64,000 bases of DNA, taken from IMG/VR virus record IMGVR_UViG_3300045107_000036, positions 1 to 64,000 of that record. One strand, written 5' to 3'. The notes under the pieces were generated by a model, which ran no database searches, had not been told where the DNA came from, and was given only the letters and a program-made list of their open reading frames with translations. Each line of letters begins with the position of its first letter. The stretch's first letter is position 1. The stretch comes from a virus. The translations under genes and the position numbers were made by a program. This document shows, piece by piece, positions 1-64,000 of this stretch.

Positions 1-4
1 CCAG

Positions 5-175
5 ATGACGGGCAGGATCACCTACCTCTCGGTGGAGCGGGAGGAGGAGTTCGTGGTCATCCGCTGGAAGGACGGGGACGCTGGGGCGAGCATCTGGGGT
101 AGCAAGCCGTGGGGGTACTTCCCGCAGCCAGCCGGTCTGATGGGTCCGCTGAACTGCAAGCCGGTTCGGGTCTGA
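5..175 (+). CDS. hypothetical protein, possibly cut by the left window edge
   Basis: The frame is open to the left edge, so the gene may begin outside the window. The first in-frame ATG gives 56 residues. The second half is rich in Gly, Pro and aromatics (WGSKPWGYFPQPAG). I see no recognisable motif, so no function is proposed. A perfect 12-bp hairpin follows the stop codon by 16 bases. Confidence 0.55.
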   Translation: MTGRITYLSVEREEEFVVIRWKDGDAGASIWGSKPWGYFPQPAGLMGPLNCKPVRV

Positions 176-191
176 TCTGGCTCTCGAACAG

Positions 192-220
192 AGACAAGCC
201 CGGCTCTGCCGGGCTTGTCT
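192..220. terminator. 12-bp perfect hairpin after the first gene
   Basis: AGACAAGCCCGG pairs with CCGGGCTTGTCT around a 5-nt loop. It sits between the first gene and the TnpA-like gene. The T-tract is weak (CTTCT), so it could be a terminator. It could also be the subterminal hairpin that IS200/IS605 elements carry upstream of tnpA. The sequence alone does not decide. Confidence 0.5.
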
Positions 221-237
221 CACTTCTGGAGAGTGTC

Positions 238-651
238 ATGCCGAAGGAAGATAAGTACCACCACGCCAGCCACAGCAAGTACCTGCTCAAGTACCACTTC
301 GTCTTCGCCTGCAAGTACAGGAAGAAGCTGCTCGCCAAGCAGAACATCGCTGACGAGATCAAGACGCTGTTCACCGACATCGCCTACAAAAGCGGTTTCG
401 CCATTGACGTGATGGAAGTGGACATCGACCACATCCACGTTCTCGTAGACGCTCCACCCACCCTGTCCCCGACCAGTATCGCCACCCGGCTCAAGAGCCA
501 ATCGACCTTCCACATCTGGAAGAAGTTTGGTAACTTCTTGGCGTATCACTTCTGGAAGGAGAAGACCTTCTGGAGTGACGGGTACTTCGTGTGTACCACT
601 GGAGACGCCAGTACGGAGACGATCAAGAAGTACATCGAAGAACAGGGTTGA
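238..651 (+). CDS. tnpA: IS200/IS605-type Y1 HUH transposase (TnpA)
   Basis: The product is 137 aa, the usual size of single-domain Y1 transposases that move single-stranded DNA through a 5'-phosphotyrosine link. The HUH motif is H65-I66-H67 within DIDHIHVLVD. The candidate nucleophile is Tyr132 in KKYIEEQ. Other family signatures are YHFVFACKYRKK near the N-terminus and FWSDGYFVCTTGD before the Tyr helix. The ATG at 238 follows GGAGAG. No tnpB or omega-RNA partner lies beside it, so this is a solo tnpA, either an intact minimal element or a gene the phage has kept. Element ends were not resolved. Confidence 0.9.
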   Translation: MPKEDKYHHASHSKYLLKYHFVFACKYRKKLLAKQNIADEIKTLFTDIAYKSGFAIDVMEVDIDHIHVLVDAPPTLSPTSIATRLKSQSTFHIWKKFGNFLAYHFWKEKTFWSDGYFVCTTGDASTETIKKYIEEQG

Positions 652-678
652 GTACACTAAGATAAGGTGGAGGAAGAT

Positions 679-924
679 ATGGTTGAGTTTTGCCCGGTTT
701 ACGTCGGAAAACCTAAATTGGTAGTCGGTACTATCGGTGAGTTCTACGGTCCTGCTGGCAGGGACGAGAACGAAGCCCGGATGCGGCTGTTGGAGTACGT
801 CCAGTCCGACGTGGGGATGAAGCACTTCAAGGACGTGTACCCTGATACGGACGAGGGGAAGTATCAGGAGGTATTGTTCCAGTTGTACGAACTGGAAGGT
901 CAGGAAAAATGTAGGAACTCTTGA
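679..924 (+). CDS. hypothetical protein, 81 aa
   Basis: The start was set at ATG 679 because AGGTGGAGG lies just upstream; an in-frame GTG at 667 overlaps that Shine-Dalgarno. The protein is small and mixed-charge, with Tyr- and Glu-rich helices. No known domain was recognised. It lies between the TnpA-like gene and a structured non-coding stretch. Confidence 0.65.
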   Translation: MVEFCPVYVGKPKLVVGTIGEFYGPAGRDENEARMRLLEYVQSDVGMKHFKDVYPDTDEGKYQEVLFQLYELEGQEKCRNS

Positions 925-1025
925 GCGGGGTGGTCGTAGTCCTGATTGTGTCCTGTGGTACTGTGTTGTGTTTGTGCTTTGAGGGATAGAAACTTTTAAG
1001 CCCATCTTTAGCCCATCGCCTTCAT

Positions 1026-1104
1026 CCCCTACCCTAAAGGGCTACCCCCACGTCTCGCTCCCTTCGGTCGCTCGCTTGTGGGGGTAGCAGTTTCACTGTA
1101 GGGG
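1026..1104. other. nested inverted repeats in a non-coding stretch
   Basis: The interval 925-1172 has no convincing gene. It holds an 11-bp perfect stem (GCTACCCCCAC at 1041-1051 with GTGGGGGTAGC at 1078-1088). This is flanked by an outer pair (CCCCTAC 1026-1032, GTAGGGG 1098-1104). The result would be a cruciform or a structured RNA of about 80 nt. It does not match a tRNA. It could be an RNA gene, a transposon end or a recombination site. Confidence 0.45.
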
Positions 1105-1130
1105 CTTTCGGCTCCGAAGAACTGTAAACG

Positions 1131-1156
1131 AAAAAAGCCCGGCTTTCGCCGGGCTT
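1131..1156 (-). terminator. intrinsic terminator for the acidic-protein gene
   Basis: Read on the minus strand, an AAGCCCGG/CCGGGCTT stem with a short loop is followed by six Ts. It starts about 17 bases after the stop of the minus-strand gene ending at 1173. Confidence 0.85.
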
Positions 1157-1172
1157 CTTCATTTGGTGAAGG

Positions 1173-2420
1173 TTACTTCTTCTTCGGGAAGTTCTTGGCC
1201 TTCCACTCGTTGTAGGACGCAACGCTCGGGAGTTGACCAACCCGACCGCTCGGGGCGTAGCCCACTTCGCCCGGACCCGGCTCACGCTTGGCTTGCTTCG
1301 GGGACGCCACCAGGGAGTCTTCCTTCAGCTTGCGAACGTCGCCAGCGGCCTGCTTGGTGAGGCTGCGGAAGAACGAGGTTTCGTCAACCTTCTCTTCCTT
1401 CTTCTTGCCACCCTTCTTGAACAACTCGAACGGCTTCGGACCCTTGTCGTCCTTCTTCTTCTCACCCTTCTTGGCGAACGGGGGAGCCTTCTTACCGCCC
1501 TTCTTGTCGTCCTTGTCCTTACCCTTCTTCAAGAAAGCCGGGAACTCCTTCCCTTCCTTCTTCATCATCTTGTTGCACCAGCCCTTGCCCATGAACTTCT
1601 TGTCGTCATCGGACTCCGACTCCTTGTCGCCGCCCTCGTCGGACTCTGCGTCGTCGGAATCGTCGTCGTCCATGTCGCTGTCGAGTTCGTCTTCGATGTT
1701 GTCATCGTCGGCTTCGCCTTGAGGAGCGGAGTCATCGTCGCCCTCGTCTTCGCCGCCGAACGGGTTGGCACCCTTAGCCGGAGCGGCGTCTTCGCCACCC
1801 TCATCGCCTTCGTCGCCAGCACCACCGAACAGGCTGCTGATGTCAGCACCCTCATCGCCTTCGTCGCCGAAGCCCATGTCCGGGGCTTGGTCATGCGGGG
1901 ACACGCCCATGCCGCCGAGCAGGTTGCTCAGGTCGGCCGACTTGCCCATGTCGGGAACTGCGTGAGCGTCGTCACCCAGGTCGGCCGGGTCGAACGAGAA
2001 CTCGTCCTCGTCGCCGCCCATCATGCCGTCGTCGCCGCCGAGAGCCGATGCGTCGTCACCTTCCGGTGCAACTTCATCATCGCCCTGTTCGCCGTCGTCG
2101 TCACCCAAGAGAGCGAGCATCGCCGGGTCGTCCATGCCGTGAAGCTCATCGGCATCTTGATCCGGGTCTAGGTCCGGGCCAGCACCCGGAACATCCACGT
2201 CGCCGTCGCCATCCGGGTCGATGTCCGACTCGGTGCCGTCATCATGACCCATCAGGTCATCATCGTCTTCGCCCTCGGGTGGTGGGAAACCCATCTCAGC
2301 AAGCTTGCTTCCAGTGATGCCCAACGAAGCAGGCGTCTTGAGGCCCAGGGTCGAAGTACCAAGAGCAGACTCATTCATCAACTTCTGGTTGATGGTCCGC
2401 CATGCTTTGTAACTCATCAT
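1173..2420 (-). CDS. acidic then lysine-rich low-complexity protein, possible head-core protein
   Basis: The product is 415 aa. The start was placed at ATG 2420 because AAGGAGA lies 8 nt upstream; an earlier in-frame ATG at 2438 overlaps that site. Residues about 50-260 are dominated by Asp, Glu and Gly, with short repeats (ADLSNLLGG and ADISSLFGG). A Lys-rich block follows at about 265-340, and the C-terminus ends in PKKK. No enzymatic motif is visible. T4-type prohead core and internal proteins are acidic or Lys-rich and are trimmed near their N-terminus after Glu. The N-terminal YKAWRTINQKLMNES would suit such a site, but this is inference. A late-type promoter box lies 30 nt upstream. Confidence 0.75.
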   Translation of the reverse strand: MMSYKAWRTINQKLMNESALGTSTLGLKTPASLGITGSKLAEMGFPPPEGEDDDDLMGHDDGTESDIDPDGDGDVDVPGAGPDLDPDQDADELHGMDDPAMLALLGDDDGEQGDDEVAPEGDDASALGGDDGMMGGDEDEFSFDPADLGDDAHAVPDMGKSADLSNLLGGMGVSPHDQAPDMGFGDEGDEGADISSLFGGAGDEGDEGGEDAAPAKGANPFGGEDEGDDDSAPQGEADDDNIEDELDSDMDDDDSDDAESDEGGDKESESDDDKKFMGKGWCNKMMKKEGKEFPAFLKKGKDKDDKKGGKKAPPFAKKGEKKKDDKGPKPFELFKKGGKKKEEKVDETSFFRSLTKQAAGDVRKLKEDSLVASPKQAKREPGPGEVGYAPSGRVGQLPSVASYNEWKAKNFPKKK

Positions 2421-2450
2421 AGATTGTGTCTCCTTCATCGGACGCTGTTT

Positions 2451-2457
2451 CTATATA
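2451..2457 (-). promoter_or_regulatory. late-type promoter box TATATAG
   Basis: The minus-strand box TATATAG lies 30 nt before the ATG at 2420, with no obvious -35. It resembles the T4 late consensus TATAAATA read by gp55-type sigma factors, and this phage encodes one. ATAGA in the box can also pair with TCTAT at the start codon, with AAGGAGA in the loop. Confidence 0.55.
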
Positions 2458-2518
2458 CCGCTTGACAGTTTATTTATCCGCTCAACCCGAATTTCTGCCT
2501 TTTCCGAGTAACTAAAGT

Positions 2519-3010
2519 ATGCCCACCGCAAGCGAATACGCAACGATTCTTCAATTGCTCGTCCTCTTGGCAGCGAGCCAAACCCAACAGCAACGGACGA
2601 CCCTCATCGCTTCGCTTGCCGGTCACGGCTACTTTTACGGTGATGGGGGAGCGAATATGAGCGGCACAGCCGAAGTGAACGTGATCTCGGCCAACAAGAC
2701 GGCCACCACAGACGGCGGCGTCCTCGACATCTCCGGGACGGCCATCGTCCGCCGGGTATACAAAGACCGCCAGTGCGAACGCACCGGCCACCCCAAGCGG
2801 TTCGGCTGCAAGATCAGCTTCCCGAACAAATACCAACAGTGCTTCGAGGCCGGGTTTTACACCGCCCCGAAGCGCAACATCTTCCCGAAGTCGTTCGCCA
2901 GCACGGGGGCGTACCTACCGGCCATCACCGCCTGCGTCCAATACCTCTACCTGCCGCCGCAGTCGGAACAGGACGCCCGCAAGGGTCCGTACCAGCCGCC
3001 GGGCCGTTAA
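2519..3010 (+). CDS. hypothetical protein, 163 aa
   Basis: The gene is divergent from the acidic-protein gene and its stop overlaps the stop of the convergent HTH gene at 3007. It has a helical, Gln-rich N-terminus (about 1-30), a Gly/Thr/Ser-rich middle that looks beta-stranded, and a Cys- and aromatic-containing half with CERTGHPKRFGCK. The Shine-Dalgarno is weak. I do not recognise the family; a virion or decoration role is possible but unsupported. Confidence 0.7.
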   Translation: MPTASEYATILQLLVLLAASQTQQQRTTLIASLAGHGYFYGDGGANMSGTAEVNVISANKTATTDGGVLDISGTAIVRRVYKDRQCERTGHPKRFGCKISFPNKYQQCFEAGFYTAPKRNIFPKSFASTGAYLPAITACVQYLYLPPQSEQDARKGPYQPPGR

Positions 3011-3327
3011 TTCGTGTTGTAGATAACAGAAACGATGGCCGTGTCCGTGCCCTTCGGGGTGTGGGTCCGGCCGTTGAGGATTTTACTGATGGCAACGTGG
3101 GACACGTTCATGATCTTGGCGATATCGACGATCCTGACGCCCTCCCGGTCGAGCCGGTGAACCTCGTTCACCTGAGACTTGTTTAGCTTCGGCCCCCAGC
3201 CACTCTTCTTCTCGGTCAACCCGCTGGCGTGGAGCCACCGACGCACCGTCCGTTCCGAAACCCCGAAATGCACCGCCGCATTGGCAATGTCATTCACGAA
3301 CGGCTTCAAGTCTTCTGGGCTGGGCAT
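3007..3327 (-). CDS. double helix-turn-helix DNA-binding protein (paralogue of 60110-60457)
   Basis: The product is 106 aa with two HTH-like segments: one near residues 15-36 (VHFGVSERTVRRWLHASGLT) and a second near 65-87 (IVDIAKIMNVSHVAISKIL). A basic linker containing GPKLNKSQ joins them. The arrangement resembles resolvase- or Myb-type tandem HTHs. It is clearly related to the protein at 60110-60457, including the ends IYNTN and KYNAN. It is divergent from 3424-3843. A tandem 19-bp repeat adjoins its start and could be its operator. Likely a transcriptional regulator or nuclease-associated binding module. Confidence 0.8.
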   Translation of the reverse strand: MPSPEDLKPFVNDIANAAVHFGVSERTVRRWLHASGLTEKKSGWGPKLNKSQVNEVHRLDREGVRIVDIAKIMNVSHVAISKILNGRTHTPKGTDTAIVSVIYNTN

Positions 3328-3363
3328 GTCAAGTTACAAAATGCGTGTCAAGTTACAAAACGC
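3327..3363. repeat. tandem 19-bp direct repeat, candidate operator
   Basis: TGTCAAGTTACAAAATGCG (3327-3345) is followed directly by a near-identical copy (3346-3363, ending AACGC). It lies immediately upstream of the HTH gene and in the leader region of the divergent gene at 3424. Two adjacent binding sites for the double-HTH protein are a natural reading, but no binding data are available. Confidence 0.6.
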
Positions 3364-3382
3364 TTCGAAAGTATTAAAGCGA

Positions 3383-3428
3383 GGCATATCTATTCCTACA
3401 AACCTCGTTTGGGAGAATTGCATATGCC
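3383..3428 (+). promoter_or_regulatory. hairpin burying the start codon of 3424
   Basis: GGCATAT (3383-3389) is a perfect complement of ATATGCC (3422-3428), which contains the ATG. The Shine-Dalgarno GGGAGAA lies in the loop. A possible late -10 (ATATCTA) overlaps or follows the 5' arm. RNA starting there would therefore lack that arm. Confidence 0.5.
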
Positions 3429-3843
3429 ATTAGTCGTACCGAACCTCGGCGAACTTGAGCTTCTGGACAAGATGTTGTCCGACGCCCTGTCCGTCGATGA
3501 AAACTACATCCTTAAGTTGTACACCAACAACTACACCCCGGACCAGAACTCCGGTGCCAACTCGTTCGTCGAAGCGACGTTCACGGGTTACGCTGCCAAG
3601 ACCCTCTCTCGTGCCAACTGGAACACCGCTGTTACGGTATCCAACAAGGCCGAATCGTCTTACGGCACCGCACCGCAGTCGTGGACGTGTACGGGCACCG
3701 GCCAGACCATTTTCGGTTACTGGATCATCGGTGCTACGTCGGGTGTGGCTCTGTGGGCCGAACTCTTCTCCGTGAGCCGTGTTCTGGCTAACGGTGACGT
3801 TCTTAACCTGACGCCGAAGTTCACGCTGAACAGCGAAAACTAA
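3424..3843 (+). CDS. small virion/fibre-like protein (paralogue of 59634-60035)
   Basis: The product is 139 aa. The start is ATG 3424, preceded by GGGAGAA; the frame is open upstream but lacks a ribosome site. It has an N-terminal helix followed by beta-rich, Thr/Ser/Asn-rich sequence. The signatures LKLYTNNYTP, TGYAAKTLSRANWNTA and ALWAELFS are shared with the protein at 59634-60035 (LHLYRNDNFTP, SGYAAITLVSSNWTTT, LLWFERFS). Such small beta proteins commonly lie among phage tail-fibre genes. It is divergent from a double-HTH gene, and its paralogue is too. Confidence 0.75.
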   Translation: MPLVVPNLGELELLDKMLSDALSVDENYILKLYTNNYTPDQNSGANSFVEATFTGYAAKTLSRANWNTAVTVSNKAESSYGTAPQSWTCTGTGQTIFGYWIIGATSGVALWAELFSVSRVLANGDVLNLTPKFTLNSEN

Positions 3844-3855
3844 GTCGTTACTGGC

Positions 3856-3910
3856 TTGTAGTTTCGGAATCCCCACGGTATACTCCTCTCTATGCCGTGG
3901 GGATTTTTTA
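3856..3910 (+). promoter_or_regulatory. terminator hairpin with a promoter -10 in its loop
   Basis: An 11-bp stem (AATCCCCACGG 3868-3878 with CCGTGGGGATT 3895-3905) is followed by a T-run, as in an intrinsic terminator. The loop holds TATACT (3879-3884). It lies 17 nt downstream of TTGTAG (3856-3861), which gives a sigma70-like promoter. Transcripts starting near 3891 would lack the 5' arm and could escape termination. Confidence 0.65.
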
Positions 3911-3928
3911 CGTCCCGAAGGAGGCACT

Positions 3929-4762
3929 ATGAAATGGACGAAGCGATTCTTAATGCTCGCCTTGATCCTGACACCCCTCATCGGCGGGTTCTTGTATTTC
4001 ACTAAGTTCGGCGACCTGCCGGACTCCAACCTGACCACCGAGGCCGTCGAAGAAGACATGCGGACGGCGATCACGCTGCCCGCCCCGCCACCAGTCATTG
4101 CTGAAGTTAACGAGCGAAACGCTCAGATCAAATCCTTTGTTTGCGAAGACGTGAGTATCCGTTTCCTTCAGAAAGGGATCAAGCTGCGTCTGAATGGCCG
4201 CTTGTACTACGAGAAGGATCGGAAGTTCCGGTACACCGTGACGAGCATCGTCGGCCAGGAGGTAGACGTTGGCTCGAACGACAAGGAGTTCTGGTTCTGG
4301 TCGAAAAGGATGAACCCGTCCTCACTGTACTTCGCCAAGCACGAAGATTTTGCCAAGAGCCGGATGCGAACCCCGTTCAGCCCGTTCCTGTTGATGGACT
4401 CGCTCGGGATGAGCAACCTCAACGTGGACACGGGAAAGATCGTCGAGACTAACAAGAGCTACATCTGGGTCGAGCCGGGGAAGAACTCCATCGGCCAGCC
4501 GATCTCACGGATGACCTTCATCAACAAGAAGACGAAGCTCATCGACGGGTTCACCATCTGCAACGAGGCCGGGAGTGTGATCGCCTCGGGTGAAGTTACT
4601 GAATACAAGGACGGGCTGCCGAAACAGATTCTCTACGTTTGGGCCGAAGAGAACCTGAGTATGTTGATGGACTTGAAGAACCCAAAGACGAATGTGCCCA
4701 TCGACCCGTCGCTGTTCAACAGGCCGAACATCCAACCCCAAGTTGACATGGGCAAGGATTAA
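3929..4762 (+). CDS. membrane-anchored LolA-like protein
   Basis: The product is 277 aa. Residues 1-25 hold a short basic stretch and a hydrophobic segment (FLMLALILTPLIGGFLYF), an uncleaved anchor or signal. The rest is soluble and beta-rich, with a LolA/LolB-like ring: IKLRLNGRLYYEKDRKFRYT, then VGQEVDVGSNDKEFWFWS. This wording recalls LolA-like lipoprotein-handling proteins of Planctomycetes. The fold assignment is moderately supported; function in infection is unknown. AAGGAGG precedes the ATG. It is the first gene after the hairpin/promoter element and ends overlapping a convergent fibre gene. Confidence 0.65.
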   Translation: MKWTKRFLMLALILTPLIGGFLYFTKFGDLPDSNLTTEAVEEDMRTAITLPAPPPVIAEVNERNAQIKSFVCEDVSIRFLQKGIKLRLNGRLYYEKDRKFRYTVTSIVGQEVDVGSNDKEFWFWSKRMNPSSLYFAKHEDFAKSRMRTPFSPFLLMDSLGMSNLNVDTGKIVETNKSYIWVEPGKNSIGQPISRMTFINKKTKLIDGFTICNEAGSVIASGEVTEYKDGLPKQILYVWAEENLSMLMDLKNPKTNVPIDPSLFNRPNIQPQVDMGKD

Positions 4763-6531
4763 GACGAATAAGTCATTGTATTTCTCAACCGCTGCGGAGG
4801 CCGCTTCCGTTTCTGGAACTTATCCGAGTTACTGTAGATCGAGTTGGCGAGCTTGAACCGCCGACGCAGGACGCAGTTGACGGAAGCTGCCACCACGCCG
4901 TCTGCCAGACCATTCGTCACTTCCAGCTTCGACACCCGTGTCGATACACGCTTGTCCTTCTTGCAACACATGCCAGCCTCGTTCTGAGGCGGACGGCATG
5001 CCTTCGGGGTGAAGTCGATGTCGGTGTTAATGTTCTGACCGCTCAGAACACCAGCCCCGCCGCTCGCCGTTACATACATGAAGTGGTTGTTGACGTTCGA
5101 CCCGCCCAGGACCGCCCCGCCCTTACCGTAGATTCTTACTTCAGACAGACTGAAACCGCTAACGACTACGCCGCCAGTCGCCGTGAGTCTCGTAATCTTT
5201 CGGATCGTGGCCGTGCTGCCGCTGACCGCCCCGCCAGAGGCGGTCCGGTACATGTACTCAGTATTTCGACTAATCCCACCGCCACGCACACCGCCCGAGC
5301 CGCTGATGACGCCGTTGTCGGATGTAAGAGCCTGGATCGCAATACCGCCACACACGCCACCGCCGGTGGCAACGTTGACGTAAAGTTTACCCACTCGTGC
5401 CTGACCCGCACACACGGCACCGCCAGTCCCGACATCGAAGGTCCGAGACAGCAAGCGTGCGGCCCCACCCGGTCGGGCACCGCCGCTGCCGACTCGGTAA
5501 AGGAAGTGAGTGACCCGTGCCGAACCACCGGGGCGGGCACCGCCTTGACCGATATCATCGCCCCATTTGTAAACACGGGCTGTACCGCCGCCTTTGATCC
5601 CGTCGGCAGCGAATTGAACGTTGGCACGGTAGGCGACCCGACCTGTGCCGCCGAGGACTGCTCCACCACGGGCAGAGTCGTAGATGTTGTTGTCGGCCGA
5701 ACCGGCAGCGACTATGCCGCCACTGCCTCGGAGCTTGACGTACCAGCCAACTCTTGCAACACCGGCACCGACAGCCCCGCCCTGTGCCAAGATGAAGATA
5801 AGTGGCACGCCCGTACCACCCAACCGGGCACCGCCGGTGGGACGGTAGGGGCCGTAGACTTGAGCATTCAGGGCACGCCCGCCCGGACGGGCACCGCCGA
5901 ATGCACTAATGTAAGCAACTGCGGATTGAACAAGAGCCGTACCCCCGCCAACCGCACCGCCCCGGCCTGGGATGTAGGTTCTAACGAAAGCAACGCCCGC
6001 ACCAACCACACCACCCGAAGCAATGATCGTCGGGCGGATGAGTCGAACAGTAGTGGTAGCCCCGCCAACGACACCGCCGGAAGCGGTTCTCGTGAGGATA
6101 ACAGTGTTCGTTGCCGAACTACTTGCGACCACGCCGCCAGATGCAGTCAGAATGAACTCTGCGTTGGCGGCACCGGCTACGACAGCACCACCGGACGCCG
6201 TGTTGAACCAACGGGTCGGCAGGAGTGCCACGCCGCCAACAGCGGCACCGCCCGAGCCAGTGTCGCTGTATTCGTTAATCGTAACGGCTAGAACTTCGAC
6301 CGTAGCCTCGGTAACACGGGCACGGGTTTCCGAAATGAGGAGAACTTCTACAGAGAGTTCGGTGGTGCGTGCCTTCGCATCGCCAGCAGTAAGAGCCTCC
6401 ACCGTGATTTCGGTGGTGCGTGCCTTCGCATCGCCAGCGGCCAAAATCTCGACCGCAACGTCTGTCGTCCTGGCCTTAGCGTCACCAGCCGCCAGGACTT
6501 CGACCGTAGTTTCTGTTATCCTGGCGGTCAT
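4759..6531 (-). CDS. glycine-rich repeat fibre protein (paralogue of 36616-38421)
   Basis: The product is 590 aa. It begins with about four 17-residue repeats (units like ARTTDVAVEILAAGDAK). Over 20 repeats of roughly 18-22 residues follow, each built around SGGAVxGGxA with variable hydrophobic/aromatic spacers. The C-terminus carries CCKKD and a basic end. Order and C-terminal layout match 36616-38421. The repeats suggest an extended beta or polyglycine fibre. It is the last gene of the minus operon running from 8197. Likely a tail-fibre or virion surface protein; a receptor role is inferred. Confidence 0.8.
   Translation of the reverse strand: MTARITETTVEVLAAGDAKARTTDVAVEILAAGDAKARTTEITVEALTAGDAKARTTELSVEVLLISETRARVTEATVEVLAVTINEYSDTGSGGAAVGGVALLPTRWFNTASGGAVVAGAANAEFILTASGGVVASSSATNTVILTRTASGGVVGGATTTVRLIRPTIIASGGVVGAGVAFVRTYIPGRGGAVGGGTALVQSAVAYISAFGGARPGGRALNAQVYGPYRPTGGARLGGTGVPLIFILAQGGAVGAGVARVGWYVKLRGSGGIVAAGSADNNIYDSARGGAVLGGTGRVAYRANVQFAADGIKGGGTARVYKWGDDIGQGGARPGGSARVTHFLYRVGSGGARPGGAARLLSRTFDVGTGGAVCAGQARVGKLYVNVATGGGVCGGIAIQALTSDNGVISGSGGVRGGGISRNTEYMYRTASGGAVSGSTATIRKITRLTATGGVVVSGFSLSEVRIYGKGGAVLGGSNVNNHFMYVTASGGAGVLSGQNINTDIDFTPKACRPPQNEAGMCCKKDKRVSTRVSKLEVTNGLADGVVAASVNCVLRRRFKLANSIYSNSDKFQKRKRPPQRLRNTMTYSS
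6361..6531 (-). repeat. 51-bp tandem coding repeat at the 5' end of the fibre gene
   Basis: The unit encodes a 17-residue motif (GDAKARTT plus a variable VEVLAA-like part). Copies around 6361-6387 and 6412-6438 share at least 27 identical bases (GGTGGTGCGTGCCTTCGCAT, then CGCCAGC). Upstream copies are more diverged. Recent slippage or recombination is likely. Confidence 0.7.
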
Positions 6532-6533
6532 GT

Positions 6534-7622
6534 TTAGCTATTTACCTTAACTCCGAACTCAGCATTGTTGATATCAGATACAGTCCACGCTGTACCGTCG
6601 GAAGGTTTCACGTCCATGACCGTGCGGTAGTCCAAGTAACCCGAAGTTAAATCTCCCGTCGCCGTGGCGTCGTAGTCCGTACCGCCGATGCGGGTGACGT
6701 GATTGATCGTCCTCGTTCCTGTATCGGTCTTCTTAGCAAAGATGTTGGACTGAACCCCGAACACTGTGTTGGTTGTGGCGGGCAGGTCGTCGAACGAATA
6801 GGTGTCCTTATCGCCCACATTGCCCGACTCATTATAAGTCGAATCGAAGTCGAAGGGGCCGGTCGGGTCGTCTACCTGTTGGTAGTTGTTAACCGAGTTG
6901 CCGTCACTGCCGACCCATTGACTGCTGTTCCCGTTCCCGTTCGGCCGAAGGGTAATCACACGACAGTTGCCGAGCGGAGCGTTGTTTGTCGATCCGGTCA
7001 AGTCTAAGAGGTAGTGGTCGTCGATAGCCCAAACCGAATCACCTGCACTGCCGAAAGCGGGCACCGCACCGTTGAAGCGATAGCCGGTGACGTAGTTGTT
7101 GGCGGTAGCACGGGTGTTGGTGCCGTTCGCCAACTGGAGGACGTTCGACCCGTTGACGTAAAGAATCACGTCTCCCGTCGAGATGCTGTTGTTGATCGCA
7201 AACTTCAACTCGATGAAGTGCCACTGGTTCTGAGTCAAGACATAAGTGGTCGTACCCAGCGTGTTGCTGTGGTCGCCCCGGAACAAGTTCAACTTACGGT
7301 TGTTGTCAATGTACAGGCCGAACTGTACGGTCGAAGTCAGGTCGCCGTCCATGAACACGACCATGTTGGCTTTGTACAGGTTGCTCAGGGACATGCCCGG
7401 ATTGTAAGCAAAGCCAATCACGCCTGCGGAGAGGTTCTGGCCGATGTTGCGTGCGACGAAGTTGCCACGAGAGCCGTCGGCGATGCAATTGCCGCTACCT
7501 GTGAATCGGTTGCTGGTGCTGACGTTGATCTGCGTGAAGTCCCACTTCAACCCGGTGTGGTTAGCCGGGTCGGTAGACGGGGAATTCATTGTGTCGAAGC
7601 CTTCGATGAATAGTAGGGCCAT
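6534..7622 (-). CDS. concanavalin-like virion/tail protein, copy 1 of 5
   Basis: The product is 362 aa. It begins MALLFIEGFDT, like the other four copies. It then has beta-strand-rich sequence with the jelly-roll pattern QNQWHFIELKF, GDVILYVNGSNVLQL and WAIDDHYLLDLTGSTNNA. It ends SDINNAEFGVKV, the same closing motif as the 33.5-39.4 kb copies. These features suit a LamG/ConA-like lectin fold, common in phage fibres and head decorations. GAGGAGA precedes the ATG. It lies directly upstream of the glycine-repeat gene, as in the second locus. Confidence 0.8.
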   Translation of the reverse strand: MALLFIEGFDTMNSPSTDPANHTGLKWDFTQINVSTSNRFTGSGNCIADGSRGNFVARNIGQNLSAGVIGFAYNPGMSLSNLYKANMVVFMDGDLTSTVQFGLYIDNNRKLNLFRGDHSNTLGTTTYVLTQNQWHFIELKFAINNSISTGDVILYVNGSNVLQLANGTNTRATANNYVTGYRFNGAVPAFGSAGDSVWAIDDHYLLDLTGSTNNAPLGNCRVITLRPNGNGNSSQWVGSDGNSVNNYQQVDDPTGPFDFDSTYNESGNVGDKDTYSFDDLPATTNTVFGVQSNIFAKKTDTGTRTINHVTRIGGTDYDATATGDLTSGYLDYRTVMDVKPSDGTAWTVSDINNAEFGVKVNS

Positions 7623-7632
7623 GTCTCCTCAC

Positions 7633-7947
7633 TTAAGGCATGTAGTAGCGGTTGGTGTTGCTCAACTTTCTCGGCGGTAACGCCCGCCGTCTCACCTTGT
7701 CTGCATTGCTGTGCTTGTTATTCCACACCTGGAGACGTTGCTGCATCCTCTCGGCGTAGGTGTTGCCGTTCGGGGCGACGTGACCTTCCTGCCGTGCGGA
7801 TGCGACCACGCCGGTGCTGTGCCCCTTGAGGACGGTGGTCTTCTGCAAAGCCGTGGGTTGTACTTCTTTCGTCCGCAGCCCACGGGGGAAATATCTCGGT
7901 ACGCTGTCCGGCCGGGGCCGGAAGCCTTTTTGTTGTCCTTCGCTCAT
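7633..7947 (-). CDS. hypothetical basic protein, 104 aa
   Basis: The start is ATG 7947 (MSEGQQK), with AAGGTGA upstream; an in-frame GTG two codons earlier overlaps that site. The protein is rich in Arg, Pro and Gln, with no recognised domain and probable disorder. It is the second gene of the minus operon 8197 to 4759 and may assist fibre assembly, but this is not shown by sequence. Confidence 0.65.
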   Translation of the reverse strand: MSEGQQKGFRPRPDSVPRYFPRGLRTKEVQPTALQKTTVLKGHSTGVVASARQEGHVAPNGNTYAERMQQRLQVWNNKHSNADKVRRRALPPRKLSNTNRYYMP

Positions 7948-7954
7948 GTTCACC

Positions 7955-8197
7955 TTACTTTTGCAACTTCGCCCGGATGGCGTCCCGCTTCAACTTCTCG
8001 ATGCGACGACGCTCGGCGTCCATGCGGACGGCCGACTTCGGAGCGGTGTTCTGCTGAAGGCCCAACGCCCGAATCTCAGCCGGGCTGGCCGCTGACGTAA
8101 GACCAGTGTTCACCGGACGGGGCGTTGCCGCCGCCGGACGGAGAGCAGGCGTTCTCGACGGGCCGGTCCGACGACCGCCACTGCAACCACAACCCAT
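7955..8197 (-). CDS. hypothetical protein, 80 aa, Cys/Gly N-terminus
   Basis: It begins MGCGCSGGRR, has an Ala/Pro-rich middle, and ends in a charged helix (AERRRIEKLKRDAIRAKLQK). A strong GGAGGTAACAT precedes the ATG. It is the first gene of the minus-strand fibre operon, below a late-type TAAATA box at 8233-8238. No family recognised. Confidence 0.65.
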   Translation of the reverse strand: MGCGCSGGRRTGPSRTPALRPAAATPRPVNTGLTSAASPAEIRALGLQQNTAPKSAVRMDAERRRIEKLKRDAIRAKLQK

Positions 8198-8251
8198 ATG
8201 TTACCTCCGATTCATAGTGGAAATCACTACTGTATTTAGTGGAGGTAACAT
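8196..8251. promoter_or_regulatory. divergent control region with mirrored ribosome sites and late box
   Basis: The divergent genes at 8197 (minus) and 8250 (plus) use the same leader, GGAGGTAAC(AT). Its two copies form an 11-bp inverted repeat (8196-8206 and 8241-8251). The minus-strand box TAAATA (8233-8238) lies about 35 nt from the 8197 start. A smaller dyad, TAGTG/CACTA, lies between. Confidence 0.5.
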
Positions 8252-9764
8252 GAGTTTGGAAATCAACGTCGATGAAATCATGAACAAGGCTCTGGACAAG
8301 GCTAAGGACACCCTTGTCACGAACCCGGTCGTAGCGGAAGTCATTCTGAATCAAGCCCTGAAGTGTTTCCCTGAGCATCACAGTGCCCTGCAACTGATGT
8401 CCATCTGCCAGCAGCAGCTTGAGCAGTACGACAAGGCGAAGGAGTTCGCCCTGAAGGCACTGGCAATCGAGCCGAACAGTGCCGACAACTACAACAACCT
8501 AGCCCTGTCGCACGCCGGGCTGGACGAGTTCGACAAGGCCCAGGAGTACCTGGAGAAAGCCCTGGAACTCAGCCCGAACAACTTCTTGTTCCTGAACAAC
8601 CTCGCCCTCCAGTTCCGTCACATGAAGCGGCACGATAAGGCCATCGAATACTGCAAGAAGGCTCTGGAGATCAGCCCGTCGCCCGAACTGTGGAGCAACC
8701 TGGGCGGCATCTACGGCGACCTGAAAGACCTGGAGAAGACCGAGAAGTGTTTCCGGCAAGCCCTCGTGCTGGACCCCGGCTTCGTCCCGGCCCACGTCGA
8801 TCTCGCCTTCACCTATCACCTGATGGGCGACTGGCGTCGTGGCTTCGAGGAGTACGAACACCGATTCCTTTACTACAAGCAACTGAAGCACTACCTCCGG
8901 GCCTACGACCAGAAGAAGCGGTGGAACGGCTGCGACCGGCTGGAGGGCAAGACCATCTTGCTTTACGGCGAGCAGGGCCACGGCGACGTGATCCAGTTCG
9001 TCCGCTACTGCCGTTACCTGAAGGAGTACGGGGCAACCGTTGTGGTACATTGTGCCGACATCCTGGCCGATCTGGTGCGGCGGGTGCAAGGCGTGGACGC
9101 CGTGGTCGTCCGTGACATCATCAACAACACCGGCGACGAGTTCCCTCAGTACGACTACCAGTGTTCCCTCATGAGCCTGCCGCACCTGCTGGCATTGAAG
9201 TACATCCCGAACGACCTGTACATCACGCCGAAGGTGAAGTTCGAGTTGCCGGAGAAGTACCGGGGCACGTTCAACGTGGGCGTCTGCTGGGCGGGCAGCC
9301 CGGCCCACCCGAACGACGTGAACCGTTCGATCCCGCTGGGGTTCTTCGAGTCGATCTACAACGTGCCTAACGTCAAGCTGTTCAGCTTGCAGATCGCCCC
9401 GCCGACCCGAATCTACGCAAAGGGTAAGAAGGTCGTGGACTTCTCGGCCGGTGGCGAGAACGTGAAGATGGTGGACATGACGCCGCTCATGAAGAACTTC
9501 GAGGACACGGCGACGATCCTGTCCGGCCTCGATCTGTTAATCTCCTGTGACACGGCCCCGGTCCACTTGGCCGGTGCGATGGGCATCCCGACCTGGGTGA
9601 TGATCCCTTACAACCCGGACTGGAGATGGCAGCTTGAAGGAAGCAAGACGGAATGGTATAAGGATGTTCGTCTATTCCGCCAGCCATCTCCGGGCGACTG
9701 GAAGAGTGTGGCCGAAGAAATCGCAGGAGAACTCAATGCACTTGTTTTACAGAATAAGCGATAA
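8250..9764 (+). CDS. TPR protein with C-terminal GT9-like glycosyltransferase domain
   Basis: The product is 504 aa from ATG 8250, after GGAGGTAAC. Residues about 30-225 are tetratricopeptide repeats (e.g. ALEISPSPELWSNLGGIYGD). From about 235 on, the sequence follows the heptosyltransferase (GT9, GT-B) pattern: LLYGEQGHGDVIQFVRYCRY, NVGVCWAGSPAH, then DLLISCDTAPVHLAGAMGIP near 430-450 and WVMIPYNPDWRW. Such TPR-GT9 fusions occur in bacteria and phages. Substrate is unknown; candidates are host surface glycans or phage proteins. It is coupled by a 29-nt overlap to another glycosyltransferase-like gene. Confidence 0.85.
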   Translation: MSLEINVDEIMNKALDKAKDTLVTNPVVAEVILNQALKCFPEHHSALQLMSICQQQLEQYDKAKEFALKALAIEPNSADNYNNLALSHAGLDEFDKAQEYLEKALELSPNNFLFLNNLALQFRHMKRHDKAIEYCKKALEISPSPELWSNLGGIYGDLKDLEKTEKCFRQALVLDPGFVPAHVDLAFTYHLMGDWRRGFEEYEHRFLYYKQLKHYLRAYDQKKRWNGCDRLEGKTILLYGEQGHGDVIQFVRYCRYLKEYGATVVVHCADILADLVRRVQGVDAVVVRDIINNTGDEFPQYDYQCSLMSLPHLLALKYIPNDLYITPKVKFELPEKYRGTFNVGVCWAGSPAHPNDVNRSIPLGFFESIYNVPNVKLFSLQIAPPTRIYAKGKKVVDFSAGGENVKMVDMTPLMKNFEDTATILSGLDLLISCDTAPVHLAGAMGIPTWVMIPYNPDWRWQLEGSKTEWYKDVRLFRQPSPGDWKSVAEEIAGELNALVLQNKR

Positions 9765-10566
9765 GAGCTACGTCAAGCCGAAGATGCCAGGGGCCACGAA
9801 GGAAGTCTGCTTAAAGAACTTCCTCTCATGCTTCGCCGACCTGATCTTCACCGAGGACGTGATGGAGAAGGGCAAAACCCCTCCCATCACGATCATAGCC
9901 GACAACTGCACCCGTGAGACGTTCAAGATGGTGAACGAGACGGGCCTTCCGATTGAGGAAACGCAACTCGGCAACGCCGGGTCGGCCTTCCACGCCATCG
10001 AACTCGCTGTGGACAACCTGGACTACGACGACATCGTTTACTTCAGTGAAGACGACTACCTGCATCAAGGCCGGGCGGTCAAGCTGATCGAAGAAGGCTT
10101 GAAGATGTCCGACTACGTTACGCTTTACGACCACCCAGACAAGTACACGAAGGCTTACGGCGGCGGCGAGTCGTCCAGGGTGTTACGCACGGCCCTGGGT
10201 CACTGGCGGTACACGATCAGCACTTGCATGACGTTCGGGGTGAAGGTTAAGACGCTGCTGGAGGACATCGACATCTGGAAGAAGTGGACGAGCGGCGACC
10301 ACCCGCACGACCACGAAATCTTCACCGAGTTGAGGGAGAAGAGTCGGAGTTTGATCGTGCCGATTCCGGGAGCCGCCTGTCACCTGGACATGACCTTCTC
10401 CGGTCAGGCGAACATGTTGATGATGGAGGATTGGGCGATTGAGTACCTGATCCAAGAGTTCGAGAAGACGATGGGGCCGGAAGGCAAGGCGATCCTCGGC
10501 AGCCGTAAGGGCTGGGAACGGTTGCGGATGGCTCAGGCGATCAAGGAAATGACGGCGTACAAGTAA
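9736..10566 (+). CDS. GT-A-like glycosyltransferase
   Basis: The product is 276 aa. The start is ATG 9736, with AGGAGA upstream inside the preceding gene. An alpha/beta N-terminal half contains PPITIIADNCTRETFKM and GNAGSAFHAIELAV. It is followed by the acidic motif VYFSEDDYLHQG, equivalent to the metal-binding DxD of GT-A enzymes. A later WTSGDHPHDHEIFTEL adds His/Asp. It is likely paired with the upstream TPR-GT9 enzyme. The acceptor is unknown. Confidence 0.75.
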   Translation: MHLFYRISDKSYVKPKMPGATKEVCLKNFLSCFADLIFTEDVMEKGKTPPITIIADNCTRETFKMVNETGLPIEETQLGNAGSAFHAIELAVDNLDYDDIVYFSEDDYLHQGRAVKLIEEGLKMSDYVTLYDHPDKYTKAYGGGESSRVLRTALGHWRYTISTCMTFGVKVKTLLEDIDIWKKWTSGDHPHDHEIFTELREKSRSLIVPIPGAACHLDMTFSGQANMLMMEDWAIEYLIQEFEKTMGPEGKAILGSRKGWERLRMAQAIKEMTAYK

Positions 10567-11511
10567 TCACTTCGCAGCTACCCGCTTCGGGTAGCTGACT
10601 TCCAACTTCATCCCCATCTTGCGTTCCAGGGCACGGATGCCGCTGGTCAGGGACGCCTTGTTCGGGTACACGGTGTTGCCGTCCGACCGGACGAGCTTGG
10701 TAGCCTTCAGGCCGGGTAGTTCCACAAGAGCCTCGAAACAGCCGTCCTTCTCTTTGACGTTGATGACGATCCGGGGCTGGCCCGCCTCTTTCTCTTTCAC
10801 GCCCTCTTCGTGGGCGTTGACGGCGGTGAGGTTGACGGCGTTCTCGCCCGCTACGTCTGTACTAAAAAAAAAAGTGGGAAGGGTCTTTGTGCTTTCGAAA
10901 TCCATATCGGCTCGAAAGGAGCCGCAGTTGACGAAGGTCGGGCAGAGAACCTTCTTGCCCTTCGGCCGCTGTCGCTGCTGGTGGTACAGGTCGATGGCCT
11001 GGGTGAACTTCTCGTGGAACGTCTTGACGTGCAGGTGCGGGACACGCTTTTGCAACTGGAAGCATTCCATAATGAAGTCGATGTTGTCGTGGACGGTTTT
11101 GATCGGGAACTTGTGCCGGGTGTTGCCGACGAGGCGGAAATCGATGTACCAGTTCAGCGTCTCCGGGTCGTAGGCGAAGGCCGGGTGCTGTAATCCAACG
11201 TTCGCATGATCTCTCACGCAAGATTCGATCTCAGAGAGATAGATAGTGCGGTTCGGGTTCTGGTACAACTGCCAGTAGTAAAACCCGATGACGCCTCGGA
11301 AGGACAGGATCAGCTTGTGTTTCAGGGCGTCGGCGTGGTGGTGCCCGTTACGGATGCAGAAGGCACAGTAGAAGTTGCCGTGACCGACCGCCCGGTTCTG
11401 ATCGTATTCTTCCTTGAAAATCGAGACGGTTTTCTCGCAGAACACGCAGCCCGTAGTGATCGGAGTCTCCTCGTTGATTTCCTCGATTTCAACGGATGGA
11501 TTATTGGTCAT
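10567..11511 (-). CDS. phage zinc-finger-containing protein, 314 aa
   Basis: The start is ATG 11511 (MTNNPSVEIEE). Upstream in-frame starts have no ribosome site; AGGA lies rather far upstream, before a T-run. CVFC and CAFC pairs near residues 20-60, with nearby His (CIRNGHHH), suggest zinc binding. A middle domain contains RGVIGFYYWQLYQNP, and a charged C-terminal part has RALERKMGMKLEVSYP. It resembles an uncharacterised protein of T4-like phages. A run of 11 Ts (plus-strand As at 10864-10874) encodes TFFFS and could permit slippage. It converges on 9736-10566. Confidence 0.7.
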   Translation of the reverse strand: MTNNPSVEIEEINEETPITTGCVFCEKTVSIFKEEYDQNRAVGHGNFYCAFCIRNGHHHADALKHKLILSFRGVIGFYYWQLYQNPNRTIYLSEIESCVRDHANVGLQHPAFAYDPETLNWYIDFRLVGNTRHKFPIKTVHDNIDFIMECFQLQKRVPHLHVKTFHEKFTQAIDLYHQQRQRPKGKKVLCPTFVNCGSFRADMDFESTKTLPTFFFSTDVAGENAVNLTAVNAHEEGVKEKEAGQPRIVINVKEKDGCFEALVELPGLKATKLVRSDGNTVYPNKASLTSGIRALERKMGMKLEVSYPKRVAAK

Positions 11512-11536
11512 GGTCGAAAAAAATTCCTGAGAGCCG

Positions 11537-11544
11537 TATATAAA
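11537..11544 (+). promoter_or_regulatory. late-type promoter box TATATAAA
   Basis: The box lies 33 nt before the ATG of 11578. TATATA is symmetric and also lies about 25 nt before the divergent start at 11511, so it could serve both directions. No -35 is evident, which fits T4-type late promoters. Confidence 0.55.
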
Positions 11545-11577
11545 AGGTAAGCTTACACAAACCAATGAGGGAGTAGC

Positions 11578-11805
11578 ATGCTAGATTTCCACCAATGGTG
11601 CGATGCCAACAACCTGACCTTGCCTGCGACCGTGGAAAACACGCACCGCTCTGGTATCCGTGGTCAGTACCCGGACGGCTACGTTCGCAGCCAGTACCCG
11701 GACGCATACTTTGCACCGACTTCGGCTTCGGCCTACCTTGACTTGAAGAACGCTAAGGGCGTCAAGACCGTCAAGGACAAGACCGGCGATTCGCCGTTGA
11801 AGTAA
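11578..11805 (+). CDS. hypothetical protein, 75 aa
   Basis: The short hydrophilic product has a Tyr-rich near-repeat (GQYPDGYVR and SQYPDAYFA) and a Lys-rich end. The start is supported by GAGGGAG. It lies between a late-type box and a strong terminator, so it forms a one-gene transcription unit. I do not recognise it. Confidence 0.65.
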   Translation: MLDFHQWCDANNLTLPATVENTHRSGIRGQYPDGYVRSQYPDAYFAPTSASAYLDLKNAKGVKTVKDKTGDSPLK

Positions 11806-11827
11806 TATCATACTTCACATTCATACG

Positions 11828-11859
11828 AAAACCCTGGGGTGCGCACCCCAGGGTTTTTT
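11828..11859. terminator. strong bidirectional intrinsic terminator
   Basis: AAAACCCTGGGGTGC meets its exact complement GCACCCCAGGGTTTT, giving a 30-nt perfect palindrome with A/T tails on both sides. It separates the convergent genes ending at 11805 and 11863. Confidence 0.9.
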
Positions 11860-11862
11860 GCT

Positions 11863-12249
11863 TTACTGCACGTCGTCGAGAAGGTCCGTGTCGTCCTTGT
11901 CGTCGTCTTCCCACATGTCGGGCGAACCCTGAATCTGCTTTTCGATCCGCTTCTTCTGATCCTTCTGGGTGAGGGACTTGCTGTCGTCCTTAACCATGTT
12001 CGGAACACGCTCCCAATAGGCCCAATGTTCCTCTTTACTCGGTGAAGGAATGACGAGTCCCATTTGAACGTACTTCTGGATGATCTCTTCGACCCGCTCA
12101 CGGGTCAGGCCAGACTCTTTGGCGATCATTCCGGTAGAACGCCATTCGAACTTCGGGTTACGGGCGAGGGCGATGAAAAACTTCTGCTCCTCGTTCCCCT
12201 CCTTTGTGCCCTGGGGGTAAACCTCAGACCACTTCTTCAACTTTTTCAT
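11863..12249 (-). CDS. winged-helix-like protein, 128 aa
   Basis: The start is ATG 12249 (MKKLKKWSEVYP), after GGAGC and a TATATAAG box. Residues about 25-75 read as a winged helix: FIALARNPKFEW, STGMIAKESGLTRERVEEII, VQMGLVIPSPSK, with the strand WAYWERV after it. The tail is Lys-rich, then strongly Asp-rich (EDDDKDDTDLLDD). Likely a small DNA-binding or transcription-related phage protein. The terminator at 11828-11859 serves it. Confidence 0.7.
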   Translation of the reverse strand: MKKLKKWSEVYPQGTKEGNEEQKFFIALARNPKFEWRSTGMIAKESGLTRERVEEIIQKYVQMGLVIPSPSKEEHWAYWERVPNMVKDDSKSLTQKDQKKRIEKQIQGSPDMWEDDDKDDTDLLDDVQ

Positions 12250-12276
12250 GACTGCTCCAAGATTATTAGGCGGTTG

Positions 12277-12284
12277 CTTATATA
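12277..12284 (-). promoter_or_regulatory. late-type promoter box TATATAAG
   Basis: The minus-strand box TATATAAG lies 27 nt before the ATG at 12249. It has the same form and spacing as the boxes at 2451, 11537 and 33538. Confidence 0.5.
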
Positions 12285-12337
12285 TGGTAGCGAAAGCCAC
12301 GTCATTTTGCAAGACGTAACTAGGTAACAGGAGTCCC

Positions 12338-12907
12338 ATGAAATACGCCAAGTTCAACAAGTTCCAGAAGAAGGAAATCAACCAGACGAAGGTGAAAAAC
12401 GCCTTGTCCGGTAAGGGTGTTTTCCTCTTCAAGAACAAGTCGAAGAACGCCACTCTCACCCTGCCCCGCCCGACGGCGAGCGGCGTCCGGGTGGTCGGCC
12501 CGGAGAAAGAGTTCCAGGGCGACGATTACTACATCCAAATGGTCCGGTCCGGCGACCTGATTCTCGTCAAGGTGATCGACGACGGTCAGGCCAAGCCCGA
12601 GCCGGTCGTGGAAGCCGCCCCACAACCGTGTTGCACGGCGGTATGCGAAGTTAAGGAAGAAGAAGTGTTGAGCGAGGCCGTGGCCCCGCAGCCGAAGAAG
12701 AAACCCAAGTCCCAAAAGGAGAATACCATGTCCGAGCAGAAGTTGTTGCTGGATCAACCGGAACGAGTCACGACGAAGGGCAAGACCGAACACGTCGTTG
12801 ACAAGGCTACCGGCAAGGTCAAGCTTAACGAGACTGGCAACCAGCCCCAAGAACCTGTGTTGCTCAACGAGTCGCCGAGCGATGACGGTTTCGTCGTTCT
12901 GAAGTAA
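12338..12907 (+). CDS. hypothetical protein with likely internal translation start at 12728
   Basis: The product is 189 aa and starts after AGGAGTCCC. The N-terminal third is basic and beta-rich (GKGVFLFKNKSKNATLTL). A Pro/Glu linker contains CCTAVCEV and a Lys-rich stretch. Then AAAGGAGAATACC immediately precedes an in-frame ATG at 12728. That would yield a separate 59-residue C-terminal product (MSEQKLLLDQPERV). The same leader form (GGAGAATACCATG) begins the gene at 23658. No domain recognised. A terminator follows. Confidence 0.7.
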   Translation: MKYAKFNKFQKKEINQTKVKNALSGKGVFLFKNKSKNATLTLPRPTASGVRVVGPEKEFQGDDYYIQMVRSGDLILVKVIDDGQAKPEPVVEAAPQPCCTAVCEVKEEEVLSEAVAPQPKKKPKSQKENTMSEQKLLLDQPERVTTKGKTEHVVDKATGKVKLNETGNQPQEPVLLNESPSDDGFVVLK

Positions 12908-12911
12908 CTCT

Positions 12912-12940
12912 TAGGCCCGGTTAACACCGGGCCTATTTTT
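12912..12940 (+). terminator. intrinsic terminator
   Basis: The TAGGCCCGG/CCGGGCCTA stem (9 bp) with a 6-nt loop is followed by five Ts, directly after the gene ending at 12907. Confidence 0.9.
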
Positions 12941-12996
12941 CTCCAACATTTCTCTTTTGTGTACGGATGTACACCGAATTCTCATAAATTTTCCCC

Positions 12997-13024
12997 TTTA
13001 CACAAAGAATGCAGCGGTTATAAT
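12997..13024 (+). promoter_or_regulatory. sigma70-like promoter TTTACA-N16-TATAAT
   Basis: TTTACA (12997-13002) and TATAAT (13019-13024) are separated by 16 nt, upstream of the AAA+ ATPase gene. The same TTTACA-N16/17 design recurs at 18663, 22730, 26577 and 40560. This suggests host-polymerase promoters for the metabolic genes. Confidence 0.8.
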
Positions 13025-13099
13025 AGGGGTGCGTCTCGTGGTAGTTTCTCAGGCAGACCGGCTCTGTGGCAGGAGCCGGGTACTCAAGGGGAGATCGAC

Positions 13100-14374
13100 A
13101 TGGCGGACGGCATGCCCAGCTTCACCGTGACCCTCCAGCGGAAGAACGGCAAGCGGGTGGACACGGGGGTCATCCAGAACAATCTTACCCCGATCATCAA
13201 CCGCAGTACATCGGGAACCCGGAGCAACTGGACGGTCAAGCCGTGCAAGGTGATCGCCCCGGTAGCTCCCGAAGGCGACGGACTCTACCTCTACAAGACC
13301 AGCCTCACCTACGAGCGGCGGACGAACCGCAACGCCGACGCCAACCGGCTCACCAACGAGATGAACGCCATCCTCGGCGTCCTTCAGGAGTCCGGCCAGA
13401 GCGGCCGGTTCGGGGACTACCCCTGGACGCTCGGCGGTCCGGCGAAGACCCACGGCTGGAAGGCCGTCGAGAACCCGAAGGCCGACGTGCCGGACGGCGG
13501 GGGCGGCGACAACGTTGATCTCAGTGAACTGGTGGACTTCGACCGGGCACTGTCCCTCGAAGACATCGAAATCCCGGACGTGCTGATTAACGGCACCGAC
13601 GCCGACATCGAGAAGCACCCGGCGTTCCAGGGCATCTACGGCCGGGCGGCGCACATCCGGGTCATGTTCTCCTCCATCAAGACGATGAAGGACACCGGCG
13701 GGATGCGGCGTAACCACGTCCTGCTGCACGGGTTGCCGGGCTGTGCGAAGTCGTCGCTGTTCAAGGGCGTGCAGACGGTGCTGGGCCACGGCGGCTACCT
13801 CGCACTGAATGCAAACTCCGCAACCCGTGCGGGCATCGAGGCGATCTTCCTGCGGCGGCTCAAGCAGACCGGCGTGCCGCCCGTCGTCTTCATCGAGGAA
13901 ATCGAGAAGACGCTGGAGACGATCCTGACCGTCTGGCTCTCCATGATGGACGAGCGGGCGGAAGTTCGCAAGGTGACGAACAACGAGGCGAGCCGGGCCG
14001 AAACCCGTGTGCTGTGCTTCGCCACGGCGAACGACAAGGTGCTGTTCGACAGGTTGATGGGCGGGCGTCCCGGCCACCCCGGTGCGCTGTCGAGCCGGTT
14101 CACCAAGCCCCTGTACGTCCCCCGGCCGAGCCGGGACACGATGCGGCGGATTCTCCTGCGTGACATCAAGCTTTACGGCGGAAACCCGCTGTGGGCGGAC
14201 AAGGCGCTGGAGATCGCCGACGAAGTGGGGACCAACGACCCCCGCATCGTGCTGGCGTACCTCGACGGCGGGGAACGTCTCTTGACCGACAAGTACAAAG
14301 AGGATATCCTTACGATTCACCGGCTGGAGAAGGAAGACCTTAAGAAAGAGCCGGTCGAAACCAGTGAGGAATAA
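13100..14374 (+). CDS. AAA+ ATPase
   Basis: The product is 424 aa. The start is ATG 13100 after GGGGAG. Walker A is GLPGCAKSS near residue 210, Walker B is VVFIEEIEK near 261, and a sensor-1-like CFATAND lies near 306, followed by SSRF (possible Arg finger). The N-terminal 200 residues are a phage-specific region. The fold resembles MoxR/RuvB-like loaders. A VWA protein lies at 23658, and MoxR-type ATPases often work with VWA partners, but the two are 9 kb apart. It is first in an operon with 14376 and 14897. Confidence 0.85.
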   Translation: MADGMPSFTVTLQRKNGKRVDTGVIQNNLTPIINRSTSGTRSNWTVKPCKVIAPVAPEGDGLYLYKTSLTYERRTNRNADANRLTNEMNAILGVLQESGQSGRFGDYPWTLGGPAKTHGWKAVENPKADVPDGGGGDNVDLSELVDFDRALSLEDIEIPDVLINGTDADIEKHPAFQGIYGRAAHIRVMFSSIKTMKDTGGMRRNHVLLHGLPGCAKSSLFKGVQTVLGHGGYLALNANSATRAGIEAIFLRRLKQTGVPPVVFIEEIEKTLETILTVWLSMMDERAEVRKVTNNEASRAETRVLCFATANDKVLFDRLMGGRPGHPGALSSRFTKPLYVPRPSRDTMRRILLRDIKLYGGNPLWADKALEIADEVGTNDPRIVLAYLDGGERLLTDKYKEDILTIHRLEKEDLKKEPVETSEE

Positions 14375-14375
14375 C

Positions 14376-14900
14376 ATGAGTCTGTGGTACGCAGTCGTCC
14401 GTGATGGGGCGGTCTTACACTTCGGTAAGGACCGCCCCGTTGCGGCTTTCGCATTCACGCAACACGAGGGTTCCACCCTCCTCTCCGTCCAGTCGCTCTG
14501 CGACCTGGAGAAGCACCTGAAGGGCGAGCAGCCCCAGGTTTCTGCCCAAAACGTGCCCGAGGCTGGCCCGACCTGCTGCGGCGGGTCGTGCGGCACCGGC
14601 GTCCGTCCGGGCTACGTCACCGCCGAGGACGACCTGCTCAACGAAGTCCGTGAGGGGTTCGATGAGGGCGTCCGGGTTGTGAAAGAAACCGTCGCCGAAG
14701 CCCTCAAGCGTCTCGGCGTCACCGACGAGCAACTGGCCGAGTTCACCGGCAAGGTGCAGTCCGGGGCCGAGCAGGTCGCCGCCAACATCAAGGCCGGTGG
14801 CGAGCAGGCCGTCGAGCGGACGAAGGACTTGGGCCAGCGGGCCGGAAAGGTGCTGGGCGGGTTCTTCAAGTCGCTTGGGGAGAAGCTGGAGGGCCAATGA
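14376..14900 (+). CDS. hypothetical protein with C-terminal amphipathic helices
   Basis: The product is 174 aa. The ATG starts two bases after the ATPase stop, with GAGGAATAAC upstream. The N-terminal 50 residues form a small alpha/beta unit (SLWYAVVRDGAVLHFG). A Cys pair cluster CCGGSC lies near 68. A long charged helical tail (residues about 90-170) has a late-embryogenesis-like repeat pattern (KDLGQRAGKVLGGFF). Possibly a structural or membrane-interacting partner of the ATPase. No family assigned. Confidence 0.7.
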   Translation: MSLWYAVVRDGAVLHFGKDRPVAAFAFTQHEGSTLLSVQSLCDLEKHLKGEQPQVSAQNVPEAGPTCCGGSCGTGVRPGYVTAEDDLLNEVREGFDEGVRVVKETVAEALKRLGVTDEQLAEFTGKVQSGAEQVAANIKAGGEQAVERTKDLGQRAGKVLGGFFKSLGEKLEGQ

Positions 14901-15106
14901 CCAGCATGCTAGGGCGTGTCGGTCGCTGGCGGTGGTGGTACATCATGCTGGAGAAAGAGGATGGGGACCAGTTCCCCATCCTCCGTTACGCAGAATCCAT
15001 CTCTGACGCTTTACAACACGCATATCCAGGGTATTTTGAGTCAGTGCTGGTGAGAGAAGCCACTGACTTTGAAATCCGCCACAAGGGCGATTCCTTCAAG
15101 ATGTGA
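14897..15106 (+). CDS. hypothetical protein, 69 aa
   Basis: It overlaps the preceding gene by ATGA and has GGAGGG upstream. The short alpha/beta product resembles the N-terminal unit of the previous gene (WWYIMLEKEDGDQFPILRYA), so the two may be paralogous single-domain proteins. Function unknown. Confidence 0.6.
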   Translation: MTSMLGRVGRWRWWYIMLEKEDGDQFPILRYAESISDALQHAYPGYFESVLVREATDFEIRHKGDSFKM

Positions 15107-15109
15107 ACC

Positions 15110-15148
15110 TGCCCTCCTGGGCAGTGTCTTACTGCCGAAAGGAGGGCA
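15110..15148 (+). promoter_or_regulatory. hairpin sequestering the ribosome site of the RNA ligase gene
   Basis: TGCCCTCCT (15110-15118) pairs perfectly with AGGAGGGCA (15140-15148), the Shine-Dalgarno of the gene at 15151. A second stem, GGCAGT/ACTGCC with a 5-nt loop, stacks inside. Translation of the ligase is therefore likely gated by RNA structure. No T-run follows, so it is not a terminator. Confidence 0.65.
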
Positions 15149-15150
15149 CG

Positions 15151-16248
15151 ATGAGTACCCTGATCGTTGACGTAGTTCAGGTCGAAGAAGTCAAGAAGCA
15201 CCCCGGTGCCGACCGACTCGAACTCGTTCGGGTCAAAAACTGGTGGGTCATCAGCGGGACCGGCAACTGGCAGGTCGGCCAGAAAGGCGTGTACCTGCCG
15301 CCCGATTCTGTCGTCAGTGAAGCTCTGACGGACAAGTGGGGCATCACGAAGTACACCGCCCCGCTCGCCAAGCAGATCGACGGCACCCGGCCACCGGGCC
15401 AGCGTATCCGTGCGGCCCGCCTCCGGGGTGAGCGGTCGCAGGGGTTCCTCGCCCCGCTCGACGACCAGAGCCTCCCCGTCGGGACGAGCATGGTCGAAGC
15501 CTGGGGCGTGAAGAAGTACGAGCCGCCGGTCAAGGCGATGGACGGCGATGCCGCCCCGCCCATCGGGACGTTCCACGCCTACACCGACATCGAGAACATC
15601 GGGAACTTCCCCGGCGTGCTGGTGGACGGCGAGGAAGTGATCTTCACGGAGAAGCTGCACGGCACCAACAGCCGGGTCGGGATCGTCCAGCAGCCGAACG
15701 ACACGGACGGCAGCATGGAGTGGACGTTCGTCGCCGGTTCGCACGGCACCCGTCGGAAGCCGCAGAACGACAAGGGCGTGAAGTCGCTCTACTGGCTGCC
15801 GATGACCGACAACATGAAGAACCTGCTCGTGGAACTCTGTGCCCACCAGAACAACGTGGTGGTGTACGGAGAAATCTACGGACCGGGCATTCAGGACATG
15901 GCCTACGGGGTGAAGACCGCCGCCTACCGGGCGTTCGACATCGCCGTGAACGGCAAGTACCTGGATTTCGACGTGAAAGTGGAGTTGTTCAAGAAGCACG
16001 GGATCGACATGGTGCCGATCCTGTACCGTGGGCCGTTCAGTATGGACGTGCTGACGCAGCACACGGACGGCACGACGACCGTCTGCTCGGCCGAGGAGAA
16101 CACCAGTAAGTTCAAGGGCCGGGAGGGCGTGGTGGTCACGCCTGTTAAGGAACGGTATTCCGAGTTGCTGCCGAACTTCGGGCGTGTTATCCTGAAGTCG
16201 ATCTCGGTGGACTACCACGAGCGGAAGGGTGGGACCGAGTTCCACTAA
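15151..16248 (+). CDS. RNA ligase, DRB0094-like family
   Basis: The product is 365 aa. The start is ATG 15151 with AAGGAGGG upstream, inside a hairpin. The N-terminal 150 residues match the accessory domain of DRB0094-type ligases (HPGADRLELVRV, then YLPPDSVV). The nucleotidyltransferase core has motif I EKLHGTN with the lysine to be adenylylated, VVYGEIYGPGIQ (motif III-like), REGVVVTP (motif IV) and GRVILKSIS (motif V). The enzyme would reseal RNA breaks with ATP. Nudix, Thg1 and a second ligase in the window suggest RNA repair or tRNA protection. Confidence 0.85.
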   Translation: MSTLIVDVVQVEEVKKHPGADRLELVRVKNWWVISGTGNWQVGQKGVYLPPDSVVSEALTDKWGITKYTAPLAKQIDGTRPPGQRIRAARLRGERSQGFLAPLDDQSLPVGTSMVEAWGVKKYEPPVKAMDGDAAPPIGTFHAYTDIENIGNFPGVLVDGEEVIFTEKLHGTNSRVGIVQQPNDTDGSMEWTFVAGSHGTRRKPQNDKGVKSLYWLPMTDNMKNLLVELCAHQNNVVVYGEIYGPGIQDMAYGVKTAAYRAFDIAVNGKYLDFDVKVELFKKHGIDMVPILYRGPFSMDVLTQHTDGTTTVCSAEENTSKFKGREGVVVTPVKERYSELLPNFGRVILKSISVDYHERKGGTEFH

Positions 16249-16263
16249 GAAGGAGCGGCAAGG

Positions 16264-16491
16264 ATGCCTAAGCAACAGAAGAACGTGGGTGACGACGTTG
16301 TGTTCCTGAAGCTGCTGGAGGCGGCGGAACACGCTTACAAGCACCTTGATACCTACGGCACCGTCGGCGTACTGACGCCGACGGGGGTCGTCACTGACGG
16401 GCACGAGCGTGAGATCGAGAGCCAGAAGAAGGCTTTCGATCTCCTCGTGCCCGCCATCGCTAATGCCCGCAAACTTTTCGGAGACGACTGA
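16264..16491 (+). CDS. hypothetical protein, 75 aa
   Basis: The start is preceded by GGAGCGGCAAGG. The product is mostly helical, with a central beta/loop (VGVLTPTGVVTDGH). No family recognised. It is co-directional between the RNA ligase and Nudix genes with short gaps. Confidence 0.65.
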   Translation: MPKQQKNVGDDVVFLKLLEAAEHAYKHLDTYGTVGVLTPTGVVTDGHEREIESQKKAFDLLVPAIANARKLFGDD

Positions 16492-16492
16492 G

Positions 16493-17146
16493 ATGAAGCC
16501 GACGACCCTCACCGGGATGGAAACCCTGCTCAACACCCCCTGGCTCAACGTCTACCGGATGGACTACCAGACCGGGGATGAAGGCAACGGGACGTTGAAG
16601 AAGGGTTCGTGGCTGATGGCTTCCCGCAAGAAGCTCCCGGCCCTCTCCAAGAGCTTCCAGAACATCCAACCGGACGCCGTGATCTGCATGGCCTTCGTCG
16701 CAGTCGAAGGCCAGGACGAACTCAAGCTGCTCGTCACGAAGGAGTGGCGGCACCCGATCCAGAACTTCGAGTATGGGTTCGTTGCGGGACTGATCGACGG
16801 CGACGAGGGTCCGGTCGAAGCCGCCCGTCGTGAACTGAAAGAAGAGGCCGGGCTGACGCTGGAGCGTGTGCTGCAAGTCAGCCCGCCCATCGTGTCGTCC
16901 GCCGGGCTGAGCGACGAGTCGGTGCAGATGGTCTTCTGTCTGGCGAGCGGCAAGCTCGACGTGGAAGGCCACGAAGAAGAAGAAATCATCGAGCCGATGC
17001 TACTCGACTACGAGGGCGTCAAGCGGCTCTGCGACCGGACCGACGAGTTCGAGGGCGTGGTGATCGCTGCGAAGGCGTGGCCCATGCTGTACATGATCCG
17101 GCAGATGGGCCGTATCTCAACCTCTTACATGTTGCCACCCACATGA
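16493..17146 (+). CDS. Nudix hydrolase, ADP-ribose-pyrophosphatase-like
   Basis: The product is 217 aa, starting at ATG 16493 after GGAGA. A complete Nudix box fits Gx5Ex7REUxEExGU: GLIDGDEGP, then REL, KEE and AGL, near residues 100-122. The preceding strand FEYGFVAGLIDGDE is typical of NDP-sugar/ADP-ribose pyrophosphatases (Asp/Glu before the box). Substrate is not certain; ADP-ribose or NAD(H) would fit the NAD theme of the window. The ATGA overlap with the next gene indicates translational coupling. Confidence 0.85.
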   Translation: MKPTTLTGMETLLNTPWLNVYRMDYQTGDEGNGTLKKGSWLMASRKKLPALSKSFQNIQPDAVICMAFVAVEGQDELKLLVTKEWRHPIQNFEYGFVAGLIDGDEGPVEAARRELKEEAGLTLERVLQVSPPIVSSAGLSDESVQMVFCLASGKLDVEGHEEEEIIEPMLLDYEGVKRLCDRTDEFEGVVIAAKAWPMLYMIRQMGRISTSYMLPPT

Positions 17147-17421
17147 TCCGAGTAGACGTAGAAGAAGTCCGGGCACTGATCCAGAAGTACCGGGAGATGC
17201 AGAACCTCAATGTCCATGAGGTTGAGTTGTACGAGAATGGGGTGAAGGTGGACGTGCCCCAGCAGTTCAAGGACGACTGGAAGTTCTGCGGACTTGGCTT
17301 CTGCGGCTACATCGAGTACGACTTTTACAAGACAGGATTCGTGGACGAGGACGGCAACCCGTGCCCGCCACTACCGAAGGAATCGGATGACCGAAGCGGA
17401 ACTCAAACAACTGGCGGTTGA
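17143..17421 (+). CDS. hypothetical protein, 92 aa
   Basis: The start overlaps the Nudix stop (ATGA). The N-terminal helix (VRALIQKYREMQNLNVHEVE) is followed by short strands and FCGLGFCGYIEYDFY. Two Cys lie close together, without a clear metal motif. Its 3' end overlaps the next gene by 35 nt. Unknown function. Confidence 0.6.
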   Translation: MIRVDVEEVRALIQKYREMQNLNVHEVELYENGVKVDVPQQFKDDWKFCGLGFCGYIEYDFYKTGFVDEDGNPCPPLPKESDDRSGTQTTGG

Positions 17422-17797
17422 TGTCGTAGACGGCAAGGTCTTCGGGAGTTGGATGATTCCCGAAGACGACAAGCGTCTCCTGGCGGTGATCTTCCTGCCC
17501 CTGGCATTCAAGCAGGCGGGAGAGAAGCTGCCAGAAGACGTTTGGTGCATGTACGAGTACATCGACAAGGCGTCTAGGCACAAGGTCAAGGACTACCCGA
17601 CGTTCATGACCTGCAAGTACCTGACGGGGGCGGACTGTGCCATCCTCAACCCCGCCATCCTTGCTTACCACGAGTTCAAGACCAAGTTCTTAGCCCCGAC
17701 CGATGTAAGCCTGCCAGATGCGGTTGCTCAACCGGATGCGGGGGCTGTCCTCGGCCCATCCCAGGGAGTCGTAGGGGACGAGGAACCCGTAGCTTAA
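17387..17797 (+). CDS. hypothetical protein, 136 aa, overlapping an antisense gene
   Basis: The start is ATG 17387 with GAAGGA upstream. Residues 1-105 look like a genuine alpha/beta protein (GKVFGSWMIPEDDKRLLAVI, CKYLTGADCAIL). The last 30 residues are Ala/Pro/Gly-rich and lie antisense to the 3' end of the oxygenase gene, a 108-bp convergent overlap. The tail may have arisen by loss of an earlier stop. Family not recognised. Confidence 0.55.
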   Translation: MTEAELKQLAVDVVDGKVFGSWMIPEDDKRLLAVIFLPLAFKQAGEKLPEDVWCMYEYIDKASRHKVKDYPTFMTCKYLTGADCAILNPAILAYHEFKTKFLAPTDVSLPDAVAQPDAGAVLGPSQGVVGDEEPVA

Positions 17798-18307
17798 GAC
17801 GATGCGGGTCACGTCGCTCGTGTCCATCCAGTGCTTATACAGGTTGGCCTCGAAGCAGTACAGGCCGAGTGGCTTGGCCGACAGCACGTCGTCGCCGACG
17901 TAGATGAAGTCGTCGGCTGGGCCTTCGACGCACACGTTGCACTTGTAAGTGATGTAACCCGGTTTCCCGGCGTCGTAGTGTTTGCGAATCTCGCCGCCGG
18001 GACCAATCACGATGTACTGGAAGAACATGTGTTCGTCGCTCACGCCAACGGCCCGAGCGATCCTGTGGCCCAGGTCTTTGAAGTAGACCGGCACTTCTTC
18101 GACGAGCGTGCCGTCGCCCTGGAAGCGGGTGACTTCCTTCGAGGCGTCGGTCCGGCTGAAGTCCTTCATGATCGTCCAGCCCCGAGCCGCATCGTTCACA
18201 GACTTGATGTGGTAGTTCTGGATTTCGCCGATCTGCGGCTTCTCATACGACTTGATGATCCCGACTTCATCTTGCGTGATGAAGTCGGGCTGCACGACAA
18301 ACTTCAT
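17690..18307 (-). CDS. 2-oxoglutarate/Fe(II)-dependent oxygenase
   Basis: The product is 205 aa. The double-stranded beta-helix metal triad is visible as H110-x-D112 (RKHYDAGKPGY) and a distal H159 (NLYKHWMD). R168 (VTRIVLSYGF) is placed to bind 2-oxoglutarate. This resembles prolyl/aspartyl hydroxylase-type or AlkB-like phage oxygenases. Substrate is unknown; proteins or modified nucleotides are both possible. It is coupled by TAATG to the gene at 18307-18603. Confidence 0.8.
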   Translation of the reverse strand: MKFVVQPDFITQDEVGIIKSYEKPQIGEIQNYHIKSVNDAARGWTIMKDFSRTDASKEVTRFQGDGTLVEEVPVYFKDLGHRIARAVGVSDEHMFFQYIVIGPGGEIRKHYDAGKPGYITYKCNVCVEGPADDFIYVGDDVLSAKPLGLYCFEANLYKHWMDTSDVTRIVLSYGFLVPYDSLGWAEDSPRIRLSNRIWQAYIGRG

Positions 18308-18603
18308 TACTGTACCTTTCCAGCGGCGATGACCTTGCGTAGCGGAATTGGCTTAAGCTTCTTGCCTTCGAGGAACGCCTTCGGGTCGGCCTCGACAACC
18401 TCACTGAATTCCTGTAGGGCTTTGATCTGTGCGTACAACTCCTCGTCTGTGCTGAAAGTGCAGAACCAATGAGTCGCCGGGAGATCGCCGGTTGCCGAAA
18501 CGGGGACCGACAGGGCGGTGTGGTTGGCAAACTTGGGGATTTGCTTAGCCCGCTCCCGCACCACTTCAACCTTGTCGTTGGGTGCCAGAATACAAATAAT
18601 CAT
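18307..18603 (-). CDS. hypothetical protein, 98 aa
   Basis: The start was set at ATG 18603 (MIICILAPNDKVEVV), because GGAGG sits 9 nt upstream; a longer in-frame start at 18645 has none. A small alpha/beta product with strand-helix-strand order. Its stop overlaps the start of the oxygenase (TAATG), so the two are co-translated. It might be an accessory of the oxygenase; no family is recognised. Confidence 0.65.
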   Translation of the reverse strand: MIICILAPNDKVEVVRERAKQIPKFANHTALSVPVSATGDLPATHWFCTFSTDEELYAQIKALQEFSEVVEADPKAFLEGKKLKPIPLRKVIAAGKVQ

Positions 18604-18662
18604 GGGTAGTTCCTCCACCCGTATGTACTGGCATTTCGGACGCAATTTTAGGACAGAAGTGG

Positions 18663-18691
18663 TTTACAGCGGGAAAACTCCGAGGTAGACT
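18663..18691 (+). promoter_or_regulatory. sigma70-like promoter TTTACA-N17-TAGACT
   Basis: TTTACA (18663-18668) and TAGACT (18686-18691) are 17 nt apart, upstream of the split Thg1 gene. GGGAGAAGAC precedes the ATG at 18717. Confidence 0.6.
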
Positions 18692-18716
18692 GATCGAACT
18701 GAAACAGGGAGAAGAC

Positions 18717-18948
18717 ATGAAGAAGGACAGTCTCGGCGACCGCATGAAGGGCTACGAGTTCCAATACTCAGGCCAACAACTCCTTCCGCTCATTCCCATC
18801 GTGGCCCGGATGGACGGCAAGGCGTTCCACACCTTCACTGCGGGTCTGAAGCGGCCGTTCGACGAGCGGCTGTCCCGGCTCATGGTGGCGACCACCAAGT
18901 TCCTCGTCCAAGAGACGAACGCACGGGTCGGTTACACCCAGAGCGACG
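18717..18948 (+). CDS. tRNA-His guanylyltransferase-like protein (Thg1), exon 1
   Basis: Exon 1 encodes residues 1-77 plus the first base of codon 78. The Thg1 signature RMDGKAFHTFT (D33) and the first part of the catalytic GYTQSD motif (D77) are here. The next residue, Glu78, is completed only after removal of the group II intron at 18949. Joined to 21308-21915, it gives a 279-residue protein in one frame. Thg1 enzymes add nucleotides 3'-to-5', making G(-1) of tRNA-His or repairing tRNA 5' ends. Without splicing, the frame stops within 20 bases of intron. Confidence 0.88.
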
Positions 18949-19528
18949 GTGCGACACGAGGTCGCTGAACTGAAGTGGAGGTAACTCCAAGGTTTGTGTT
19001 AAACCTTTTCCCCATCCCACATGCGTCTCTGGCAACGGAGGCGTGTGAAGCTGGGAGCAAGAATGCCCAACGGCGAGTACCCAAATTGCGGGAGAAAGCC
19101 GGGGCGGGGGAAAGACTGCTACGGTAAGCGAAAGCGAAGTTCCATTTGAAGCGTCGTGATGAGTAGGCTCGGCAATGCAATTGACGCCGGGTTATCTGGG
19201 ATCACAGAAGGGCTGGCTGTCTTCGTCTGGCAACGGCCAGTAACACCCCTCCGATCCCCGGCGTATAGGAACTACCTACGGCAGTCGTACCTTCGGTTCT
19301 GCGGAACGTGTTAAGCCTGTTGGGGTCTTGAAGGTTTCGGCCCGAAAGCAAGTGAAGCGTGAGCAACACTGGACTCCCCAGCAGGTAAAGGATGTCGGAT
19401 CAAGCGAATGCCAGCAGCCGAAAGGCAACGGGAATCCATAACCGGCTGGATAGGGTAATGCCCGACCCGAAAGGGTGCTGAATTCCGACAGGTGATCGGA
19501 CGGAAGATTTCAAGGGAAGGAGGGATAA

Positions 19529-21211
19529 ATGGAGAACGAAAAGCAAAGCGTAAGTTCCCAGCAAAAGTGCGACTGGAACAGCATTGACTGGTCCCACGTC
19601 GTCACTTTTGTACGCCGCCTTCGCCAAGAGATTTTCCGTGCCGCCAAAGAGGGAAACCTCAAGAGGGTGCGAAGTCTTCAGCATGTTATGCTGCGGAGCT
19701 ACGAGAACCGCTGTCTGGCGGTTCGACGGGTGACGCAGTTGAACAAAGGGAGGACGACGCCGGGGGTGGACAAGATCGTTGTCAAAACCCCCGAAGCAAG
19801 GGGACGCCTCGTGGACGAGTTGGCTGAATACCAACTCGCCAAGAAGTGTCCCGCACGACGGATTTATATACCGAAAGCCAACGGCAAGCTCCGTCCTTTG
19901 GGCATCCCTGACATCACGAACCGTGCTGTTCAGGCGATGGTGCTTAACGCACTGGAACCGTTCTGGGAAGCGAAGTTCGAGGACTCGTCCTACGGTTTCC
20001 GACCGAAACGCTCTTGCCAAGATGCCATCGCTCGCATCTTCAAACTCACCAGCCAAGGTGGGAAATTGTGGGTGCTGGACGCTGACATCAAGGGAGCCTT
20101 CGACAACATCGACCACGACAAGCTGATGCAGTTGATCGGGAATTTTCCCGCAAGGGAATTGATCCGGCAATGGCTGAAGGCGGGTTACGTCGAATTCGAC
20201 GGCAGCTACCACGACACCCATGCGGGTACGCCGCAAGGTGGAGTGATTAGTCCCTTGTTGGCGAATATCGCTCTTCACGGAATGGAGGAGGTTCTGGGCG
20301 TCAAGTACCGGAAAAACACCCGCAAGGGGACCGGGAAGACCACCTACGAACTGGCTCCGAACTCGGTTGGGCTGGTCAGGTACGCCGACGACTTCGTGGT
20401 GTTGTGTCACTCCAAGGAGGAAGCCGAAGCAATTCGGGCGAAGCTAGTTGTCTGGTTGAAGGAACGTGGTCTGGAACTCTCTGAGGAAAAGACCCGTATC
20501 ACCCATCTGGACGAAGGTTTCGACTTCCTTGGGTTCAACATCAGGAGGTACAAGACGCTGACCTCGAAGAAGGGCGACAAGCTCTTCATCAAGCCCAGCA
20601 AGAAGTCCGTGAAGGCCATCAAGCAGAAGCTGAAGGAAACCTTCCGCAAGTATGACGGGCGACCTTTGGAAGAACTGATCTCCAGAGTGAACCCGATCAT
20701 CCGTGGGTGGTGCAACTACTTCCGATGCTCGGTGGCGTCCCGAACTTTTGACGGCCTCGACAACTATCTGGTCCAACTGCAATACCGTTGGGTCAGGCGG
20801 CGTCACGCCAACAAGAGTTGGGGGTGGCTGAAGCGGTATTGGGGGAACTACCGGAAGGGTGCAAAATGGGTGTTCGGCACGTCCGAATGCTACATGATGA
20901 AACCTTCTTGGGTTCTCATCAAGAGGCACGTTGTTGTCCAGCGGTTCGCCTGCTGGGACGACCCCGCCCTTGAACAGTATTGGGAGGAGCGGGACGCTGA
21001 AAAGGCGTCCGACCTCTTGACTGTCAAGAAGCGTCAGGTCGCCAAACAACAGAACTTCTTGTGTCCTGAGTGCGGCGAAAGCCTCAACAACGGCGAGGAG
21101 TTACATGAGCATCATGTGAAGCCTCGTTCGGAAGGTGGGGACGACAGCCTCGCAAACCTCCGCATTCTTCACTTGTACTGCCATCTGGCAAAGCACGGGA
21201 AGAAGGCGTGA
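19529..21211 (+). CDS. group II intron-encoded protein: reverse transcriptase, maturase, HNH endonuclease
   Basis: The product is 560 aa; AAGGAGGG precedes the ATG. RT blocks run from about residue 80: IYIPKANGKLRPLGIP, SYGFRPKRSCQDAI, LDADIKGAFDNIDHDKL, GTPQGGVISPLLANIALHG, and catalytic RYADDFVVLC. A maturase (X) domain follows, with IIRGWCNYFRCSVASRTF. The C-terminal HNH endonuclease has CPEC, EHHVKPRSEGGDDSLANL and LHLYCHLAKHG. Length and order match active intron proteins. It would help the intron splice and invade intronless Thg1 alleles. Confidence 0.95.
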   Translation: MENEKQSVSSQQKCDWNSIDWSHVVTFVRRLRQEIFRAAKEGNLKRVRSLQHVMLRSYENRCLAVRRVTQLNKGRTTPGVDKIVVKTPEARGRLVDELAEYQLAKKCPARRIYIPKANGKLRPLGIPDITNRAVQAMVLNALEPFWEAKFEDSSYGFRPKRSCQDAIARIFKLTSQGGKLWVLDADIKGAFDNIDHDKLMQLIGNFPARELIRQWLKAGYVEFDGSYHDTHAGTPQGGVISPLLANIALHGMEEVLGVKYRKNTRKGTGKTTYELAPNSVGLVRYADDFVVLCHSKEEAEAIRAKLVVWLKERGLELSEEKTRITHLDEGFDFLGFNIRRYKTLTSKKGDKLFIKPSKKSVKAIKQKLKETFRKYDGRPLEELISRVNPIIRGWCNYFRCSVASRTFDGLDNYLVQLQYRWVRRRHANKSWGWLKRYWGNYRKGAKWVFGTSECYMMKPSWVLIKRHVVVQRFACWDDPALEQYWEERDAEKASDLLTVKKRQVAKQQNFLCPECGESLNNGEELHEHHVKPRSEGGDDSLANLRILHLYCHLAKHGKKA

Positions 21212-21233
21212 TTGGTGGCTAAGCCGATTGCTT

Positions 21234-21307
21234 GAGCCGTGTGAAGGGAAACTTACACGCACGGTTCTTAGGGGAGGGCGGGCAGCGATGTTCCGCCCTT
21301 ACCCGAC
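21234..21307 (+). ncRNA. group II intron ribozyme core, domains V and VI
   Basis: Domain V is 34 nt: GAGCCGT (from 21234) pairs with ACGGTTC (to 21267), with the typical bulge and GAAA-type loop. Domain VI has a GGGCGG/CCGCCC stem and an unpaired A near ...TTACCCGAC, the expected lariat branch site. The intron ends at 21307. Confidence 0.85.
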
Positions 21308-21915
21308 AAATCTCGCTCGTGTGGTACTCCGACGAGATCGACGCCGAACACTTCTTCGACGCCAAGTTGTTGAAGATGACTTCCGTGTTGGCGTCGATGA
21401 CCACGGCGTTTTTCAACCGCAACCTGAAGGACTACCTCCCAGAGAAGGCCGACCGGATGCCCCTGTTCGACGCACGGGTGTACAACGTGCCGACGGATTG
21501 GGAGGCGACCAACTACCTGATCTGGCGGGAGATGGATGCCACCCGGAACAGCGTCAGCATGGCGGCTCAGTCGATGTTCTCGCACAAGGAGTTGCAGAAC
21601 AAGTCGAGCAGCATGATGCAGGAGATGATGTTCCAGACCCACGGGGTCAACTGGAACAACTACCCGGACTTCTTCAAGCGGGGCACCTACCTCGCTCGAC
21701 GGAAGACCGAGCGGCCGTTCAGCACCGAGGAGTTGGACAAGCTCCCGCCGATGCACGCCGCCCGGAAGAACCCGAACCTCACCATCACCCGTCAGGAAGT
21801 GGTGGCGTTGGACATCCCGCCGCTCAAGCGGATCGCCAACCGGGAAGAGGTAATGTTCGAGGGGGCCACCCCGGTTCTCAAAACGGAGTCGGAACCAGTT
21901 ACTCAGGAGGAGTGA
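21308..21915 (+). CDS. tRNA-His guanylyltransferase-like protein (Thg1), exon 2
   Basis: Exon 2 begins with the last two bases of codon 78 (Glu) and continues ISLVWYSDEIDAEHFFDAK, typical of Thg1 after the S-D-E motif. A later segment, PTDWEATNYLIWREMDATRN, with conserved Trp/Arg/Asp/Asn, is also a Thg1 hallmark. The C-terminal tail is longer and less conserved. A frame open into the intron 3' end is an artefact. The next gene begins one base after the stop. Confidence 0.88.
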
Positions 21916-21916
21916 G

Positions 21917-22132
21917 ATGCTGTTCGCAACCTACGGGTCCGGCGGGGTCATGAACTCGCCGGACTTCTGGATGGGGATCGTCTGCGGGATTCTGGGAACC
22001 GTCATCGTCGGCTGTCTCTGTCTGAACAAGTTGGTGAAGACAACGAACGCCAAGACCGAAGACGACCAGAAAAACACCTACTGGTGGAACGAGGGCAAAA
22101 AGCCCGACTTCGACAAGGACTACCAGGATTGA
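21917..22132 (+). CDS. small single-span membrane protein
   Basis: The product is 71 aa, with AGGAGGAG upstream of the ATG. One hydrophobic segment near residues 16-38 (FWMGIVCGILGTVIVGCLCL) is followed by a charged tail. It lies between Thg1 and the uracil-DNA glycosylase with gaps of a few bases. Function unknown. Confidence 0.65.
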   Translation: MLFATYGSGGVMNSPDFWMGIVCGILGTVIVGCLCLNKLVKTTNAKTEDDQKNTYWWNEGKKPDFDKDYQD

Positions 22133-22139
22133 GGGCAGG

Positions 22140-22754
22140 ATGCTCAAGTCGCAAGCGTTAGAAGTCATCAACACCAAGATCACTGCATGTAACAAGTGCA
22201 GTGGTCTTTCGGAGTACCGGAATCACTTCGAGTACAAATACGTCCCCGGCGAGGGCCACCCGAACGCCGACATCCTTATCCTCGGTGAAGCTCCGGGAGA
22301 GGACGAGGCGTGGTCCGGGCGACCTTTCGTCGGTAAAGCCGGTCAGCTTCTCGACAAGCTCATCGCCGCCGCAGGGTGGAAGCGGGAACACATCTTCATC
22401 TGCAACATCCTCAAGTGCCGCCCTCCGTTCAACCGGACGCCCACGAAGGAAGAAGCGGCCAACTGCCGCCCGTTCCTCGATCTCCAGATCAAGGTCGTTG
22501 ACCCCAAGTGGATCATCTGTCTCGGCAAGACGGCATCGATCTACCTGCTGGGCAAGCCAGAGGAACGGTCGATGGGTAGTTTGCGTGGTGAACACGAATA
22601 CAAGGGGAAGCGGGTCATTTGCACCTACCACCCCTCGTATTTGTTGAGGACGCCCGCAGCGAAGGCCGACGTGTGGGCGGACCTGCAACCCGTGATCCTG
22701 GCGATGCGTGAGGCGGCTGAAAAAGCTGCTTTACAACCCGAAGCACCACTGTAA
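22140..22754 (+). CDS. type-4 uracil-DNA glycosylase (iron-sulfur)
   Basis: The product is 204 aa. Motif A is GEAPGEDEA with GRPFVGKAGQLLD; motif B is HPSYLLR. Cys17 and Cys20 (CNKC), with later Cys in CNILKCRPP and ANCRPF, match the 4Fe-4S ligands of family 4 UDGs. It would remove uracil from DNA, whether from deamination or as an attack on uracil DNA. Related domains occur in SPO1-type phages. It follows the small membrane gene by 7 bases; a promoter for the next operon lies in its 3' end. Confidence 0.9.
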   Translation: MLKSQALEVINTKITACNKCSGLSEYRNHFEYKYVPGEGHPNADILILGEAPGEDEAWSGRPFVGKAGQLLDKLIAAAGWKREHIFICNILKCRPPFNRTPTKEEAANCRPFLDLQIKVVDPKWIICLGKTASIYLLGKPEERSMGSLRGEHEYKGKRVICTYHPSYLLRTPAAKADVWADLQPVILAMREAAEKAALQPEAPL

Positions 22755-22757
22755 AAT
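22730..22757 (+). promoter_or_regulatory. sigma70-like promoter TTTACA-N16-TAAAAT
   Basis: TTTACA (22730-22735) and TAAAAT (22752-22757) are 16 nt apart. They overlap the end of the glycosylase gene, upstream of the nicotinamidase gene at 22794. Confidence 0.7.
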
Positions 22758-22793
22758 CCTGGTGAACAGACCGAACCTTTACCGGAGGCTGAC

Positions 22794-23597
22794 ATGGCGA
22801 ACAAGGCACACCTGATCGTGATCGACCCGCAGAACGACTTCTGCGACCCGAAGGGGGCACTCTACGTCAACGGGTCCGACAAGGACATGAACCGGCTGGC
22901 GACGATGGTCGGGCGGCTGCGGGACAAGCTGCACGACATCCACGTCACCCTCGACAGCCACCAAGCGATCCACATCGCCCACCCGGTCTTCTGGAAGAAC
23001 TCGGCCGGGCAGCACCCGAACCCGTTCACGATCATCTCCGCTGCCGACGTGCGGAACGGGACGTGGACGACCAGCAAGCCGGGCCTGTACAAGCGGGCGC
23101 TCGCCTACGTCGAGGGGCTGGAGAAGAACAGCCGCTACCCGCTGTGCATCTGGCCCCCGCACTGCCTGATCGGGTCGTGGGGGCACGGGGTCTGGCCCGC
23201 CCTGTACGAGAAGCTGATGGACTGGTCGAACCAGCGGTTCGGCAGCATCGACTTCGTGACGAAGGGCAGCAACATCCTGACCGAACACTACTCGGCGATC
23301 CAGGCCGACGTGCCGGACCCGAGCGACCCAGGCACCCAGATCAACACCGGGTTCCTCCAGACCGTGAACGAGGCGGACATCGTGCTGCTCGCCGGGGAGG
23401 CCGGGAGCCACTGCCTCGCCAACACCGGCCGGGACATGGTGAACTACTTCCCGGACGACAGCTTCGTGAAGAAGCTCGTCCTGCTGACCGACGCCACGTC
23501 GCCGGTCCCTGGGTTCGAGAAGAACCAGGACGACTTCATCAAGGAGATGGTGGCCCGTGGCATGAAGACCACGACCACGACGGACTTCCTGGCGTAA
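22794..23597 (+). CDS. pncA: nicotinamidase (isochorismatase-fold hydrolase)
   Basis: The product is 267 aa, with GGAGG 7 nt before the ATG. The catalytic triad can be read as Asp in VIDPQNDFCDP (residue 11), Lys in FVTKGSN, and the nucleophilic Cys in GSHCLANT. DSHQAIHIAHPVFW supplies metal-site Asp/His, as in PncA. It would convert nicotinamide to nicotinate, the entry step of NAD salvage. The three later steps are encoded at 24550, 29467 and 26623. It is slightly longer than typical bacterial PncA, as in some phage and fungal forms. Confidence 0.88.
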   Translation: MANKAHLIVIDPQNDFCDPKGALYVNGSDKDMNRLATMVGRLRDKLHDIHVTLDSHQAIHIAHPVFWKNSAGQHPNPFTIISAADVRNGTWTTSKPGLYKRALAYVEGLEKNSRYPLCIWPPHCLIGSWGHGVWPALYEKLMDWSNQRFGSIDFVTKGSNILTEHYSAIQADVPDPSDPGTQINTGFLQTVNEADIVLLAGEAGSHCLANTGRDMVNYFPDDSFVKKLVLLTDATSPVPGFEKNQDDFIKEMVARGMKTTTTTDFLA

Positions 23598-23609
23598 CCC
23601 AACACCCAC

Positions 23610-23628
23610 GGGGCGGGAAACCCGCCCC
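23610..23628 (+). terminator. weak hairpin terminator after pncA
   Basis: GGGGCGGG/CCCGCCCC with a 3-nt loop is followed by only two Ts. It could attenuate rather than stop transcription into the VWA gene. Confidence 0.5.
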
Positions 23629-23657
23629 TTCACTCAAACAAGACACAGGAGAATACC

Positions 23658-24452
23658 ATGCCCCTCGTAGGCGACGACGACCTGGAGAACTTCAACATCC
23701 CGAACTCGCACTACGGATTCTCCGCTGCGAAGATCGGCGATCTCCAGGCGACCGAGTACACCCTGGCGACCGTCGTGTTCGACGAGTCCGGTTCGACGGC
23801 CGGGTTCGCCGGGGAGATGGAGAAGGCCACGCAGGAGATCGTGAAGTCCTGCCGCCACAGCCCCCGTGCCGACAACCTGATGCTCCGCACCGTCGTGTTC
23901 GGCACGAAGATGAGCGAGTTCCACGGGTTCAAGCTGCTCGAAAACTGCAACGTGGCCGACTACCAGGGCTTCTACGGGAAGTCCGGCAACGGGGCGACGA
24001 CCGCCCTGTTCGACAGCAGCCACAACGCCATCAAGGCGTCGAACGCCTACGCCAAGCAACTGTCGGCCAACGACTTCCTGTGCAACGGGATCGTGTTCGT
24101 CATCACCGACGGTGACGACAACGCCTCGCTGCTCACGGCGGTCAACGTCGGCGAGGCGCTGAAGGAGGCGGTGCAGTCCGAGGCGATGGAGTCCCTGGTG
24201 GCGATCCTGATCGGGGTGAACGTCAACGACCCCCGGCTGCACGCCTACCTGACCGAGTTCGCCCAGAAGGCCGGGTTCACCCCGGTCAAGGTCAAGGACG
24301 CCAGCGGGAAGGAGACGGAAGTCCCCTACCTGTCGCTGAACGACGCCAGCGAGAAGACCCTGGCGAAGCTGGCGAAGTTCGTCAGCCAGTCGATCAGCAG
24401 CCAGTCCCAGGCGCTCGGCACGAAGGGGCCGAGCCAGAGCCTCGTGTTCTAA
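23658..24452 (+). CDS. VWA-domain protein, TerY-like
   Basis: The product is 264 aa; GGAGAATACC precedes the ATG. MIDAS residues are visible: DESGST (DxSxS) near residue 41, a Thr in GNGATTALFDS near 115, and an Asp in FVITDGDDNAS near 153. This matches metal-dependent von Willebrand factor A domains. With the PP2C-like phosphatase at 28671 and the kinase-like gene at 30557 it recalls the TerY-P triad (VWA, PP2C, kinase). It is flanked by pncA and pncB, tying it to NAD synthesis. Confidence 0.85.
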   Translation: MPLVGDDDLENFNIPNSHYGFSAAKIGDLQATEYTLATVVFDESGSTAGFAGEMEKATQEIVKSCRHSPRADNLMLRTVVFGTKMSEFHGFKLLENCNVADYQGFYGKSGNGATTALFDSSHNAIKASNAYAKQLSANDFLCNGIVFVITDGDDNASLLTAVNVGEALKEAVQSEAMESLVAILIGVNVNDPRLHAYLTEFAQKAGFTPVKVKDASGKETEVPYLSLNDASEKTLAKLAKFVSQSISSQSQALGTKGPSQSLVF

Positions 24453-24477
24453 CACGGGGTCTTAACCAGGAAAGCGC

Positions 24478-24527
24478 AAGCCGTGGAGAAATCCACGGCT
24501 TACTTTTTTGCCCGAAGATGGTATCAT
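24478..24527 (+). promoter_or_regulatory. terminator fused to a downstream promoter
   Basis: AAGCCGTGG/CCACGGCTT (24478-24501) with a T-run to 24509 ends the VWA transcript. The T-run overlaps a possible -35 (TTACTT, 24500-24505), with TATCAT (24522-24527) 16 nt further. This would start pncB transcription. Confidence 0.65.
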
Positions 24528-24549
24528 GGGATAACAAGAGGAGAAAGCC

Positions 24550-25782
24550 ATGACAACGGAATACATCGACCCGGAATGCAAGATCATCCCGTCCATCTTG
24601 GACAACGACTGGTACAAGTTCCTGATGGGCAACGCCGTCTTTCAGGAATACCCGGACGCCCAGGTGACGTACAAGTTCATCGACCGGGGCAGCACCCGGC
24701 CCGACGGCTTCAAGCACGGCGTCATCCCTTACAAGCTCCAGCAGGCCATCAAGAGCATGGCGAAGCTGAAGTTGGAAGACCACGAACTCGCCTACCTCTC
24801 CAACCTCGGCTTCCCGAGGAACTACATCGACTTCCTCCAAAACTTCTTCTACAACCCGGAAGAGGTTGCCATTGGTGAAGACCCGCAGGGCAACCTGAAG
24901 ATCACCGTGTCCGGCCCGTGGAAGACGGCGATCATGTGGGAAGTTCCACTACTCGCCCTCGTCAGCGAGTTGACCTTCGCCGCCGAAACGACCAACCTGA
25001 AGCGAAAGACCGGATCGCTGGTCGCCGGTTACGCCGCCGCCCAGGGGGCGAAGGCGACGTTCATGGGCGAGTGCAAGTTCTCTGAGTTCGGCACCCGTCG
25101 TCGTCGGAGCTTCGAGATTCAGGACGCCGTGGTCGCCGAGTTCAAGAAGCACAACAACTGCCTCGGCACGAGCAACGTCTACCTCGCCAAGAAGTACAAC
25201 ATGGCCCCGCTGGGCACCGTCGCCCACGAGTGGTACATGGGCGTCTCAGCCCTCGAAGGGCTGAGCCACGCCAACAAGCACGCCCTCAACCTGTGGCTGA
25301 AGCACCTGCCGCTCGGCTTGCCGAAGCTCGCCCTGCCTGACACGTTCGGCACGGACGTGTTCCTGCTGGACTTCGACAAGCACTTGGCAAATGAGTACGA
25401 CGCCGTGCGGCAGGATAGCGGCTGCCCACGGGCGTTCGCCAACAAGATTCTCAGCCACTACCGCAAGCTGGGGATCGACCCCAAGACGAAGGGGATCACG
25501 TTCAGCGACGGCCTGAACGCCGGGCAGGCGGTCGAACTGTACGATCTCTACAAGAACTGCTTCAAGTCCGTCGGAGCGGGGATCGGGACGAACTTCACCA
25601 ACGACTTCGTTCCCTTCGGCGGCACGAAGGCGATGAATATCGTCATGAAGCTGGCGACCGTCAACGGGATGCCGGTGGTGAAGATCAGCGACGTGGACAC
25701 GAAGGCGACCGGCGACCCCGAAGCCGTCAAGGTGGCGAAATGGACATTCGCCAAGCGGCTTGGCCTAAAGAGAGACTTGTAA
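24550..25782 (+). CDS. pncB: nicotinate phosphoribosyltransferase
   Basis: The product is 410 aa, full length for the family. ILDNDWYKFLMGNAVF at the N-terminus, EFGTRRRRSFEIQ mid-protein, GTSNVYLAKKYNMAPLGTVA and its following His (near residue 226, the auto-phosphorylated His in PncB), then EYDAVRQDSG and GITFSDGLN for PRPP binding. It would make nicotinate mononucleotide from nicotinate and PRPP. GAGGAGAAAGCC precedes the ATG. It follows its own promoter and precedes map. Confidence 0.93.
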   Translation: MTTEYIDPECKIIPSILDNDWYKFLMGNAVFQEYPDAQVTYKFIDRGSTRPDGFKHGVIPYKLQQAIKSMAKLKLEDHELAYLSNLGFPRNYIDFLQNFFYNPEEVAIGEDPQGNLKITVSGPWKTAIMWEVPLLALVSELTFAAETTNLKRKTGSLVAGYAAAQGAKATFMGECKFSEFGTRRRRSFEIQDAVVAEFKKHNNCLGTSNVYLAKKYNMAPLGTVAHEWYMGVSALEGLSHANKHALNLWLKHLPLGLPKLALPDTFGTDVFLLDFDKHLANEYDAVRQDSGCPRAFANKILSHYRKLGIDPKTKGITFSDGLNAGQAVELYDLYKNCFKSVGAGIGTNFTNDFVPFGGTKAMNIVMKLATVNGMPVVKISDVDTKATGDPEAVKVAKWTFAKRLGLKRDL

Positions 25783-25808
25783 GACTACATTATGCCAGGG
25801 AAGGCACA

Positions 25809-26576
25809 ATGACCGTAACAGAAGAAATCATCATCAAAACGCCGGAGCAGATCGAGGGTATCCGAAAAGCATGTAAGCTGACGGCCCAAACCCTCGATTT
25901 CATCCGGCCACACGTTGTTCCAGGCGTCAGCACGGAGGCGATTAACCAACTCGTCATCCAGTTCACGCAGGATCACGGCGGCACTCCGGCCACGCTCAAC
26001 TACCGTGGCTACCCGAAGGAGTGCTGCATCTCCATCAACGAAGTCATCTGCCACGGCATTCCTTCAGAGACAACCATTCTGAAGGAAGGTGACATCGTGA
26101 ACGTGGACGTGTCCACGATCCTCGACGGCTACTTCGGCGACACGTCCACGATGTTCGCCGTCGGGCCGATCAGCCGTCACGCCGCTCAGGTAATGGAAGT
26201 CGCCAAGAAGTGCCTGGAAGTCGGCATTAAGGAAGTCCGACCGGGTAACTACTTCGGCAACATCGGTTTCGCCATCACCAAGTACGCACTGACTCACGGC
26301 CACTCCGTCGTGTACAACTTCGCCGGTCACGGGGTCGGGTTGAAATTCCACGAAGCCCCGGAAGTCAATCACTACATGACAAAGAAGAATCACGGCCCGG
26401 TCATGAAGCCGGGTATGATCTTCACCATCGAACCGATGATTAACGCCGGTACGCCGCACTGTCGGATCGACGCCGACAATTGGACGGCTCGGACGGCGGA
26501 CGGTAAGCTATCCGCTCAGTACGAACACACGGTTCTCGTTACTGAGAAAGGCGTGGAGATTTTGACCCTGCCCTGA
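25809..26576 (+). CDS. map: methionine aminopeptidase, type I
   Basis: The product is 255 aa from ATG 25809; an upstream in-frame start lies inside pncB without a ribosome site. Metal ligands fit the pita-bread fold: Asp in VNVDVSTI and GYFGDTSTMF, His in GHGVGLKFHEAP, Glu in FTIEPMI and QYEHTVLV. The substrate-binding His lies in EVICHGIP. It would remove the initiator Met from proteins. It is an unusual phage gene, placed between two NAD enzymes, perhaps to mature phage proteins when the host enzyme limits. Confidence 0.92.
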   Translation: MTVTEEIIIKTPEQIEGIRKACKLTAQTLDFIRPHVVPGVSTEAINQLVIQFTQDHGGTPATLNYRGYPKECCISINEVICHGIPSETTILKEGDIVNVDVSTILDGYFGDTSTMFAVGPISRHAAQVMEVAKKCLEVGIKEVRPGNYFGNIGFAITKYALTHGHSVVYNFAGHGVGLKFHEAPEVNHYMTKKNHGPVMKPGMIFTIEPMINAGTPHCRIDADNWTARTADGKLSAQYEHTVLVTEKGVEILTLP

Positions 26577-26604
26577 TTTACAACTACGCTCCCAACGGTA
26601 TCCT
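26577..26604 (+). promoter_or_regulatory. sigma70-like promoter TTTACA-N16-TATCCT
   Basis: TTTACA (26577-26582) starts right after the map stop codon and TATCCT (26599-26604) lies 16 nt on. The ATG of nadE follows at 26623 with AAGGAGG in a very short leader. Confidence 0.65.
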
Positions 26605-26622
26605 AGTGTCAAGGAGGACATC

Positions 26623-28674
26623 ATGGACAAGTTCGGCTTTTTCCGCATTGCGGCCGTTTCGCCCAGGGTCTACGTCACCGACCCGGCGATGAACGCCAAA
26701 TCCATCATCGAAGCGGCACAGGCCCAAGCCGACGCCGACCTGATCGTCTTTCCCGAACTCGCCGTCACCGGCTACACCTGCGGCGACTACTTCGGCCACA
26801 AGCACCTGATCGACGCCGCCGAACAGGCCGTCATCGAACTCTGGAAGCACCTGCCGACCACGCCCCTCGTCTTCGTGGGCTGTCCGGTCCGGGTGGAAGG
26901 TGCGCTTTACAACTGTGCCCTGGCGTTCCAAGACCGGAAGCTCATCGGCATCGTCCCGAAGACGTACATGCCGAACTACGGCGAGTTCTACGAGGGCCGT
27001 CACTTCTCGCCCTGGAATGCGAACTGTCCGACCGAAGTCTACTTCGCAGGCGGGGTCATCCCGTTCGGCCCGGACCTGATGTTCGCCGACGACCGACGGC
27101 CGGGCCACGATGTCCGCATCTTCGCCGAAATCTGCGAAGACATGTGGATGCCCATCCCGCCTTCCTCCCACGCCGCCATCCACGGGGCGCAAATTCTCGT
27201 CAACCTCTCGGCCAGCAACGAACTCGTCGCCAAGAGCGAGTACCGGATGGACTTGGTGAAGAACCAGTCGGCCCGGTGCGTGGCGGCTTACGCCTACTCT
27301 TCGGCCGGTTCCACCGAAAGCAGCAGCGATGTCGTGTTCGGCGGGCACTGCATCATCGCCGAGAACGGCAACCTGCTCAACGAGTCCAAGCGGGTCGGCA
27401 AGGGGCTGAAGTACAAGGAAGTCGCCTACGCCCGTGCCGACGTGGACTTGATGAAGCTCAACAACGACCGGGCGAAGTCCAACACCTTCACTCAGTCGAG
27501 GCGGCACGACTACCACCAGTACCGCCACATCCCGGTCTGGTTCCAGGTCACGGAGACGCCCAGGACGGACCTGCTGCGGTACGTCGCCCCAGCCCCGTTC
27601 GTGCCGAGTGACCCGACCACGCTTCAGGCCCGCTGCTCGGACATCTTCGGCATTCAGACGCACGGTCTGTGCAGGCGGATCGAACAACTCCAGCCGAGTA
27701 CGCCGCTTGTCATCGGCGTCTCCGGTGGCCTGGACTCCACGCTGGCCCTGCTGGCGGTGGTCCGTGCCTGCGACGAGTTGGGCATCCCGCACACCCGAAT
27801 CCACGGGGCAACGATGCCGGGGTTCGGTACGACCGAGCGGACGAAGGGGAACGCCCTGGAACTGATGCGTCTGCTGGGCATCACGCAGTCCACGATGCCG
27901 ATCACGCACCTGACCAGCGACGTGATGACGCTGATCCGTCATGCCCCATTCGGTCAGGAACAGCCTTACGGCTACGGGATGTTCCAGTGGATCAACAAGC
28001 TCATCGAAGAGACGCCCGCCGAAGAACTGAAAGACCTGACGTTCGAGAACGTCCAGGCCCGTCTGCGGACCCTGTTACTCTTCTCGAAGGGGTTCGTGGT
28101 CGGTACGGGTGATCTCTCGGAGGCGGCTCTGGGGTGGTGTACCTACAACGGCGACCACATGAGCAACTACAACCCGAACTGCACCGTGCCGAAGACGCTC
28201 GTGAAGTTCGTGGTCAAGTACATCGCCGACGAGTGCATCGACGACTTCGTGATAGAGGGCGGTAACGAGAAGCGGGACAAGCTCGCCAGCGTCCTCTACG
28301 ATATCGTGGCAACGCCTGTATCCCCGGAACTTCTGCCGGTGGGTAAGGACGGCCAGCACGTCCAGAAGACGGAGAGCGTCCTGGGGGCGTATGAACTCCA
28401 CGACTTCATCCTGTTCAACTTCCTGCGGAACCAGTTCCCGCCGGAGAAGATCGCCTACCTCATGACGAAGGCGAAGTTCTCGATAGACTACACCGAGGGC
28501 GAGAAGAAGAACGCCCTGCGGACGTTCCTGGCTCGGTTCGTTCAGAACCAGTTCAAGCGGAACTGTGTCCCGGACGGCCCGAAGGTCGGTTCTGTCGGCC
28601 TGTCGCCACGGGGCGACTGGCGTGCCCCGTCTGACGTGTTACCCGCACTGTGGCTCTCTGGAGTTCCTGAATGA
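26623..28674 (+). CDS. nadE: glutamine-dependent NAD synthetase
   Basis: The product is 683 aa. The N-terminal nitrilase-type glutaminase (about 1-280) shows Glu in FPELAVTGYTC, Lys in IVPKTYMPNYGEFYE and the nucleophile Cys in FAEICEDMWMP (near 169). The C-terminal synthetase has the PP-loop GVSGGLDSTLALLA (near 366), VGTGDLSEAALGW and FVIEGGNEKRDKL. It amidates nicotinate adenine dinucleotide to NAD+, using glutamine. It heads a tight operon: the PP2C gene overlaps its stop (ATGA), followed by nadD. Confidence 0.95.
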   Translation: MDKFGFFRIAAVSPRVYVTDPAMNAKSIIEAAQAQADADLIVFPELAVTGYTCGDYFGHKHLIDAAEQAVIELWKHLPTTPLVFVGCPVRVEGALYNCALAFQDRKLIGIVPKTYMPNYGEFYEGRHFSPWNANCPTEVYFAGGVIPFGPDLMFADDRRPGHDVRIFAEICEDMWMPIPPSSHAAIHGAQILVNLSASNELVAKSEYRMDLVKNQSARCVAAYAYSSAGSTESSSDVVFGGHCIIAENGNLLNESKRVGKGLKYKEVAYARADVDLMKLNNDRAKSNTFTQSRRHDYHQYRHIPVWFQVTETPRTDLLRYVAPAPFVPSDPTTLQARCSDIFGIQTHGLCRRIEQLQPSTPLVIGVSGGLDSTLALLAVVRACDELGIPHTRIHGATMPGFGTTERTKGNALELMRLLGITQSTMPITHLTSDVMTLIRHAPFGQEQPYGYGMFQWINKLIEETPAEELKDLTFENVQARLRTLLLFSKGFVVGTGDLSEAALGWCTYNGDHMSNYNPNCTVPKTLVKFVVKYIADECIDDFVIEGGNEKRDKLASVLYDIVATPVSPELLPVGKDGQHVQKTESVLGAYELHDFILFNFLRNQFPPEKIAYLMTKAKFSIDYTEGEKKNALRTFLARFVQNQFKRNCVPDGPKVGSVGLSPRGDWRAPSDVLPALWLSGVPE

Positions 28675-29477
28675 ACGCCGACGCCTTCTACACCATCGGT
28701 TCGACGCACGCAGTCTGCCAGGACTACGCCCTGTCGGGTTTGACTGAGGACATGGCCTACGCAGTGATCTGCGACGGCTGTTCCTCGGCCCCGGACACGG
28801 ATTGGGGCGCACGGTTGCTGGCGAAGTCCGCCGAACTCTCGCTGAAGCGGACCGGGGGTGTAATCGGTGAAGCGGTGTTCAAGGCCGCAGACCTGCACCG
28901 GCACGGTCTGGAACTCGATCCGAACTCGCTCCTGGCGACTCTGGGGTGGGTGACGATGAGGAAGAACGATCCGAACTTCGGCGGGTGCCTGTACGGTGAC
29001 GGCAACATCATCGCCCGTCACCGCAGCGGCAAACTCCAGGTCGTGACCGTCGAGTTCACGTCGGGCGGACCGTACTACTTGAAGTACGGCTTCACCCCCG
29101 GCGACCGGGAGGAGTACCTGAAGAAGCTCGGCTGGGGGAAGTTCGTCGTCACGACCATTGACGACGACGTGAGTGTCAACGAGATGGGTATCGAGTACGG
29201 GTTGAGCGGATGGGCGTTCTCCTTCTCCCGTGCCGAGTACGACATGGTGGCCCTCATCACCGACGGGCTGAGCCACTTCACCGAGAAGGTGAAGAACGCA
29301 ACCTCGATCACGAAGAACACGGTGGAGATCGACTCCATCCTGAACGAAGTGATGGCTTTCAAGGGTTACGCTGGGACGTTCGTTCGCAGGCGTTGCCACA
29401 AGGCGTTCGAGAAGTTCAAGGAATACAACTACATCAACGAAGATGACTTCGGAATAGGAGTGGTATATGACGGATAA
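28671..29477 (+). CDS. PP2C-like protein phosphatase
   Basis: The product is 268 aa. The PP2C metal-binding start is YAVICDGCSSAPDTDWGARL (residues about 31-50, with Asp36), as in the PP2C_2 family. The central acidic residues lie in LYGDGNIIAR, and a later ALITDGLSHF supplies the second conserved Asp. It would dephosphorylate Ser/Thr, probably opposing the kinase at 30557. It is translationally coupled to nadE (4-nt overlap) and nadD (11-nt overlap). Confidence 0.8.
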   Translation: MNADAFYTIGSTHAVCQDYALSGLTEDMAYAVICDGCSSAPDTDWGARLLAKSAELSLKRTGGVIGEAVFKAADLHRHGLELDPNSLLATLGWVTMRKNDPNFGGCLYGDGNIIARHRSGKLQVVTVEFTSGGPYYLKYGFTPGDREEYLKKLGWGKFVVTTIDDDVSVNEMGIEYGLSGWAFSFSRAEYDMVALITDGLSHFTEKVKNATSITKNTVEIDSILNEVMAFKGYAGTFVRRRCHKAFEKFKEYNYINEDDFGIGVVYDG

Positions 29478-30048
29478 GACCAGGACGGTCGCAGTTCTAG
29501 GCACGGCAGCCGACCCGCCGACTATCGGACACCAGCAACTCATGTGTCTGGCTCGCCCGCACTTCGACGAAGTGTGGGTGATGCCCTGCTACAAGCACAT
29601 GTTCGGCAAGGTCATGTCTGACCCGTTCCATCGGCTTCGCATGTGCGAACTGATGGTGGATCATCTCGGCCCGTGGGCCAAAGCCAGCGACTTCGAGATC
29701 AAGCACCAGCTTCAACTCCCGACGATGGGGGTCTACGAACTGCTGCGGGATGCTTATCCGCAGTATCAATTCCACCTGATGATCGGGATGGACAACGCCC
29801 TGAAAATCGAGAAGTGGGTTGGCTATCCTGCTTTACTGGACGTGGTGCCGTTTGTAGTATTTGACAGAGCCGGTTACACCCGTGGTAACGAGTGGTGGCA
29901 TCGCCCTCCCCACAAGTACCTCGCCGGTGCGAACCTGCAAGTGGCGTCTTCTGACTTCCGCCGGATGTACGAGGCACACGACCCGGAGGCAGCCAAGCTT
30001 GTCCTCCACGACACTTACCTCTACGTCCAGGCAAACAACCTCTACTGA
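29467..30048 (+). CDS. nadD: nicotinate/nicotinamide mononucleotide adenylyltransferase
   Basis: The product is 193 aa. The nucleotidyltransferase fold begins VAVLGTAADPPTIGHQQLM, equivalent to GxFxPxHxGH. The ATP-site signature ASSDFRR near residue 167 corresponds to ISSTxIR. LMIGMDNALKIEKW matches the ligand-binding segment of NadD. It would turn NaMN into NaAD between PncB and NadE. The choice between NadD-like and NMN-specific activity cannot be made from sequence. It overlaps the PP2C gene by 11 nt. Confidence 0.87.
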   Translation: MTDKTRTVAVLGTAADPPTIGHQQLMCLARPHFDEVWVMPCYKHMFGKVMSDPFHRLRMCELMVDHLGPWAKASDFEIKHQLQLPTMGVYELLRDAYPQYQFHLMIGMDNALKIEKWVGYPALLDVVPFVVFDRAGYTRGNEWWHRPPHKYLAGANLQVASSDFRRMYEAHDPEAAKLVLHDTYLYVQANNLY

Positions 30049-30058
30049 GGGCACGATC

Positions 30059-30544
30059 TTGGACACGACGAAGCGAGAATCGGCGACGGCTCTGATCCAC
30101 AAGATGTTCGAGGAGAACGAGAACATCTCCTTCGAGGAGATGGTGCGGCAGTTCAAGGAGAAGCACCCGACCCGGATGGACGTGCCGAACAACCAACTCT
30201 TCCAGTACGCCCGGAAGACGTGGCGGGACAAGAAGGCGAAGGCCAAGCCGCTCGCCAGCCCGGCCCACGCCCACGGCACCCCGGCGGCGACGGGGACGGT
30301 TCAGCCGGTCAAGAAGAAGCCGGGGCCAAAGCCGAAGAAGAAGCTGGTCATCAAGCAGGCGACGGTCATCCCCGGCACGCCCCCGGAGAGTCCGGTCGGC
30401 GGGATGCTGGAGAAGCTGGAAGCCGACCTGGACAAGCTGATCGCCACGGCTGGCGAGTTCAAGGACAAGGACGTGGAAGCCATGAGCCGGAAGATGCGGC
30501 GTCAGGTCAGCAGCCGCATCCTGGCCCTGGAAGAAGTCAAGTAA
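30059..30544 (+). CDS. basic AT-hook-like protein
   Basis: The product is 161 aa if the TTG at 30059 is used, with GAGGGC 7 nt upstream; the first ATG in frame is 30104-30106. The N-terminal half is helical (ALIHKMFEENENISFEEMVR) and basic (KTWRDKKAKAK). The centre carries VKKKPGPKPKKK, an AT-hook-like motif. A C-terminal helix has KDVEAMSRKMRRQVSSRI. Likely a nucleic-acid-binding accessory. It sits between nadD and the kinase with gaps of about 10 bases. Confidence 0.65.
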   Translation: MDTTKRESATALIHKMFEENENISFEEMVRQFKEKHPTRMDVPNNQLFQYARKTWRDKKAKAKPLASPAHAHGTPAATGTVQPVKKKPGPKPKKKLVIKQATVIPGTPPESPVGGMLEKLEADLDKLIATAGEFKDKDVEAMSRKMRRQVSSRILALEEVK

Positions 30545-30556
30545 CCCGAGGGCAAC

Positions 30557-32239
30557 ATGAAGCTCACTCTCAAGGGGAAGCGTCTCGAAGTGAACCTCGA
30601 CAAGAGGAACTTCCTCGCCAAAGGCGGGGAAGGTGAGGTTTACTCGAAGGGCGGCGTGGTTTACAAAGTCTGCGAACCGGGGAAGATGATCCCGGAGCAG
30701 AAGTTCAAGGAACTCGCCGTCCTCGACGAGCCGCACATCATTCGGCCGGAAGACATCCTCGTGGACACGAAGGGCGTCGATGTCGGGTACACGATGAAGC
30801 TCGTGCCCGACGCCTACACCCTCTGCCAGTTGTTCACGAAGGCGTTCCGCACCCGGAACAACGTCACCCCGGACATGGTGCTGAAGCTGGTCCGCCAGAT
30901 GCAGGCGACCACCGGCTTCATCCACTCGAAGAAGGTTCTGCTCGTAGACCTGAACGAGTTGAACTTCCTTCTGGACGCTCCCCTTGAGAACGTGTTCTTC
31001 ATCGACGTGAACTCGTACCAGACGCCGAGCTACCCGGCCACGGCGATCATGGAGTCCATCCGGGACCGCCACTGTAACAACAAGTTCACTGAAGGAACGG
31101 ACTGGTTCTCGTTCGCCGTCGTCACGTTCCAGATGTTCATCGGGATTCACCCCTACAAGGGGAACCACCCGAAGTTCACGGACAAGAACACGGCGATGGA
31201 CGGCCGCATGAAGGCCAACATCTCCGTCCTCAACCCCGACGTGACCTACCCGAAGGCCGTCTGCCAGCCGCTCTCCGTCATCCCAGACGTGTACCTGAAG
31301 TGGTACGAGGCCGTTCTGGACCGTGGGATGCGGGTGCCGCCGCCGTTCGATCTGGTCGCCAAACTCGCCGTCATCACGACCGTCAAGACGATCAAGGGCA
31401 GCAACAACTTCGACATCGAACTGCTGCGGGAGTTGGACGAGGAGATCGTCGGCTACCGCTACAGCCAGGGCACGGAAGTGGTGCTGTGCCAGGGATGCGC
31501 ATATGTGAACGGCAGACGTGTCGCACTCGCACACCCCGTCCAGATCGGATTCCTGGGTGCTACCCCGCTGGCCGTGTGGACCGATCACGGCACGCTGAAC
31601 ATCCAGAACATCCTGACGGGCGACAAGATTCCCATTACCTGCAACGCCGAGAAGGTGTTTACCTCTGGCGACCGGGTGTACGTCCTCCTCGGCGGGAACG
31701 TTCTGGAACTTACCTTCACTGGTCTGGGAAGTAAAGTTCTCGCCGGGACCACTGTCGTTGGGACATACATCCCACAGTCCACGAAGGTTTTCGAGGGCTG
31801 CTTGATCCAAACCCTGTTCGACGCCACGATTGCGTCGATCTTCCCGAACAGCCGGGAGAACCGGCAGATCGCCATCAAGGAGCTTAACGGGCTTCAGGTG
31901 GTGGACGCCCGCTACCACAACCGGCTGTTGGGCATCATCACCGTGGACCGGACGGGCAAGTACGCTCGCCACACGCTGCGGTTCGCTGCCGACTGGAGCT
32001 ACGAGATCAGGACCGTCTCGGACGTTTCCGTGCCCTCCCTGAACTTCGTAGGGCTTCCAACGGGCATCGGCGTGCTGATGAATGAGCAGGAAAACGTCGA
32101 GATTTTCCGTGTCGATCATCCGAGCGTCAAAGAGATCGACGATCCGGTGACGGAAGGCGACATGATCTTGACCGCTCGGGACTCCCAAGTCATGTTCTTC
32201 CAGGGCAAGAAACTCTATTCGATCAAGGTCAGAAAGTAG
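30557..32239 (+). CDS. Hanks-type kinase-like protein with C-terminal beta-rich domain
   Basis: The product is 560 aa. The N-lobe has a glycine loop LAKGGEGEVYS (21-31) and Lys37 in VVYKVCE. The usual HRDLKxxN becomes VDLNELNFLL near 130, keeping Asp and Asn. The DFG position reads FIDVNSY near 149, so Asp is kept but Gly is lost. GTDWFSFAVVTFQMFIGIHP is a typical alpha-F region. Residues about 290-560 resemble a beta-propeller. Activity is plausible but reduced. It closes the operon nadE-PP2C-nadD-AT-hook-kinase and pairs naturally with the phosphatase and VWA protein. Confidence 0.75.
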   Translation: MKLTLKGKRLEVNLDKRNFLAKGGEGEVYSKGGVVYKVCEPGKMIPEQKFKELAVLDEPHIIRPEDILVDTKGVDVGYTMKLVPDAYTLCQLFTKAFRTRNNVTPDMVLKLVRQMQATTGFIHSKKVLLVDLNELNFLLDAPLENVFFIDVNSYQTPSYPATAIMESIRDRHCNNKFTEGTDWFSFAVVTFQMFIGIHPYKGNHPKFTDKNTAMDGRMKANISVLNPDVTYPKAVCQPLSVIPDVYLKWYEAVLDRGMRVPPPFDLVAKLAVITTVKTIKGSNNFDIELLRELDEEIVGYRYSQGTEVVLCQGCAYVNGRRVALAHPVQIGFLGATPLAVWTDHGTLNIQNILTGDKIPITCNAEKVFTSGDRVYVLLGGNVLELTFTGLGSKVLAGTTVVGTYIPQSTKVFEGCLIQTLFDATIASIFPNSRENRQIAIKELNGLQVVDARYHNRLLGIITVDRTGKYARHTLRFAADWSYEIRTVSDVSVPSLNFVGLPTGIGVLMNEQENVEIFRVDHPSVKEIDDPVTEGDMILTARDSQVMFFQGKKLYSIKVRK

Positions 32240-32366
32240 GAGCGAGAAGGGAATTTCTCAGGATTCGTGGTGAACTTCTCAACCGCCTGGAGCGTCATAG
32301 AGGTAGTTGAGAAGCAGACCCACCCGAGTTGGAAAGCAGGATGCTCACTTCCGACCACAAAGTACG

Positions 32367-32394
32367 ACGCCGAGCGGGACATTCCGCTCGGCGT
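32367..32394 (+). terminator. hairpin terminator after the kinase operon
   Basis: ACGCCGAGCGG pairs with CCGCTCGGCGT around a 6-nt loop; a short T-run (ATTT) follows. The interval 32240-32422 otherwise holds no gene I can support. Confidence 0.6.
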
Positions 32395-32422
32395 AGTCAT
32401 TTCCCAGCGTTGGGCGACTTGC

Positions 32423-32638
32423 TCAGGCCACGACTTTCAGGCGTCGGCACTGCAACAGGTGTTCGACGGCCTCTTCTTCGGTCACATACTCGGCGAAGGT
32501 GTACTGGTCGCACGGGCAGTCATCTTCGCAGCACGAGCCGTGCTGGTACTGCCGATACATTTGCCCGTTCGGCAAACGTGTCAGCTTGCTGCCGTGTTCT
32601 GACTTGAGATGGCCGCATTCGCAGCGTTCAGCCACCAC
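32423..32638 (-). CDS. small Cys-rich zinc-binding-like protein
   Basis: The product is 71 aa from GTG 32638, which follows AGCAGG; an upstream ATG at 32731 would add 31 basic residues but lacks a spaced ribosome site. Metal-ligand-like residues are CECGHLKSEH and a later CCEDDCPC. The C-xx-GH-x3-H pattern is common in small phage zinc-binding proteins. It stands alone on the minus strand after the plus-strand kinase operon. Confidence 0.55.
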   Translation of the reverse strand: MVAERCECGHLKSEHGSKLTRLPNGQMYRQYQHGSCCEDDCPCDQYTFAEYVTEEEAVEHLLQCRRLKVVA

Positions 32639-32731
32639 AAGTGCCTGCTTCGCCCTGGAGTAGAACGGAAACGTGGTCCCCACAGCAAACCCCCGGCTTT
32701 TTCTGGGAGTTTTGGCCTGAAGTTGCCCCAT

Positions 32732-33058
32732 CCTGGGGTTTCAGACCTCGGTTCATCGTCCTTGAAACCTCAACCCGACACGATTCGGATTGAGGCCGGA
32801 CAGGAGGAGGCCGGGGAAGGCGTACCCTCAAGCATCCATTTCATCCTGTCCATCCCCGTCCCGTCAAGGGAAATTATCACTTTTTCCAAAGTGACCGGGG
32901 TAGTCCCTACGCACTGCACTTACTTGCAGATACCGTACCCTAGAGGCCGGTCTTAACGGATTTCCACAAATTCCTGAGAACTCGCTGAGAACCCGCCTGC
33001 GTCTGTAGGGATAATCTGCGAATAGGGTGCCTTGCGGCCAAATTTGATCGGAAAACTT
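32732..33058. other. non-coding stretch with two adjacent hairpins
   Basis: This 327-bp interval has no convincing gene. GGTTTCA (32737-32743) pairs with TGAAACC (32763-32769). Next to it, CCTCAA (32768-32773) pairs with TTGAGG (32790-32795), extended by CCGA/TCGG. The two stems share two bases, so they may be alternatives. A small RNA or riboswitch-like leader is possible. No tRNA fits. Confidence 0.4.
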
Positions 33059-33529
33059 TTACTTCGGTCCCCGTTTGAGAGGCACCTTTTTGAGCTTTTC
33101 GACGTGGCGGTCTGGGACGTTCTTCAGTTTGTCCATCGCATCCTTCACCAGCTTGGTCAACTCGCTAGGGTTGTCGGACTTCAGCAGGGTGGAGGCGTGC
33201 TTCTTGAAGGAAACGGACTTGTTGAGCGTGTTGTAGTGCCCAGGCGTCATGACGAACGCCTTGTGGTGCGGGTTCCAAGACAGAACCACGACCCACTCAC
33301 CGTCGTCCCAATTCCGGGTTGAGACGAGGATACGGATCAAGCCGTCGTCGAAGACCTGCTTGACGTGGAAGTCGGCTTGCTTCAGTGCAGCCGAAACGAA
33401 GCCCAGGGCGATCTTCGCATACCCGTCCAGTACCTCCGGCAGCTTCGTGCGGAAGTTCACTTCGACCGAGTAGCGGGTCGTCCCCTCGCTCAGTTCTGCG
33501 TTATCCAGCCAATCACTAAATGTACTCAT
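33059..33529 (-). CDS. hypothetical protein, 156 aa
   Basis: The start was placed at ATG 33529 (MSTFSDWLDNAELSEG); no ribosome site supports longer frames. An N-terminal helix precedes an alpha/beta core (RTKLPEVLDGYAKIALGFV, IRILVSTRNWDDGEWVVV) and a Lys-rich helical tail. It recalls conserved unknown proteins of T4-like phages. It is divergent from the second fibre operon, with only 39 bp between. Confidence 0.65.
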   Translation of the reverse strand: MSTFSDWLDNAELSEGTTRYSVEVNFRTKLPEVLDGYAKIALGFVSAALKQADFHVKQVFDDGLIRILVSTRNWDDGEWVVVLSWNPHHKAFVMTPGHYNTLNKSVSFKKHASTLLKSDNPSELTKLVKDAMDKLKNVPDRHVEKLKKVPLKRGPK

Positions 33530-33537
33530 CCTACGGG

Positions 33538-33570
33538 TATATAGACGTATCAAGGAGGTTTCCCGTCTAT
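33538..33570 (+). promoter_or_regulatory. late-type promoter overlapping a start-codon hairpin
   Basis: TATATAG (33538-33544) lies 24 nt before the ATG of 33569. ATAGACG (33541-33547) is an exact complement of CGTCTAT (33564-33570), which includes the AT of the start codon. AAGGAGG lies in the loop. RNA starting about 33551 would lack the 5' arm and be freely translatable. Confidence 0.6.
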
Positions 33571-34600
33571 GGCACTCGTCTGGGTTGAAGGTTTTGAAAA
33601 CTACACGCAAAGCTCGGACTTCACGGCCCGTGGCTACACGATTAACGGCACGAACTTCCAGTTCGGACAGACCGGCAGGCTCGGCACCGGCACGTCCTGC
33701 TATTTCGCCGACGACCGCATTCTGACCACACCGGACAACATCCTGGCTTCCCCCACGGTTATTACCGGCTTCGCCTACAAGATCGACGACCAGAACACGC
33801 AGAACGTCGGCAGCGGCTTCCTGCTCTACTTCTATAACGCCACGACACTGCAACTCACTATCTCGTTGACGCAATCGGGCCACTTCTTCGCTTCTAGGGC
33901 GGGTGGCACCCTACTCGGAAGCATCGGGACCATCGGCGTCCCGAACAACGGGACTTGGTTCTGGGTTGAGGCAAAGGTAGTGATTAACAGCAGCACCGGC
34001 TCGGTGCTGGTCAAGGTCAACGGCCAGACCGTGTTGAACCTGACCAACGTGAACACGCAGCAAGCGGCTTCTGCGAACGTGACGAAGGTCGCCCTGGCAG
34101 CCGACAACTTCCCCGGCTGGTTCGACGACTGGTACATCGCAGACAACACCGGGAGCTTCAACAACGACTTCCTCGGCTCGATCAAGGTTCTGACCAGCAA
34201 CCCCATCGGCAACGGCTCGACGAACCAGTGGACGCCCGTCGGTGCGGCGAGCAACTACCAGTGCGTAGACGAGACGGCCGTCGCCAACGGTAACACCGAC
34301 TACGTTGAAGACAGCACCGCAGGGCACGTTGACCTGTACGACGTGACCAACGTGCCGACCGGCCTCTCGGGCAAAGCCGTGTGGGTCGAGTGTTCGGCGG
34401 AAAAGACGATTGCGGGCACCCGGCAGATCAGACTCCAGGCCCACTCCAGTGCGTCGGACGCCACGAGCGGCGTCCTCAGTCCCACTCAGTCGGTCTACGG
34501 CTATTTCGGTTACGCCTTTGATAAAGACCCGAACGGCAACATCGACTGGACGGGCACGAACATCAACGCAGCCGAGTTCGGCGTGAAGCTGGAGGCATAA
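33569..34600 (+). CDS. concanavalin-like virion/tail protein, copy 2
   Basis: The product is 343 aa. It starts MALVWVEGFENY and ends NINAAEFGVKLEA, the family frame. Jelly-roll-like middle: NGTWFWVEAKVVINSSTGSV, LVKVNGQTVLNL and WFDDWYIADNTGS. It is the first gene of a five-gene plus operon. Tail-fibre or head-surface lectin roles are likely. Stop and next start overlap (TAATG). Confidence 0.8.
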   Translation: MALVWVEGFENYTQSSDFTARGYTINGTNFQFGQTGRLGTGTSCYFADDRILTTPDNILASPTVITGFAYKIDDQNTQNVGSGFLLYFYNATTLQLTISLTQSGHFFASRAGGTLLGSIGTIGVPNNGTWFWVEAKVVINSSTGSVLVKVNGQTVLNLTNVNTQQAASANVTKVALAADNFPGWFDDWYIADNTGSFNNDFLGSIKVLTSNPIGNGSTNQWTPVGAASNYQCVDETAVANGNTDYVEDSTAGHVDLYDVTNVPTGLSGKAVWVECSAEKTIAGTRQIRLQAHSSASDATSGVLSPTQSVYGYFGYAFDKDPNGNIDWTGTNINAAEFGVKLEA

Positions 34601-35598
34601 TGACACTACTGCTCGCAGACGGATTCGACACTTACACCACGAACGCCGACATGAAATCGACTTGGCAGGTTTCCAACGGCGGCGTCACCGTTGCGCAAAC
34701 GGGCCGATTCAGCGTGGGGTCGTCGATCCGCATCCCATTCGGCCGGTACATCGCCTACCCTCTGGACAACACCCCGACCACGCTCATCGTTGGGTTCGCC
34801 ATGTACCCCACGATCATCCAGCGGGACAACCGGACTTTCCTTCGGCTGTTGAGCCAGACGGCGGGTGTTTTGTTCCAGTTCCAGTGGTTCGACACCAGTC
34901 CGAGATTCACCGTCGGTTCCACGACCTACAGCCCCGCACCAACCTTAATCAATGAAGGTTGGCACTATTTCGAAGTCAAGTTCATCGTCAGTGCAACCGT
35001 GGGGCGGGTAGTGGTGCGCATCGACGGGTCACAGGTGATCGACACGGGGAACGTGAACACCGGCACGACCGGGGTCGGTTCGGTCCGGTTCCTCGGTTAC
35101 GACGACGTGAGGTTCAGCGGCAACCTCTTCGACGACATCTACATCTGTGACGGCAACGGGAGTACGAACAACGACTTCCTCGGCCCGTGTAAAGTAAGAT
35201 ACTTCCTGCCGACGGCCAACGGCGACACGAACAACTGGACCGCCAGCACCGGGTCGAACTACCAGTGCGTTGACGACACGCCGCCTTACAACACAACCGA
35301 CTACGTTTCGACAACAGGCGTGGGTAACAAGGATAACTACACCTTCCAGACGGTCAGCAACTTCGCCGACATCAAAGGCGTAGCGGTATATCTGGTCGCA
35401 ATCCAGACTGACGTTGAACTGAAATCAATCCGGGCGATTGCGAAATCCGGTGGGGTCGAGGCCACCGGGTCGGCCCAGCAGACCTTTAACAGCTACTACC
35501 CGCACCTGACCGTGTTCGAGACGGACCCGAGTACGTCGGTGGCGTGGACGCAGAGCGGGGTCAATGCGGCTTACTTTGGCATCAAACTGGAGTCATAA
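34600..35598 (+). CDS. concanavalin-like virion/tail protein, copy 3
   Basis: The product is 332 aa, beginning MTLLLADGFDTY and ending VNAAYFGIKLES. GWHYFEVKFIVSATVGRVVV and DDIYICDGNGSTNNDFLG match the other copies. TAATG overlaps at both ends give coupled, roughly equal expression. Divergence between copies is high except at these motifs. Confidence 0.8.
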   Translation: MTLLLADGFDTYTTNADMKSTWQVSNGGVTVAQTGRFSVGSSIRIPFGRYIAYPLDNTPTTLIVGFAMYPTIIQRDNRTFLRLLSQTAGVLFQFQWFDTSPRFTVGSTTYSPAPTLINEGWHYFEVKFIVSATVGRVVVRIDGSQVIDTGNVNTGTTGVGSVRFLGYDDVRFSGNLFDDIYICDGNGSTNNDFLGPCKVRYFLPTANGDTNNWTASTGSNYQCVDDTPPYNTTDYVSTTGVGNKDNYTFQTVSNFADIKGVAVYLVAIQTDVELKSIRAIAKSGGVEATGSAQQTFNSYYPHLTVFETDPSTSVAWTQSGVNAAYFGIKLES

Positions 35599-36605
35599 TG
35601 GCACTATTGTTTATGGACGGCATGGACTACACGTCCGTTGCCAACGCAGCCCAGAAGGGTGTTTATCTACTCAGCCCGATCACCGGCCAGACGCCTCGTA
35701 TCTCCGGGACGGGGAGTTCCATCAAGTTCCAGACGGACTGCGAGTGGAAGTCCCCGATGGGGCTTTGGAACGAGGCCACGACCGTCGGGTTCGGGGCGGG
35801 TTGGTACTGCGGATCGAGCGGCTTGCAAAACGACCACGTTTGGTGGTTCAACTCGTCGAACACCGGCAACCAGATCACGATCTCAACCAAAGCGTCGGGC
35901 GTTCTGTATGTGACCCGTGCTGGTACGCAGCTTGGCAGCGACGTGGCTTTTGCGTTGGACACTTGGCACTACATCGAATGCAAAGTCGTCATCGCCTCGG
36001 GCACCAGCGGGTCGGTTGTTGTGAAACTGGACGGCCAGACAGTCTTAAACCTGACCGGACAGAACACACAGGCCCAGGGCACCGGCACCGGGGTTTCTCA
36101 ACTCCGGTTCCTATCGTCGGCGAACAACAACTTCCTCGACGATCTGGTGATGTGGGACACGACCGGATCAGTGAACAACGACTTCATGGGCGACGTGAAG
36201 GTCTACCAGTTGTTGCCTCGGGCCAACGGCGACGTGAATAGCTGGACCGCCAGCACCGGGTCGAACTACCAGTGTGTTGATGAAGCCACGCCGAACGACG
36301 ACACGGACTATGTGGAAACATCGACGGTCAGCAACGCCGACCGCTACTTCTTCACTACCCTCAGCGAATCCGGGAACATGAAGGGGGTCATGGTTAACGG
36401 CTACGCCCGGAAAACGGATGCTTACGTCAGGAGCTTGCGATTGCAAGCGATGTCGAACTCGAACCTGAGCGAGAGCGGCGACAAGTATGTGTCGGATACT
36501 TACCAAACATTCTTCGGCATGTTCGAAAGAAACCCGGATGGAAACGTGGCCTGGACGGACGCCACAATTAACGCAGCCACCTTCGGCGTGAAAGTCCAAG
36601 CGTGA
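35598..36605 (+). CDS. concanavalin-like virion/tail protein, copy 4
   Basis: The product is 335 aa. It starts MALLFMDGMDYTSVANAA and ends TINAATFGVKVQA. DTWHYIECKVVIASGTSGSV, VVKLDGQTVLNL and WTASTGSNYQCVDE are shared with neighbours. The start overlaps the previous stop. It is most like the copy at 38430-39452 at its N-terminus (DGMDYYTSVADAA). Confidence 0.8.
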   Translation: MALLFMDGMDYTSVANAAQKGVYLLSPITGQTPRISGTGSSIKFQTDCEWKSPMGLWNEATTVGFGAGWYCGSSGLQNDHVWWFNSSNTGNQITISTKASGVLYVTRAGTQLGSDVAFALDTWHYIECKVVIASGTSGSVVVKLDGQTVLNLTGQNTQAQGTGTGVSQLRFLSSANNNFLDDLVMWDTTGSVNNDFMGDVKVYQLLPRANGDVNSWTASTGSNYQCVDEATPNDDTDYVETSTVSNADRYFFTTLSESGNMKGVMVNGYARKTDAYVRSLRLQAMSNSNLSESGDKYVSDTYQTFFGMFERNPDGNVAWTDATINAATFGVKVQA

Positions 36606-36615
36606 AAGATAATCA

Positions 36616-38421
36616 ATGACAGCAAGAGTAACACAAGTCGTCGTCAAAAGCCTGGGCACCGAACCGTCAACGGTTCGGTTGACGCAGGCTCGTATCGAAG
36701 TCCTGGGTCTGGCGACGACGGGTGTGGTGCGGATGTCGCAGGCCACACTGAATGTTGCTGCCAACCACCCAAATCCTCCCGCTCGGGTTTCCTCGGTACA
36801 ACTTCAGGTTACGGCCCAATCCGCTCCCGGTCAGGCTCAGGTCAGTCAGGTCTTCTTCGAGATGCTGGCCGACAACATCAACCTGATCGTCGCCCGTGGT
36901 GGTATCAAAGGCGGCGGTGCGGCTAACCCCGTCCGAAAGATTTACGCCAACTACACCCCGCTCAGCCAGGGTGCGTTGGTCGGCGGTTCTGGTGCGTTGC
37001 TACAGCGGTACTTCTTCACCGGCCAGGGCGGTGCCCGGCCCGGTGGTGCGATCCTTCGTAACAACTTCTGGAACCAGACGACTAGCGGCGGTGCCCGGCC
37101 GGGAGGCTCGGCCGTCCTACTGTTCTCGCAGTTCACGTCCGGTGGTGTGGTCGGCGGTGGCACATCGACCGTCGGCGGCTTCCAGGGTCTTACGACATCT
37201 GGCGGCGTAAAGGGTGGCGGCACGGCACCCGTTCAGTACATTCCTTTACCAACGGCAGGGGTTAAAGCGGGCGGCACGTCCATCCGCACCTTCATCTGGG
37301 GACCACGGGCCTCGGGCGGTGTGGTCGGCGGCGGTAGCGTTCCGCAACAACAGATCACACCGACGTTCGGCGGTGCCGTCGTCGGTGGATTGGCAGATAA
37401 ATTCGGCGTACAGAGCGTCGTCCTCGTCGGGGCGGGTGTTCGTGGTGGCGGCACGGCTAGAGTCTTCGCCGACTTCGACCCACGAGGCGGTGTGCGAGGC
37501 GGTAGCACGGCGACGATTCGGATGGTATACCGAATCAACGGCACTGGCGGTGCTACGCCGGGCGGGCAAGCCCTCTCGCCAACCCCGGACTACATCGGCT
37601 TCGGCGGCGTGAACTGTGCCGGTCTGGCCCGTGTTAACGTAACACGCATCATCCCGATCATCGGCGGGGTTGTCGTAGCGGGCCACGGCATCGACGACTT
37701 CGTTTCTTCTGTCAGTGGCGGGTCGTTGGGAGGCGGTACGGCCCGAGTCGGTCGCATTGTATCGAACACCGGCTCTGGCGGGGCAGTCTGTGGCGGAATC
37801 GCCATCATCGGTCGGATTGTATCGAACACCGGCTCTGGTGGGGCAGTCTGTGGCGGCTCTCACCGAATCAACCAGTTCTACTACTTCCCTGGAACGGGCG
37901 GGGCAGTCTGTAACGGCCGGGTGGACATCCAGCTTTGGTTGTTCGGCCAGGGCGGGGCGGTTTGTGCCGGTACTGCCGGTGTGGGGCGCATTCTCACAAA
38001 CATCAACGCCTCTGGCGGGGTGGTGTGTGGGGGCGTGGCCCCGATTGACATCGGGTTCGTCGCTTCAGGCGGTGCGGTGCTTAACGGTGGCAACACGATC
38101 AACCAGTTCTACTATTTCCCTGGCACTGGCGGTGCGGTTGTTCGGCCTCGCAGCTTGTTGAACACCCGGAAGGTCAAGAATCGTGGTGCTTGCCGTCAGG
38201 ACGACGACAACATGTGCTGTGTGCGAAAGCCGGACGACACGAGGTTCGAGGTAACGGACATTTCACTGAGTAACGGGCAGGTGGAAGGGAAGTTGGCCGC
38301 AGTAGCCGTGTGCCGCCTGCGTAAATACAAGAAAAAGTCTTACAGCAACTTCGAAGGGCAGATCACGAAGAGATTCGTGAAGCCCGTTACGAAACGCTCT
38401 AACACAACGTTGTATCGGTAA
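36616..38421 (+). CDS. glycine-rich repeat fibre protein (paralogue of 4759-6531)
   Basis: The product is 601 aa. The N-terminus (MTARVTQVVVKSLG) has degenerate versions of the 17-residue repeats of its paralogue. Then come more than 20 SGGAVxGGxA-type repeats with spacers such as GRIVSNTGSGGAVCGG, followed by a Cys-containing C-terminus (DDDNMCCVRKPDD) and a basic end. The layout and flanking ConA-like genes equal those at 4759-7622. It likely forms an extended fibre with a C-terminal cap. Confidence 0.8.
   Translation: MTARVTQVVVKSLGTEPSTVRLTQARIEVLGLATTGVVRMSQATLNVAANHPNPPARVSSVQLQVTAQSAPGQAQVSQVFFEMLADNINLIVARGGIKGGGAANPVRKIYANYTPLSQGALVGGSGALLQRYFFTGQGGARPGGAILRNNFWNQTTSGGARPGGSAVLLFSQFTSGGVVGGGTSTVGGFQGLTTSGGVKGGGTAPVQYIPLPTAGVKAGGTSIRTFIWGPRASGGVVGGGSVPQQQITPTFGGAVVGGLADKFGVQSVVLVGAGVRGGGTARVFADFDPRGGVRGGSTATIRMVYRINGTGGATPGGQALSPTPDYIGFGGVNCAGLARVNVTRIIPIIGGVVVAGHGIDDFVSSVSGGSLGGGTARVGRIVSNTGSGGAVCGGIAIIGRIVSNTGSGGAVCGGSHRINQFYYFPGTGGAVCNGRVDIQLWLFGQGGAVCAGTAGVGRILTNINASGGVVCGGVAPIDIGFVASGGAVLNGGNTINQFYYFPGTGGAVVRPRSLLNTRKVKNRGACRQDDDNMCCVRKPDDTRFEVTDISLSNGQVEGKLAAVAVCRLRKYKKKSYSNFEGQITKRFVKPVTKRSNTTLYR
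37741..37856 (+). repeat. 60-bp direct repeat inside the glycine-rich fibre gene
   Basis: Positions 37741-37796 and 37801-37856 are nearly identical with an exact 60-bp period (shared TATCGAACACCGGCTCTGG). A second repeated block, AACCAGTTCTACTA, recurs near 37870 and 38100. They indicate recent duplication of single 20-residue units. Confidence 0.8.
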
Positions 38422-38429
38422 GGAGAAGG

Positions 38430-39452
38430 ATGGCTCTCGTTTGGCTGGACGGAATGGATTACTACACGAGCGTAGCCGATGCTGCGCTGCGGGGTGTTTC
38501 ACTCAGTAACAACGTCACCTTTCAGCAGTCGCCTCGGGCGTCGGGGAACGGCTACTCCCTCTCGTTCACCAACGACGGCAACTATCGCAGCCCTCAGACG
38601 ATCTGGAACGGAGTCACCACCGTCATCTTCGGTTGCGGCCTCTTCATGTCGTCCCTTCCGGCACAGGACGACCGGATTTTCTACGTCTGCAACGAATACA
38701 ACAACGGCTTGTGTGACTTCGGGATTCGGGCGTCTACCGGCAAGATATACGCCACTCGGGCCAACACGCAGCTAGGCTCCGACTCGACGCTCACGTTGAG
38801 TCCGTCTAACACTTGGTACTACATCGAGGCTAAGGTGGTGATCGGGACCGGAACGAGCGGTTCGATTCAGGTGCGGGTCAACGGAACTCAGTACCTTAAC
38901 GTAACCGGCGTCAACACCGTCTCCGATACCAACGACGCTCGGGCGTGGAACCTGTTCGTCTTGGCGAACGGCACCATGCGGTTCGACGACATCTACATGG
39001 CGGACACGACCGGCTCGTACAACAACGACTTCCTCGGTGACGTGAAGGTGGTGTCGAGTGCCGTTACGAGTAACGGCATCACGAACAACTGGACGCCCAG
39101 CACGGCCTCGAACTACCAGAACGTAGACGAGTGGCCCGCCAACACCACCGACTACAACTACACGTCGAACGCCGGGGACATTGACAACTACCGCTTCCTG
39201 ACGGTTTCACAAGATGCCGGTAACATCTACGGCATCCAGGTGAGCGCCTACACCCAGGTGGCGAACGGCTCGGCCCGCCCACTCCGATTGCAGTGTAGCT
39301 CCAACGGCAGCACGTCGGAATCCGGCGACAAGTACGCCGGGGCCGGGTTCGCTTACCGTACCGGCATCTTCGAGAGAAACCCCGACGGCAACGTTGCCTG
39401 GGTGGACTCGGCCGTCAACGCAGCGTCGTTCGGCGTCAAGCTACAATCTTGA
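38430..39452 (+). CDS. concanavalin-like virion/tail protein, copy 5
   Basis: The product is 340 aa, with AAGGAGAAGG before the ATG. It starts MALVWLDGMDYYTSVADAA and ends VNAASFGVKLQS. NTWYYIEAKVVIGTGTSGSI and FDDIYMADTTGSYNNDFLG keep the family pattern. It is the last gene of the second fibre operon; a 124-bp spacer with a late-type box follows. Confidence 0.8.
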   Translation: MALVWLDGMDYYTSVADAALRGVSLSNNVTFQQSPRASGNGYSLSFTNDGNYRSPQTIWNGVTTVIFGCGLFMSSLPAQDDRIFYVCNEYNNGLCDFGIRASTGKIYATRANTQLGSDSTLTLSPSNTWYYIEAKVVIGTGTSGSIQVRVNGTQYLNVTGVNTVSDTNDARAWNLFVLANGTMRFDDIYMADTTGSYNNDFLGDVKVVSSAVTSNGITNNWTPSTASNYQNVDEWPANTTDYNYTSNAGDIDNYRFLTVSQDAGNIYGIQVSAYTQVANGSARPLRLQCSSNGSTSESGDKYAGAGFAYRTGIFERNPDGNVAWVDSAVNAASFGVKLQS

Positions 39453-39487
39453 AAAATTATCTTGCGCATTTTTCAACTGCGAGCTAG

Positions 39488-39496
39488 TATATAAAT
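39488..39496 (+). promoter_or_regulatory. late-type promoter box TATATAAAT
   Basis: TATATAAAT is close to the T4 late consensus. It lies 80 nt before the ATG of 39577, leaving a longer leader than elsewhere. That leader contains a small GGTGT/ACACC hairpin (39506-39524). Confidence 0.55.
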
Positions 39497-39576
39497 CAAT
39501 TCCTCGGTGTCGTGACCTAGACACCAAACCAGTGCCCGAGTGAGGATGGGGGTTTACAAAAGGATTAGGTTTAGTC

Positions 39577-40527
39577 ATGGTTTACAGTAACAAATTCGTC
39601 ATGTCCGTTCTTCTGAACGGCGAACCCCAAAAAGAACTAGCAAACGGCGTCGTGAAGCTCCCCTTCGGTGCGGAGTACGTCCTGCGATTCCGTAACAAAA
39701 ACAACCGGCGTGCGATGGTGAAGTTCACCATCGACGGTGAGAACGTGTCCGGCGACGGCTACATCATCGACGCCAACAGCCACGTTGACATCCGCCGCCA
39801 TTGGGACAAGGACGTTGGCTTCAAGTTCGTATCCCTGGATTCCCCGGACGCCGTGGACTTCGGCAAGAACGGGCCGAACGAAGACAAGGTGAAAGGCTTG
39901 GTCGAGGCCAAGTTCTACCTGGAGAAAGAGAACAAGTGGGTACATACCCCGGTTGTCGAACATCACCACCATCACCACCACTACCCACGCCCTCGGCCGC
40001 AGCCGTGGCCGATCTACCCGCAGCCGTATTGGGGTGTTCGCAACACGATGCAGCGGCGGATGACGACAGCGGGCGGTTCTAGCTGCCACGCCACCAACAG
40101 CGTCAGCAACGACGCCGGGATGGCTAAGCTCGCCTCGTTCCAGAACGATGCCAGCGTTGCCCCGTGCAGCCTGGAAGCCTCGTTCAACGCCGCTCCCGAA
40201 ACGTCGGCCTTCGGCGGACACCCGCTGGAGAAGCTGGCACTTCAAGACGGCTGTACGGTGGAAGGGAACACGACGGGTCAGACGTTCCGCACGGTCGCAT
40301 TCGAGGCCGAGACGGATTACGTCCAACTGAAGGTGTTCCTCCAGGGCTTCGAGAAAAAGCCGGAAGCTGTGGCCGCTCCTTCACCGAAGAAAGTTTCCGC
40401 CAAGTCCAAGCAGATTGCCGACTTGGAAGAGGAGAACGAAAAGCTCCGTCAGCAACTCGCCGAGATCGAGAACGAGAAACTGAAGAAGAAACTGGCACGA
40501 GCCAAGAAGAAGGCTCAGGCCGAGTAA
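39577..40527 (+). CDS. virion-like protein with natural His7 tract and C-terminal coiled coil
   Basis: The product is 316 aa. Residues 1-125 are beta-rich (FGAEYVLRFRNKNNRRAMVK). Then EHHHHHHHYPRPRPQP, a run of seven His followed by Pro/Arg. A second beta region (TFRTVAFEAETDYVQLKVF) leads to a Lys/Glu coiled coil (ADLEEENEKLRQQLAEIE) at about 285-315. The His tract could bind metal. The architecture suits a trimeric or decoration protein. A terminator follows. Confidence 0.75.
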   Translation: MVYSNKFVMSVLLNGEPQKELANGVVKLPFGAEYVLRFRNKNNRRAMVKFTIDGENVSGDGYIIDANSHVDIRRHWDKDVGFKFVSLDSPDAVDFGKNGPNEDKVKGLVEAKFYLEKENKWVHTPVVEHHHHHHHYPRPRPQPWPIYPQPYWGVRNTMQRRMTTAGGSSCHATNSVSNDAGMAKLASFQNDASVAPCSLEASFNAAPETSAFGGHPLEKLALQDGCTVEGNTTGQTFRTVAFEAETDYVQLKVFLQGFEKKPEAVAAPSPKKVSAKSKQIADLEEENEKLRQQLAEIENEKLKKKLARAKKKAQAE

Positions 40528-40531
40528 GCAA

Positions 40532-40555
40532 AAAGGGGCGGGAAACCGCCCCTTT
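40532..40555 (+). terminator. intrinsic terminator
   Basis: GGGGCGG/CCGCCCC, flanked by AAA and TTT and followed by CTCTTTT. Its T-run runs straight into the -35 of the next promoter. Confidence 0.85.
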
Positions 40556-40559
40556 CTCT

Positions 40560-40587
40560 TTTACACCGACTGTCCTGCCGGTATACT
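40560..40587 (+). promoter_or_regulatory. sigma70-like promoter TTTACA-N16-TATACT, probably leaderless
   Basis: TTTACA (40560-40565) and TATACT (40582-40587) are 16 nt apart. The ATG of the ligase gene begins at 40594, six bases after the -10. Transcription should start at or very near the ATG, giving a leaderless mRNA. Confidence 0.65.
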
Positions 40588-40593
40588 GATCGC

Positions 40594-41259
40594 ATGAAAA
40601 GCTACCCCAGCATCAACAATTCGAGCAAGGCACCACGGCAGCCCTGCTACGGCTTCGTCAAGTACGACGGGTCGAACCTTCGTTTCGAGTGGAGCAAGAA
40701 GCGGGGCTGGCACAAGTTCGGCACCCGCAACCTGCTGTTCGACGAGACGAGCATGTTCGGCCCGGCCATCCCCCTCTTCAAGCAGAAGTACGGGGACGAC
40801 CTGGAAGCCGTCTTCAAGAAGTCGAAGATGTTCCGGGGCGTGGACCGGGTGATCGTCTTCGCCGAGTGGTTTGGCGCAAAAAGCTTCGCCGGTCAGCACG
40901 AGGACGGCGATCCGAAGGACATCGTTCTGTTCGACGTGAACCCGATCACGAAGGGCATGCTCGGGCCGAAGGAGTTCTTGGACGAGTTCGGCCACCTTCA
41001 AGTCGCCGAGATGATCTACCAGGGCAACCTGAACGAAGAGATCATCGCCGCCGTCAAAGAGTCGAAGTACGACTTCGTGTCCAAGTACCCGATCAAGACG
41101 GAAGTCCCGGAAGGGATGATCGTCAAAGGCGGGAAGGGGCACGACCTGTGGATGGCGAAGATCAAGTGCCACGCCTACTTCGAGGAACTGCGGAAGCGGA
41201 AGCCGATGGATTGGGAGCGGATTCTGGAAGAAGACCTTGTAGGGGAGACGCCAGCGTGA
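40594..41259 (+). CDS. RNA ligase, T4 Rnl2-like
   Basis: The product is 221 aa. Motif I is FVKYDGSNLRFEW, with the lysine to be adenylylated near residue 24; motif III-like VIVFAEWFGAKSF; motif IV PEGMIVKGGKG; motif V LWMAKIKCHAYF. It is shorter than T4 Rnl2 and lacks a clear C-terminal domain. It would join RNA ends, or nicks in duplex RNA, with ATP. It is the second ligase in the window. No ribosome site precedes the ATG, which fits the leaderless promoter. It is coupled by GTGA to the next gene. Confidence 0.82.
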   Translation: MKSYPSINNSSKAPRQPCYGFVKYDGSNLRFEWSKKRGWHKFGTRNLLFDETSMFGPAIPLFKQKYGDDLEAVFKKSKMFRGVDRVIVFAEWFGAKSFAGQHEDGDPKDIVLFDVNPITKGMLGPKEFLDEFGHLQVAEMIYQGNLNEEIIAAVKESKYDFVSKYPIKTEVPEGMIVKGGKGHDLWMAKIKCHAYFEELRKRKPMDWERILEEDLVGETPA

Positions 41260-41483
41260 ACACGACCCCGATGAACAACGGCTTCCGGCCGACCGTGGGC
41301 CAGAAGGTCAAGGTCGTCGGTAACTGCCACCCGAGGATGCTCGGGAAGATCGTGGAAGTGACGTTCGTTGACGACGAGAGCGTAGAGTCCAAATTCTACG
41401 ACGATCTCGTTGGCGAAGAAGTCTTTACCAGCGGCAAGCACGGCGGGTTCGAGCCTGTTACGGAAGAGTCCCGTCCGGCTTGA
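41256..41483 (+). CDS. small KOW/SH3-like protein, 75 aa
   Basis: It starts at GTG 41256, overlapping the ligase stop, with AGGGGAGA upstream; an ATG at 41271 has no ribosome site. GQKVKVVGNCHPRMLGKIVE resembles a KOW/SH3-type barrel, a nucleic-acid or protein-binding unit. Possibly an accessory of the ligase. It overlaps the convergent gene at 41458 by 26 bp. Confidence 0.6.
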   Translation: MNTTPMNNGFRPTVGQKVKVVGNCHPRMLGKIVEVTFVDDESVESKFYDDLVGEEVFTSGKHGGFEPVTEESRPA

Positions 41484-42024
41484 ACCGAGCGTTGCCTGCG
41501 AACTGCCCCGTCAACGTGTTCCAGTACCCAACGATGTAGTTGTTGGGTACTCCAACCTGCTTGATCTTGCCTGCTCCGAACAAATCTGCCAACACGTCGT
41601 CCAGGCCCATCGTAGACCCCTTTGCCGACTTTACCGGGATCGCCATCACCACGATGGCGTCTGACCCCTTGTGGATGTTGTTTGTACCTGCGTGGTGGCG
41701 GTAGGTGTCCCAATCCCCAGCCTGTCCGGCCGTGTGGGCGGCGTTCATGCCCTGAATCTGTGCCGCCAGCTTGGCCGAGTTTGTGAACAGAGCCGTGCCG
41801 TGGACGCCCATGTGGCCGAAGGTTTGGCCCTGGGTGATCTTGTGGGCCGTCTCGTAGTCGGTTTGGTGAACAAGAAGACGATAACCTGCCGCCTCGATCT
41901 GCGACAGGTAGTTGGTGATAGCCTTCATGGAGGCTGGGTCTAGCTGAGTTGCTTTAACACCGGGCTGAGGCATCGCCGCAATGGGGTTTGCCTCAGCCAT
42001 CATGAACTTCTTGAACGTGAGCAT
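41458..42024 (-). CDS. candidate internal head protein, ADP-ribosyltransferase-like
   Basis: The product is 188 aa from ATG 42024; ATG 42003 is an alternative and neither has a good ribosome site. The N-terminus MLTFKKFMMAEANP resembles capsid-targeting peptides of T4 internal proteins, which are cut after Glu by the prohead protease. The body (YRLLVHQTDYETAHKI, then GVHGTALFTNSAKLAAQI and VPNNYIVGYWN) recalls small ADP-ribosyltransferase-like folds. That assignment is tentative and the catalytic residues are not certain. If right, it would be a co-injected, NAD-using effector like T4 Alt. Confidence 0.5.
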   Translation of the reverse strand: MLTFKKFMMAEANPIAAMPQPGVKATQLDPASMKAITNYLSQIEAAGYRLLVHQTDYETAHKITQGQTFGHMGVHGTALFTNSAKLAAQIQGMNAAHTAGQAGDWDTYRHHAGTNNIHKGSDAIVVMAIPVKSAKGSTMGLDDVLADLFGAGKIKQVGVPNNYIVGYWNTLTGQFAGNARFKPDGTLP

Positions 42025-42031
42025 ACGCTAT

Positions 42032-43072
42032 TTAGCGGCTCATCGGGATGATTTGACGGTCCTTTTGTGCGACCTGGGGCAGCGGCTTGCGGATGATCGC
42101 TTCGATGGAGAACTCGCCGACGGCGTGCTGGTCCGGCGGGGTTTCCACCCAGCCCTCGTCCAGTACCGTCAGTGAAACCAGTTCGCCCCCTGGGATGGTC
42201 TTCATCAACAACGGCAGGACGCCGATGGTGCATGGGGCTTCGCTCTCCGTGGGCATGAAGAACCACTTGTGGTCGTGGTTCCAGTAGCTCGGCAGTTCCT
42301 TCTTCTTCTCGTAGCGGTCCCGGTGCGGCACCATGACGATCAGGTGGCCTCCCGGCTTCAGAATCCGCCACCAGTTCTGGAGAGCTTCGGCCGGGTTCTT
42401 GATGTGTTCAAGAACGTGGCTGGCGTACACGGTGAAGAAGCTCTCGTCGGGCACCCCGAACATCTGCTGGGCGTCCGAGTCGCCGAAGATCAGGTCGTAC
42501 CGGCGGAACGTCTGGTTGAGCGGGTCGTGCTGGCAGCCGATGTCGATGCCCGGCTGATCCTCCGGGGCGTACTTCTCGAACCACCCGTCCCGCAGCCGGT
42601 GGGCGTATGCCTTCTTGGTTTCGCCGACGCCAGCTTGTTCGTCAATCTGTTTCCATCGCTTCTGCGTCTCCACGTCGTTGAGCGTGCCGGAGTAAACGTA
42701 GTCCTGCAACAACACCTTGCCGATCACGTCCCAGCCGGGGAAGCCGCCGAAGTTCCGGTCGTCGATGTAGATGTGGGCGTAGGGCTTCCGACGCAGGTAA
42801 CGCTCGTCGTCCCGGAAGTCGTCCTCCAGGCGGTTCTCATTCACGCTGACGAACTCGACGCCGTGTTTCTTACAGAAGTCAACAGCTTCGGTCAGAAACT
42901 TCTTGTTGCCTTCGTCTTCACGGCAAGTGTTCAGGATGAGCTTCGCCCCTGCGGCCATCAACGCCTTGAGGGTTTCAATGGCCCCAGGCTTCGGCTTCCC
43001 GATCCTCGGGAATTCGTGTTCGACAATAGTGCCATCGAAATCGACGGCGATCAGACGCCCTTTGAGATTCAT
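42032..43072 (-). CDS. fusion of HAD phosphatase and SAM methyltransferase
   Basis: The product is 346 aa. The HAD domain (1 to about 115) has motif I AVDFDGTIVEHEF, Thr in LILNTCREDEG and a later YIDDRNFGG. From about 160 a class I methyltransferase-like domain runs: GIDIGCQHDPLNQTF, DLIFGDSDAQ, FFTVYASHVLEHIKNP, WWRILKPGGHLIVMVPH. I do not recall this fusion in a characterised enzyme. It may modify sugars, nucleotides or RNA ends. The start overlaps the previous stop (TAATG); GAGGGAAAG precedes it. Confidence 0.8.
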   Translation of the reverse strand: MNLKGRLIAVDFDGTIVEHEFPRIGKPKPGAIETLKALMAAGAKLILNTCREDEGNKKFLTEAVDFCKKHGVEFVSVNENRLEDDFRDDERYLRRKPYAHIYIDDRNFGGFPGWDVIGKVLLQDYVYSGTLNDVETQKRWKQIDEQAGVGETKKAYAHRLRDGWFEKYAPEDQPGIDIGCQHDPLNQTFRRYDLIFGDSDAQQMFGVPDESFFTVYASHVLEHIKNPAEALQNWWRILKPGGHLIVMVPHRDRYEKKKELPSYWNHDHKWFFMPTESEAPCTIGVLPLLMKTIPGGELVSLTVLDEGWVETPPDQHAVGEFSIEAIIRKPLPQVAQKDRQIIPMSR

Positions 43073-43629
43073 TACTTTCCCTCTTCGAACCAGTAGGTTC
43101 GTGGTGTGCCTTGCAGAAGATCAACGAGGTTGACGATGACCCAGCCGTTCCAGAACATCCGGTCCTTGTCGTACCCGGCCGGGAGTTCCTGTTGTTGGAT
43201 CATAGCCAGGGCGGGCTTACGGGAGCGTTTCCAAACGACGATGGGCTTACGGCCGCACCGCCCGTGGTCGTCCATCACCTGATTGATGAACTTCTGGAGT
43301 TGGCTGTTATTCTCGCCGATAATGGCGTTCAGGTCAATGTCGTCCTCGTAGCCGCCTTTGGATTCGATCACCCACAGGAAGCCCTCGGGCGGGCAGATGT
43401 CGCCCGTGAACGTCGTCTTGGCGTGGGACGGTAGATTAACACCACGGCCCCAGCCGTTCCCCGAGCCTACGCTACGGGAGAAGGAACAACCGAAATGTTC
43501 GGTCAGTACCTTACACAGCCCCAACTCCACCCGGTTGCCCTTCTTCTTGGAGTTGAGCTTCTTTTTCTTCTTGGCCTGTTCCGCCATCAGGTCGTCTACT
43601 TCGAAATCGTCAGAGTTGAATTCGGTCAT
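43072..43629 (-). CDS. PD-(D/E)xK nuclease, resolvase-like
   Basis: The product is 185 aa. After a Lys-rich N-terminus comes GNRVELGLCKVL (first Glu), FSRSVGSGNGWG, then TGDICPPEGFLWVIESKGG, giving the D...ExK core. The pattern matches Holliday-junction-resolvase-like or restriction-type phage nucleases. It may act in DNA repair or recombination. It is co-translated with the HAD-methyltransferase gene. Confidence 0.75.
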   Translation of the reverse strand: MTEFNSDDFEVDDLMAEQAKKKKKLNSKKKGNRVELGLCKVLTEHFGCSFSRSVGSGNGWGRGVNLPSHAKTTFTGDICPPEGFLWVIESKGGYEDDIDLNAIIGENNSQLQKFINQVMDDHGRCGRKPIVVWKRSRKPALAMIQQQELPAGYDKDRMFWNGWVIVNLVDLLQGTPRTYWFEEGK

Positions 43630-43674
43630 GAACTAATAGAGTAAGCTTCGCATACATAAAATCGGAGGGAGAAA

Positions 43675-44019
43675 ATGTACACGTTCACCATCGATTTGCC
43701 CGACCTGCCGCCGGTCGGAAACTGCCACCGCTGCGTTTACACGAAGATCAACAACGAAACCACCCACACGAAGGTGTGCAACGAGGACACGACGTTCTCG
43801 ATCAAGGTCAGCCCCGGCGACCGGGTTGTGGTTAAGGTGTGGTTCGTTAACGACGTGAAGTGGCGGTGCAACCACCACTTCGGGTACTTCATTGAGGGCA
43901 CGATCCCGACCAACTACTACCCGCAGTGGTGTTGGGAGTTCACCTGCCCGGATGACTTCGACGGCACCCACGAAGTTCACACCGTATCTCGTCCCCGGCC
44001 AGGGAAGATCACGAAATAA
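43675..44019 (+). CDS. hypothetical protein, 114 aa, beta-rich with Cys/His
   Basis: GGAGGGAG precedes the ATG. Cys and His are frequent (GNCHRCVY, WRCNHHFGYF, WCWEFTCPDDF). The strand-rich pattern SIKVSPGDRVVVKVWF suggests a small beta-sandwich. It is an isolated plus-strand gene between minus-strand blocks and is closed by a terminator. Family unknown. Confidence 0.65.
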   Translation: MYTFTIDLPDLPPVGNCHRCVYTKINNETTHTKVCNEDTTFSIKVSPGDRVVVKVWFVNDVKWRCNHHFGYFIEGTIPTNYYPQWCWEFTCPDDFDGTHEVHTVSRPRPGKITK

Positions 44020-44021
44020 AG

Positions 44022-44044
44022 GAAGCCGGGCAATGCCCGGCTTC
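44022..44044. terminator. bidirectional hairpin terminator
   Basis: GAAGCCGGG/CCCGGCTTC with a 5-nt loop lies between convergent genes ending at 44019 and 44050. T-rich sequence follows on both sides. Confidence 0.8.
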
Positions 44045-44049
44045 TTCGT

Positions 44050-44637
44050 TTACTTGGTCTTGGGTTCTAGTTCGACCGTTGACCACTCCTCGTCGGCCAG
44101 TTCGTTGTCTGGCGGGAGGGGTTTGTCTTCGACGTTGAAGACGATCTTCTCCGTCTTCTCATACTTGAAGAGGACTTCGTGGGTCAGGTTCCTCGGTGCC
44201 CCGCCGAAGGAGCTTGTGTGGCTCACCAGTTCGATCCCCTTCAGCTTCAAGCCGACGATCCGGCCACCGTCTCCGGTGAGGAAGACGAGGGCGATCTGGT
44301 CGTACTCGAAGTCGGGGAACGGACTCTTCTCTGCTGCCTTGCGGCGGCTGTTCACGGCGGCGAGCCATTCGAGGACGAACAAGTCTTTTGTCTCAGTGAT
44401 AGACACGCTGAGTGTCTTGTTCATCACGTCCCAGGCACCGGCCCGGATGTGTGACTGAAGATTCGGAGCGGACTTAGGAATTACCAAGTAACGATCCGTG
44501 TTGGGCGTGTTCGCCTCATTAACCTCGACGACCTTTGGCTCGGGGCTTATCCACTTTGAGTCCTTCAGTGACAGGCCGCTGTTCTTCGCAGGTGAAACCG
44601 TCACATCCACTTTCCTTGTTATCGTTCCCTTCTTCAT
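44050..44637 (-). CDS. virion protein, tail-tube/baseplate-like
   Basis: The product is 195 aa, with GAGAGG upstream of the ATG. HIRAGAWDVMNKTLSVSITE, FVLEWLAAVNSRRKAA and THEVLFKYEKTEKIVF follow the helix-strand pattern of tube-like proteins (gp19/gp54-type), but similarity is weaker than for its neighbours. Its first 119 bp overlap, in another frame, the end of the tube-like gene 44519-45130. Probably a baseplate or tube-initiator component. Confidence 0.6.
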   Translation of the reverse strand: MKKGTITRKVDVTVSPAKNSGLSLKDSKWISPEPKVVEVNEANTPNTDRYLVIPKSAPNLQSHIRAGAWDVMNKTLSVSITETKDLFVLEWLAAVNSRRKAAEKSPFPDFEYDQIALVFLTGDGGRIVGLKLKGIELVSHTSSFGGAPRNLTHEVLFKYEKTEKIVFNVEDKPLPPDNELADEEWSTVELEPKTK

Positions 44638-45130
44638 GATGAACCTCTCGTATTAGTGTGTTGTAAGCGACACTGATCTTGCTCTCGGAAGGGTCGCTGA
44701 CTGCGTAGTCGAAATCGGCCTTGAACCCCAACAACCTCAACTGTTTGAACACAACGGTGTACAGCGTCCGGCCGCAGCCGTCGTAAGTCTTCAGGGTCAG
44801 GGTGGTTTGCGGCCGGTTGTCCAGGTTGTCGGCCCAGGCATGGGCGTGGAAGCCCTCCTTGCCGTCCGTCACGTCCAGGTAATCGAAGTCGATGGTCTTA
44901 TTCTTGTAGTCGATCTTCACCTTGTTGAAGAAGTGTTCGGGCAGCCCTTCGCTCGCCAGCGTCCAGCGGAACTTCCGTGCGAACGTGATACAGGGGTCGC
45001 CCTTGCGACCGATGCCCATGCTTCGGCCGTTGACCGGCTTACAGTTCTCGACCAAGACGGTGTTGGTCGGTTCGAGGAGAGCCTTCTTCAGCTTCCTCAT
45101 CTCGGACTTGGGGTTTGTTTTCTTTGCCAT
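44519..45130 (-). CDS. tail-tube (gp19-like) protein, copy A
   Basis: The product is 203 aa from ATG 45130 (MAKKTNPKSEMRK); longer frames lie inside the upstream gene. GIGRKGDPCITFARKFRWTL matches the tube family, as do FFNKVKIDYKNKTIDFDYLD and LKTYDGCGRTLYTVVF. The C-terminal 40 residues are charged and overlap the downstream gene by 119 bp. It is separate from the cluster at 52380-54941 and may be a tube variant near the baseplate. Confidence 0.75.
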   Translation of the reverse strand: MAKKTNPKSEMRKLKKALLEPTNTVLVENCKPVNGRSMGIGRKGDPCITFARKFRWTLASEGLPEHFFNKVKIDYKNKTIDFDYLDVTDGKEGFHAHAWADNLDNRPQTTLTLKTYDGCGRTLYTVVFKQLRLLGFKADFDYAVSDPSESKISVAYNTLIREVHHEEGNDNKESGCDGFTCEEQRPVTEGLKVDKPRAKGRRG

Positions 45131-45131
45131 G

Positions 45132-45869
45132 TTACTTGTAGATTTGGAGTTGCATACGGTCCGAGAGGTATACGTTCCCGCCGAACTCCATCTTGAACGT
45201 AACGTCGTAGATGCCACATTCCATCTCTTCCGTGTCCAACTGGTAGTACCCGAAACACTTCTCTCGGTGCGTCAGTGGCTCATCGTCTACAACGACCCGC
45301 AGATCACGCTCCTTCGGCACGCAGTCGCCGCATTGTTGTTCAATGGTGATGCTGAGATCAGCACCGATGGCGAGGTTGGTGTAGTATCGGGCGAGATCGG
45401 TCGAACGTGGAACGTTCGGGATCACTTCGACCATGAGATATTGCCGAGAACCCTGCCGCAGACGATTTGGTTGGAAGTGAAAACTGAAATCGTAAACAAT
45501 CGGTACAGGCGAAGTGTACCACAATTGGGGAAAGATTTCAAAGTAGTTATTGATCGTGGACGCAGGCATGTCCTGCGACGTGCGAATCGTCCATACGTCA
45601 ATGTACTTCCCGATCAAATACTTCGGGGAGTCAGCAGAGAGGATGAACATATACTGCCCCGTGTCCTCGGCCGTAACAGCGTCCCCGGAGATCGTATCGA
45701 GGAGTCGTCTCCCGTCAGGATTGTCAGCGGTCTTGGCTTGCGGATCGAGGTAGTATACGTCCACCTGCTCAACTGTAACGTCGGCGAGGTTGTTAGAGTT
45801 GAACGTGAGCATCCGAAGTTCAATCTGGTCGCCCACGGCAGGGTTCTGGTATCTTTGCTTTCTTGCCAT
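45132..45869 (-). CDS. structural protein, beta-sandwich type
   Basis: The product is 245 aa, ending one base before the next start; AAAGGAACG precedes the ATG. Two beta-rich halves are visible (DQIELRMLTFNSNNLADVTV, IYDVTFKMEFGGNVYLSDR), with QCGDCVPKERD between. The pattern resembles Ig-like virion proteins of T4-like phages. Position among tube and baseplate genes supports a tail role. Confidence 0.65.
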   Translation of the reverse strand: MARKQRYQNPAVGDQIELRMLTFNSNNLADVTVEQVDVYYLDPQAKTADNPDGRRLLDTISGDAVTAEDTGQYMFILSADSPKYLIGKYIDVWTIRTSQDMPASTINNYFEIFPQLWYTSPVPIVYDFSFHFQPNRLRQGSRQYLMVEVIPNVPRSTDLARYYTNLAIGADLSITIEQQCGDCVPKERDLRVVVDDEPLTHREKCFGYYQLDTEEMECGIYDVTFKMEFGGNVYLSDRMQLQIYK

Positions 45870-45900
45870 TGCTTTCGTTCCTTTCGAGTCTTTCCGACTT

Positions 45901-46308
45901 TCAAATCAGGGAGTTATCCCACCCTGGAGGGTGGTTCAGAAATGACAGACCAGCGTCGGTCCGGTAGAGGAAGGACGTGCCGGGTTGCGACATCACTTCC
46001 ATCCTCGTCCATCGCTTGTTACAAGCGGGTTCCGGCTCGTGGCCTGCGTTACGGTGGGCAGCGTCTTGCATGTCTTGGATCATGGCGTCCGGCATTTCGC
46101 CGGTCTTCTCCATCTCCTCGTACCACTTCATACGCTGGTTAAACTTTCTCTGGTTGTGCTTTCGCAGCCAGACGTTGCGGTTCTTAAACAAACGGACTCC
46201 TTCAGACATCAACTCCCGCTCCTCTTTGGAGGGGCAGTCGAAAACGTCTGTGATATTCGGGACGTATCCTCGATTACATCCGTTACAGCTAAACCAACAG
46301 TCACACAT
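45901..46308 (-). CDS. hypothetical structural-region protein, Cys-rich N-terminus
   Basis: The product is 135 aa. It begins MCDCWFSCNGCNRG, a likely metal site or disulfide set. The rest is charged and helical (WLRKHNQRKFNQRMKWYEEM). Its ATG overlaps the stop of 46308-46466. It lies between the baseplate-hub-like gene and the beta-sandwich gene, so it is probably tail-associated. No family named. Confidence 0.6.
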   Translation of the reverse strand: MCDCWFSCNGCNRGYVPNITDVFDCPSKEERELMSEGVRLFKNRNVWLRKHNQRKFNQRMKWYEEMEKTGEMPDAMIQDMQDAAHRNAGHEPEPACNKRWTRMEVMSQPGTSFLYRTDAGLSFLNHPPGWDNSLI

Positions 46309-46466
46309 TACTTCTTCTTTCGCTTCGCCTTCTCGATTGCCTCATTCTCCTTTTTCTTCTGGTCGATGAAGCGTTGGATCAACCACTTTCGTTCATGCAC
46401 AGGCAGCGTCATGCAGTCTTTCTTGCTCATGTGCATATGGTACTGGAAGAAAAATAGCTCCTCCAT
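46308..46466 (-). CDS. short baseplate-associated protein, 52 aa
   Basis: The short product begins MEELFFFQYHMHMSKKDC and has VHERKWLIQRFIDQKK with a Lys-rich end. Similar small proteins with a W-L-I-x-R-F motif follow the gp26-like hub gene in T4-like phages. The frame extends upstream of the ATG without a better start, and no clear ribosome site is present. Coupling to the hub gene that ends 18 bases upstream is likely. The stop overlaps the next ATG. Confidence 0.7.
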   Translation of the reverse strand: MEELFFFQYHMHMSKKDCMTLPVHERKWLIQRFIDQKKKENEAIEKAKRKKK

Positions 46467-46483
46467 GAGCGTTTGCCACAGTA

Positions 46484-47662
46484 TTACTGATGGGTCTGCT
46501 TCTTCTTCCTGGGGAAGAAAAAATTTGCTTCGAGAGGCAGGTCTACCTCGAACTCAGCGGTGCAGGCCGGGCAGGACATCCCGATGGCCGTGTCCACGCC
46601 GAACGGCGGGTCGGACACGACGTTCCGAAGGTGAGCCACGTCGTTGATCGGCAGCTTCGCCAACAGGAACTTGATCTCACGGGTGTCGGTCACGCCCTCG
46701 ATCTCTTCGAGCATGAGAGCCGTCCGGTACAGCAGCGTGTCGTCCTCGCTCTGGTCGCCGAACATCTTGACCCGATCCTCACGGTACTTGTTGACGGCCA
46801 GTTCGTCCTTACCCGTCGAGAGACGGTACTTGAACCGGAACCCGGTCGTCGGGAGTACGCCTTGCAGTTGCTCAACGCCGAAGTCGGCCGGGCACCCATC
46901 GACTTCGATGGCGTTCAGGTCGATCATCGTGTTGAACTTGGTGGCACACTCGGGACACTTCACTTCAACGTCGTACTCAGGGGTGTAGGAGATACCACGA
47001 AGGAAGATCAACAGGTAGGTGCGGTCCATAGACAACAACTGCTCCGTGTCGATGTTCTCCTTGATACACTTCTGGAAGATCATGTCGATGGCCTTACCAC
47101 GACGGACGTGCCGAGGGGTCGCCAAGATTTGTTCTTCTTCACCCGTCATCGGGCGGATGTGCAGCGTGCCGGGGATGCCGTCGTAGAACTTGCCCTTCGA
47201 CGGGAGTTCGACCTTATCCCAGGTGAGGCTGCCGCCAAGCTGTTCGAGCAAGGCTTCCAGGGCGTCACTGTTCGGGTCGCTGTTCTGGTTCATCGGGATG
47301 ACCCGAGGCTGCGGCCCCTTCTTACTCACGTTGCCCGGAGTCGGTGCTGCGGACGGCGGGGCTTGTTGCCCACGACGGGCGAAGGCTTCTTGGAGGCCCG
47401 GCGGGATGTTGCCGGACATCTGGAACCCGGAGTCCGGGTTCTGACGGAACGGGGTCTGCTGGAACTTCTCGACCTGTTCTTCACCACCGTCTGCTGCCAT
47501 TTCTTCCTGAATCTGGCGGATGCGATCCATCGGATTCACACCTGCCGCATCGCCCATCGGCGGCGCAACAGGCTGCTGGGGAACGGGCGGTTGTTGCTGC
47601 TGTAGCCGAGCTTCATCCGCAGTGATCTTTCTGCGAGTCTGACGGAAAACGTCGTCTGCCAT
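46484..47662 (-). CDS. baseplate hub protein, T4 gp26-like
   Basis: The product is 392 aa. Residues 1-140 are Gln/Pro-rich and disordered. The conserved core runs VELPSKGKFYDG, IRPMTGEEEQILAT, then DRTYLLIFLRGISYTPEYDV. A zinc ribbon is formed by VKCPECATKFN and the later SCPACTAEFEV. These match the hub proteins conserved across T4-like phages. AAGGAGAG precedes the ATG. Expected in the tail baseplate assembly pathway. Confidence 0.8.
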   Translation of the reverse strand: MADDVFRQTRRKITADEARLQQQQPPVPQQPVAPPMGDAAGVNPMDRIRQIQEEMAADGGEEQVEKFQQTPFRQNPDSGFQMSGNIPPGLQEAFARRGQQAPPSAAPTPGNVSKKGPQPRVIPMNQNSDPNSDALEALLEQLGGSLTWDKVELPSKGKFYDGIPGTLHIRPMTGEEEQILATPRHVRRGKAIDMIFQKCIKENIDTEQLLSMDRTYLLIFLRGISYTPEYDVEVKCPECATKFNTMIDLNAIEVDGCPADFGVEQLQGVLPTTGFRFKYRLSTGKDELAVNKYREDRVKMFGDQSEDDTLLYRTALMLEEIEGVTDTREIKFLLAKLPINDVAHLRNVVSDPPFGVDTAIGMSCPACTAEFEVDLPLEANFFFPRKKKQTHQ

Positions 47663-47706
47663 GTACTCTCCTTACTATTCTTATGGAAGGTCTGAGGTAA
47701 TCAAGT

Positions 47707-48075
47707 ATGATCGAAGTCAATTTCTCGAACGTCGAAGAACTAATTTTGTCGGACAGGGAACTGGTAAACTCCCTGAATCCCGAGTTGTTTAGCTACTACG
47801 AGCAGTGGCGGATCGCCAAGCAGTTCCCATTCATGCGACAGATGGGGAAGGCGGCAATGCTCGATTTCATGAACAGCCTTCGGCCGGAAGACATCCAGAA
47901 GTTAGAGGAGTTCTTCGGAGAACGGGTGTTCGTGGAGAAGTTACACTATGATATCGTGCGTAACGTAAGGATACCGCTCGACAAGTTGTGCGATGAACTC
48001 TGCGAAGTAATCGGGTTTGATTATTGTGCAACTTGGCGAGATGACCAGTACCTTTACATATCCTTCTGGCGTTAA
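47707..48075 (+). CDS. hypothetical protein, 122 aa
   Basis: Helical N-terminal two-thirds (LFSYYEQWRIAKQFPFMRQM) and a C-terminal beta hairpin (FDYCATWRDDQYLYISFW). It is divergent from the baseplate gene and the first of a plus-strand run of small genes to 49516. Unknown function. Confidence 0.65.
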   Translation: MIEVNFSNVEELILSDRELVNSLNPELFSYYEQWRIAKQFPFMRQMGKAAMLDFMNSLRPEDIQKLEEFFGERVFVEKLHYDIVRNVRIPLDKLCDELCEVIGFDYCATWRDDQYLYISFWR

Positions 48076-48090
48076 TTCTACGAGGCAAAA

Positions 48091-48354
48091 ATGAAAAAAG
48101 GATTCATCGTCTTCTACATCAACTTCTTCCCCGAGCAGGGGCAGAACGTGGACGAAACCATCACCCTGATCCGCAACCAGAACAAGGCGTTGCTCGATCA
48201 GTTGAAAGCTGACGGGGAGTACGACGTGATGTTCGTGCCGACCACGAAGGAGGCGAGCCGGGTCGAGAAGGTGGACTTCGACGCTCCGTTCCCACGCTTC
48301 GTTCCGAACTCGACGAAGATCGACCCGGAAGATAAAGAAACCCAGGAGGACTAA
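48091..48354 (+). CDS. hypothetical protein, 87 aa
   Basis: An alpha/beta start (KKGFIVFYINFFPEQGQNVD) and a helix (LIRNQNKALLDQLKADG) look like a small ferredoxin-like fold. Its stop overlaps the next ATG (TAATG). No known family assigned. Confidence 0.65.
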   Translation: MKKGFIVFYINFFPEQGQNVDETITLIRNQNKALLDQLKADGEYDVMFVPTTKEASRVEKVDFDAPFPRFVPNSTKIDPEDKETQED

Positions 48355-48878
48355 TGACCGCATTCTTATTCTGCCTCGCCGTGATCGGCATCACCGCCAT
48401 CATCGTTGACGGCACCGTCTTTGATGAAGTACGAGACTGGCTGGCGACGAAGCTGCCGGAAGAAGTCTTCGACGTGTTCACCTGCCATCAGTGCATGGGC
48501 ACCTGGGTCGGGCTGGGCTGCGGCCTCGTCCTCAACACCGGCTTCTGGGGCACGACCATTACCCTGCTCACCGCCACCGTTGGTGCAGTCGTTGGCTGGA
48601 AGTTCTTGAAGAAGTACCACCCGAAGTTGGTGGTCGCCGCCACGTTCCTCGGCTTCTTCGTCGGGGCGTTGTTCCTGACCGAGAACGTTTGGGTCGTCAT
48701 GCTGAGCGGCGGGGCCGGTGCGTTCCTCGCACCTTTGGGCAACTTCCTGACTAGATACATGTCGTATAAGGTCGAGCTTGTTCAAAAGGAGTTCTTGGAT
48801 GCACACGACACCACCGCCACAATCGGAGGGGATGAAGCTGTCGGAGATGGGTCCGGTGGCGAAAGGCCCACCGCCTAA
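48354..48878 (+). CDS. DUF1360-like membrane protein
   Basis: The product is 174 aa with about four hydrophobic segments (near 2-20, 60-82, 97-112 and 115-132). A CHQCMGTWVG motif lies in a loop near residue 44, the hallmark (CxxCxGxWxG) of DUF1360 phage/bacterial membrane proteins. The charged tail overlaps the next gene by 80 bp. Role unknown, possibly membrane association during infection. Confidence 0.75.
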   Translation: MTAFLFCLAVIGITAIIVDGTVFDEVRDWLATKLPEEVFDVFTCHQCMGTWVGLGCGLVLNTGFWGTTITLLTATVGAVVGWKFLKKYHPKLVVAATFLGFFVGALFLTENVWVVMLSGGAGAFLAPLGNFLTRYMSYKVELVQKEFLDAHDTTATIGGDEAVGDGSGGERPTA

Positions 48879-49377
48879 GAAGTACGTCGTCTACTGCGAT
48901 AGCTGCGGCAAGCAGAAGGTAGACATCGGGTTCAATCTGCAACAGATGACCCGAGTGCCGTTGGCGAACGTGCCGGGTGGGGTTCCGAAAATGTCCCCCG
49001 CAGGTAAGGCGGAAAACCGCCCGGCACTGCCGAGGCCGAAGATGGTGAAGTGCCCGAAGTGCGGGCGTGGCCTAACGGTCCGTGGCTTCGCCGTCCCAGA
49101 GAGTAACCACACGGAAGTGAAGCAAGAGAATGAAAGCATCATCAAGAAGAATATCGTTGACCGACGTGAAATCCGCCCTGCTGGATCAGCGATTCAGGAG
49201 TACCTTGCCCGAGGAACTGCTGACGGACGTGCAGAAGTTTCTGAGCAATCCGGGGTGTGCGTGCAACCACCCGATATACCGCAAGGTTTTGCAGGTAGCG
49301 AAAGCCCAATTGCTCGCCTACTATCCGGGCAAGGAGGCGGCACCGGAGGCGGAAATGAACAAGGTGGCAAGGAATGA
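48799..49377 (+). CDS. zinc-ribbon protein with a long overlapping C-terminus
   Basis: The product is 192 aa from ATG 48799, with AAAAGGAG upstream. YCDSCGKQK and KCPKCGRGL form a zinc ribbon at about residues 30-85. The C-terminal 80 residues, Gly/Gln-rich, overlap 49130-49516 in a different frame for 248 bp, so either this tail is dispensable or both frames are used. Possibly a small nucleic-acid-binding protein. Confidence 0.6.
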   Translation: MHTTPPPQSEGMKLSEMGPVAKGPPPKKYVVYCDSCGKQKVDIGFNLQQMTRVPLANVPGGVPKMSPAGKAENRPALPRPKMVKCPKCGRGLTVRGFAVPESNHTEVKQENESIIKKNIVDRREIRPAGSAIQEYLARGTADGRAEVSEQSGVCVQPPDIPQGFAGSESPIARLLSGQGGGTGGGNEQGGKE

Positions 49378-49516
49378 GTGGACGGTCATCAACTGCCACA
49401 TCGACGAACTCCAGAGTCGCCTTCAGAAACTCCCTCCTGGCCGGAAGCAGGTTGAGGTAGCTAGATTCCAAGATCAGGTCACGGTTATCATCAACGAACT
49501 AGAACTGGAATCATAA
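49130..49516 (+). CDS. hypothetical protein, 128 aa
   Basis: Helical product with NPGCACNHPIYRKVLQVAKA, a motif I associate with conserved small proteins of T4-like phages. AAGAGA precedes the ATG. Its first two-thirds overlap the zinc-ribbon gene out of frame. Codon pattern and family resemblance support it as real. Confidence 0.65.
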   Translation: MKASSRRISLTDVKSALLDQRFRSTLPEELLTDVQKFLSNPGCACNHPIYRKVLQVAKAQLLAYYPGKEAAPEAEMNKVARNEWTVINCHIDELQSRLQKLPPGRKQVEVARFQDQVTVIINELELES

Positions 49517-49547
49517 ATACCTTGTCCACCATTTAAGGGCAAGGTAT
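49514..49547 (+). promoter_or_regulatory. late-type promoter overlapping a start-codon hairpin
   Basis: TAAATA (49514-49519) lies 26 nt before the ATG of the PAS gene. ATACCTTG (49517-49524) is an exact complement of CAAGGTAT (49540-49547), which includes the AT of the start codon and part of the ribosome site. RNA begun about 49526 would lose the 5' arm. Confidence 0.65.
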
Positions 49548-50349
49548 GTTAAAAGACTTCATCACTAACGCCGAGTCCGCATACCAGTCGATCATCATTA
49601 CGACGACTGGTCCGGGCTACCCAATCATCTACGTCAACCCTGCGTTTACCGAACTCAACGGCTACTCCCTAGAGGAAGCCCAGGGTCGCAACGCCAACTT
49701 CCTCCGTTCGGAGGATTTTGACCATACCGAACAGAAAGCAAAGATCAAGACGGCCCTAGACGAAAAGTTGCCCGTGGTCGTCGAGATGGTGAATAAGCAC
49801 AAAGACGGGACGAACCTACGGATCGAACTCCACGTCTTCCCCTTCTACGAGAACGGCGAATGCACCCACTTCATCGGCGTGCAGAACGACCTATCCTTCC
49901 TAGACAACCCCAACTACATCAACTTCTTCGAGGACACGCCGGTGGCGTTCCTACGGACGGAGATCGAGTCGGGCAAGTTCATGATGGCGAACAAGGCGTG
50001 TGCCGGTCTGCTGGGCTACAACTCGGTGAAAGAGTTGATGGCCGAGGAGAAGACATCCGATCTCTACGTCGATAAGGGCCAGCGGAAGAAGCTCCTGAAC
50101 AAGTTGCGGAAGTCCGGCCGGGTCGAAGGCTACGAGGTTGAACTGAAGCTGAAGGACGGTCGTCACATCTGGGTATCCGCCCACCTGCACATGAACTGCA
50201 ACGGCAAATGCATCGAGGGCACCCTGATCGACATCACCCAGCACAAGGAGATGGAGAAGAAGATCGAGGAAATGACGGAAAGTAACCTGTTCAAGATGCA
50301 GAGCGTGTCTGCCCAGCTTGACGCTAAGATGGCTGAACTTTGTAAATAG
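49546..50349 (+). CDS. tandem PAS-domain protein, LOV-like first domain
   Basis: The product is 267 aa. PAS 1 (about 10-115) has IIYVNPAFTELNGYSLEEAQ and GRNANFLRSEDFD, where light-sensing LOV domains have GRNCRFLQ; the reactive Cys is replaced by Ala. PAS 2 (about 125-240) has YEVELKLKDGRHIWVSAHLH and a closing DITQHKE. A coiled-coil-like tail follows, with no kinase, cyclase or HTH output. It may bind a ligand or partner protein. It has its own late-type promoter. Confidence 0.85.
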   Translation: MLKDFITNAESAYQSIIITTTGPGYPIIYVNPAFTELNGYSLEEAQGRNANFLRSEDFDHTEQKAKIKTALDEKLPVVVEMVNKHKDGTNLRIELHVFPFYENGECTHFIGVQNDLSFLDNPNYINFFEDTPVAFLRTEIESGKFMMANKACAGLLGYNSVKELMAEEKTSDLYVDKGQRKKLLNKLRKSGRVEGYEVELKLKDGRHIWVSAHLHMNCNGKCIEGTLIDITQHKEMEKKIEEMTESNLFKMQSVSAQLDAKMAELCK

Positions 50350-51253
50350 CCCGGTGGGCGATGATCTTGCGGCAACTCTCGATCATCGTCTCCGGGTACT
50401 CTTGGTACTTCACGATGTCCATCGGCCACAGGTCGGTGGACTTTCTTTTCGCACCGACGAACATGGCGTTCTCGTACATCTGGGCGGCGTCCTCGAACCG
50501 ACTCAGCTTGTGGTAGTACACGTCCCCCATCGCACACCAGAACTCGGCCATGAGCGGGGCGGCGCACACGCACAGATTGAGTTGCTTCAGTGAGTCCTGG
50601 GCCTTGCCCCCGGTCAGGATGTTGGCGACGGCGTGATAATACCGGGCCATCGTCACCGACCGGCCTTGCTTTTCGACGAAGATGTACTGCTCGGCCTCGT
50701 GCATGAAGTCCTTGTACTTACCCTGGGCGAAGAGGATCATGGCCTTACAGAATCGTGGCTCACCCAACGTCGGGCTACGATTCTGCCACGCCGCCACTTC
50801 CTCCAACGCATGAGGATTGTTGTCGGAGCCGAATAGGTTAACACCGATGAGCTTGTCGGACTCGATGACGGGGTACGGCCACACGGGGTTGGCGAACCGT
50901 GTGTCCCCGGTCCACACTCTAACCTCGTAGGAGATGAACGAGTCACGAATCAGGCGGACGTTGGCGGCGGTGCCACGGAACGTCTGGAGGGCACGGTGGC
51001 CTTCGGCGAGGACTTCGCCGGGGCGGATGAGGAAGTGCCACCCTGGTGACGATGTTGTTTTACTGAGGGCAACGTCACGACCGTCGGCCTCCATGTGTTC
51101 TATCTCGTAACCGAGTCGTCGGACGAGTGACGGCGTGCCGTCACTGCTGCCCAGGTCGATGATCTTGACCGGGCACTGGAGGGGCTTCACTGAGTCGAGA
51201 GTCTGCTGGATGCTCTTGATGTTGTTCTTGGTGACGACGTGTGCTGTTAACAT
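50324..51253 (-). CDS. GT2-like glycosyltransferase with TPR-like C-terminus
   Basis: The product is 309 aa. The N-terminus reads MLTAHVVTKNNIKSIQQTLD and IIDLGSSDGTPSLVRRLGYE, the GT2 nucleotide-binding start. HFLIRPGEVLAEGH replaces the usual DxD stretch, so activity is uncertain. The C-terminal 120 residues look TPR-like (DVYYHKLSRFEDAAQMYENA). It converges on the PAS gene with a 26-bp overlap. Confidence 0.75.
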   Translation of the reverse strand: MLTAHVVTKNNIKSIQQTLDSVKPLQCPVKIIDLGSSDGTPSLVRRLGYEIEHMEADGRDVALSKTTSSPGWHFLIRPGEVLAEGHRALQTFRGTAANVRLIRDSFISYEVRVWTGDTRFANPVWPYPVIESDKLIGVNLFGSDNNPHALEEVAAWQNRSPTLGEPRFCKAMILFAQGKYKDFMHEAEQYIFVEKQGRSVTMARYYHAVANILTGGKAQDSLKQLNLCVCAAPLMAEFWCAMGDVYYHKLSRFEDAAQMYENAMFVGAKRKSTDLWPMDIVKYQEYPETMIESCRKIIAHRAIYKVQPS

Positions 51254-51386
51254 GCTCGGCCAGTTCCTCGAATACGTTCGCCTCGTGTGTTTTGCCTTGT
51301 TTTCTAAGGAGTTCAGCCATCTCCCGGTACGGCCTCACCGATCTTGGCTGAAGCTGGATGTCGGCGACAAGTCTTGCCAGATTCAT
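51141..51386 (-). CDS. small TPR-like protein, overlapping the glycosyltransferase
   Basis: The product is 81 aa. Residues 1-48 look like a TPR helix pair (PYREMAELLRKQGKTHEANV). The rest, Gln/His/Pro-rich, overlaps the glycosyltransferase gene by 113 bp in another frame. No clear ribosome site. The stretch ELAEHVNS lies over the next start, so coupling is likely. Moderately supported. Confidence 0.45.
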   Translation of the reverse strand: MNLARLVADIQLQPRSVRPYREMAELLRKQGKTHEANVFEELAEHVNSTRRHQEQHQEHPADSRLSEAPPVPGQDHRPGQQ

Positions 51387-51488
51387 ACTTTAATAGGAGT
51401 AGAGGAAAACAGGAAGTTTTCCAGGGAATTCTTTCGCACGGACGCAGATATACCTTCACCCTTTTTTCCGGGTTTGAACAGGAGTGCG

Positions 51489-52058
51489 ATGGCGAACGAA
51501 TACCTTAACAACAAGACATTCGAAGCGATTATCGACGCCTTTCAAGGCTTCAAGCGAGCCAAGATGCGTCATGAATTGAAGCTGGCAGACGTAAAAGAAA
51601 CTTACCAGCGAAGGAAGAAGAAGTACAACGACGAAGAACGCTTGGGCCTCATGACGGAGGCCGAATCTGAGTACGGTCGAATCTGCGGCTCGTACAAGGA
51701 CTACCAGGAACAGTTGGCTTACGCCTTCTACATCCTCAGCGAGAACATCGCCAATTACTACGCCCGTTACAGCGGGATCGACAGTGAGGACGCTGTTCAA
51801 GAAGGGGTCTTGATTTGTTTCGAGAAAATTGATAGATTTGATCCTCGGAAGGGTAAGGCGTTCAACTACATGACTACCTGCATACTAAACCACTACCGAC
51901 AACTCTACCGCAGCATCAAGAACTACAACGAATTGAAGCGCAAGTACCTGAACCATTTACAGGAACGGTTCGAGTCCGCTGTCTTGCGGGGGAGTGCCCT
52001 GGGAGGAGGCCGGACTTTCGACGTTCCAGTTGAAGGCCACATAGACAACTGGAGTTAA
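51489..52058 (+). CDS. late-transcription sigma factor, T4 gp55-like
   Basis: The product is 189 aa from ATG 51489 after CAGGAG. The C-terminal half carries a sigma region-2-like core: SEDAVQEGVLICFEKIDRFD, PRKGKAFNYMTTCILNHYRQ, then LYRSIKNYNELKRKY. This order and the absence of region 4 match gp55-type factors, which recognise only a -10-like TATAAATA box. TATATA/TAAATA boxes before several genes here are its expected targets. The N-terminal half is helical and phage-specific. A terminator lies after the next gene. Confidence 0.85.
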   Translation: MANEYLNNKTFEAIIDAFQGFKRAKMRHELKLADVKETYQRRKKKYNDEERLGLMTEAESEYGRICGSYKDYQEQLAYAFYILSENIANYYARYSGIDSEDAVQEGVLICFEKIDRFDPRKGKAFNYMTTCILNHYRQLYRSIKNYNELKRKYLNHLQERFESAVLRGSALGGGRTFDVPVEGHIDNWS

Positions 52059-52373
52059 ATGTTACGCAGCAATCCCATTGCCATGATGGAGACGCAGGAA
52101 CTAATCGACAAGTTGATCGCCGCCGGTTACGGGGAAATCATCGAGTGCATGCTTCTCAACGAGAATAAGTGTTACACCAAGAAGGATCGACTCAACAAAT
52201 CGGCGACGTGTCGTGAGTTGGGCATCAAGAGCAAAGAACTGGAAGACGCCCTCCGCAAAATGAGAGAACTTCTTCCAGAACTCGCCCTGGCCGATCCCGA
52301 TGAAGAGTCTCAGCCGAAGGTCGAGAAGAAGAAGTCCAAGAAAAGCGTCGGTCGCAAAGCCAAGAAAGTCTAA
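52059..52373 (+). CDS. hypothetical protein, possible gp33-like coactivator
   Basis: The product is 104 aa, starting right after the gp55-like stop, with GGAG upstream. LIDKLIAAGYGEIIECMLLN and RLNKSATCRELGIKSKELED are helical, followed by a Lys-rich tail (KKKSKKSVGRKAKK). Location beside gp55 suggests a transcription partner; T4 gp33 is of similar size. Sequence similarity to gp33 is not evident to me, so this is inference. Confidence 0.55.
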   Translation: MLRSNPIAMMETQELIDKLIAAGYGEIIECMLLNENKCYTKKDRLNKSATCRELGIKSKELEDALRKMRELLPELALADPDEESQPKVEKKKSKKSVGRKAKKV

Positions 52374-52379
52374 TCGAAC

Positions 52380-53012
52380 TTATTGTTCGTTCAAACTGTT
52401 AGTGGAGAGGGTCTGTTGGCCCTCTCCATTTTCGTTGTTCTGGTTCTGATCCGGCGGTGGCGGCGGCAGAACCTCGGTGTAGGCCCGAGCATACCGCAGG
52501 GTCAGGTCGCACATGACCACTTCACTGCTGCCCATGTCCAACTCGCCCCATTCCACGTTCTGCGGCCAGCACTGCTCGAACGTCCATCGTTCAAGTACGT
52601 TGCCGCACCCGTCGAAGAGTTCCAGAATACCGTCCCGAAGGAAGCGATTCGACACCGGCCCGGTCCTGACCACGGGATGCCACTTGCCGGTCTTGTCCGG
52701 CTCGTACACCTTCATGATCCAGTCGAAGATCGGGTGAAGGACGTTGGTCTTGATGTCGTAGAGGGAGAGTGTGATCGGCTTCCAGTCCGGCTTCTGCGGG
52801 TACATGATGTGTTCGTTCAGGTGCCGGATTTCCATTTCCTTGAACTGCAAGCCGGGGCGGGCCGACTTCTGAGGCGGCAACGAGTTGATCTGGTTCTGGT
52901 CGGCGACCAGACCTTCGATCTTGAACAACCAACGGTTCTTCCGCTTGCAGAGCTTCGAGTTCCCGCTGAACGGTTCGGGCAACCCGAAGTCCATCCCCAT
53001 TCGTCTTCCCAT
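52380..53012 (-). CDS. tail-tube (gp19-like) protein, copy B
   Basis: The product is 210 aa, the most diverged of the cluster. KRKNRWLFKIEGLVADQNQI, then EMEIRHLNEHIMYPQKPDWK, ILELFDGCGNVLERWTFEQC and VVMCDLTLRYARAYTE follow the tube pattern of its neighbours. It has an Asn/Gln-rich tail. It may have a special position such as a tube end. A plus-strand terminator lies inside its 3' end. Confidence 0.8.
   Translation of the reverse strand: MGRRMGMDFGLPEPFSGNSKLCKRKNRWLFKIEGLVADQNQINSLPPQKSARPGLQFKEMEIRHLNEHIMYPQKPDWKPITLSLYDIKTNVLHPIFDWIMKVYEPDKTGKWHPVVRTGPVSNRFLRDGILELFDGCGNVLERWTFEQCWPQNVEWGELDMGSSEVVMCDLTLRYARAYTEVLPPPPPDQNQNNENGEGQQTLSTNSLNEQ
52403..52432 (+). terminator. terminator for the gp55 operon, inside an opposing gene
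   Basis: TGGAGAGGG/CCCTCTCCA (9 bp) is followed by TTTT on the plus strand. It closes the gp55 and 52059 transcript although it lies in the coding end of the convergent tube gene. Confidence 0.75.
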
Positions 53013-53030
53013 AGTTCCCCTGTAAAAAGT

Positions 53031-53054
53031 AAGAGGGCCGTTTCCGGCCCTCTT
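53031..53054 (-). terminator. intrinsic terminator between tube genes
   Basis: AAGAGGGCCG/CGGCCCTCTT hairpin; on the minus strand it is followed by ACTTTTTAC. It follows the tube gene 53060-53707 and may lower expression of the next tube gene. Confidence 0.75.
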
Positions 53055-53059
53055 GTCTC

Positions 53060-53707
53060 TTAGACGCCAGCGACCGGCGTGTTAGTCTTGTTGCCGGTTC
53101 CTGGGCCAGTCGGCGTGTTGCCGTTAGGCGGCGGGTTCGACCCACCACACGGCGAGCAGCACGGCGTAATCGTGAAGCCAGGGCACTCGTTCTTGTACTT
53201 AACGTCGCTGTAGCGGAGCGTCAGTTCAATGGTCACTTCTTCCGAAGAAGAGTAGTCGAGTTCACCGAAGTTCACGTTCGTCGGCCACACGTCCTTCATC
53301 GTCCAGGTTTCGAGAAGCTGACCACAGCCGTCCCACAACTTCAGGATGCCGGTCGCAGTGTAGTCCTTACGCTGCGAACCCATCTGGAGTTGGATCGGGT
53401 CGGTGAAGTTGTACACGCTGGCGAGCCAGTTGTACAACGAGGCCATCTCCGCAGTTGCCACGTCGATGTAGGTGACGGTCATCGTCTCCCACTTAGCCTT
53501 ACCCGGAATCCAGGTCGTAGCGTTGAGGAAGTTGACTTCAACCTCTTCTACGTTAAGGTTCGGACGAGCCGCAACCTTAACATAGTGCTTCGGAACACTC
53601 TGATTGCCGCAAATATCTTGCAGTTCAAAGGTGAATCGGAACTTACGCTTGAAGATCAAGTTCGAGAAGCCCAAGTTTCCGATACCCATCGGGATTTTTT
53701 CAGCCAT
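53060..53707 (-). CDS. tail-tube (gp19-like) protein, copy C
   Basis: The product is 215 aa. MGIGNLGFSNLIFKRKFRFT, YVKVAARPNLNVEEVEVNFL, PGKAKWETMTVTYIDVA, YNWLASVYNFTDP and GELDYSSSEEVTIELTLRYS define the family. The Cys/Pro/Asn-rich tail (CCSPCGGSNPPP) is shared with copy D. It would stack as rings inside the sheath. GGAGAG precedes the ATG. Confidence 0.88.
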   Translation of the reverse strand: MAEKIPMGIGNLGFSNLIFKRKFRFTFELQDICGNQSVPKHYVKVAARPNLNVEEVEVNFLNATTWIPGKAKWETMTVTYIDVATAEMASLYNWLASVYNFTDPIQLQMGSQRKDYTATGILKLWDGCGQLLETWTMKDVWPTNVNFGELDYSSSEEVTIELTLRYSDVKYKNECPGFTITPCCSPCGGSNPPPNGNTPTGPGTGNKTNTPVAGV

Positions 53708-53723
53708 TATCTCTCCTGTTCAC

Positions 53724-54380
53724 TTAGACGCTGGTCACGTTGAAGTTGGCCTGCCGAGACGGGTCGAACGAGCCAAAGTCATTGCCCTGAACCTTCTTGA
53801 CCCGAGTGCCGCACGGCGAGCAGCAAGCTTGCGGGGTGAAGTCCGGGCAGTACGAGCGGTAACGAACGTCGCTGTAACGCAGCGTCAGTTCGATGGTCGC
53901 TTCTTCCGAGGACGAGTAGTCCAAGTCGCCGAAGTTGATGGCTTGCGGCCACATGTGCTGCAACTGCCATTGTTCCAGTAGGGTGCCGCAGCCGTCGTAC
54001 ATGTTCAGAACGCCGGTAGCGTCCCAATCCCGCTTCTCAGCGTTGGTCAGCTTGATCGGGTCCGTGAAGTCGTACACGGTGGCGAGCCAGTTCCACAAGT
54101 TACGCATCTCTTCGTGAGCAACGTCGATGTAGGTAACGGTGATGGTTTCCCACGACCCCTTACCCGGAATCCACATTTTTGCGTTCAAGTGGTTGATTTC
54201 CGTCTCCTCAATGTTGAGGTTCGGGCGAGCGGCGACCTTGACGAAGTGTTCAGGAATCACGTTCTTCTCGTTGTCGCAGTAGCCAACGATTTCGAACGTC
54301 CACCGGAACTTACGCTTGAAGGTCATATCGGGACGGCCGATAACCCCGATGCCCATATTCTTACGATCTCTTGTAGCCAT
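53724..54380 (-). CDS. tail-tube (gp19-like) protein, copy D
   Basis: The product is 218 aa. MGIGVIGRPDMTFKRKFRWT, YCDNEKNVIPEHFVKVAARP, WNWLATVYDFTDPIKLTNAE and FGDLDYSSSEEATIELTLRY parallel copy C closely. The tail CCSPCGTRVKKVQ is likewise Cys-rich. Copies C and D are the most alike, which suggests a more recent duplication. Confidence 0.88.
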   Translation of the reverse strand: MATRDRKNMGIGVIGRPDMTFKRKFRWTFEIVGYCDNEKNVIPEHFVKVAARPNLNIEETEINHLNAKMWIPGKGSWETITVTYIDVAHEEMRNLWNWLATVYDFTDPIKLTNAEKRDWDATGVLNMYDGCGTLLEQWQLQHMWPQAINFGDLDYSSSEEATIELTLRYSDVRYRSYCPDFTPQACCSPCGTRVKKVQGNDFGSFDPSRQANFNVTSV

Positions 54381-54398
54381 ATTGTTAAAGCTCCTGAG

Positions 54399-54941
54399 TT
54401 AGTTGCAGCCTCTACAGCATGCTTGTGGGTTAGGCCCACAGATTCCCTGATATTGCACGTCGGAGTAAACCAAGCCCAATTCGATAGTCACTTCATCCGA
54501 GGACGAGTAATCCAACTCACCGAAGTCAACCGACTCCGGGAACATCGACCCCAACAGCCACCGTTCCAGCGGACTGCCGCAGCCGTCGTACAAGGTTAAC
54601 AATCCCACCCCATTCCAACCGGCCTTCTCAGACTGGCTCAAACCGTTCGGGTCGGTGAAGTTGTAGACGGTGGCGATCCAGTTCCACAGACCAGCCATGT
54701 CAGCGGCCGGTACATCTATATATGTAACATTGATCGGTTCCCACTTAGCTTTTCCAGGCATCCACGTCGTTGCGTTGAGGAAGTTCACTTCCGTCTTCTC
54801 AATGCTGAGCTTGGGGCGGGCTGCAACCTTGACGTAATGCTCAGGAATGAAGCCGCAGGGAGTCGTGATTTGTAGGGTCCATCGGAACTTACGCTTGAAG
54901 ATAACTCCAGGCGCACCGACACGACCAATTCCCATCGGCAT
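54399..54941 (-). CDS. tail-tube (gp19-like) protein, copy E
   Basis: The product is 180 aa, the shortest. MGIGRVGAPGVIFKRKFRWT, YVKVAARPKLSIEKTEVNFL, LWNWIATVYNFTDPNGLSQS and FGELDYSSSDEVTIELGLVY are present. It ends ACCRGCN. As the first tube gene after the sheath, it is a good candidate for the main tube protein, by analogy with gp18-gp19 order. Confidence 0.88.
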   Translation of the reverse strand: MPMGIGRVGAPGVIFKRKFRWTLQITTPCGFIPEHYVKVAARPKLSIEKTEVNFLNATTWMPGKAKWEPINVTYIDVPAADMAGLWNWIATVYNFTDPNGLSQSEKAGWNGVGLLTLYDGCGSPLERWLLGSMFPESVDFGELDYSSSDEVTIELGLVYSDVQYQGICGPNPQACCRGCN

Positions 54942-54982
54942 CTTCTACTCCTATTCAGTTTGATTTGATGTGATAAAGAAGA

Positions 54983-55012
54983 GGGGCACCCGCCGCAGCG
55001 GGCGAGTGCCCC
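54983..55012 (-). terminator. terminator after the tail sheath gene
   Basis: GGGGCAC/GTGCCCC with an inner CCCGC/GCGGG stem. On the minus strand TCTTCTTT follows. It separates the sheath gene from the first tube gene. Confidence 0.8.
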
Positions 55013-55020
55013 TTGTTTCT

Positions 55021-57396
55021 TTAGAAGGCGTCAGTACCTTCGCCGAAGCTTCCCGTCCGGTGGATCGAGAACTCGATGAAGATGAACTCGGCAGCACGGG
55101 TCGGCTGGACGCCGATGCGTGCCCGCAGTTCGTTACGGTCAATTACGTCTGGCGGGTTCAACTCTTCGTCGCACTTCACCCGGAAGTCCGTCACACCACG
55201 ACCCACTTGAACTTCGGTCAGGATCGCCGTGGCGATACGGACGAACTTCGAGCGGAGTTCATCGTCGTGCGGATCGAACAGCAGTTGGCGGCTGGCGGCA
55301 CGGATACGCTTCTCGATGTAGAACATCAAGCGGCGAACGTTAACACGGTCCAGGGCCGTCGGGCGACGTTGCATGGTCTTTTGACCCCAGACAACGAACC
55401 CTTCGAAGTCCACGAACTGCACAATCGGGTTGATGCAGTTGCGGTAGCCGTACATCAAGTCCCGTTCTTCCAGCGTCGGCCGGGAGAACACGTCCATGAT
55501 GTTCGGGACCGTACCACGGTTAACACCTGCCGGTGCGAACCACGGTGCCGACAACTGGTCGCTGCGAGCGATGGTTGCCATTACAGAACCCGAGGGCGGT
55601 GCCCATACGTCGATTCTGTTAAAGTTGTCACGAATCTTAACCCACGGCCAGTAGAGCGCACCGAAGTCGGAATCGAACCGAGTGGTGTTCAACGGGTGAG
55701 TACCGTTCTGCCAATCGATGATCTCGTTCACGGTCATGCCGAACGGCGAGTCGATAACCGCCAAGCAGTCCATACGGACGTTTTGGCAAAGATCGAGCAG
55801 GGCCAACACAACGCTCGTCGAGGAGTGACCCGGAGCGGCGATCAGGTCAAGGTCGATCTGTTCCGGCTCGCTCAAAGCGTACATGCCGGTGTAGGCCAAC
55901 TGATTACCGATCAGCAATGCGTCCTGGTCGTCCGGGTCAGACGGGATACCGTCAGAACCACCAGACAGGCTGTAGGTGCCGTCGAGCGGCGGGGCGGCGT
56001 TAGCCGTGTTGTCTACAACCCGAATCCAGTCGGACACGAGGGCGATGTAGGTTTCCACATAGAACCGGCTCGTCTCGTCCTTCGTCAACATACCGAACGA
56101 CTCGACCTGCACACCGTTGTTGTAGACAGCGATCTGGAAGTTACCTTCACGGACGTTGTTCTCAACCACGATCTGAGTGCTGTTACCGTCGATACCAGCC
56201 GAGTCGGCGGTACAGGTGAAGGTCACAGCCCCCGTGTCGTTGGCGTCACCGTTCACACGGCCAGCCACTTCCACGTCAGTGTCGCCACTGGTACGGATCG
56301 GAGAAGTACCAACCTTCGTCACGCTCTCGAAACCGAAGATGTCGAGGGCCGTCGAGTCAGGCTTAACCAACATGCGGGCGTCACGGCCGCTGTGGTCGGT
56401 GCGGAAAGCGAGGTTGTCGCCTTCGGCGTATGCCGTCCAGCCGCCCGGCAGCGAACCGCCGTTCTCGACCTTCTGGCTGTTGATTTCGTCAACGATTTCG
56501 TCAACCGTCCACTCGGCACCTTCCAGGTCGGCAAGGTCGATGACCTGCACCACGTTGTCGATCAACACCGAGTCGGTGCCGTCAACGACGATCTGGATGT
56601 TAAGGTTCGTCAGGCCCGTCAGGTCGTACTCACCGGCGGTCTGGTAAGACTCCGGGTACTGAGCGTTCGAACCGACCAGCCGGGCACGGGTCATACCAGT
56701 ACCGAGGCCAGTGATGTTGGTCGCTTCCGGGTCAGACGGGAAGAGGGCTGCGGCCGGGCCACCGTAGATGGCGTCCTGTACCGAAACCAGTTCCAGTTCT
56801 GCGTCCGGGCCGAAGGAGAACGTCGTCATGACGGCGATCTCGTCGTCTTCGGTCACATAGAACTCGATGCCGTCGATGTCGCCCACAACCTGAAGGTTCA
56901 GGTCTTCGGCGAGTTGTGCAGCACTGTAGGTGCCTGCGAGAACAACCAGCGTCTTCGATGCGAGAACGCCGTTGAGCCGCCAACGGAAGAACGAGTCAGT
57001 GTCGAAGGTGTAAGGACCGGCCACGTCGGACTCGATCTGGATACGCCCACCGGCCGAAGGTACATCTACCTCAGCCGTCGTTGCCTGCTCGTCGCTGACG
57101 TTATCTTCGTCTGCGACACGCACGATCCACAACTCGTTAGCGATCAGCAGGTATTGCTGAGCAGCGTAGAGCATGTATGGGTCAGACGACTCCGGGTGCG
57201 GATATCCAAACACCGTGGTCAACTGACGTTGGGTGGCGATCAAAGTCGGAACGTTAATCGGCCCCTTGCTTGCGAAACCAACCAGACCTGCCCGGTGGAA
57301 AGATTGTTCAGGAGCAATGAAGCTCAAGTCCTTCTCGGTGATACGCACACTCGGCGAGATCGTGTTGGATGGCGGGAAGCCCCGTAAAATTGCCAT
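55021..57396 (-). CDS. contractile tail sheath protein, T4 gp18-like
   Basis: The product is 791 aa, a large sheath. It starts MAILRGFPPSNTISPSVRIT. RAGLVGFASKGPINVPTLI and YLLIANELWIVRVADE are typical N-terminal sheath stretches. The C-terminal core has FEGFVVWGQKTMQRRPTALD, RVNVRRLMFYIEKRIRAASR and FVRIATAILTEVQVGRGVTD, the conserved sheath fold that contracts on the tube. Middle domains (about 130-480) are Asp/Thr-rich insertions and probably surface-exposed. AAGGGAG precedes the ATG. Confidence 0.95.
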   Translation of the reverse strand: MAILRGFPPSNTISPSVRITEKDLSFIAPEQSFHRAGLVGFASKGPINVPTLIATQRQLTTVFGYPHPESSDPYMLYAAQQYLLIANELWIVRVADEDNVSDEQATTAEVDVPSAGGRIQIESDVAGPYTFDTDSFFRWRLNGVLASKTLVVLAGTYSAAQLAEDLNLQVVGDIDGIEFYVTEDDEIAVMTTFSFGPDAELELVSVQDAIYGGPAAALFPSDPEATNITGLGTGMTRARLVGSNAQYPESYQTAGEYDLTGLTNLNIQIVVDGTDSVLIDNVVQVIDLADLEGAEWTVDEIVDEINSQKVENGGSLPGGWTAYAEGDNLAFRTDHSGRDARMLVKPDSTALDIFGFESVTKVGTSPIRTSGDTDVEVAGRVNGDANDTGAVTFTCTADSAGIDGNSTQIVVENNVREGNFQIAVYNNGVQVESFGMLTKDETSRFYVETYIALVSDWIRVVDNTANAAPPLDGTYSLSGGSDGIPSDPDDQDALLIGNQLAYTGMYALSEPEQIDLDLIAAPGHSSTSVVLALLDLCQNVRMDCLAVIDSPFGMTVNEIIDWQNGTHPLNTTRFDSDFGALYWPWVKIRDNFNRIDVWAPPSGSVMATIARSDQLSAPWFAPAGVNRGTVPNIMDVFSRPTLEERDLMYGYRNCINPIVQFVDFEGFVVWGQKTMQRRPTALDRVNVRRLMFYIEKRIRAASRQLLFDPHDDELRSKFVRIATAILTEVQVGRGVTDFRVKCDEELNPPDVIDRNELRARIGVQPTRAAEFIFIEFSIHRTGSFGEGTDAF

Positions 57397-57399
57397 AAC

Positions 57400-57624
57400 T
57401 TATTCTCCCTTTTCAACCTCGTTATTTGGAATGTATCTAGTGGAGATAAGCCCCGATTTCTCCAACCGCTCCACATATTCGGTGTTCATCTCGTCCGGTA
57501 TGCGCCGTACATTCTTTCCCGCACCGATCCCAGGAATCAGCAAGGTCGTAAACGCCCTCGGTGCTTTCTTGGATCGCACTATTACGGAAATGGGACTTTT
57601 GTTCTTGTTCTTGATTTCGATCAT
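57400..57624 (-). CDS. small conserved tail-operon protein, 74 aa
   Basis: MIEIKNKNKSPISVIVRSKK and LLIPGIGAGKNVRRIPDE are typical of a short protein next to the sheath gene in T4-like phages. It is beta-rich with Ile/Pro. The start overlaps the stop of the gp15-like gene (ATGA), and it ends just before the sheath gene. Function not known. Confidence 0.7.
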   Translation of the reverse strand: MIEIKNKNKSPISVIVRSKKAPRAFTTLLIPGIGAGKNVRRIPDEMNTEYVERLEKSGLISTRYIPNNEVEKGE

Positions 57625-58634
57625 TGCAATTCCTTAACAGCTTGTTCCAATCTTGCGATCACTTCGTTCACGTTGTCGTCCTCGACGCTATCAACGATTT
57701 CCGTCCTGGTCTTGAGGACGGCTTTCTTGCGGACCACCGGCTGCGGGATGTAAGTCTCAGCCGTCATGGTGAACTGGTACTTGAACACGTTCACCTTCTT
57801 GTCTCCCGGATCGAGGTTGATGTTATTAGCTACAGAATTTAGCTTGACACCAATCTCCCAGGAAACACCACGCACCCTTATATATGCCAGGGGGCTGAAT
57901 TTCAGAATCACTTGTTCGACAATCTGGTTAATGTCCTCACGGTGCATCGTCCAGGCAAACAAGGTGTATTCCACATCGACCGGAAGACCCTTCGCCACGC
58001 CGAAAACAGTGTCCCGTTCGTAACGTTCCTTCGTCGTGAAACCGGGTGCGTTATTACGCCGCCAGTCACGCAAGTAGTCGATGGCCTTGTGGTAGCAGTA
58101 CCGGCTCTGCTGGAACTGCATGCCCGAGTTGTGGATCGCCAACACCGGCAGCTTGATCCGGTCAACCGCAAGACTCCGATCTTTCCGAACGTTCTCTTGC
58201 AGCAACATGGCGACGGCCTTCTCTTGCGTGGCCCACATGATCGGCACCGGGTTGGCCTTGCCCCACTCGTCGATCACGACGAGATCACGGAACAAGTCCT
58301 GCATCGCCTCGTCGCAACCCCGAAGTGCCTTCGAGTAGCGGTACAAGGTGCTACGGTCCGGGTTCACACCCATGCCGTGTTGTTCGTTAATAATGTGACC
58401 GGCCTGCATCGGGTCGCAGTTGGCCTCGTGGCCGATGCCGGTCTTCTTTTGGGTGGGTTCGTCGAGCCAGTCGAAGAAGCGACCGGAGACTGCTTTCTGG
58501 GAACTATTAACGCCCTCGTCCCCGTCGCAACACTCGGCCGGACCCTTCGGGTCGCAGAACGGCGGGGCCGACTCGATGTTCACGTCCTTGATCGGGCCGG
58601 GTTCGTTGCAGGGGTTCAAATCTGGTTGGGTCAT
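57621..58634 (-). CDS. tail sheath stabiliser, T4 gp15-like
   Basis: The product is 337 aa. After a disordered, Cys-containing N-terminus (1-75), the gp15 pattern appears: DLVVIDEWGKANPVPIMWAT, DRIKLPVLAIHNSGMQFQQS, VEYTLFAWTMHREDINQIVE, QVILKFSPLAYIRVRG, and a closing YQFTMTAETYIPQP. In T4, gp15 caps the sheath/tube and joins head to tail. The gene lies just upstream of the sheath, as in other T4-like phages. Confidence 0.8.
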   Translation of the reverse strand: MTQPDLNPCNEPGPIKDVNIESAPPFCDPKGPAECCDGDEGVNSSQKAVSGRFFDWLDEPTQKKTGIGHEANCDPMQAGHIINEQHGMGVNPDRSTLYRYSKALRGCDEAMQDLFRDLVVIDEWGKANPVPIMWATQEKAVAMLLQENVRKDRSLAVDRIKLPVLAIHNSGMQFQQSRYCYHKAIDYLRDWRRNNAPGFTTKERYERDTVFGVAKGLPVDVEYTLFAWTMHREDINQIVEQVILKFSPLAYIRVRGVSWEIGVKLNSVANNINLDPGDKKVNVFKYQFTMTAETYIPQPVVRKKAVLKTRTEIVDSVEDDNVNEVIARLEQAVKELQ

Positions 58635-58659
58635 AACTTCTCTATGGGGTAGGTATCAA

Positions 58660-58854
58660 ATGCTCAGAATAATTAAGTGTAAAAACCCACTTCCGAAACG
58701 GTACAAGCTCGTTCCTCCACTGAGGACGCCGAACAAGATTCCGTTTCGGTTGTTCAAGAACTGTCACCCAACCCAGAAGTCGGAGTTCGTTACTGAATGT
58801 TTATCCGGTCCTTCCGAATCGCCTCCGGGTCCACGTTCGGAGCCGTCTGCGTGA
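58660..58854 (+). CDS. hypothetical basic protein, 64 aa
   Basis: GGGGTAGG precedes the ATG. MLRIIKCKNPLPKRYKLVPP and NKIPFRLFKNCHP are strongly basic. The C-terminal 20 residues overlap the convergent neck-protein gene. It is a lone plus-strand gene among minus-strand tail genes. Weakly to moderately supported. Confidence 0.5.
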   Translation: MLRIIKCKNPLPKRYKLVPPLRTPNKIPFRLFKNCHPTQKSEFVTECLSGPSESPPGPRSEPSA

Positions 58855-59356
58855 CCTTGCCCTCGCCAATGCTGCGGTCCTCTTGGAACTTCTCGCACAT
58901 GACCTGAAGACGCATCTCGCCCCACAGCTTGAACTCTTCGACGTTGCACTGGAGAATCTTCCAGTTCTCCCGGCGGTGAGGAGTGAAGAGACGTGAGCCG
59001 ACCTTCGGCGGGTGGCCGATCCGGTTCAGCACGTCCTTGTAGTTGAACTCGAACATCAGTTCGTCCGGCGAGTCTACGCCGAACGTGGACATGAAGTTCT
59101 GGGATGGGATTGGGTTGTAGAACCCGTACAGGCAGATCGGCTTGGTGCTGTAGAGCTTGCCCCGGTCTTCCATGTACAACGGGTCTACCGTGTTCGACTG
59201 AATGAACACTTCGTAGTAGTAGATCGGCGTACCGGCGATCTCAATGACTTCCTGGTCCCAGGTGTTGAACAGGTCAATCTCTGGGTTCTCAGGGTCGAAT
59301 TGTTGCAGTGACCCCGACAGTTGGTACGGGGTTCCGTCAGGGTTGCAAATAGGCAT
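58790..59356 (-). CDS. neck protein, probably T4 gp14-like
   Basis: The product is 188 aa. IAGTPIYYYEVFIQSNTVDP, LMFEFNYKDVLNRIGHPPKV, GSRLFTPHRRENWKILQCNV and KLWGEMRLQVMCEKFQED resemble the neck proteins that precede gp15 in T4-like genomes. The N-terminus MPICNPDGTPYQLSG is shared with the unrelated-looking protein at 60447. The start codon lies within a 10-bp hairpin. Confidence 0.65.
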   Translation of the reverse strand: MPICNPDGTPYQLSGSLQQFDPENPEIDLFNTWDQEVIEIAGTPIYYYEVFIQSNTVDPLYMEDRGKLYSTKPICLYGFYNPIPSQNFMSTFGVDSPDELMFEFNYKDVLNRIGHPPKVGSRLFTPHRRENWKILQCNVEEFKLWGEMRLQVMCEKFQEDRSIGEGKVTQTAPNVDPEAIRKDRINIQ

Positions 59357-59374
59357 ACCTTATCTATGCCTATT
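59348..59374 (-). promoter_or_regulatory. 10-bp hairpin enclosing start codon and ribosome site
   Basis: AATAGGCATA and TATGCCTATT are exact complements separated by a 7-nt loop, GATAAGG on the minus strand. The ATG at 59356 is in the stem and AAGG is in the loop. The stem also spans the stop codon of the upstream gene, so ribosomes finishing that gene may open it. Confidence 0.7.
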
Positions 59375-59630
59375 ACCAACTATGTCCGAAGAACTTCGCC
59401 AACTCCTCGTCCGTCATCTGCGGCCCGAGCTTGGTCGTGTTGCCCTTCTTCCTCAAGTTGGCGGCAACCTCCTCTTCCGTCGCCGGGCGGGCGACGTAAT
59501 CGAGAGGCTTCAACTCCGCACTCATGTCCACGCCGTCGTAGGTCGGCATGTTGTATTTGACCGGGGGCGGCACGCCGTCAGTGTACGGCTCGCCGTTCAC
59601 CCGGTCCCACATCTGTAAGAAACTTTCCAT
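59373..59630 (-). CDS. hypothetical structural-region protein, 85 aa
   Basis: The short product has a Pro-rich middle (GVPPPVKYNMPTYDGVD) and a helical end (TDEELAKFFGHSW). The ATG follows the previous stop by three bases with a poor ribosome site, so it is probably coupled. It precedes the neck gene. Confidence 0.65.
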   Translation of the reverse strand: MESFLQMWDRVNGEPYTDGVPPPVKYNMPTYDGVDMSAELKPLDYVARPATEEEVAANLRKKGNTTKLGPQMTDEELAKFFGHSW

Positions 59631-59633
59631 AAC

Positions 59634-60035
59634 TTAGCTCAGTGTCAGTTTTGCGGTAATGCTGATCGAACCACCGCCGTCCGGGATTTCGAACGGGGCA
59701 CCGCTGAACCGCTCGAACCACAACAACTGGTTCGACGTGTCGGTGACGTAGTAGCCATACGCCGTGGCGTTCGTGTTGAACGAGAACGTCTTCTCCGAGT
59801 ACACCGCCGTGGTCACACCGGCCGTCTGCGTCGTCGTCCAGTTCGAGGACACCAACGTGATAGCGGCGTAACCGGACGAGGTTACTTCCAGCAAGTCGGT
59901 GATCGTCGTCGAGTCGGACGGAGTGAAGTTGTCGTTGCGGTAAAGGTGAAGAACCGGGTTCCCGGCGTCCACCATCCCAACGATGTACTGAAGCAGAAGA
60001 ATCTCACCCTTCTGATCGGGACAAATAAGTGCCAT
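59634..60035 (-). CDS. small virion/fibre-like protein (paralogue of 3424-3843)
   Basis: The product is 133 aa, with AAGGAGCAAGC before the ATG and a TATATA box about 27 nt upstream. LLLQYIVGMVDAGNPVLHLY, SGYAAITLVSSNWTTT, YGYYVTDTSNQLLWFERFS and the beta-rich end match the 3424 paralogue. It is divergent from a double-HTH gene as in the first cassette. Confidence 0.78.
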   Translation of the reverse strand: MALICPDQKGEILLLQYIVGMVDAGNPVLHLYRNDNFTPSDSTTITDLLEVTSSGYAAITLVSSNWTTTQTAGVTTAVYSEKTFSFNTNATAYGYYVTDTSNQLLWFERFSGAPFEIPDGGGSISITAKLTLS

Positions 60036-60062
60036 GCTTGCTCCTTAACTTAGACCTTCTCC

Positions 60063-60071
60063 CCATATATA
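60063..60071 (-). promoter_or_regulatory. late-type promoter box TATATATGG
   Basis: The minus-strand TATATA box lies about 27 nt before the ATG at 60035, matching the spacing at other late-type boxes. It sits in the 74-bp region between the divergent fibre-like and HTH genes. Confidence 0.5.
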
Positions 60072-60109
60072 ACAGTGACAAAGTATTTTCCGGCTGGCAA
60101 AGTTCTAAA

Positions 60110-60457
60110 ATGCGAACCCTCAAGGCGTTAACCAAAGACGAAGTGCAGAAGCTCCTCAACACGATGAGCCGGGAGGACATCTGCACCAAGTACAACGTCA
60201 GCAAGTCCACCCTCAGTCGGGTCATCCGTGCCCACGGGTTGACGAAGAAGGGATACCGCCCGCACAAACTCAATAAAGAACAAGAGGCCGAAATCCGCCG
60301 CCTCTACTTCGAGGAACACTGGCTCCAGAAGGACATCGCCGCCAAGTTCGGCGTGTCTCAATCAATGGTCGCCAGGATCGTCAACAAGGCCACGCCTGGG
60401 CTGAACTTCGGGGGCGAAGCCGAAGTGAAAGTGAGCTACAAGTACAATGCCAATTAA
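60110..60457 (+). CDS. double helix-turn-helix DNA-binding protein (paralogue of 3007-3327)
   Basis: The product is 115 aa. HTH 1 is about 18-42 (REDICTKYNVSKSTLSRVIR) and HTH 2 about 68-92 (LQKDIAAKFGVSQSMVARIV), with GYRPHKLNKEQ between. The C-terminal VSYKYNAN resembles the other copy. Its ATG lies in AAAGTTCTAAAATGCG, which resembles the repeat near the first copy. It overlaps the next gene by 11 nt. Confidence 0.8.
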   Translation: MRTLKALTKDEVQKLLNTMSREDICTKYNVSKSTLSRVIRAHGLTKKGYRPHKLNKEQEAEIRRLYFEEHWLQKDIAAKFGVSQSMVARIVNKATPGLNFGGEAEVKVSYKYNAN

Positions 60458-61103
60458 AAACCGTGACGGCACCGAGTACCGGCTGCAAGGCCCGAACAAG
60501 ATCATGAAGGAACAGTCCTTCTGGGACCGCAATTCCGTCGAACTACTCAACTTCGGCGAGTGGAAAGAAGTCGTTTACAAAGACCAACAGGTCACACCCA
60601 TGAAGGTCTTGGACGAGTTCATGTCCCGGCTTTCACCGAATGAAGTCACCTTCACGCCGCCCAAGAAGGTCGAACCCAAGCCCGAACCGGAACCCTTCAC
60701 GCTGCCCCCGCCGCCACCCCCGGTTGTCAAACCACGCCCTCGGGTCGAATTGGAAGAAATCCAACAGCCCGTCGTCACGGTAGACGAGCGGATTGAACTA
60801 CGGCAAAAGACTTACTCCTGTTTGCCCATGCACCTTCGGAAGAAGGTGGACGAACTCTACGGCGACGAGAGCGTGGAACAGGTGTTCGGTAAGAAGTTCA
60901 GCTTCTACGGCGTGCCGATGGAGAACAACGACTTGATGTTCACCTTTTGGACTAAGACGAAGTTGGAGAACGGGTCCATCGTGTTCGAGGGTGGGGTCGA
61001 GCGGAACAGCAGTTGGTGGCAGGTGCAGAAGTCGGAGGCCGACTCAGGCGGCTACATCGTCACCACCATCGTGTCGGACTTCAACCCTGACATGTCGGAT
61101 TAG
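60447..61103 (+). CDS. hypothetical protein, 218 aa, proline-rich linker
   Basis: The N-terminus MPIKNRDGTEYRLQG matches that of the neck protein at 58790. Residues about 70-105 are Pro-rich (PPPPPPVVKPRPRVE). The C-terminal half is alpha/beta (KFSFYGVPMENNDLMFTFWT). Coupled to the HTH gene. Possibly a structural or assembly protein that uses a shared N-terminal docking motif. Confidence 0.65.
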   Translation: MPIKNRDGTEYRLQGPNKIMKEQSFWDRNSVELLNFGEWKEVVYKDQQVTPMKVLDEFMSRLSPNEVTFTPPKKVEPKPEPEPFTLPPPPPPVVKPRPRVELEEIQQPVVTVDERIELRQKTYSCLPMHLRKKVDELYGDESVEQVFGKKFSFYGVPMENNDLMFTFWTKTKLENGSIVFEGGVERNSSWWQVQKSEADSGGYIVTTIVSDFNPDMSD

Positions 61104-61371
61104 GCCGCTCGGCGACGACGTTGATCTTCACGCCAAGCTTTTCGAACTGCTCTTTGTAGTCTGAGACGGCCTTAAAGTAACCCTTCTCGTAAACCTCGAC
61201 GATCAACTTGCCGAAGGCTTCCAGGTCTTTCTCGGTGATGAGGGCCGTCGCCACACGATCAGCGGTCTGATCGTGTGGCGGGTACTTCTCTTTCAACAAC
61301 TCGGCGAGCCACTTCTTCAGGGTGAAGGAGCGGGGGTTCGCCATGTAGTTGAGCATCTTACTTTCGGGCAT
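61081..61371 (-). CDS. hypothetical protein, 96 aa
   Basis: All-helical product (TLKKWLAELLKEKYPPHD, EKDLEAFGKLIVEVYEKGYF) with a short strand at the end. It overlaps the upstream large gene by 14 nt and the convergent 60447 gene by 23. No family assigned; probably a virion-region accessory. Confidence 0.65.
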   Translation of the reverse strand: MPESKMLNYMANPRSFTLKKWLAELLKEKYPPHDQTADRVATALITEKDLEAFGKLIVEVYEKGYFKAVSDYKEQFEKLGVKINVVAERPNPTCQG

Positions 61372-64000
61372 GCTTCTTTTTCTTCTTTACGGGCACGTCG
61401 CCGTCGATCACCTTGCCGAGCGGGTCGCCCACGGCACCCCACCAGTTGAAGGTCGTCGGCTTACTCCCGTCGAAGATCGCATCGGTTTCCCTTAGCATAG
61501 TAAGGAACTGGTCGATGGTGAGCAGCGATTCCGCCTTCGCCAAGTTCTGCTGCCCGGCCTTAGCCTGGATCATCCGACGAACCGGCTCCGGGAACTGCGA
61601 CCACGACTGCGGCGGCAACTCCGTGTGGATGTCTTCCGGTTCGAGGAAGTCCAAGACCTGAGCCTTGAACGTCTCCGGCGTCCAGGTGCGGCCGTTGAAC
61701 TGGAACGTCACCGGCTGTTGCGACGTGGTGGTCATACCACCACCGCTCGTACCGCCGAACGTCGGCTTCGGTGCAGCCGCAGTCGGCGTGCCGACCACGC
61801 TCAACCCCTTCTGTGGCTTCTCTTCGACAGGCGGGATGCTCTCCAGCGACTTGCCGTCCTTCAAGGCGTCGAAGTACACCTTCATCTGCTTGTCGTGACC
61901 CAGGAGCGGCTGAATCTGGCGAATCAGCGGCCCGGTATCGACCGAGCTTTCTTCTTCCTCGTCGCTAGTCAAGATTTCCTTCAGCCCGCCGTCCGGGTTG
62001 GCGAACAGGTTGAAAAGAATCTGGGCCAGTGCCCGCTTCGAGTCGTCCTGCTTGATGGAGGCGGCATAGTCTTTGATAACATCGTGGAGAACGTCCATGA
62101 CGGCGGCGTTACCGGCAGCCCGGATAACCTCCCCGTTCGGGTGGCTGTTCTGCAACTTGTTGATGTGACCATTGATTTGCCACAACGACTCAACGTCGTT
62201 GGGCCGGAACATCCCCTTGTACGCAGTGAAGAACTTGCCGTAGAACTCGTCGAAGGTCGGCTTGTTGGTCGGTCCGACTTCCCGCTCCCCTTCGGACTTG
62301 TACACGGCAGACTGGCCGACGTGACCAGCCGCCTTACTCAAATCAGCCTGTCCGCCGCTCAACGTCGAACGGCCGGAGAAGGTCCGGTTCAATTTACCGC
62401 TGATTGCCGCAGTCGTGTCCTGGCCCATAGCGTGACGCTTAGCAGCGGCGTCTTCACCGGCGTTAGCCATCACGTCGGACTGTTCGCCTTCCTTGTTCGT
62501 CGAACCGACTCCGGTCCGCTCCTTGCCACGCACCTTCTTGACGTGGGCGATGTTACCAGCCAGCAAAGCTGTGGCCGCACCGATACGCCAACCCTTGCCG
62601 TTCTGCAACAGCAGGTTGTAAATGTTCTTGCCTTCCGGGCCGAACTCGTCCGACAGAGCCTCCGGCGACGGAAGCTCTCCTTTGTTCAACATCTCTTCGA
62701 CCTTCTTGGAGATCGCCATCGCCTCGTGCGGGTCGAAGTTGTTCTTAGCCAACAGGGCGGCGAAGTGACGGCCGAGTTCACCGAAGAAGAACTTCGGCGA
62801 GCCAAGCAACTTCTCGAACGCCTCAAAGGCGTCCCCGGCCTCGTCCTTGTAGGTGTCGAAGTCGGTTTCGCCACCACGCCCCTTAACCTGGGACGCAGCA
62901 CTGCGTTTCACAATGTCAGCTTCTTCGGCCCGGTCGCCGCCCGTTGCAGCGGCGAACTTGTCCCACATGGCGAGCAACTTCTGCCGACTCTTACCGTACA
63001 CCGGGATGTGGTCGAAGTTGTGCGGCCGGATGAAGCCCATCTGGTCGTTACCCGGCAGGATGACCGGCGACGGTTCGAGCGGCTTACACCCGCCCACCTT
63101 CTTCTTCGGGTCAGCCCCAATCGACTGATGACGCCACTTCTGGAACTCGCTGTGTGGGTCGCCGCCGCCCGCCATTTGACTTGCAATCCAGTTCCCGGAT
63201 TCCTTGTCAAAGCGGAACGCAATCTCGTCCTCACCGTTCGTCAGGTAGAACGGCTTCTTCATGGCGATTTTGCTTTCAACGTCGCCTTCCGTGTCGTCCA
63301 TCGGGAAGTAGCCGTCGTAGTCGTGTTTCAGAATGTCGTGGCTCAGGTTCGGCCCCAAGACCTTCTGCGTGGTCTTCGGCTTCTCGAACACGTCGTCCAT
63401 GCCCGGCAGGTCTTGCCGCAGGGTGTAAGGGTTGAAGTCGCCACGCTCCGGGTTGGCCGCATCGTCGCCGCCCTTCGGCGTCTTAATCTTCTTGTGGTGC
63501 AGCCAGTTGAGCAGCGAGCTAACCAGAATCTTGCTGCCGCCCTTCCCGGCGTCGTTGAACGGGCCGAAGCCGGAAACCTGTTGACGTACAATCATATTCC
63601 CGTCCTGGTCGGTCGCCGGGACGAGGTTGCCCGTCCCGTCATCCACCATCGGGAAAATCTTGTTCATCATGGACTTGATTTCGTCCTCGGACGCCTGACG
63701 CAACGGCACACCGGCCAGTTGGCGGTCCTCTTGCGGCATTGCGTTGAATGCGTCGAACGCCGCCCGCACCTTCTTCTTAATGGCCTCGTATCCCTGCATG
63801 TCGTCGAACCCAACCTCACCACCGCCCTGACCGAACGTCTTGTCCGGGAGCGACGTGTTGGATTTGGTCATGCCCTTCGCAATCGAACCGAAGATTTGAG
63901 CAAGTTGCTCTTTCTGCGGATCGTCGTCCGGGATGCCCGACATCAGTTGCTCTGCCTTCGCACTCATGCGGCTGAGCCACTGGTGCATACGGCGGGTGTA
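61358..64000 (-). CDS. large structural-region protein, cut by the right edge
   Basis: The frame is open to the window edge; the first ATG inside is at 63988 with no ribosome site, so the gene likely starts outside. More than 870 residues are visible. It is charged and helical in places (KLLGSPKFFFGELGRHFAAL, RIGAATALLAGNIAHVKK), with Gly/Pro/Thr-rich linkers near 690-730 and a Lys-rich end (VPVKKKKKHARK). No known domain recognised. Position beside neck and tail genes suggests a virion or assembly role. Confidence 0.7.
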   Translation of the reverse strand, partial: YTRRMHQWLSRMSAKAEQLMSGIPDDDPQKEQLAQIFGSIAKGMTKSNTSLPDKTFGQGGGEVGFDDMQGYEAIKKKVRAAFDAFNAMPQEDRQLAGVPLRQASEDEIKSMMNKIFPMVDDGTGNLVPATDQDGNMIVRQQVSGFGPFNDAGKGGSKILVSSLLNWLHHKKIKTPKGGDDAANPERGDFNPYTLRQDLPGMDDVFEKPKTTQKVLGPNLSHDILKHDYDGYFPMDDTEGDVESKIAMKKPFYLTNGEDEIAFRFDKESGNWIASQMAGGGDPHSEFQKWRHQSIGADPKKKVGGCKPLEPSPVILPGNDQMGFIRPHNFDHIPVYGKSRQKLLAMWDKFAAATGGDRAEEADIVKRSAASQVKGRGGETDFDTYKDEAGDAFEAFEKLLGSPKFFFGELGRHFAALLAKNNFDPHEAMAISKKVEEMLNKGELPSPEALSDEFGPEGKNIYNLLLQNGKGWRIGAATALLAGNIAHVKKVRGKERTGVGSTNKEGEQSDVMANAGEDAAAKRHAMGQDTTAAISGKLNRTFSGRSTLSGGQADLSKAAGHVGQSAVYKSEGEREVGPTNKPTFDEFYGKFFTAYKGMFRPNDVESLWQINGHINKLQNSHPNGEVIRAAGNAAVMDVLHDVIKDYAASIKQDDSKRALAQILFNLFANPDGGLKEILTSDEEEESSVDTGPLIRQIQPLLGHDKQMKVYFDALKDGKSLESIPPVEEKPQKGLSVVGTPTAAAPKPTFGGTSGGGMTTTSQQPVTFQFNGRTWTPETFKAQVLDFLEPEDIHTELPPQSWSQFPEPVRRMIQAKAGQQNLAKAESLLTIDQFLTMLRETDAIFDGSKPTTFNWWGAVGDPLGKVIDGDVPVKKKKKHARK

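Follow-up and report, generated by a model that had tools for sequence, protein, structure and literature searches.

Phage NAD+ salvage is already known in the form of NARP1, NARP2 and NadV/NadM. NARP2 consists of Nampt and Nmnat. NARP1 is a phage NAD+ reconstitution pathway made up of Adps (Prs-like) and Namat (Nampt-like), as given in the available parts of its descriptions (PMC12774641, PMC13232231). Jumbo and KVP40-like phages carry NadV/NadM/NadR salvage that is proposed, in the accessible sections of two papers, to counter NADase effectors (PMC7824862, PMC9503650); the available text of PMC9503650 has 0 occurrences of "Nicotinamidase" and "NadE", and that of PMC7824862 has 0 occurrences of "PncA", "NadE" and "isochorismatase". 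The DRAM-v list for Xanthomonas phage X1 includes pncB, nadM, nadD, nadE and NAMPT, with a suggested anti-NAD+-depletion role, and the available part of that paper describes no nicotinamidase ("nicotin", 0 occurrences), gene cluster or kinase/PP2C/vWA partner (PMC13384950). Nicotinate phosphoribosyltransferase is annotated in both Agrobacterium phage Atu_ph07 (also NadR and PnuC) and Ralstonia phage RsoM2USA (also an NMN adenylyltransferase/Nudix); unlike the phage described here, neither has a nicotinamidase named in the accessible annotation, and Atu_ph07 has a NadE match. Sinorhizobium phage Phosso (PV764938.1), an isolated jumbo phage, encodes NadE, PncB, an adenylyltransferase and a nicotinamidase-like hydrolase within ~6 kb. 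It differs in its short ammonia-type NadE, NadM-like adenylyltransferase, different short hydrolase (33.7 bits against NF008623, below cut-off) and Nudix gene, and no kinase, PP2C or vWA product is named within the 17 kb stretch.

The locus compared with these systems lies in a window of 64,000 nucleotides (positions 1-64,000 of IMG/VR record IMGVR_UViG_3300045107_000036). It resembles NARP1 and NARP2 in phage-encoded NAD+ resynthesis from nicotinamide, a product of NADase attack, and the NadV/NadM/NadR phages in the presence of NAD+ synthesis genes in a large phage. NARP1 and NARP2, however, use enzymes of the amidated route, whereas the window phage is predicted to deamidate first and then to employ three further enzymes; the NadV/NadM/NadR phages, as far as the available texts go, use a nicotinamide phosphoribosyltransferase and NMN adenylyltransferases, unlike the deamidating set of the window. 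A matching 245 kb contig, possibly incomplete, contained no PF13793 (Prs-type) protein of NARP1, and its one PF04095 match was PncB, of the nicotinate type, which speaks against NARP2 or NadV/NadM salvage. At the sequence level this supports the claim of an earlier sequence-only reading that the enzymes differ from the NARP1 and NARP2 pairs. Among the openly licensed PMC papers that our searches listed, we found neither a phage deamidating set with a nicotinamidase nor the quartet of genes described below, a result that does not prove absence. Nicotinamidase has been annotated singly in viral sequence, in the accessible parts of a table of phAss-1-like phages (PMC10607447) and of a study of the Shark Bay virome (PMC6008428).

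Gene content and phage context of the locus

The PncA-like, PncB, NadE and NadD-like genes are plus-strand ORFs starting at 22794, 24550, 26623 and 29467, exactly as the sequence-only reading had placed them. That reading had overlooked three genes interspersed among them, for vWA, PP2C and kinase proteins, which together with PncA form a quartet (PncA-vWA-PP2C-kinase/propeller). The features are:

22794..23597, plus strand, PncA-like nicotinamidase (predicted), 267 aa; conserved residues and model fold, scores below curated cut-offs
23658..24452, plus strand, vWA-domain protein, quartet member, 264 aa; residues kept among homologues
24550..25782, plus strand, PncB, predicted nicotinate phosphoribosyltransferase, 410 aa; TIGR01514 384 bits
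25740..26576, plus strand, type I methionine aminopeptidase; TIGR00500 311 bits, over cut-off
26623..28674, plus strand, NadE, predicted glutamine-dependent NAD+ synthetase, 683 aa; NF002730 747.7 bits
28671..29477, plus strand, PP2C-type phosphatase, quartet member; PF13672 38.6 bits, over the cut-off of 24
29467..30048, plus strand, NadD-like nucleotide adenylyltransferase, 193 aa; TIGR00482 81.7 bits, similar to 1kam
29861..30544, plus strand, open frame between NadD and kinase; its real start is ambiguous and likely lies beyond 30048
30557..32239, plus strand, Ser/Thr-type kinase with C-terminal beta-propeller-like domain, quartet member, 560 aa; PF00069 27.6 bits

The NadE and PP2C frames overlap by 4 bp and the PP2C and NadD-like frames by 11 bp. 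The methionine aminopeptidase gene, whose start possibly lies further in, is not found at other viral PncA loci. Apart from two group II intron parts, no known RNA or riboswitch exceeded Rfam gathering scores at the cluster.

The window also encodes a tail sheath protein, a sheath stabiliser and T4-type baseplate proteins, and a 244,986-base viral contig has 100%-identical copies of PncA, PncB, NadE and the kinase along with terminase and sheath matches. This gene content supports the assignment of the window DNA to a T4-like myovirus and rules out, for the window, a host contig or misassembly. No named phage near-identical to positions 18000-42000 was found. Two near relatives share the interleaved order, one with terminase and sheath (G006) and the other with sheath (G029). 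Among related records more widely, PF03237 terminase was detected in 13/50 and PF04984 sheath in 11/50 of another set, and not every relative is proven to be a phage; a missing sheath match says little, since the huge-phage records LR756511, LR745208 and LR756500 also have none.

Assignment of the four NAD+ enzymes

The PncA-like protein scored 21.1 bits against Pfam Isochorismatase (PF00857; gathering score 27) and 30.1 bits against NF008623 (cut-off 174), and is ~20% identical to solved nicotinamidases; a PF00857 match (E up to 0.01) was obtained for 41/52 of its homologues. Residues D11, K157, C207, D54, H56, W120, H123 and C124 were invariant in all 55 viral PncA sequences, the window's included, H63 was kept in 53/55, and a WPxHC-type signature is present in the family. 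We take D11, K157 and C207 to be the D-K-C catalytic triad, with D54, H56 and H123 presumably in the D/H metal site. The AlphaFold model (pLDDT 96.8) matched nicotinamidase chains at all of PDB ranks 1-22 (best 2wta, E 1.2e-16), the first other hydrolase, an isochorismatase-like protein, appearing at rank 23. Members of the same PncA family in Andreprevotia (L226) and Chitinimonas (L232) are cellular and adjoin pncB and nadE, without vWA, PP2C or kinase in the stretch. Among 80 cellular relatives of PncA, PncB was present in 9, whereas 45 lacked all of the three partners within the stretch.

That the protein is another amidohydrolase of the isochorismatase superfamily, leaving the phage with three steps from nicotinate, is suggested by scores far below the nicotinamidase equivalog cut-off and below the Pfam gathering score, and by the low identity to solved nicotinamidases. 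The kept catalytic and metal residues with their signature, the unbroken run of nicotinamidase chains among the structural matches and the pncB and nadE neighbours of certain cellular relatives argue against it, and we consider this reading improbable.

PncB and NadE passed their curated cut-offs (269.55 and 473, respectively). Both the CN_hydrolase and NAD_synthase Pfam domains of NadE were over cut-off, and its residues 4-680 of 683 align with the glutamine-dependent NadE of M. tuberculosis (3dla). The NadD-like protein fell below the TIGR00482 cut-off of 112.45, matched B. subtilis NadD (1kam) over residues 5-193 (phmmer E 4.7e-12) and kept the SSxxR motif; its first motif is TIGH, not HxGH, and NadD motifs are variable in related phages. 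NadD is the weakest of the four steps, the protein being assigned as NadD-like only. The "intact signature motifs" claimed in the sequence-only reading were present in PncB and NadE and held well in PncA, because its residues are invariant, and less well in the NadD-like protein, because of TIGH. The complete deamidating route from nicotinamide that it proposed is supported at the sequence level, with the enzyme activities predicted.

The enzymes vary among relatives. NadE occurs in two sizes, with frames of 250-318 aa in 15/30 records and 462-730 aa in 15/30, PncB is a divergent longer protein in 6/11 seven-gene loci, and one such locus (L314) has a NadD frame of just 105 aa. The PncA tree intermingles viral and cellular rows, with 18 label changes, at least 4 of them forced by starred branches; the tree was built by a quick method and 55/132 inner branches are open. 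A one-time transfer of a single bacterial operon is unsupported, given this mixing and the two sizes of NadE.

The quartet and its recurrence

The window vWA protein had no Pfam match, and its homologue in a near relative (L007) scored 23.7 bits against PF00092 (cut-off 23.8). Within the family D42, S46, T115 and D151 were present in 49/49 sequences, position 44 being occupied by S (42 sequences) or T (7 sequences). PP2C residues D18, D35, D198, D258 and D259 were kept in 42/42. The kinase was below the PF00069 cut-off of 31.7, K37, D131, N136 and D150 were found in 30/30, and its model (pLDDT 88.3) gave kinases and propellers as structural matches. PADLOC defence models gave no match for six of the seven proteins; the kinase matched PD-T4-6 at 14.3 bits and, across 45 residues, mads_6 at 25.8 bits, and we did not count these as a known anti-phage defence. 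The TerY-P triad is composed of vWA, PP2C and kinase. The window quartet has the same three domain kinds in one neighbourhood, a likeness by domain kinds alone, and differs in that a nicotinamidase accompanies them and the kinase bears a propeller-like domain.

The quartet was complete in 58/65 viral PncA loci (49/55 distinct PncA proteins), with all 58 on one strand and 55 ordered PncA-vWA-PP2C-kinase. From the kinase side, PncA was present in 74/79 loci and the quartet complete in 73/79. The most constant neighbours of PncA were vWA, PP2C and kinase, rather than NAD genes. Within the fetched stretch around each locus, at least one of PncB, NadE and NadD accompanied 34 of the 73 complete quartets, all three accompanied 11 and none accompanied 39, and the NAD genes occurred in several orders. 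On the PncA side, 36/58 complete quartets were without PncB or NadE in the stretch and 34/58 without any of the three. The quartet can do without nearby NAD genes, since 34/58 (PncA side) and 39/73 (kinase side) have none of the three. In the near relative L007 the quartet is present and nothing in the 62.9 kb record matched PncB, NadE or NadD, and two viral loci (L038, L060) have PncA and NAD genes with essentially no quartet partner.

The gene set of the sequence-only reading, when sought in other viral genomes, recurred in large viral records and lay closer together than under random placement. PncA was ≤10 kb from PncB in 13/22 records compared to 2.7 expected, with 0/20,000 draws as high (12/21 records after dropping the one chosen for PncB), a test that overstates the case because of the non-independence of related records. 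Of 79 loci collected from the PncB side, 55 had NadE and 40 a nicotinamidase-type gene.

Proposed role and alternative readings

We favour, as the probable explanation, a seven-gene phage module in which deamidating NAD+ salvage is tied to the phospho-signalling quartet and helps to keep NAD+ up in infection. PncA would convert nicotinamide to nicotinate, PncB would convert nicotinate to NaMN, the NadD-like enzyme would form NaAD and NadE would amidate NaAD to NAD+ using glutamine. In the window phage the PncB, NadE and NadD genes sit between the quartet genes, with some frames overlapping. The kinase/PP2C pair may control the NAD+ pathway by phosphorylation, or respond to the level of nicotinamide or NAD+, with the vWA protein perhaps serving as its scaffold. 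The phage could thereby hold NAD+ up while infecting, for example following host NADase defences; such a counter-defence role, which the sequence-only reading had also suggested, is plausible. If the pathway works, it would be a second, chemically different phage way to undo NAD+ loss, beginning at the nicotinamide left behind by NADase defences. The link between PncA and the kinase/phosphatase quartet, conserved across dozens of large viral records, would add a new layer of regulation to phage metabolism; the quartet is a defined gene set to test, and how labour is divided with the host can be tested in loci that range from the quartet by itself, through those with one or two NAD genes, to all seven genes. 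We also entertain, tentatively, an undescribed nicotinamide/NAD+ control module of large phages, in which nicotinamidase, vWA scaffold and the opposing kinase-propeller and PP2C would sense or set the NAD+ state and the full form would drive deamidating resynthesis via reversible phosphorylation.

The absence of other NAD genes near over half of the complete quartets (34/58 and 39/73), and the quartet standing alone in L007, would fit two units side by side, in which the quartet works independently in phospho-signalling or superinfection, PncB, NadE and NadD only cluster alongside, and nicotinamide hydrolysis serves another end such as clearing nicotinamide that acts as a signal or inhibitor. 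NAD genes nevertheless recur next to the quartet in several differing orders, the PP2C frame in the window is overlapped on both sides by NAD-gene frames, and L038 and L060 combine PncA with NAD genes essentially without quartet partners; we regard two separate units as unlikely.

Large phages have large synthetic needs, and plain metabolic supply, in which NAD+ is raised for replication and transcription generally without counter-defence, is a possibility that we would not put on a par with the favoured module, with which it is compatible and overlaps in probability. It gains from a NAD-dependent DNA ligase in 9/50 related records and loses from the published action of NARP1 against NAD+-depleting defences, as stated in the available part of its description (PMC12774641). 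The sequence-only reading had offered supply of NAD-using phage enzymes as an alternative purpose, which is weakened for NAD-dependent DNA ligase only: no such ligase was detected in the 245 kb contig, so that it is unsupported as the purpose of the pathway in the window phage. PRPP synthase, considered as a further partner, was absent from the record of the window phage and present in 5/50 records.

Predicted pathway enzymes in the window

The sequence-only reading had placed genes for PncA, PncB, NadE and a NadD-type adenylyltransferase on a single strand of the window, and all four were confirmed there as open reading frames within the cluster listed below.

Gene order of the window cluster
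22794: PncA-like nicotinamidase
vWA protein
24550: PncB
25740-26576: type I methionine aminopeptidase
26623: NadE
PP2C phosphatase
29467: NadD-like adenylyltransferase
further open reading frame
kinase/propeller protein

Frames overlapped by 4 bp between NadE and PP2C and by 11 bp between PP2C and NadD, and GGAG-like ribosome-binding sites were seen by eye upstream of most cluster starts. The methionine aminopeptidase inside the NAD cluster was absent from every other virus among neighbourhood loci L002-L070 (phmmer, E 1e-4).

PncB (384 bits; curated NCBIfam cut-off 269.55) and NadE (747.7 bits; cut-off 473) both passed their thresholds and aligned over nearly their full length to solved enzymes (1yir and 1vlp for PncB; M. 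tuberculosis NadE, 3dla, for NadE). The PncA-like protein scored below its curated cut-offs. Its AlphaFold model, built from 52 aligned viral sequences, had a mean pLDDT of 96.8, and in a PDB fold search nicotinamidase/pyrazinamidase chains filled ranks 1 to 22, with the first other hydrolase at rank 23. The claim of intact signature motifs stood for PncA, where residues D11, K157, C207, D54, H56, W120, H123 and C124 were invariant across 55 distinct viral sequences (including that of the window) and, going by known nicotinamidases, presumably form the catalytic triad and metal site. It held less well for the NadD-like protein, whose first motif is TIGH, with variation at this motif also in related phages. 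Residues 5-193 of this protein match B. subtilis NadD (E 4.7e-12) and its score fell below the TIGR00482 cut-off. NadD is the least certain step of the predicted pathway.

The conserved quartet and its NAD gene neighbours

When the window's neighbouring proteins were compared with all loci, the most constant companions of PncA were the vWA, PP2C and kinase proteins, not the NAD genes. All three were present within the fetched stretch at 58 of 65 viral PncA loci (49 of 55 by distinct PncA protein), and these complete quartets lay on one strand in 58/58, kept the order PncA-vWA-PP2C-kinase in 55/58 and spanned a median of 4,765 bp. Of the other seven loci, L038 and L060 carried NAD genes next to PncA and essentially lacked quartet partners, L059 matched the partners weakly, L058 had only PncA, and L013, L015 and L037 each had two partners. 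A search from the kinase found 128 loci; among the 79 analysed from the best 80 (L024 omitted), PncA was present at 74, vWA at 74 and PP2C at 77. Four of the five kinase loci lacking PncA end upstream at a contig edge, and the remaining one, L323, has vWA 0.9 kb from the stretch edge. Conserved residues were kept in the kinase (K37, D131, N136, D150; 30/30), PP2C (D18, D35, D198, D258, D259; 42/42) and vWA (D42, S46, T115, D151; 49/49, position 44 being S or T), their roles in PP2C and vWA being assumed from known families. The model of the all-beta C-terminal domain of the kinase matches propellers at low TM-scores. Among the best 80 cellular PncA relatives, some on short contigs, three partners accompanied 17, at least one accompanied 35 and none accompanied 45.

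Of PncB, NadE and NadD, the fetched stretch contained none in 39 of the 73 complete kinase-side quartets, one in 14, two in 9 and all three in 11. Placement of PncB-NadE varied among loci, lying before, inside or after the quartet. In 6/11 seven-gene loci PncB was a divergent phosphoribosyltransferase of greater length; the four that were scanned matched the nicotinate-type TIGR01513 at 56-119 bits, below cut-off, and one of two adjoining NadE-type proteins scanned exceeded the TIGR00552 cut-off. At a further seven-gene locus, L314, the NadD frame was only 105 aa. All of these are putative assignments, weaker than those of the window. Recurrence of the partners in shifting order suggests that selection has kept the genes close, and not that a single block was inherited. 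The PncA tree places the window with L007 and L008 (SH-aLRT 91), with L041 joining next (86). L008 and L041 have an interleaved order identical to the window's, while L007 has the quartet but gave no hit to any of the NAD gene families across its 62.9 kb record. At L029, a 121-aa PncB piece between PP2C and kinase (13738-14100) is perhaps a decaying copy.

Pathway genes in other viral records

Fifty large viral records were searched: 3 picked for PncB and 47 with PncA, among them that of the window's own virus and some near-duplicates. Of the PncA records, 22 were 150 kb or longer; PncB was found in 17 of these, NadE in 18 and NadD in 11 (TIGR00482 match, E <=1.1e-11; four weaker records, G025, G033, G037 and G041, excluded), although records may be fragments and gene absences are therefore not firm. 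Three or more pathway genes occurred in 18/22, and the complete set, which the sequence-only reading had proposed looking for in phage genomes, was recovered in 8/22. In a random-placement test that treats mutually related records as if independent, PncA and PncB lay <10 kb apart in 13 of the 22 records with both genes (three near-duplicates removed) against 2.7 expected, and 0/20,000 draws reached 13. The corresponding counts were 13/25 against 3.25 for NadE (1/20,000 draws) and 8/16 against 2.0 for NadD (4/20,000). Leaving out the record picked for PncB gave 12/21 for PncB, 13/24 for NadE and 8/15 for NadD.

From the PncB side, at least 294 viral loci were found, and within the fetched stretch of the best 79 there was NadE at 55, a nicotinamidase-type gene at 40, NadD at 19 and all four pathway genes at 9. 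Of these 40 nicotinamidase-type genes, 17 had the long form seen in the window and 23 were weak-scoring; among ten of the latter examined, nine matched NF008623 at 143-220 bits (four above the cut-off of 174) and one at only 30.7. Because long-type and NF008623-matching genes were both found at PncB loci, two kinds of nicotinamidase appear to accompany the pathway.

A tblastn search of a named phage collection (50,697 records) matched PncA in 4, PncB in 13 and both in two. The isolated Sinorhizobium phage Phosso encodes NadE, PncB, an adenylyltransferase and a nicotinamidase-like hydrolase inside ~6 kb, and NadE was present in 6/6 named or curated huge-phage records chosen beforehand for PncA or PncB. 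In Phosso (locus L285, 10325-12222), a gene for a Nudix protein that weakly matches an ADPR-responsive repressor family (34.9 bits) adjoins the adenylyltransferase and nicotinamidase-like genes. Locus L286 of Acinetobacter phage MD-2021a (CAKLQH020000008.1) resembles a bacterial chromosome near pncB, with thiL, nusB, ribH and phoR as neighbours.

Proposed role, carrier virus and other window features

The virus record containing the window is 64,807 bases long. Copies of PncA, PncB, NadE and the kinase with 100% identity lie in a viral contig of 244,986 bases that also matches terminase and tail sheath families. The window itself encodes a tail sheath as well as sheath stabiliser and baseplate proteins, the latter two of T4 type, and the carrier is taken as a T4-like jumbo myovirus. 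A megablast search with window positions 18000-42000 against 50,697 phage records gave no hit.

At the level of predicted genes, the closely packed set spans nicotinamide to NAD+ and its first enzyme belongs to a conserved quartet. The four enzymes would be active on this route, the kinase/PP2C/vWA part may control the pathway or answer to it, and the benefit to the phage would be NAD+ during infection. A counter-defence role would fit because NADase defences release nicotinamide, from which the module may refill NAD+. General NAD+ supply is another possible purpose of the genes; no NAD-dependent DNA ligase turned up in the 244,986-base contig. What weighs most against a single module is that most quartets stand without other NAD genes nearby; at such loci the pathway could be finished by pncB, nadD and nadE of the host.

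The proposed distinction from NARP pathways was borne out for NARP1, which uses an amidated route, as does the NadV/NadM/NadR set, unlike the deamidating set of the window; NARP2 (Nampt and Nmnat) likewise consists of amidated-route enzymes. Phage NAD+ salvage is already known, and the route beginning with a nicotinamidase appears to be a variant of it. The TerY-P triad also groups vWA, PP2C and kinase proteins; a relation between it and the quartet is hypothetical. Two phage NAD+ surveys mention neither nicotinamidase nor NadE (PMC9503650) and none of PncA, NadE and isochorismatase (PMC7824862). Other reports list pncB, nadM, nadD, nadE and NAMPT in phage X1 (PMC13384950) and isolated nicotinamidase annotations in viral data (PMC10607447, PMC6008428).

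A gap of 39 bp separates pncA from an upstream gene for a type-4 uracil-DNA glycosylase (22140-22754; TIGR00758, 171 bits). The gene for Thg1, a tRNA-His guanylyltransferase (18717-21915), appears to be interrupted by a group II intron.

Parts of the Thg1 region
18717-18968: Thg1 5' part
18988-19066 and 21232-21307: group II intron RNA domains (Rfam)
19529-21211: maturase/RT with HNH-like end
ending at 21915: Thg1 3' part

A two-gene unit is duplicated at 4759-7622 (minus strand) and 36616-39452 (plus strand), with one member of each copy matching phrog_13560 and the other phrog_2448. Three successive proteins of 332-353 aa, mutually related in appearance by eye, are encoded at 33569-36605.
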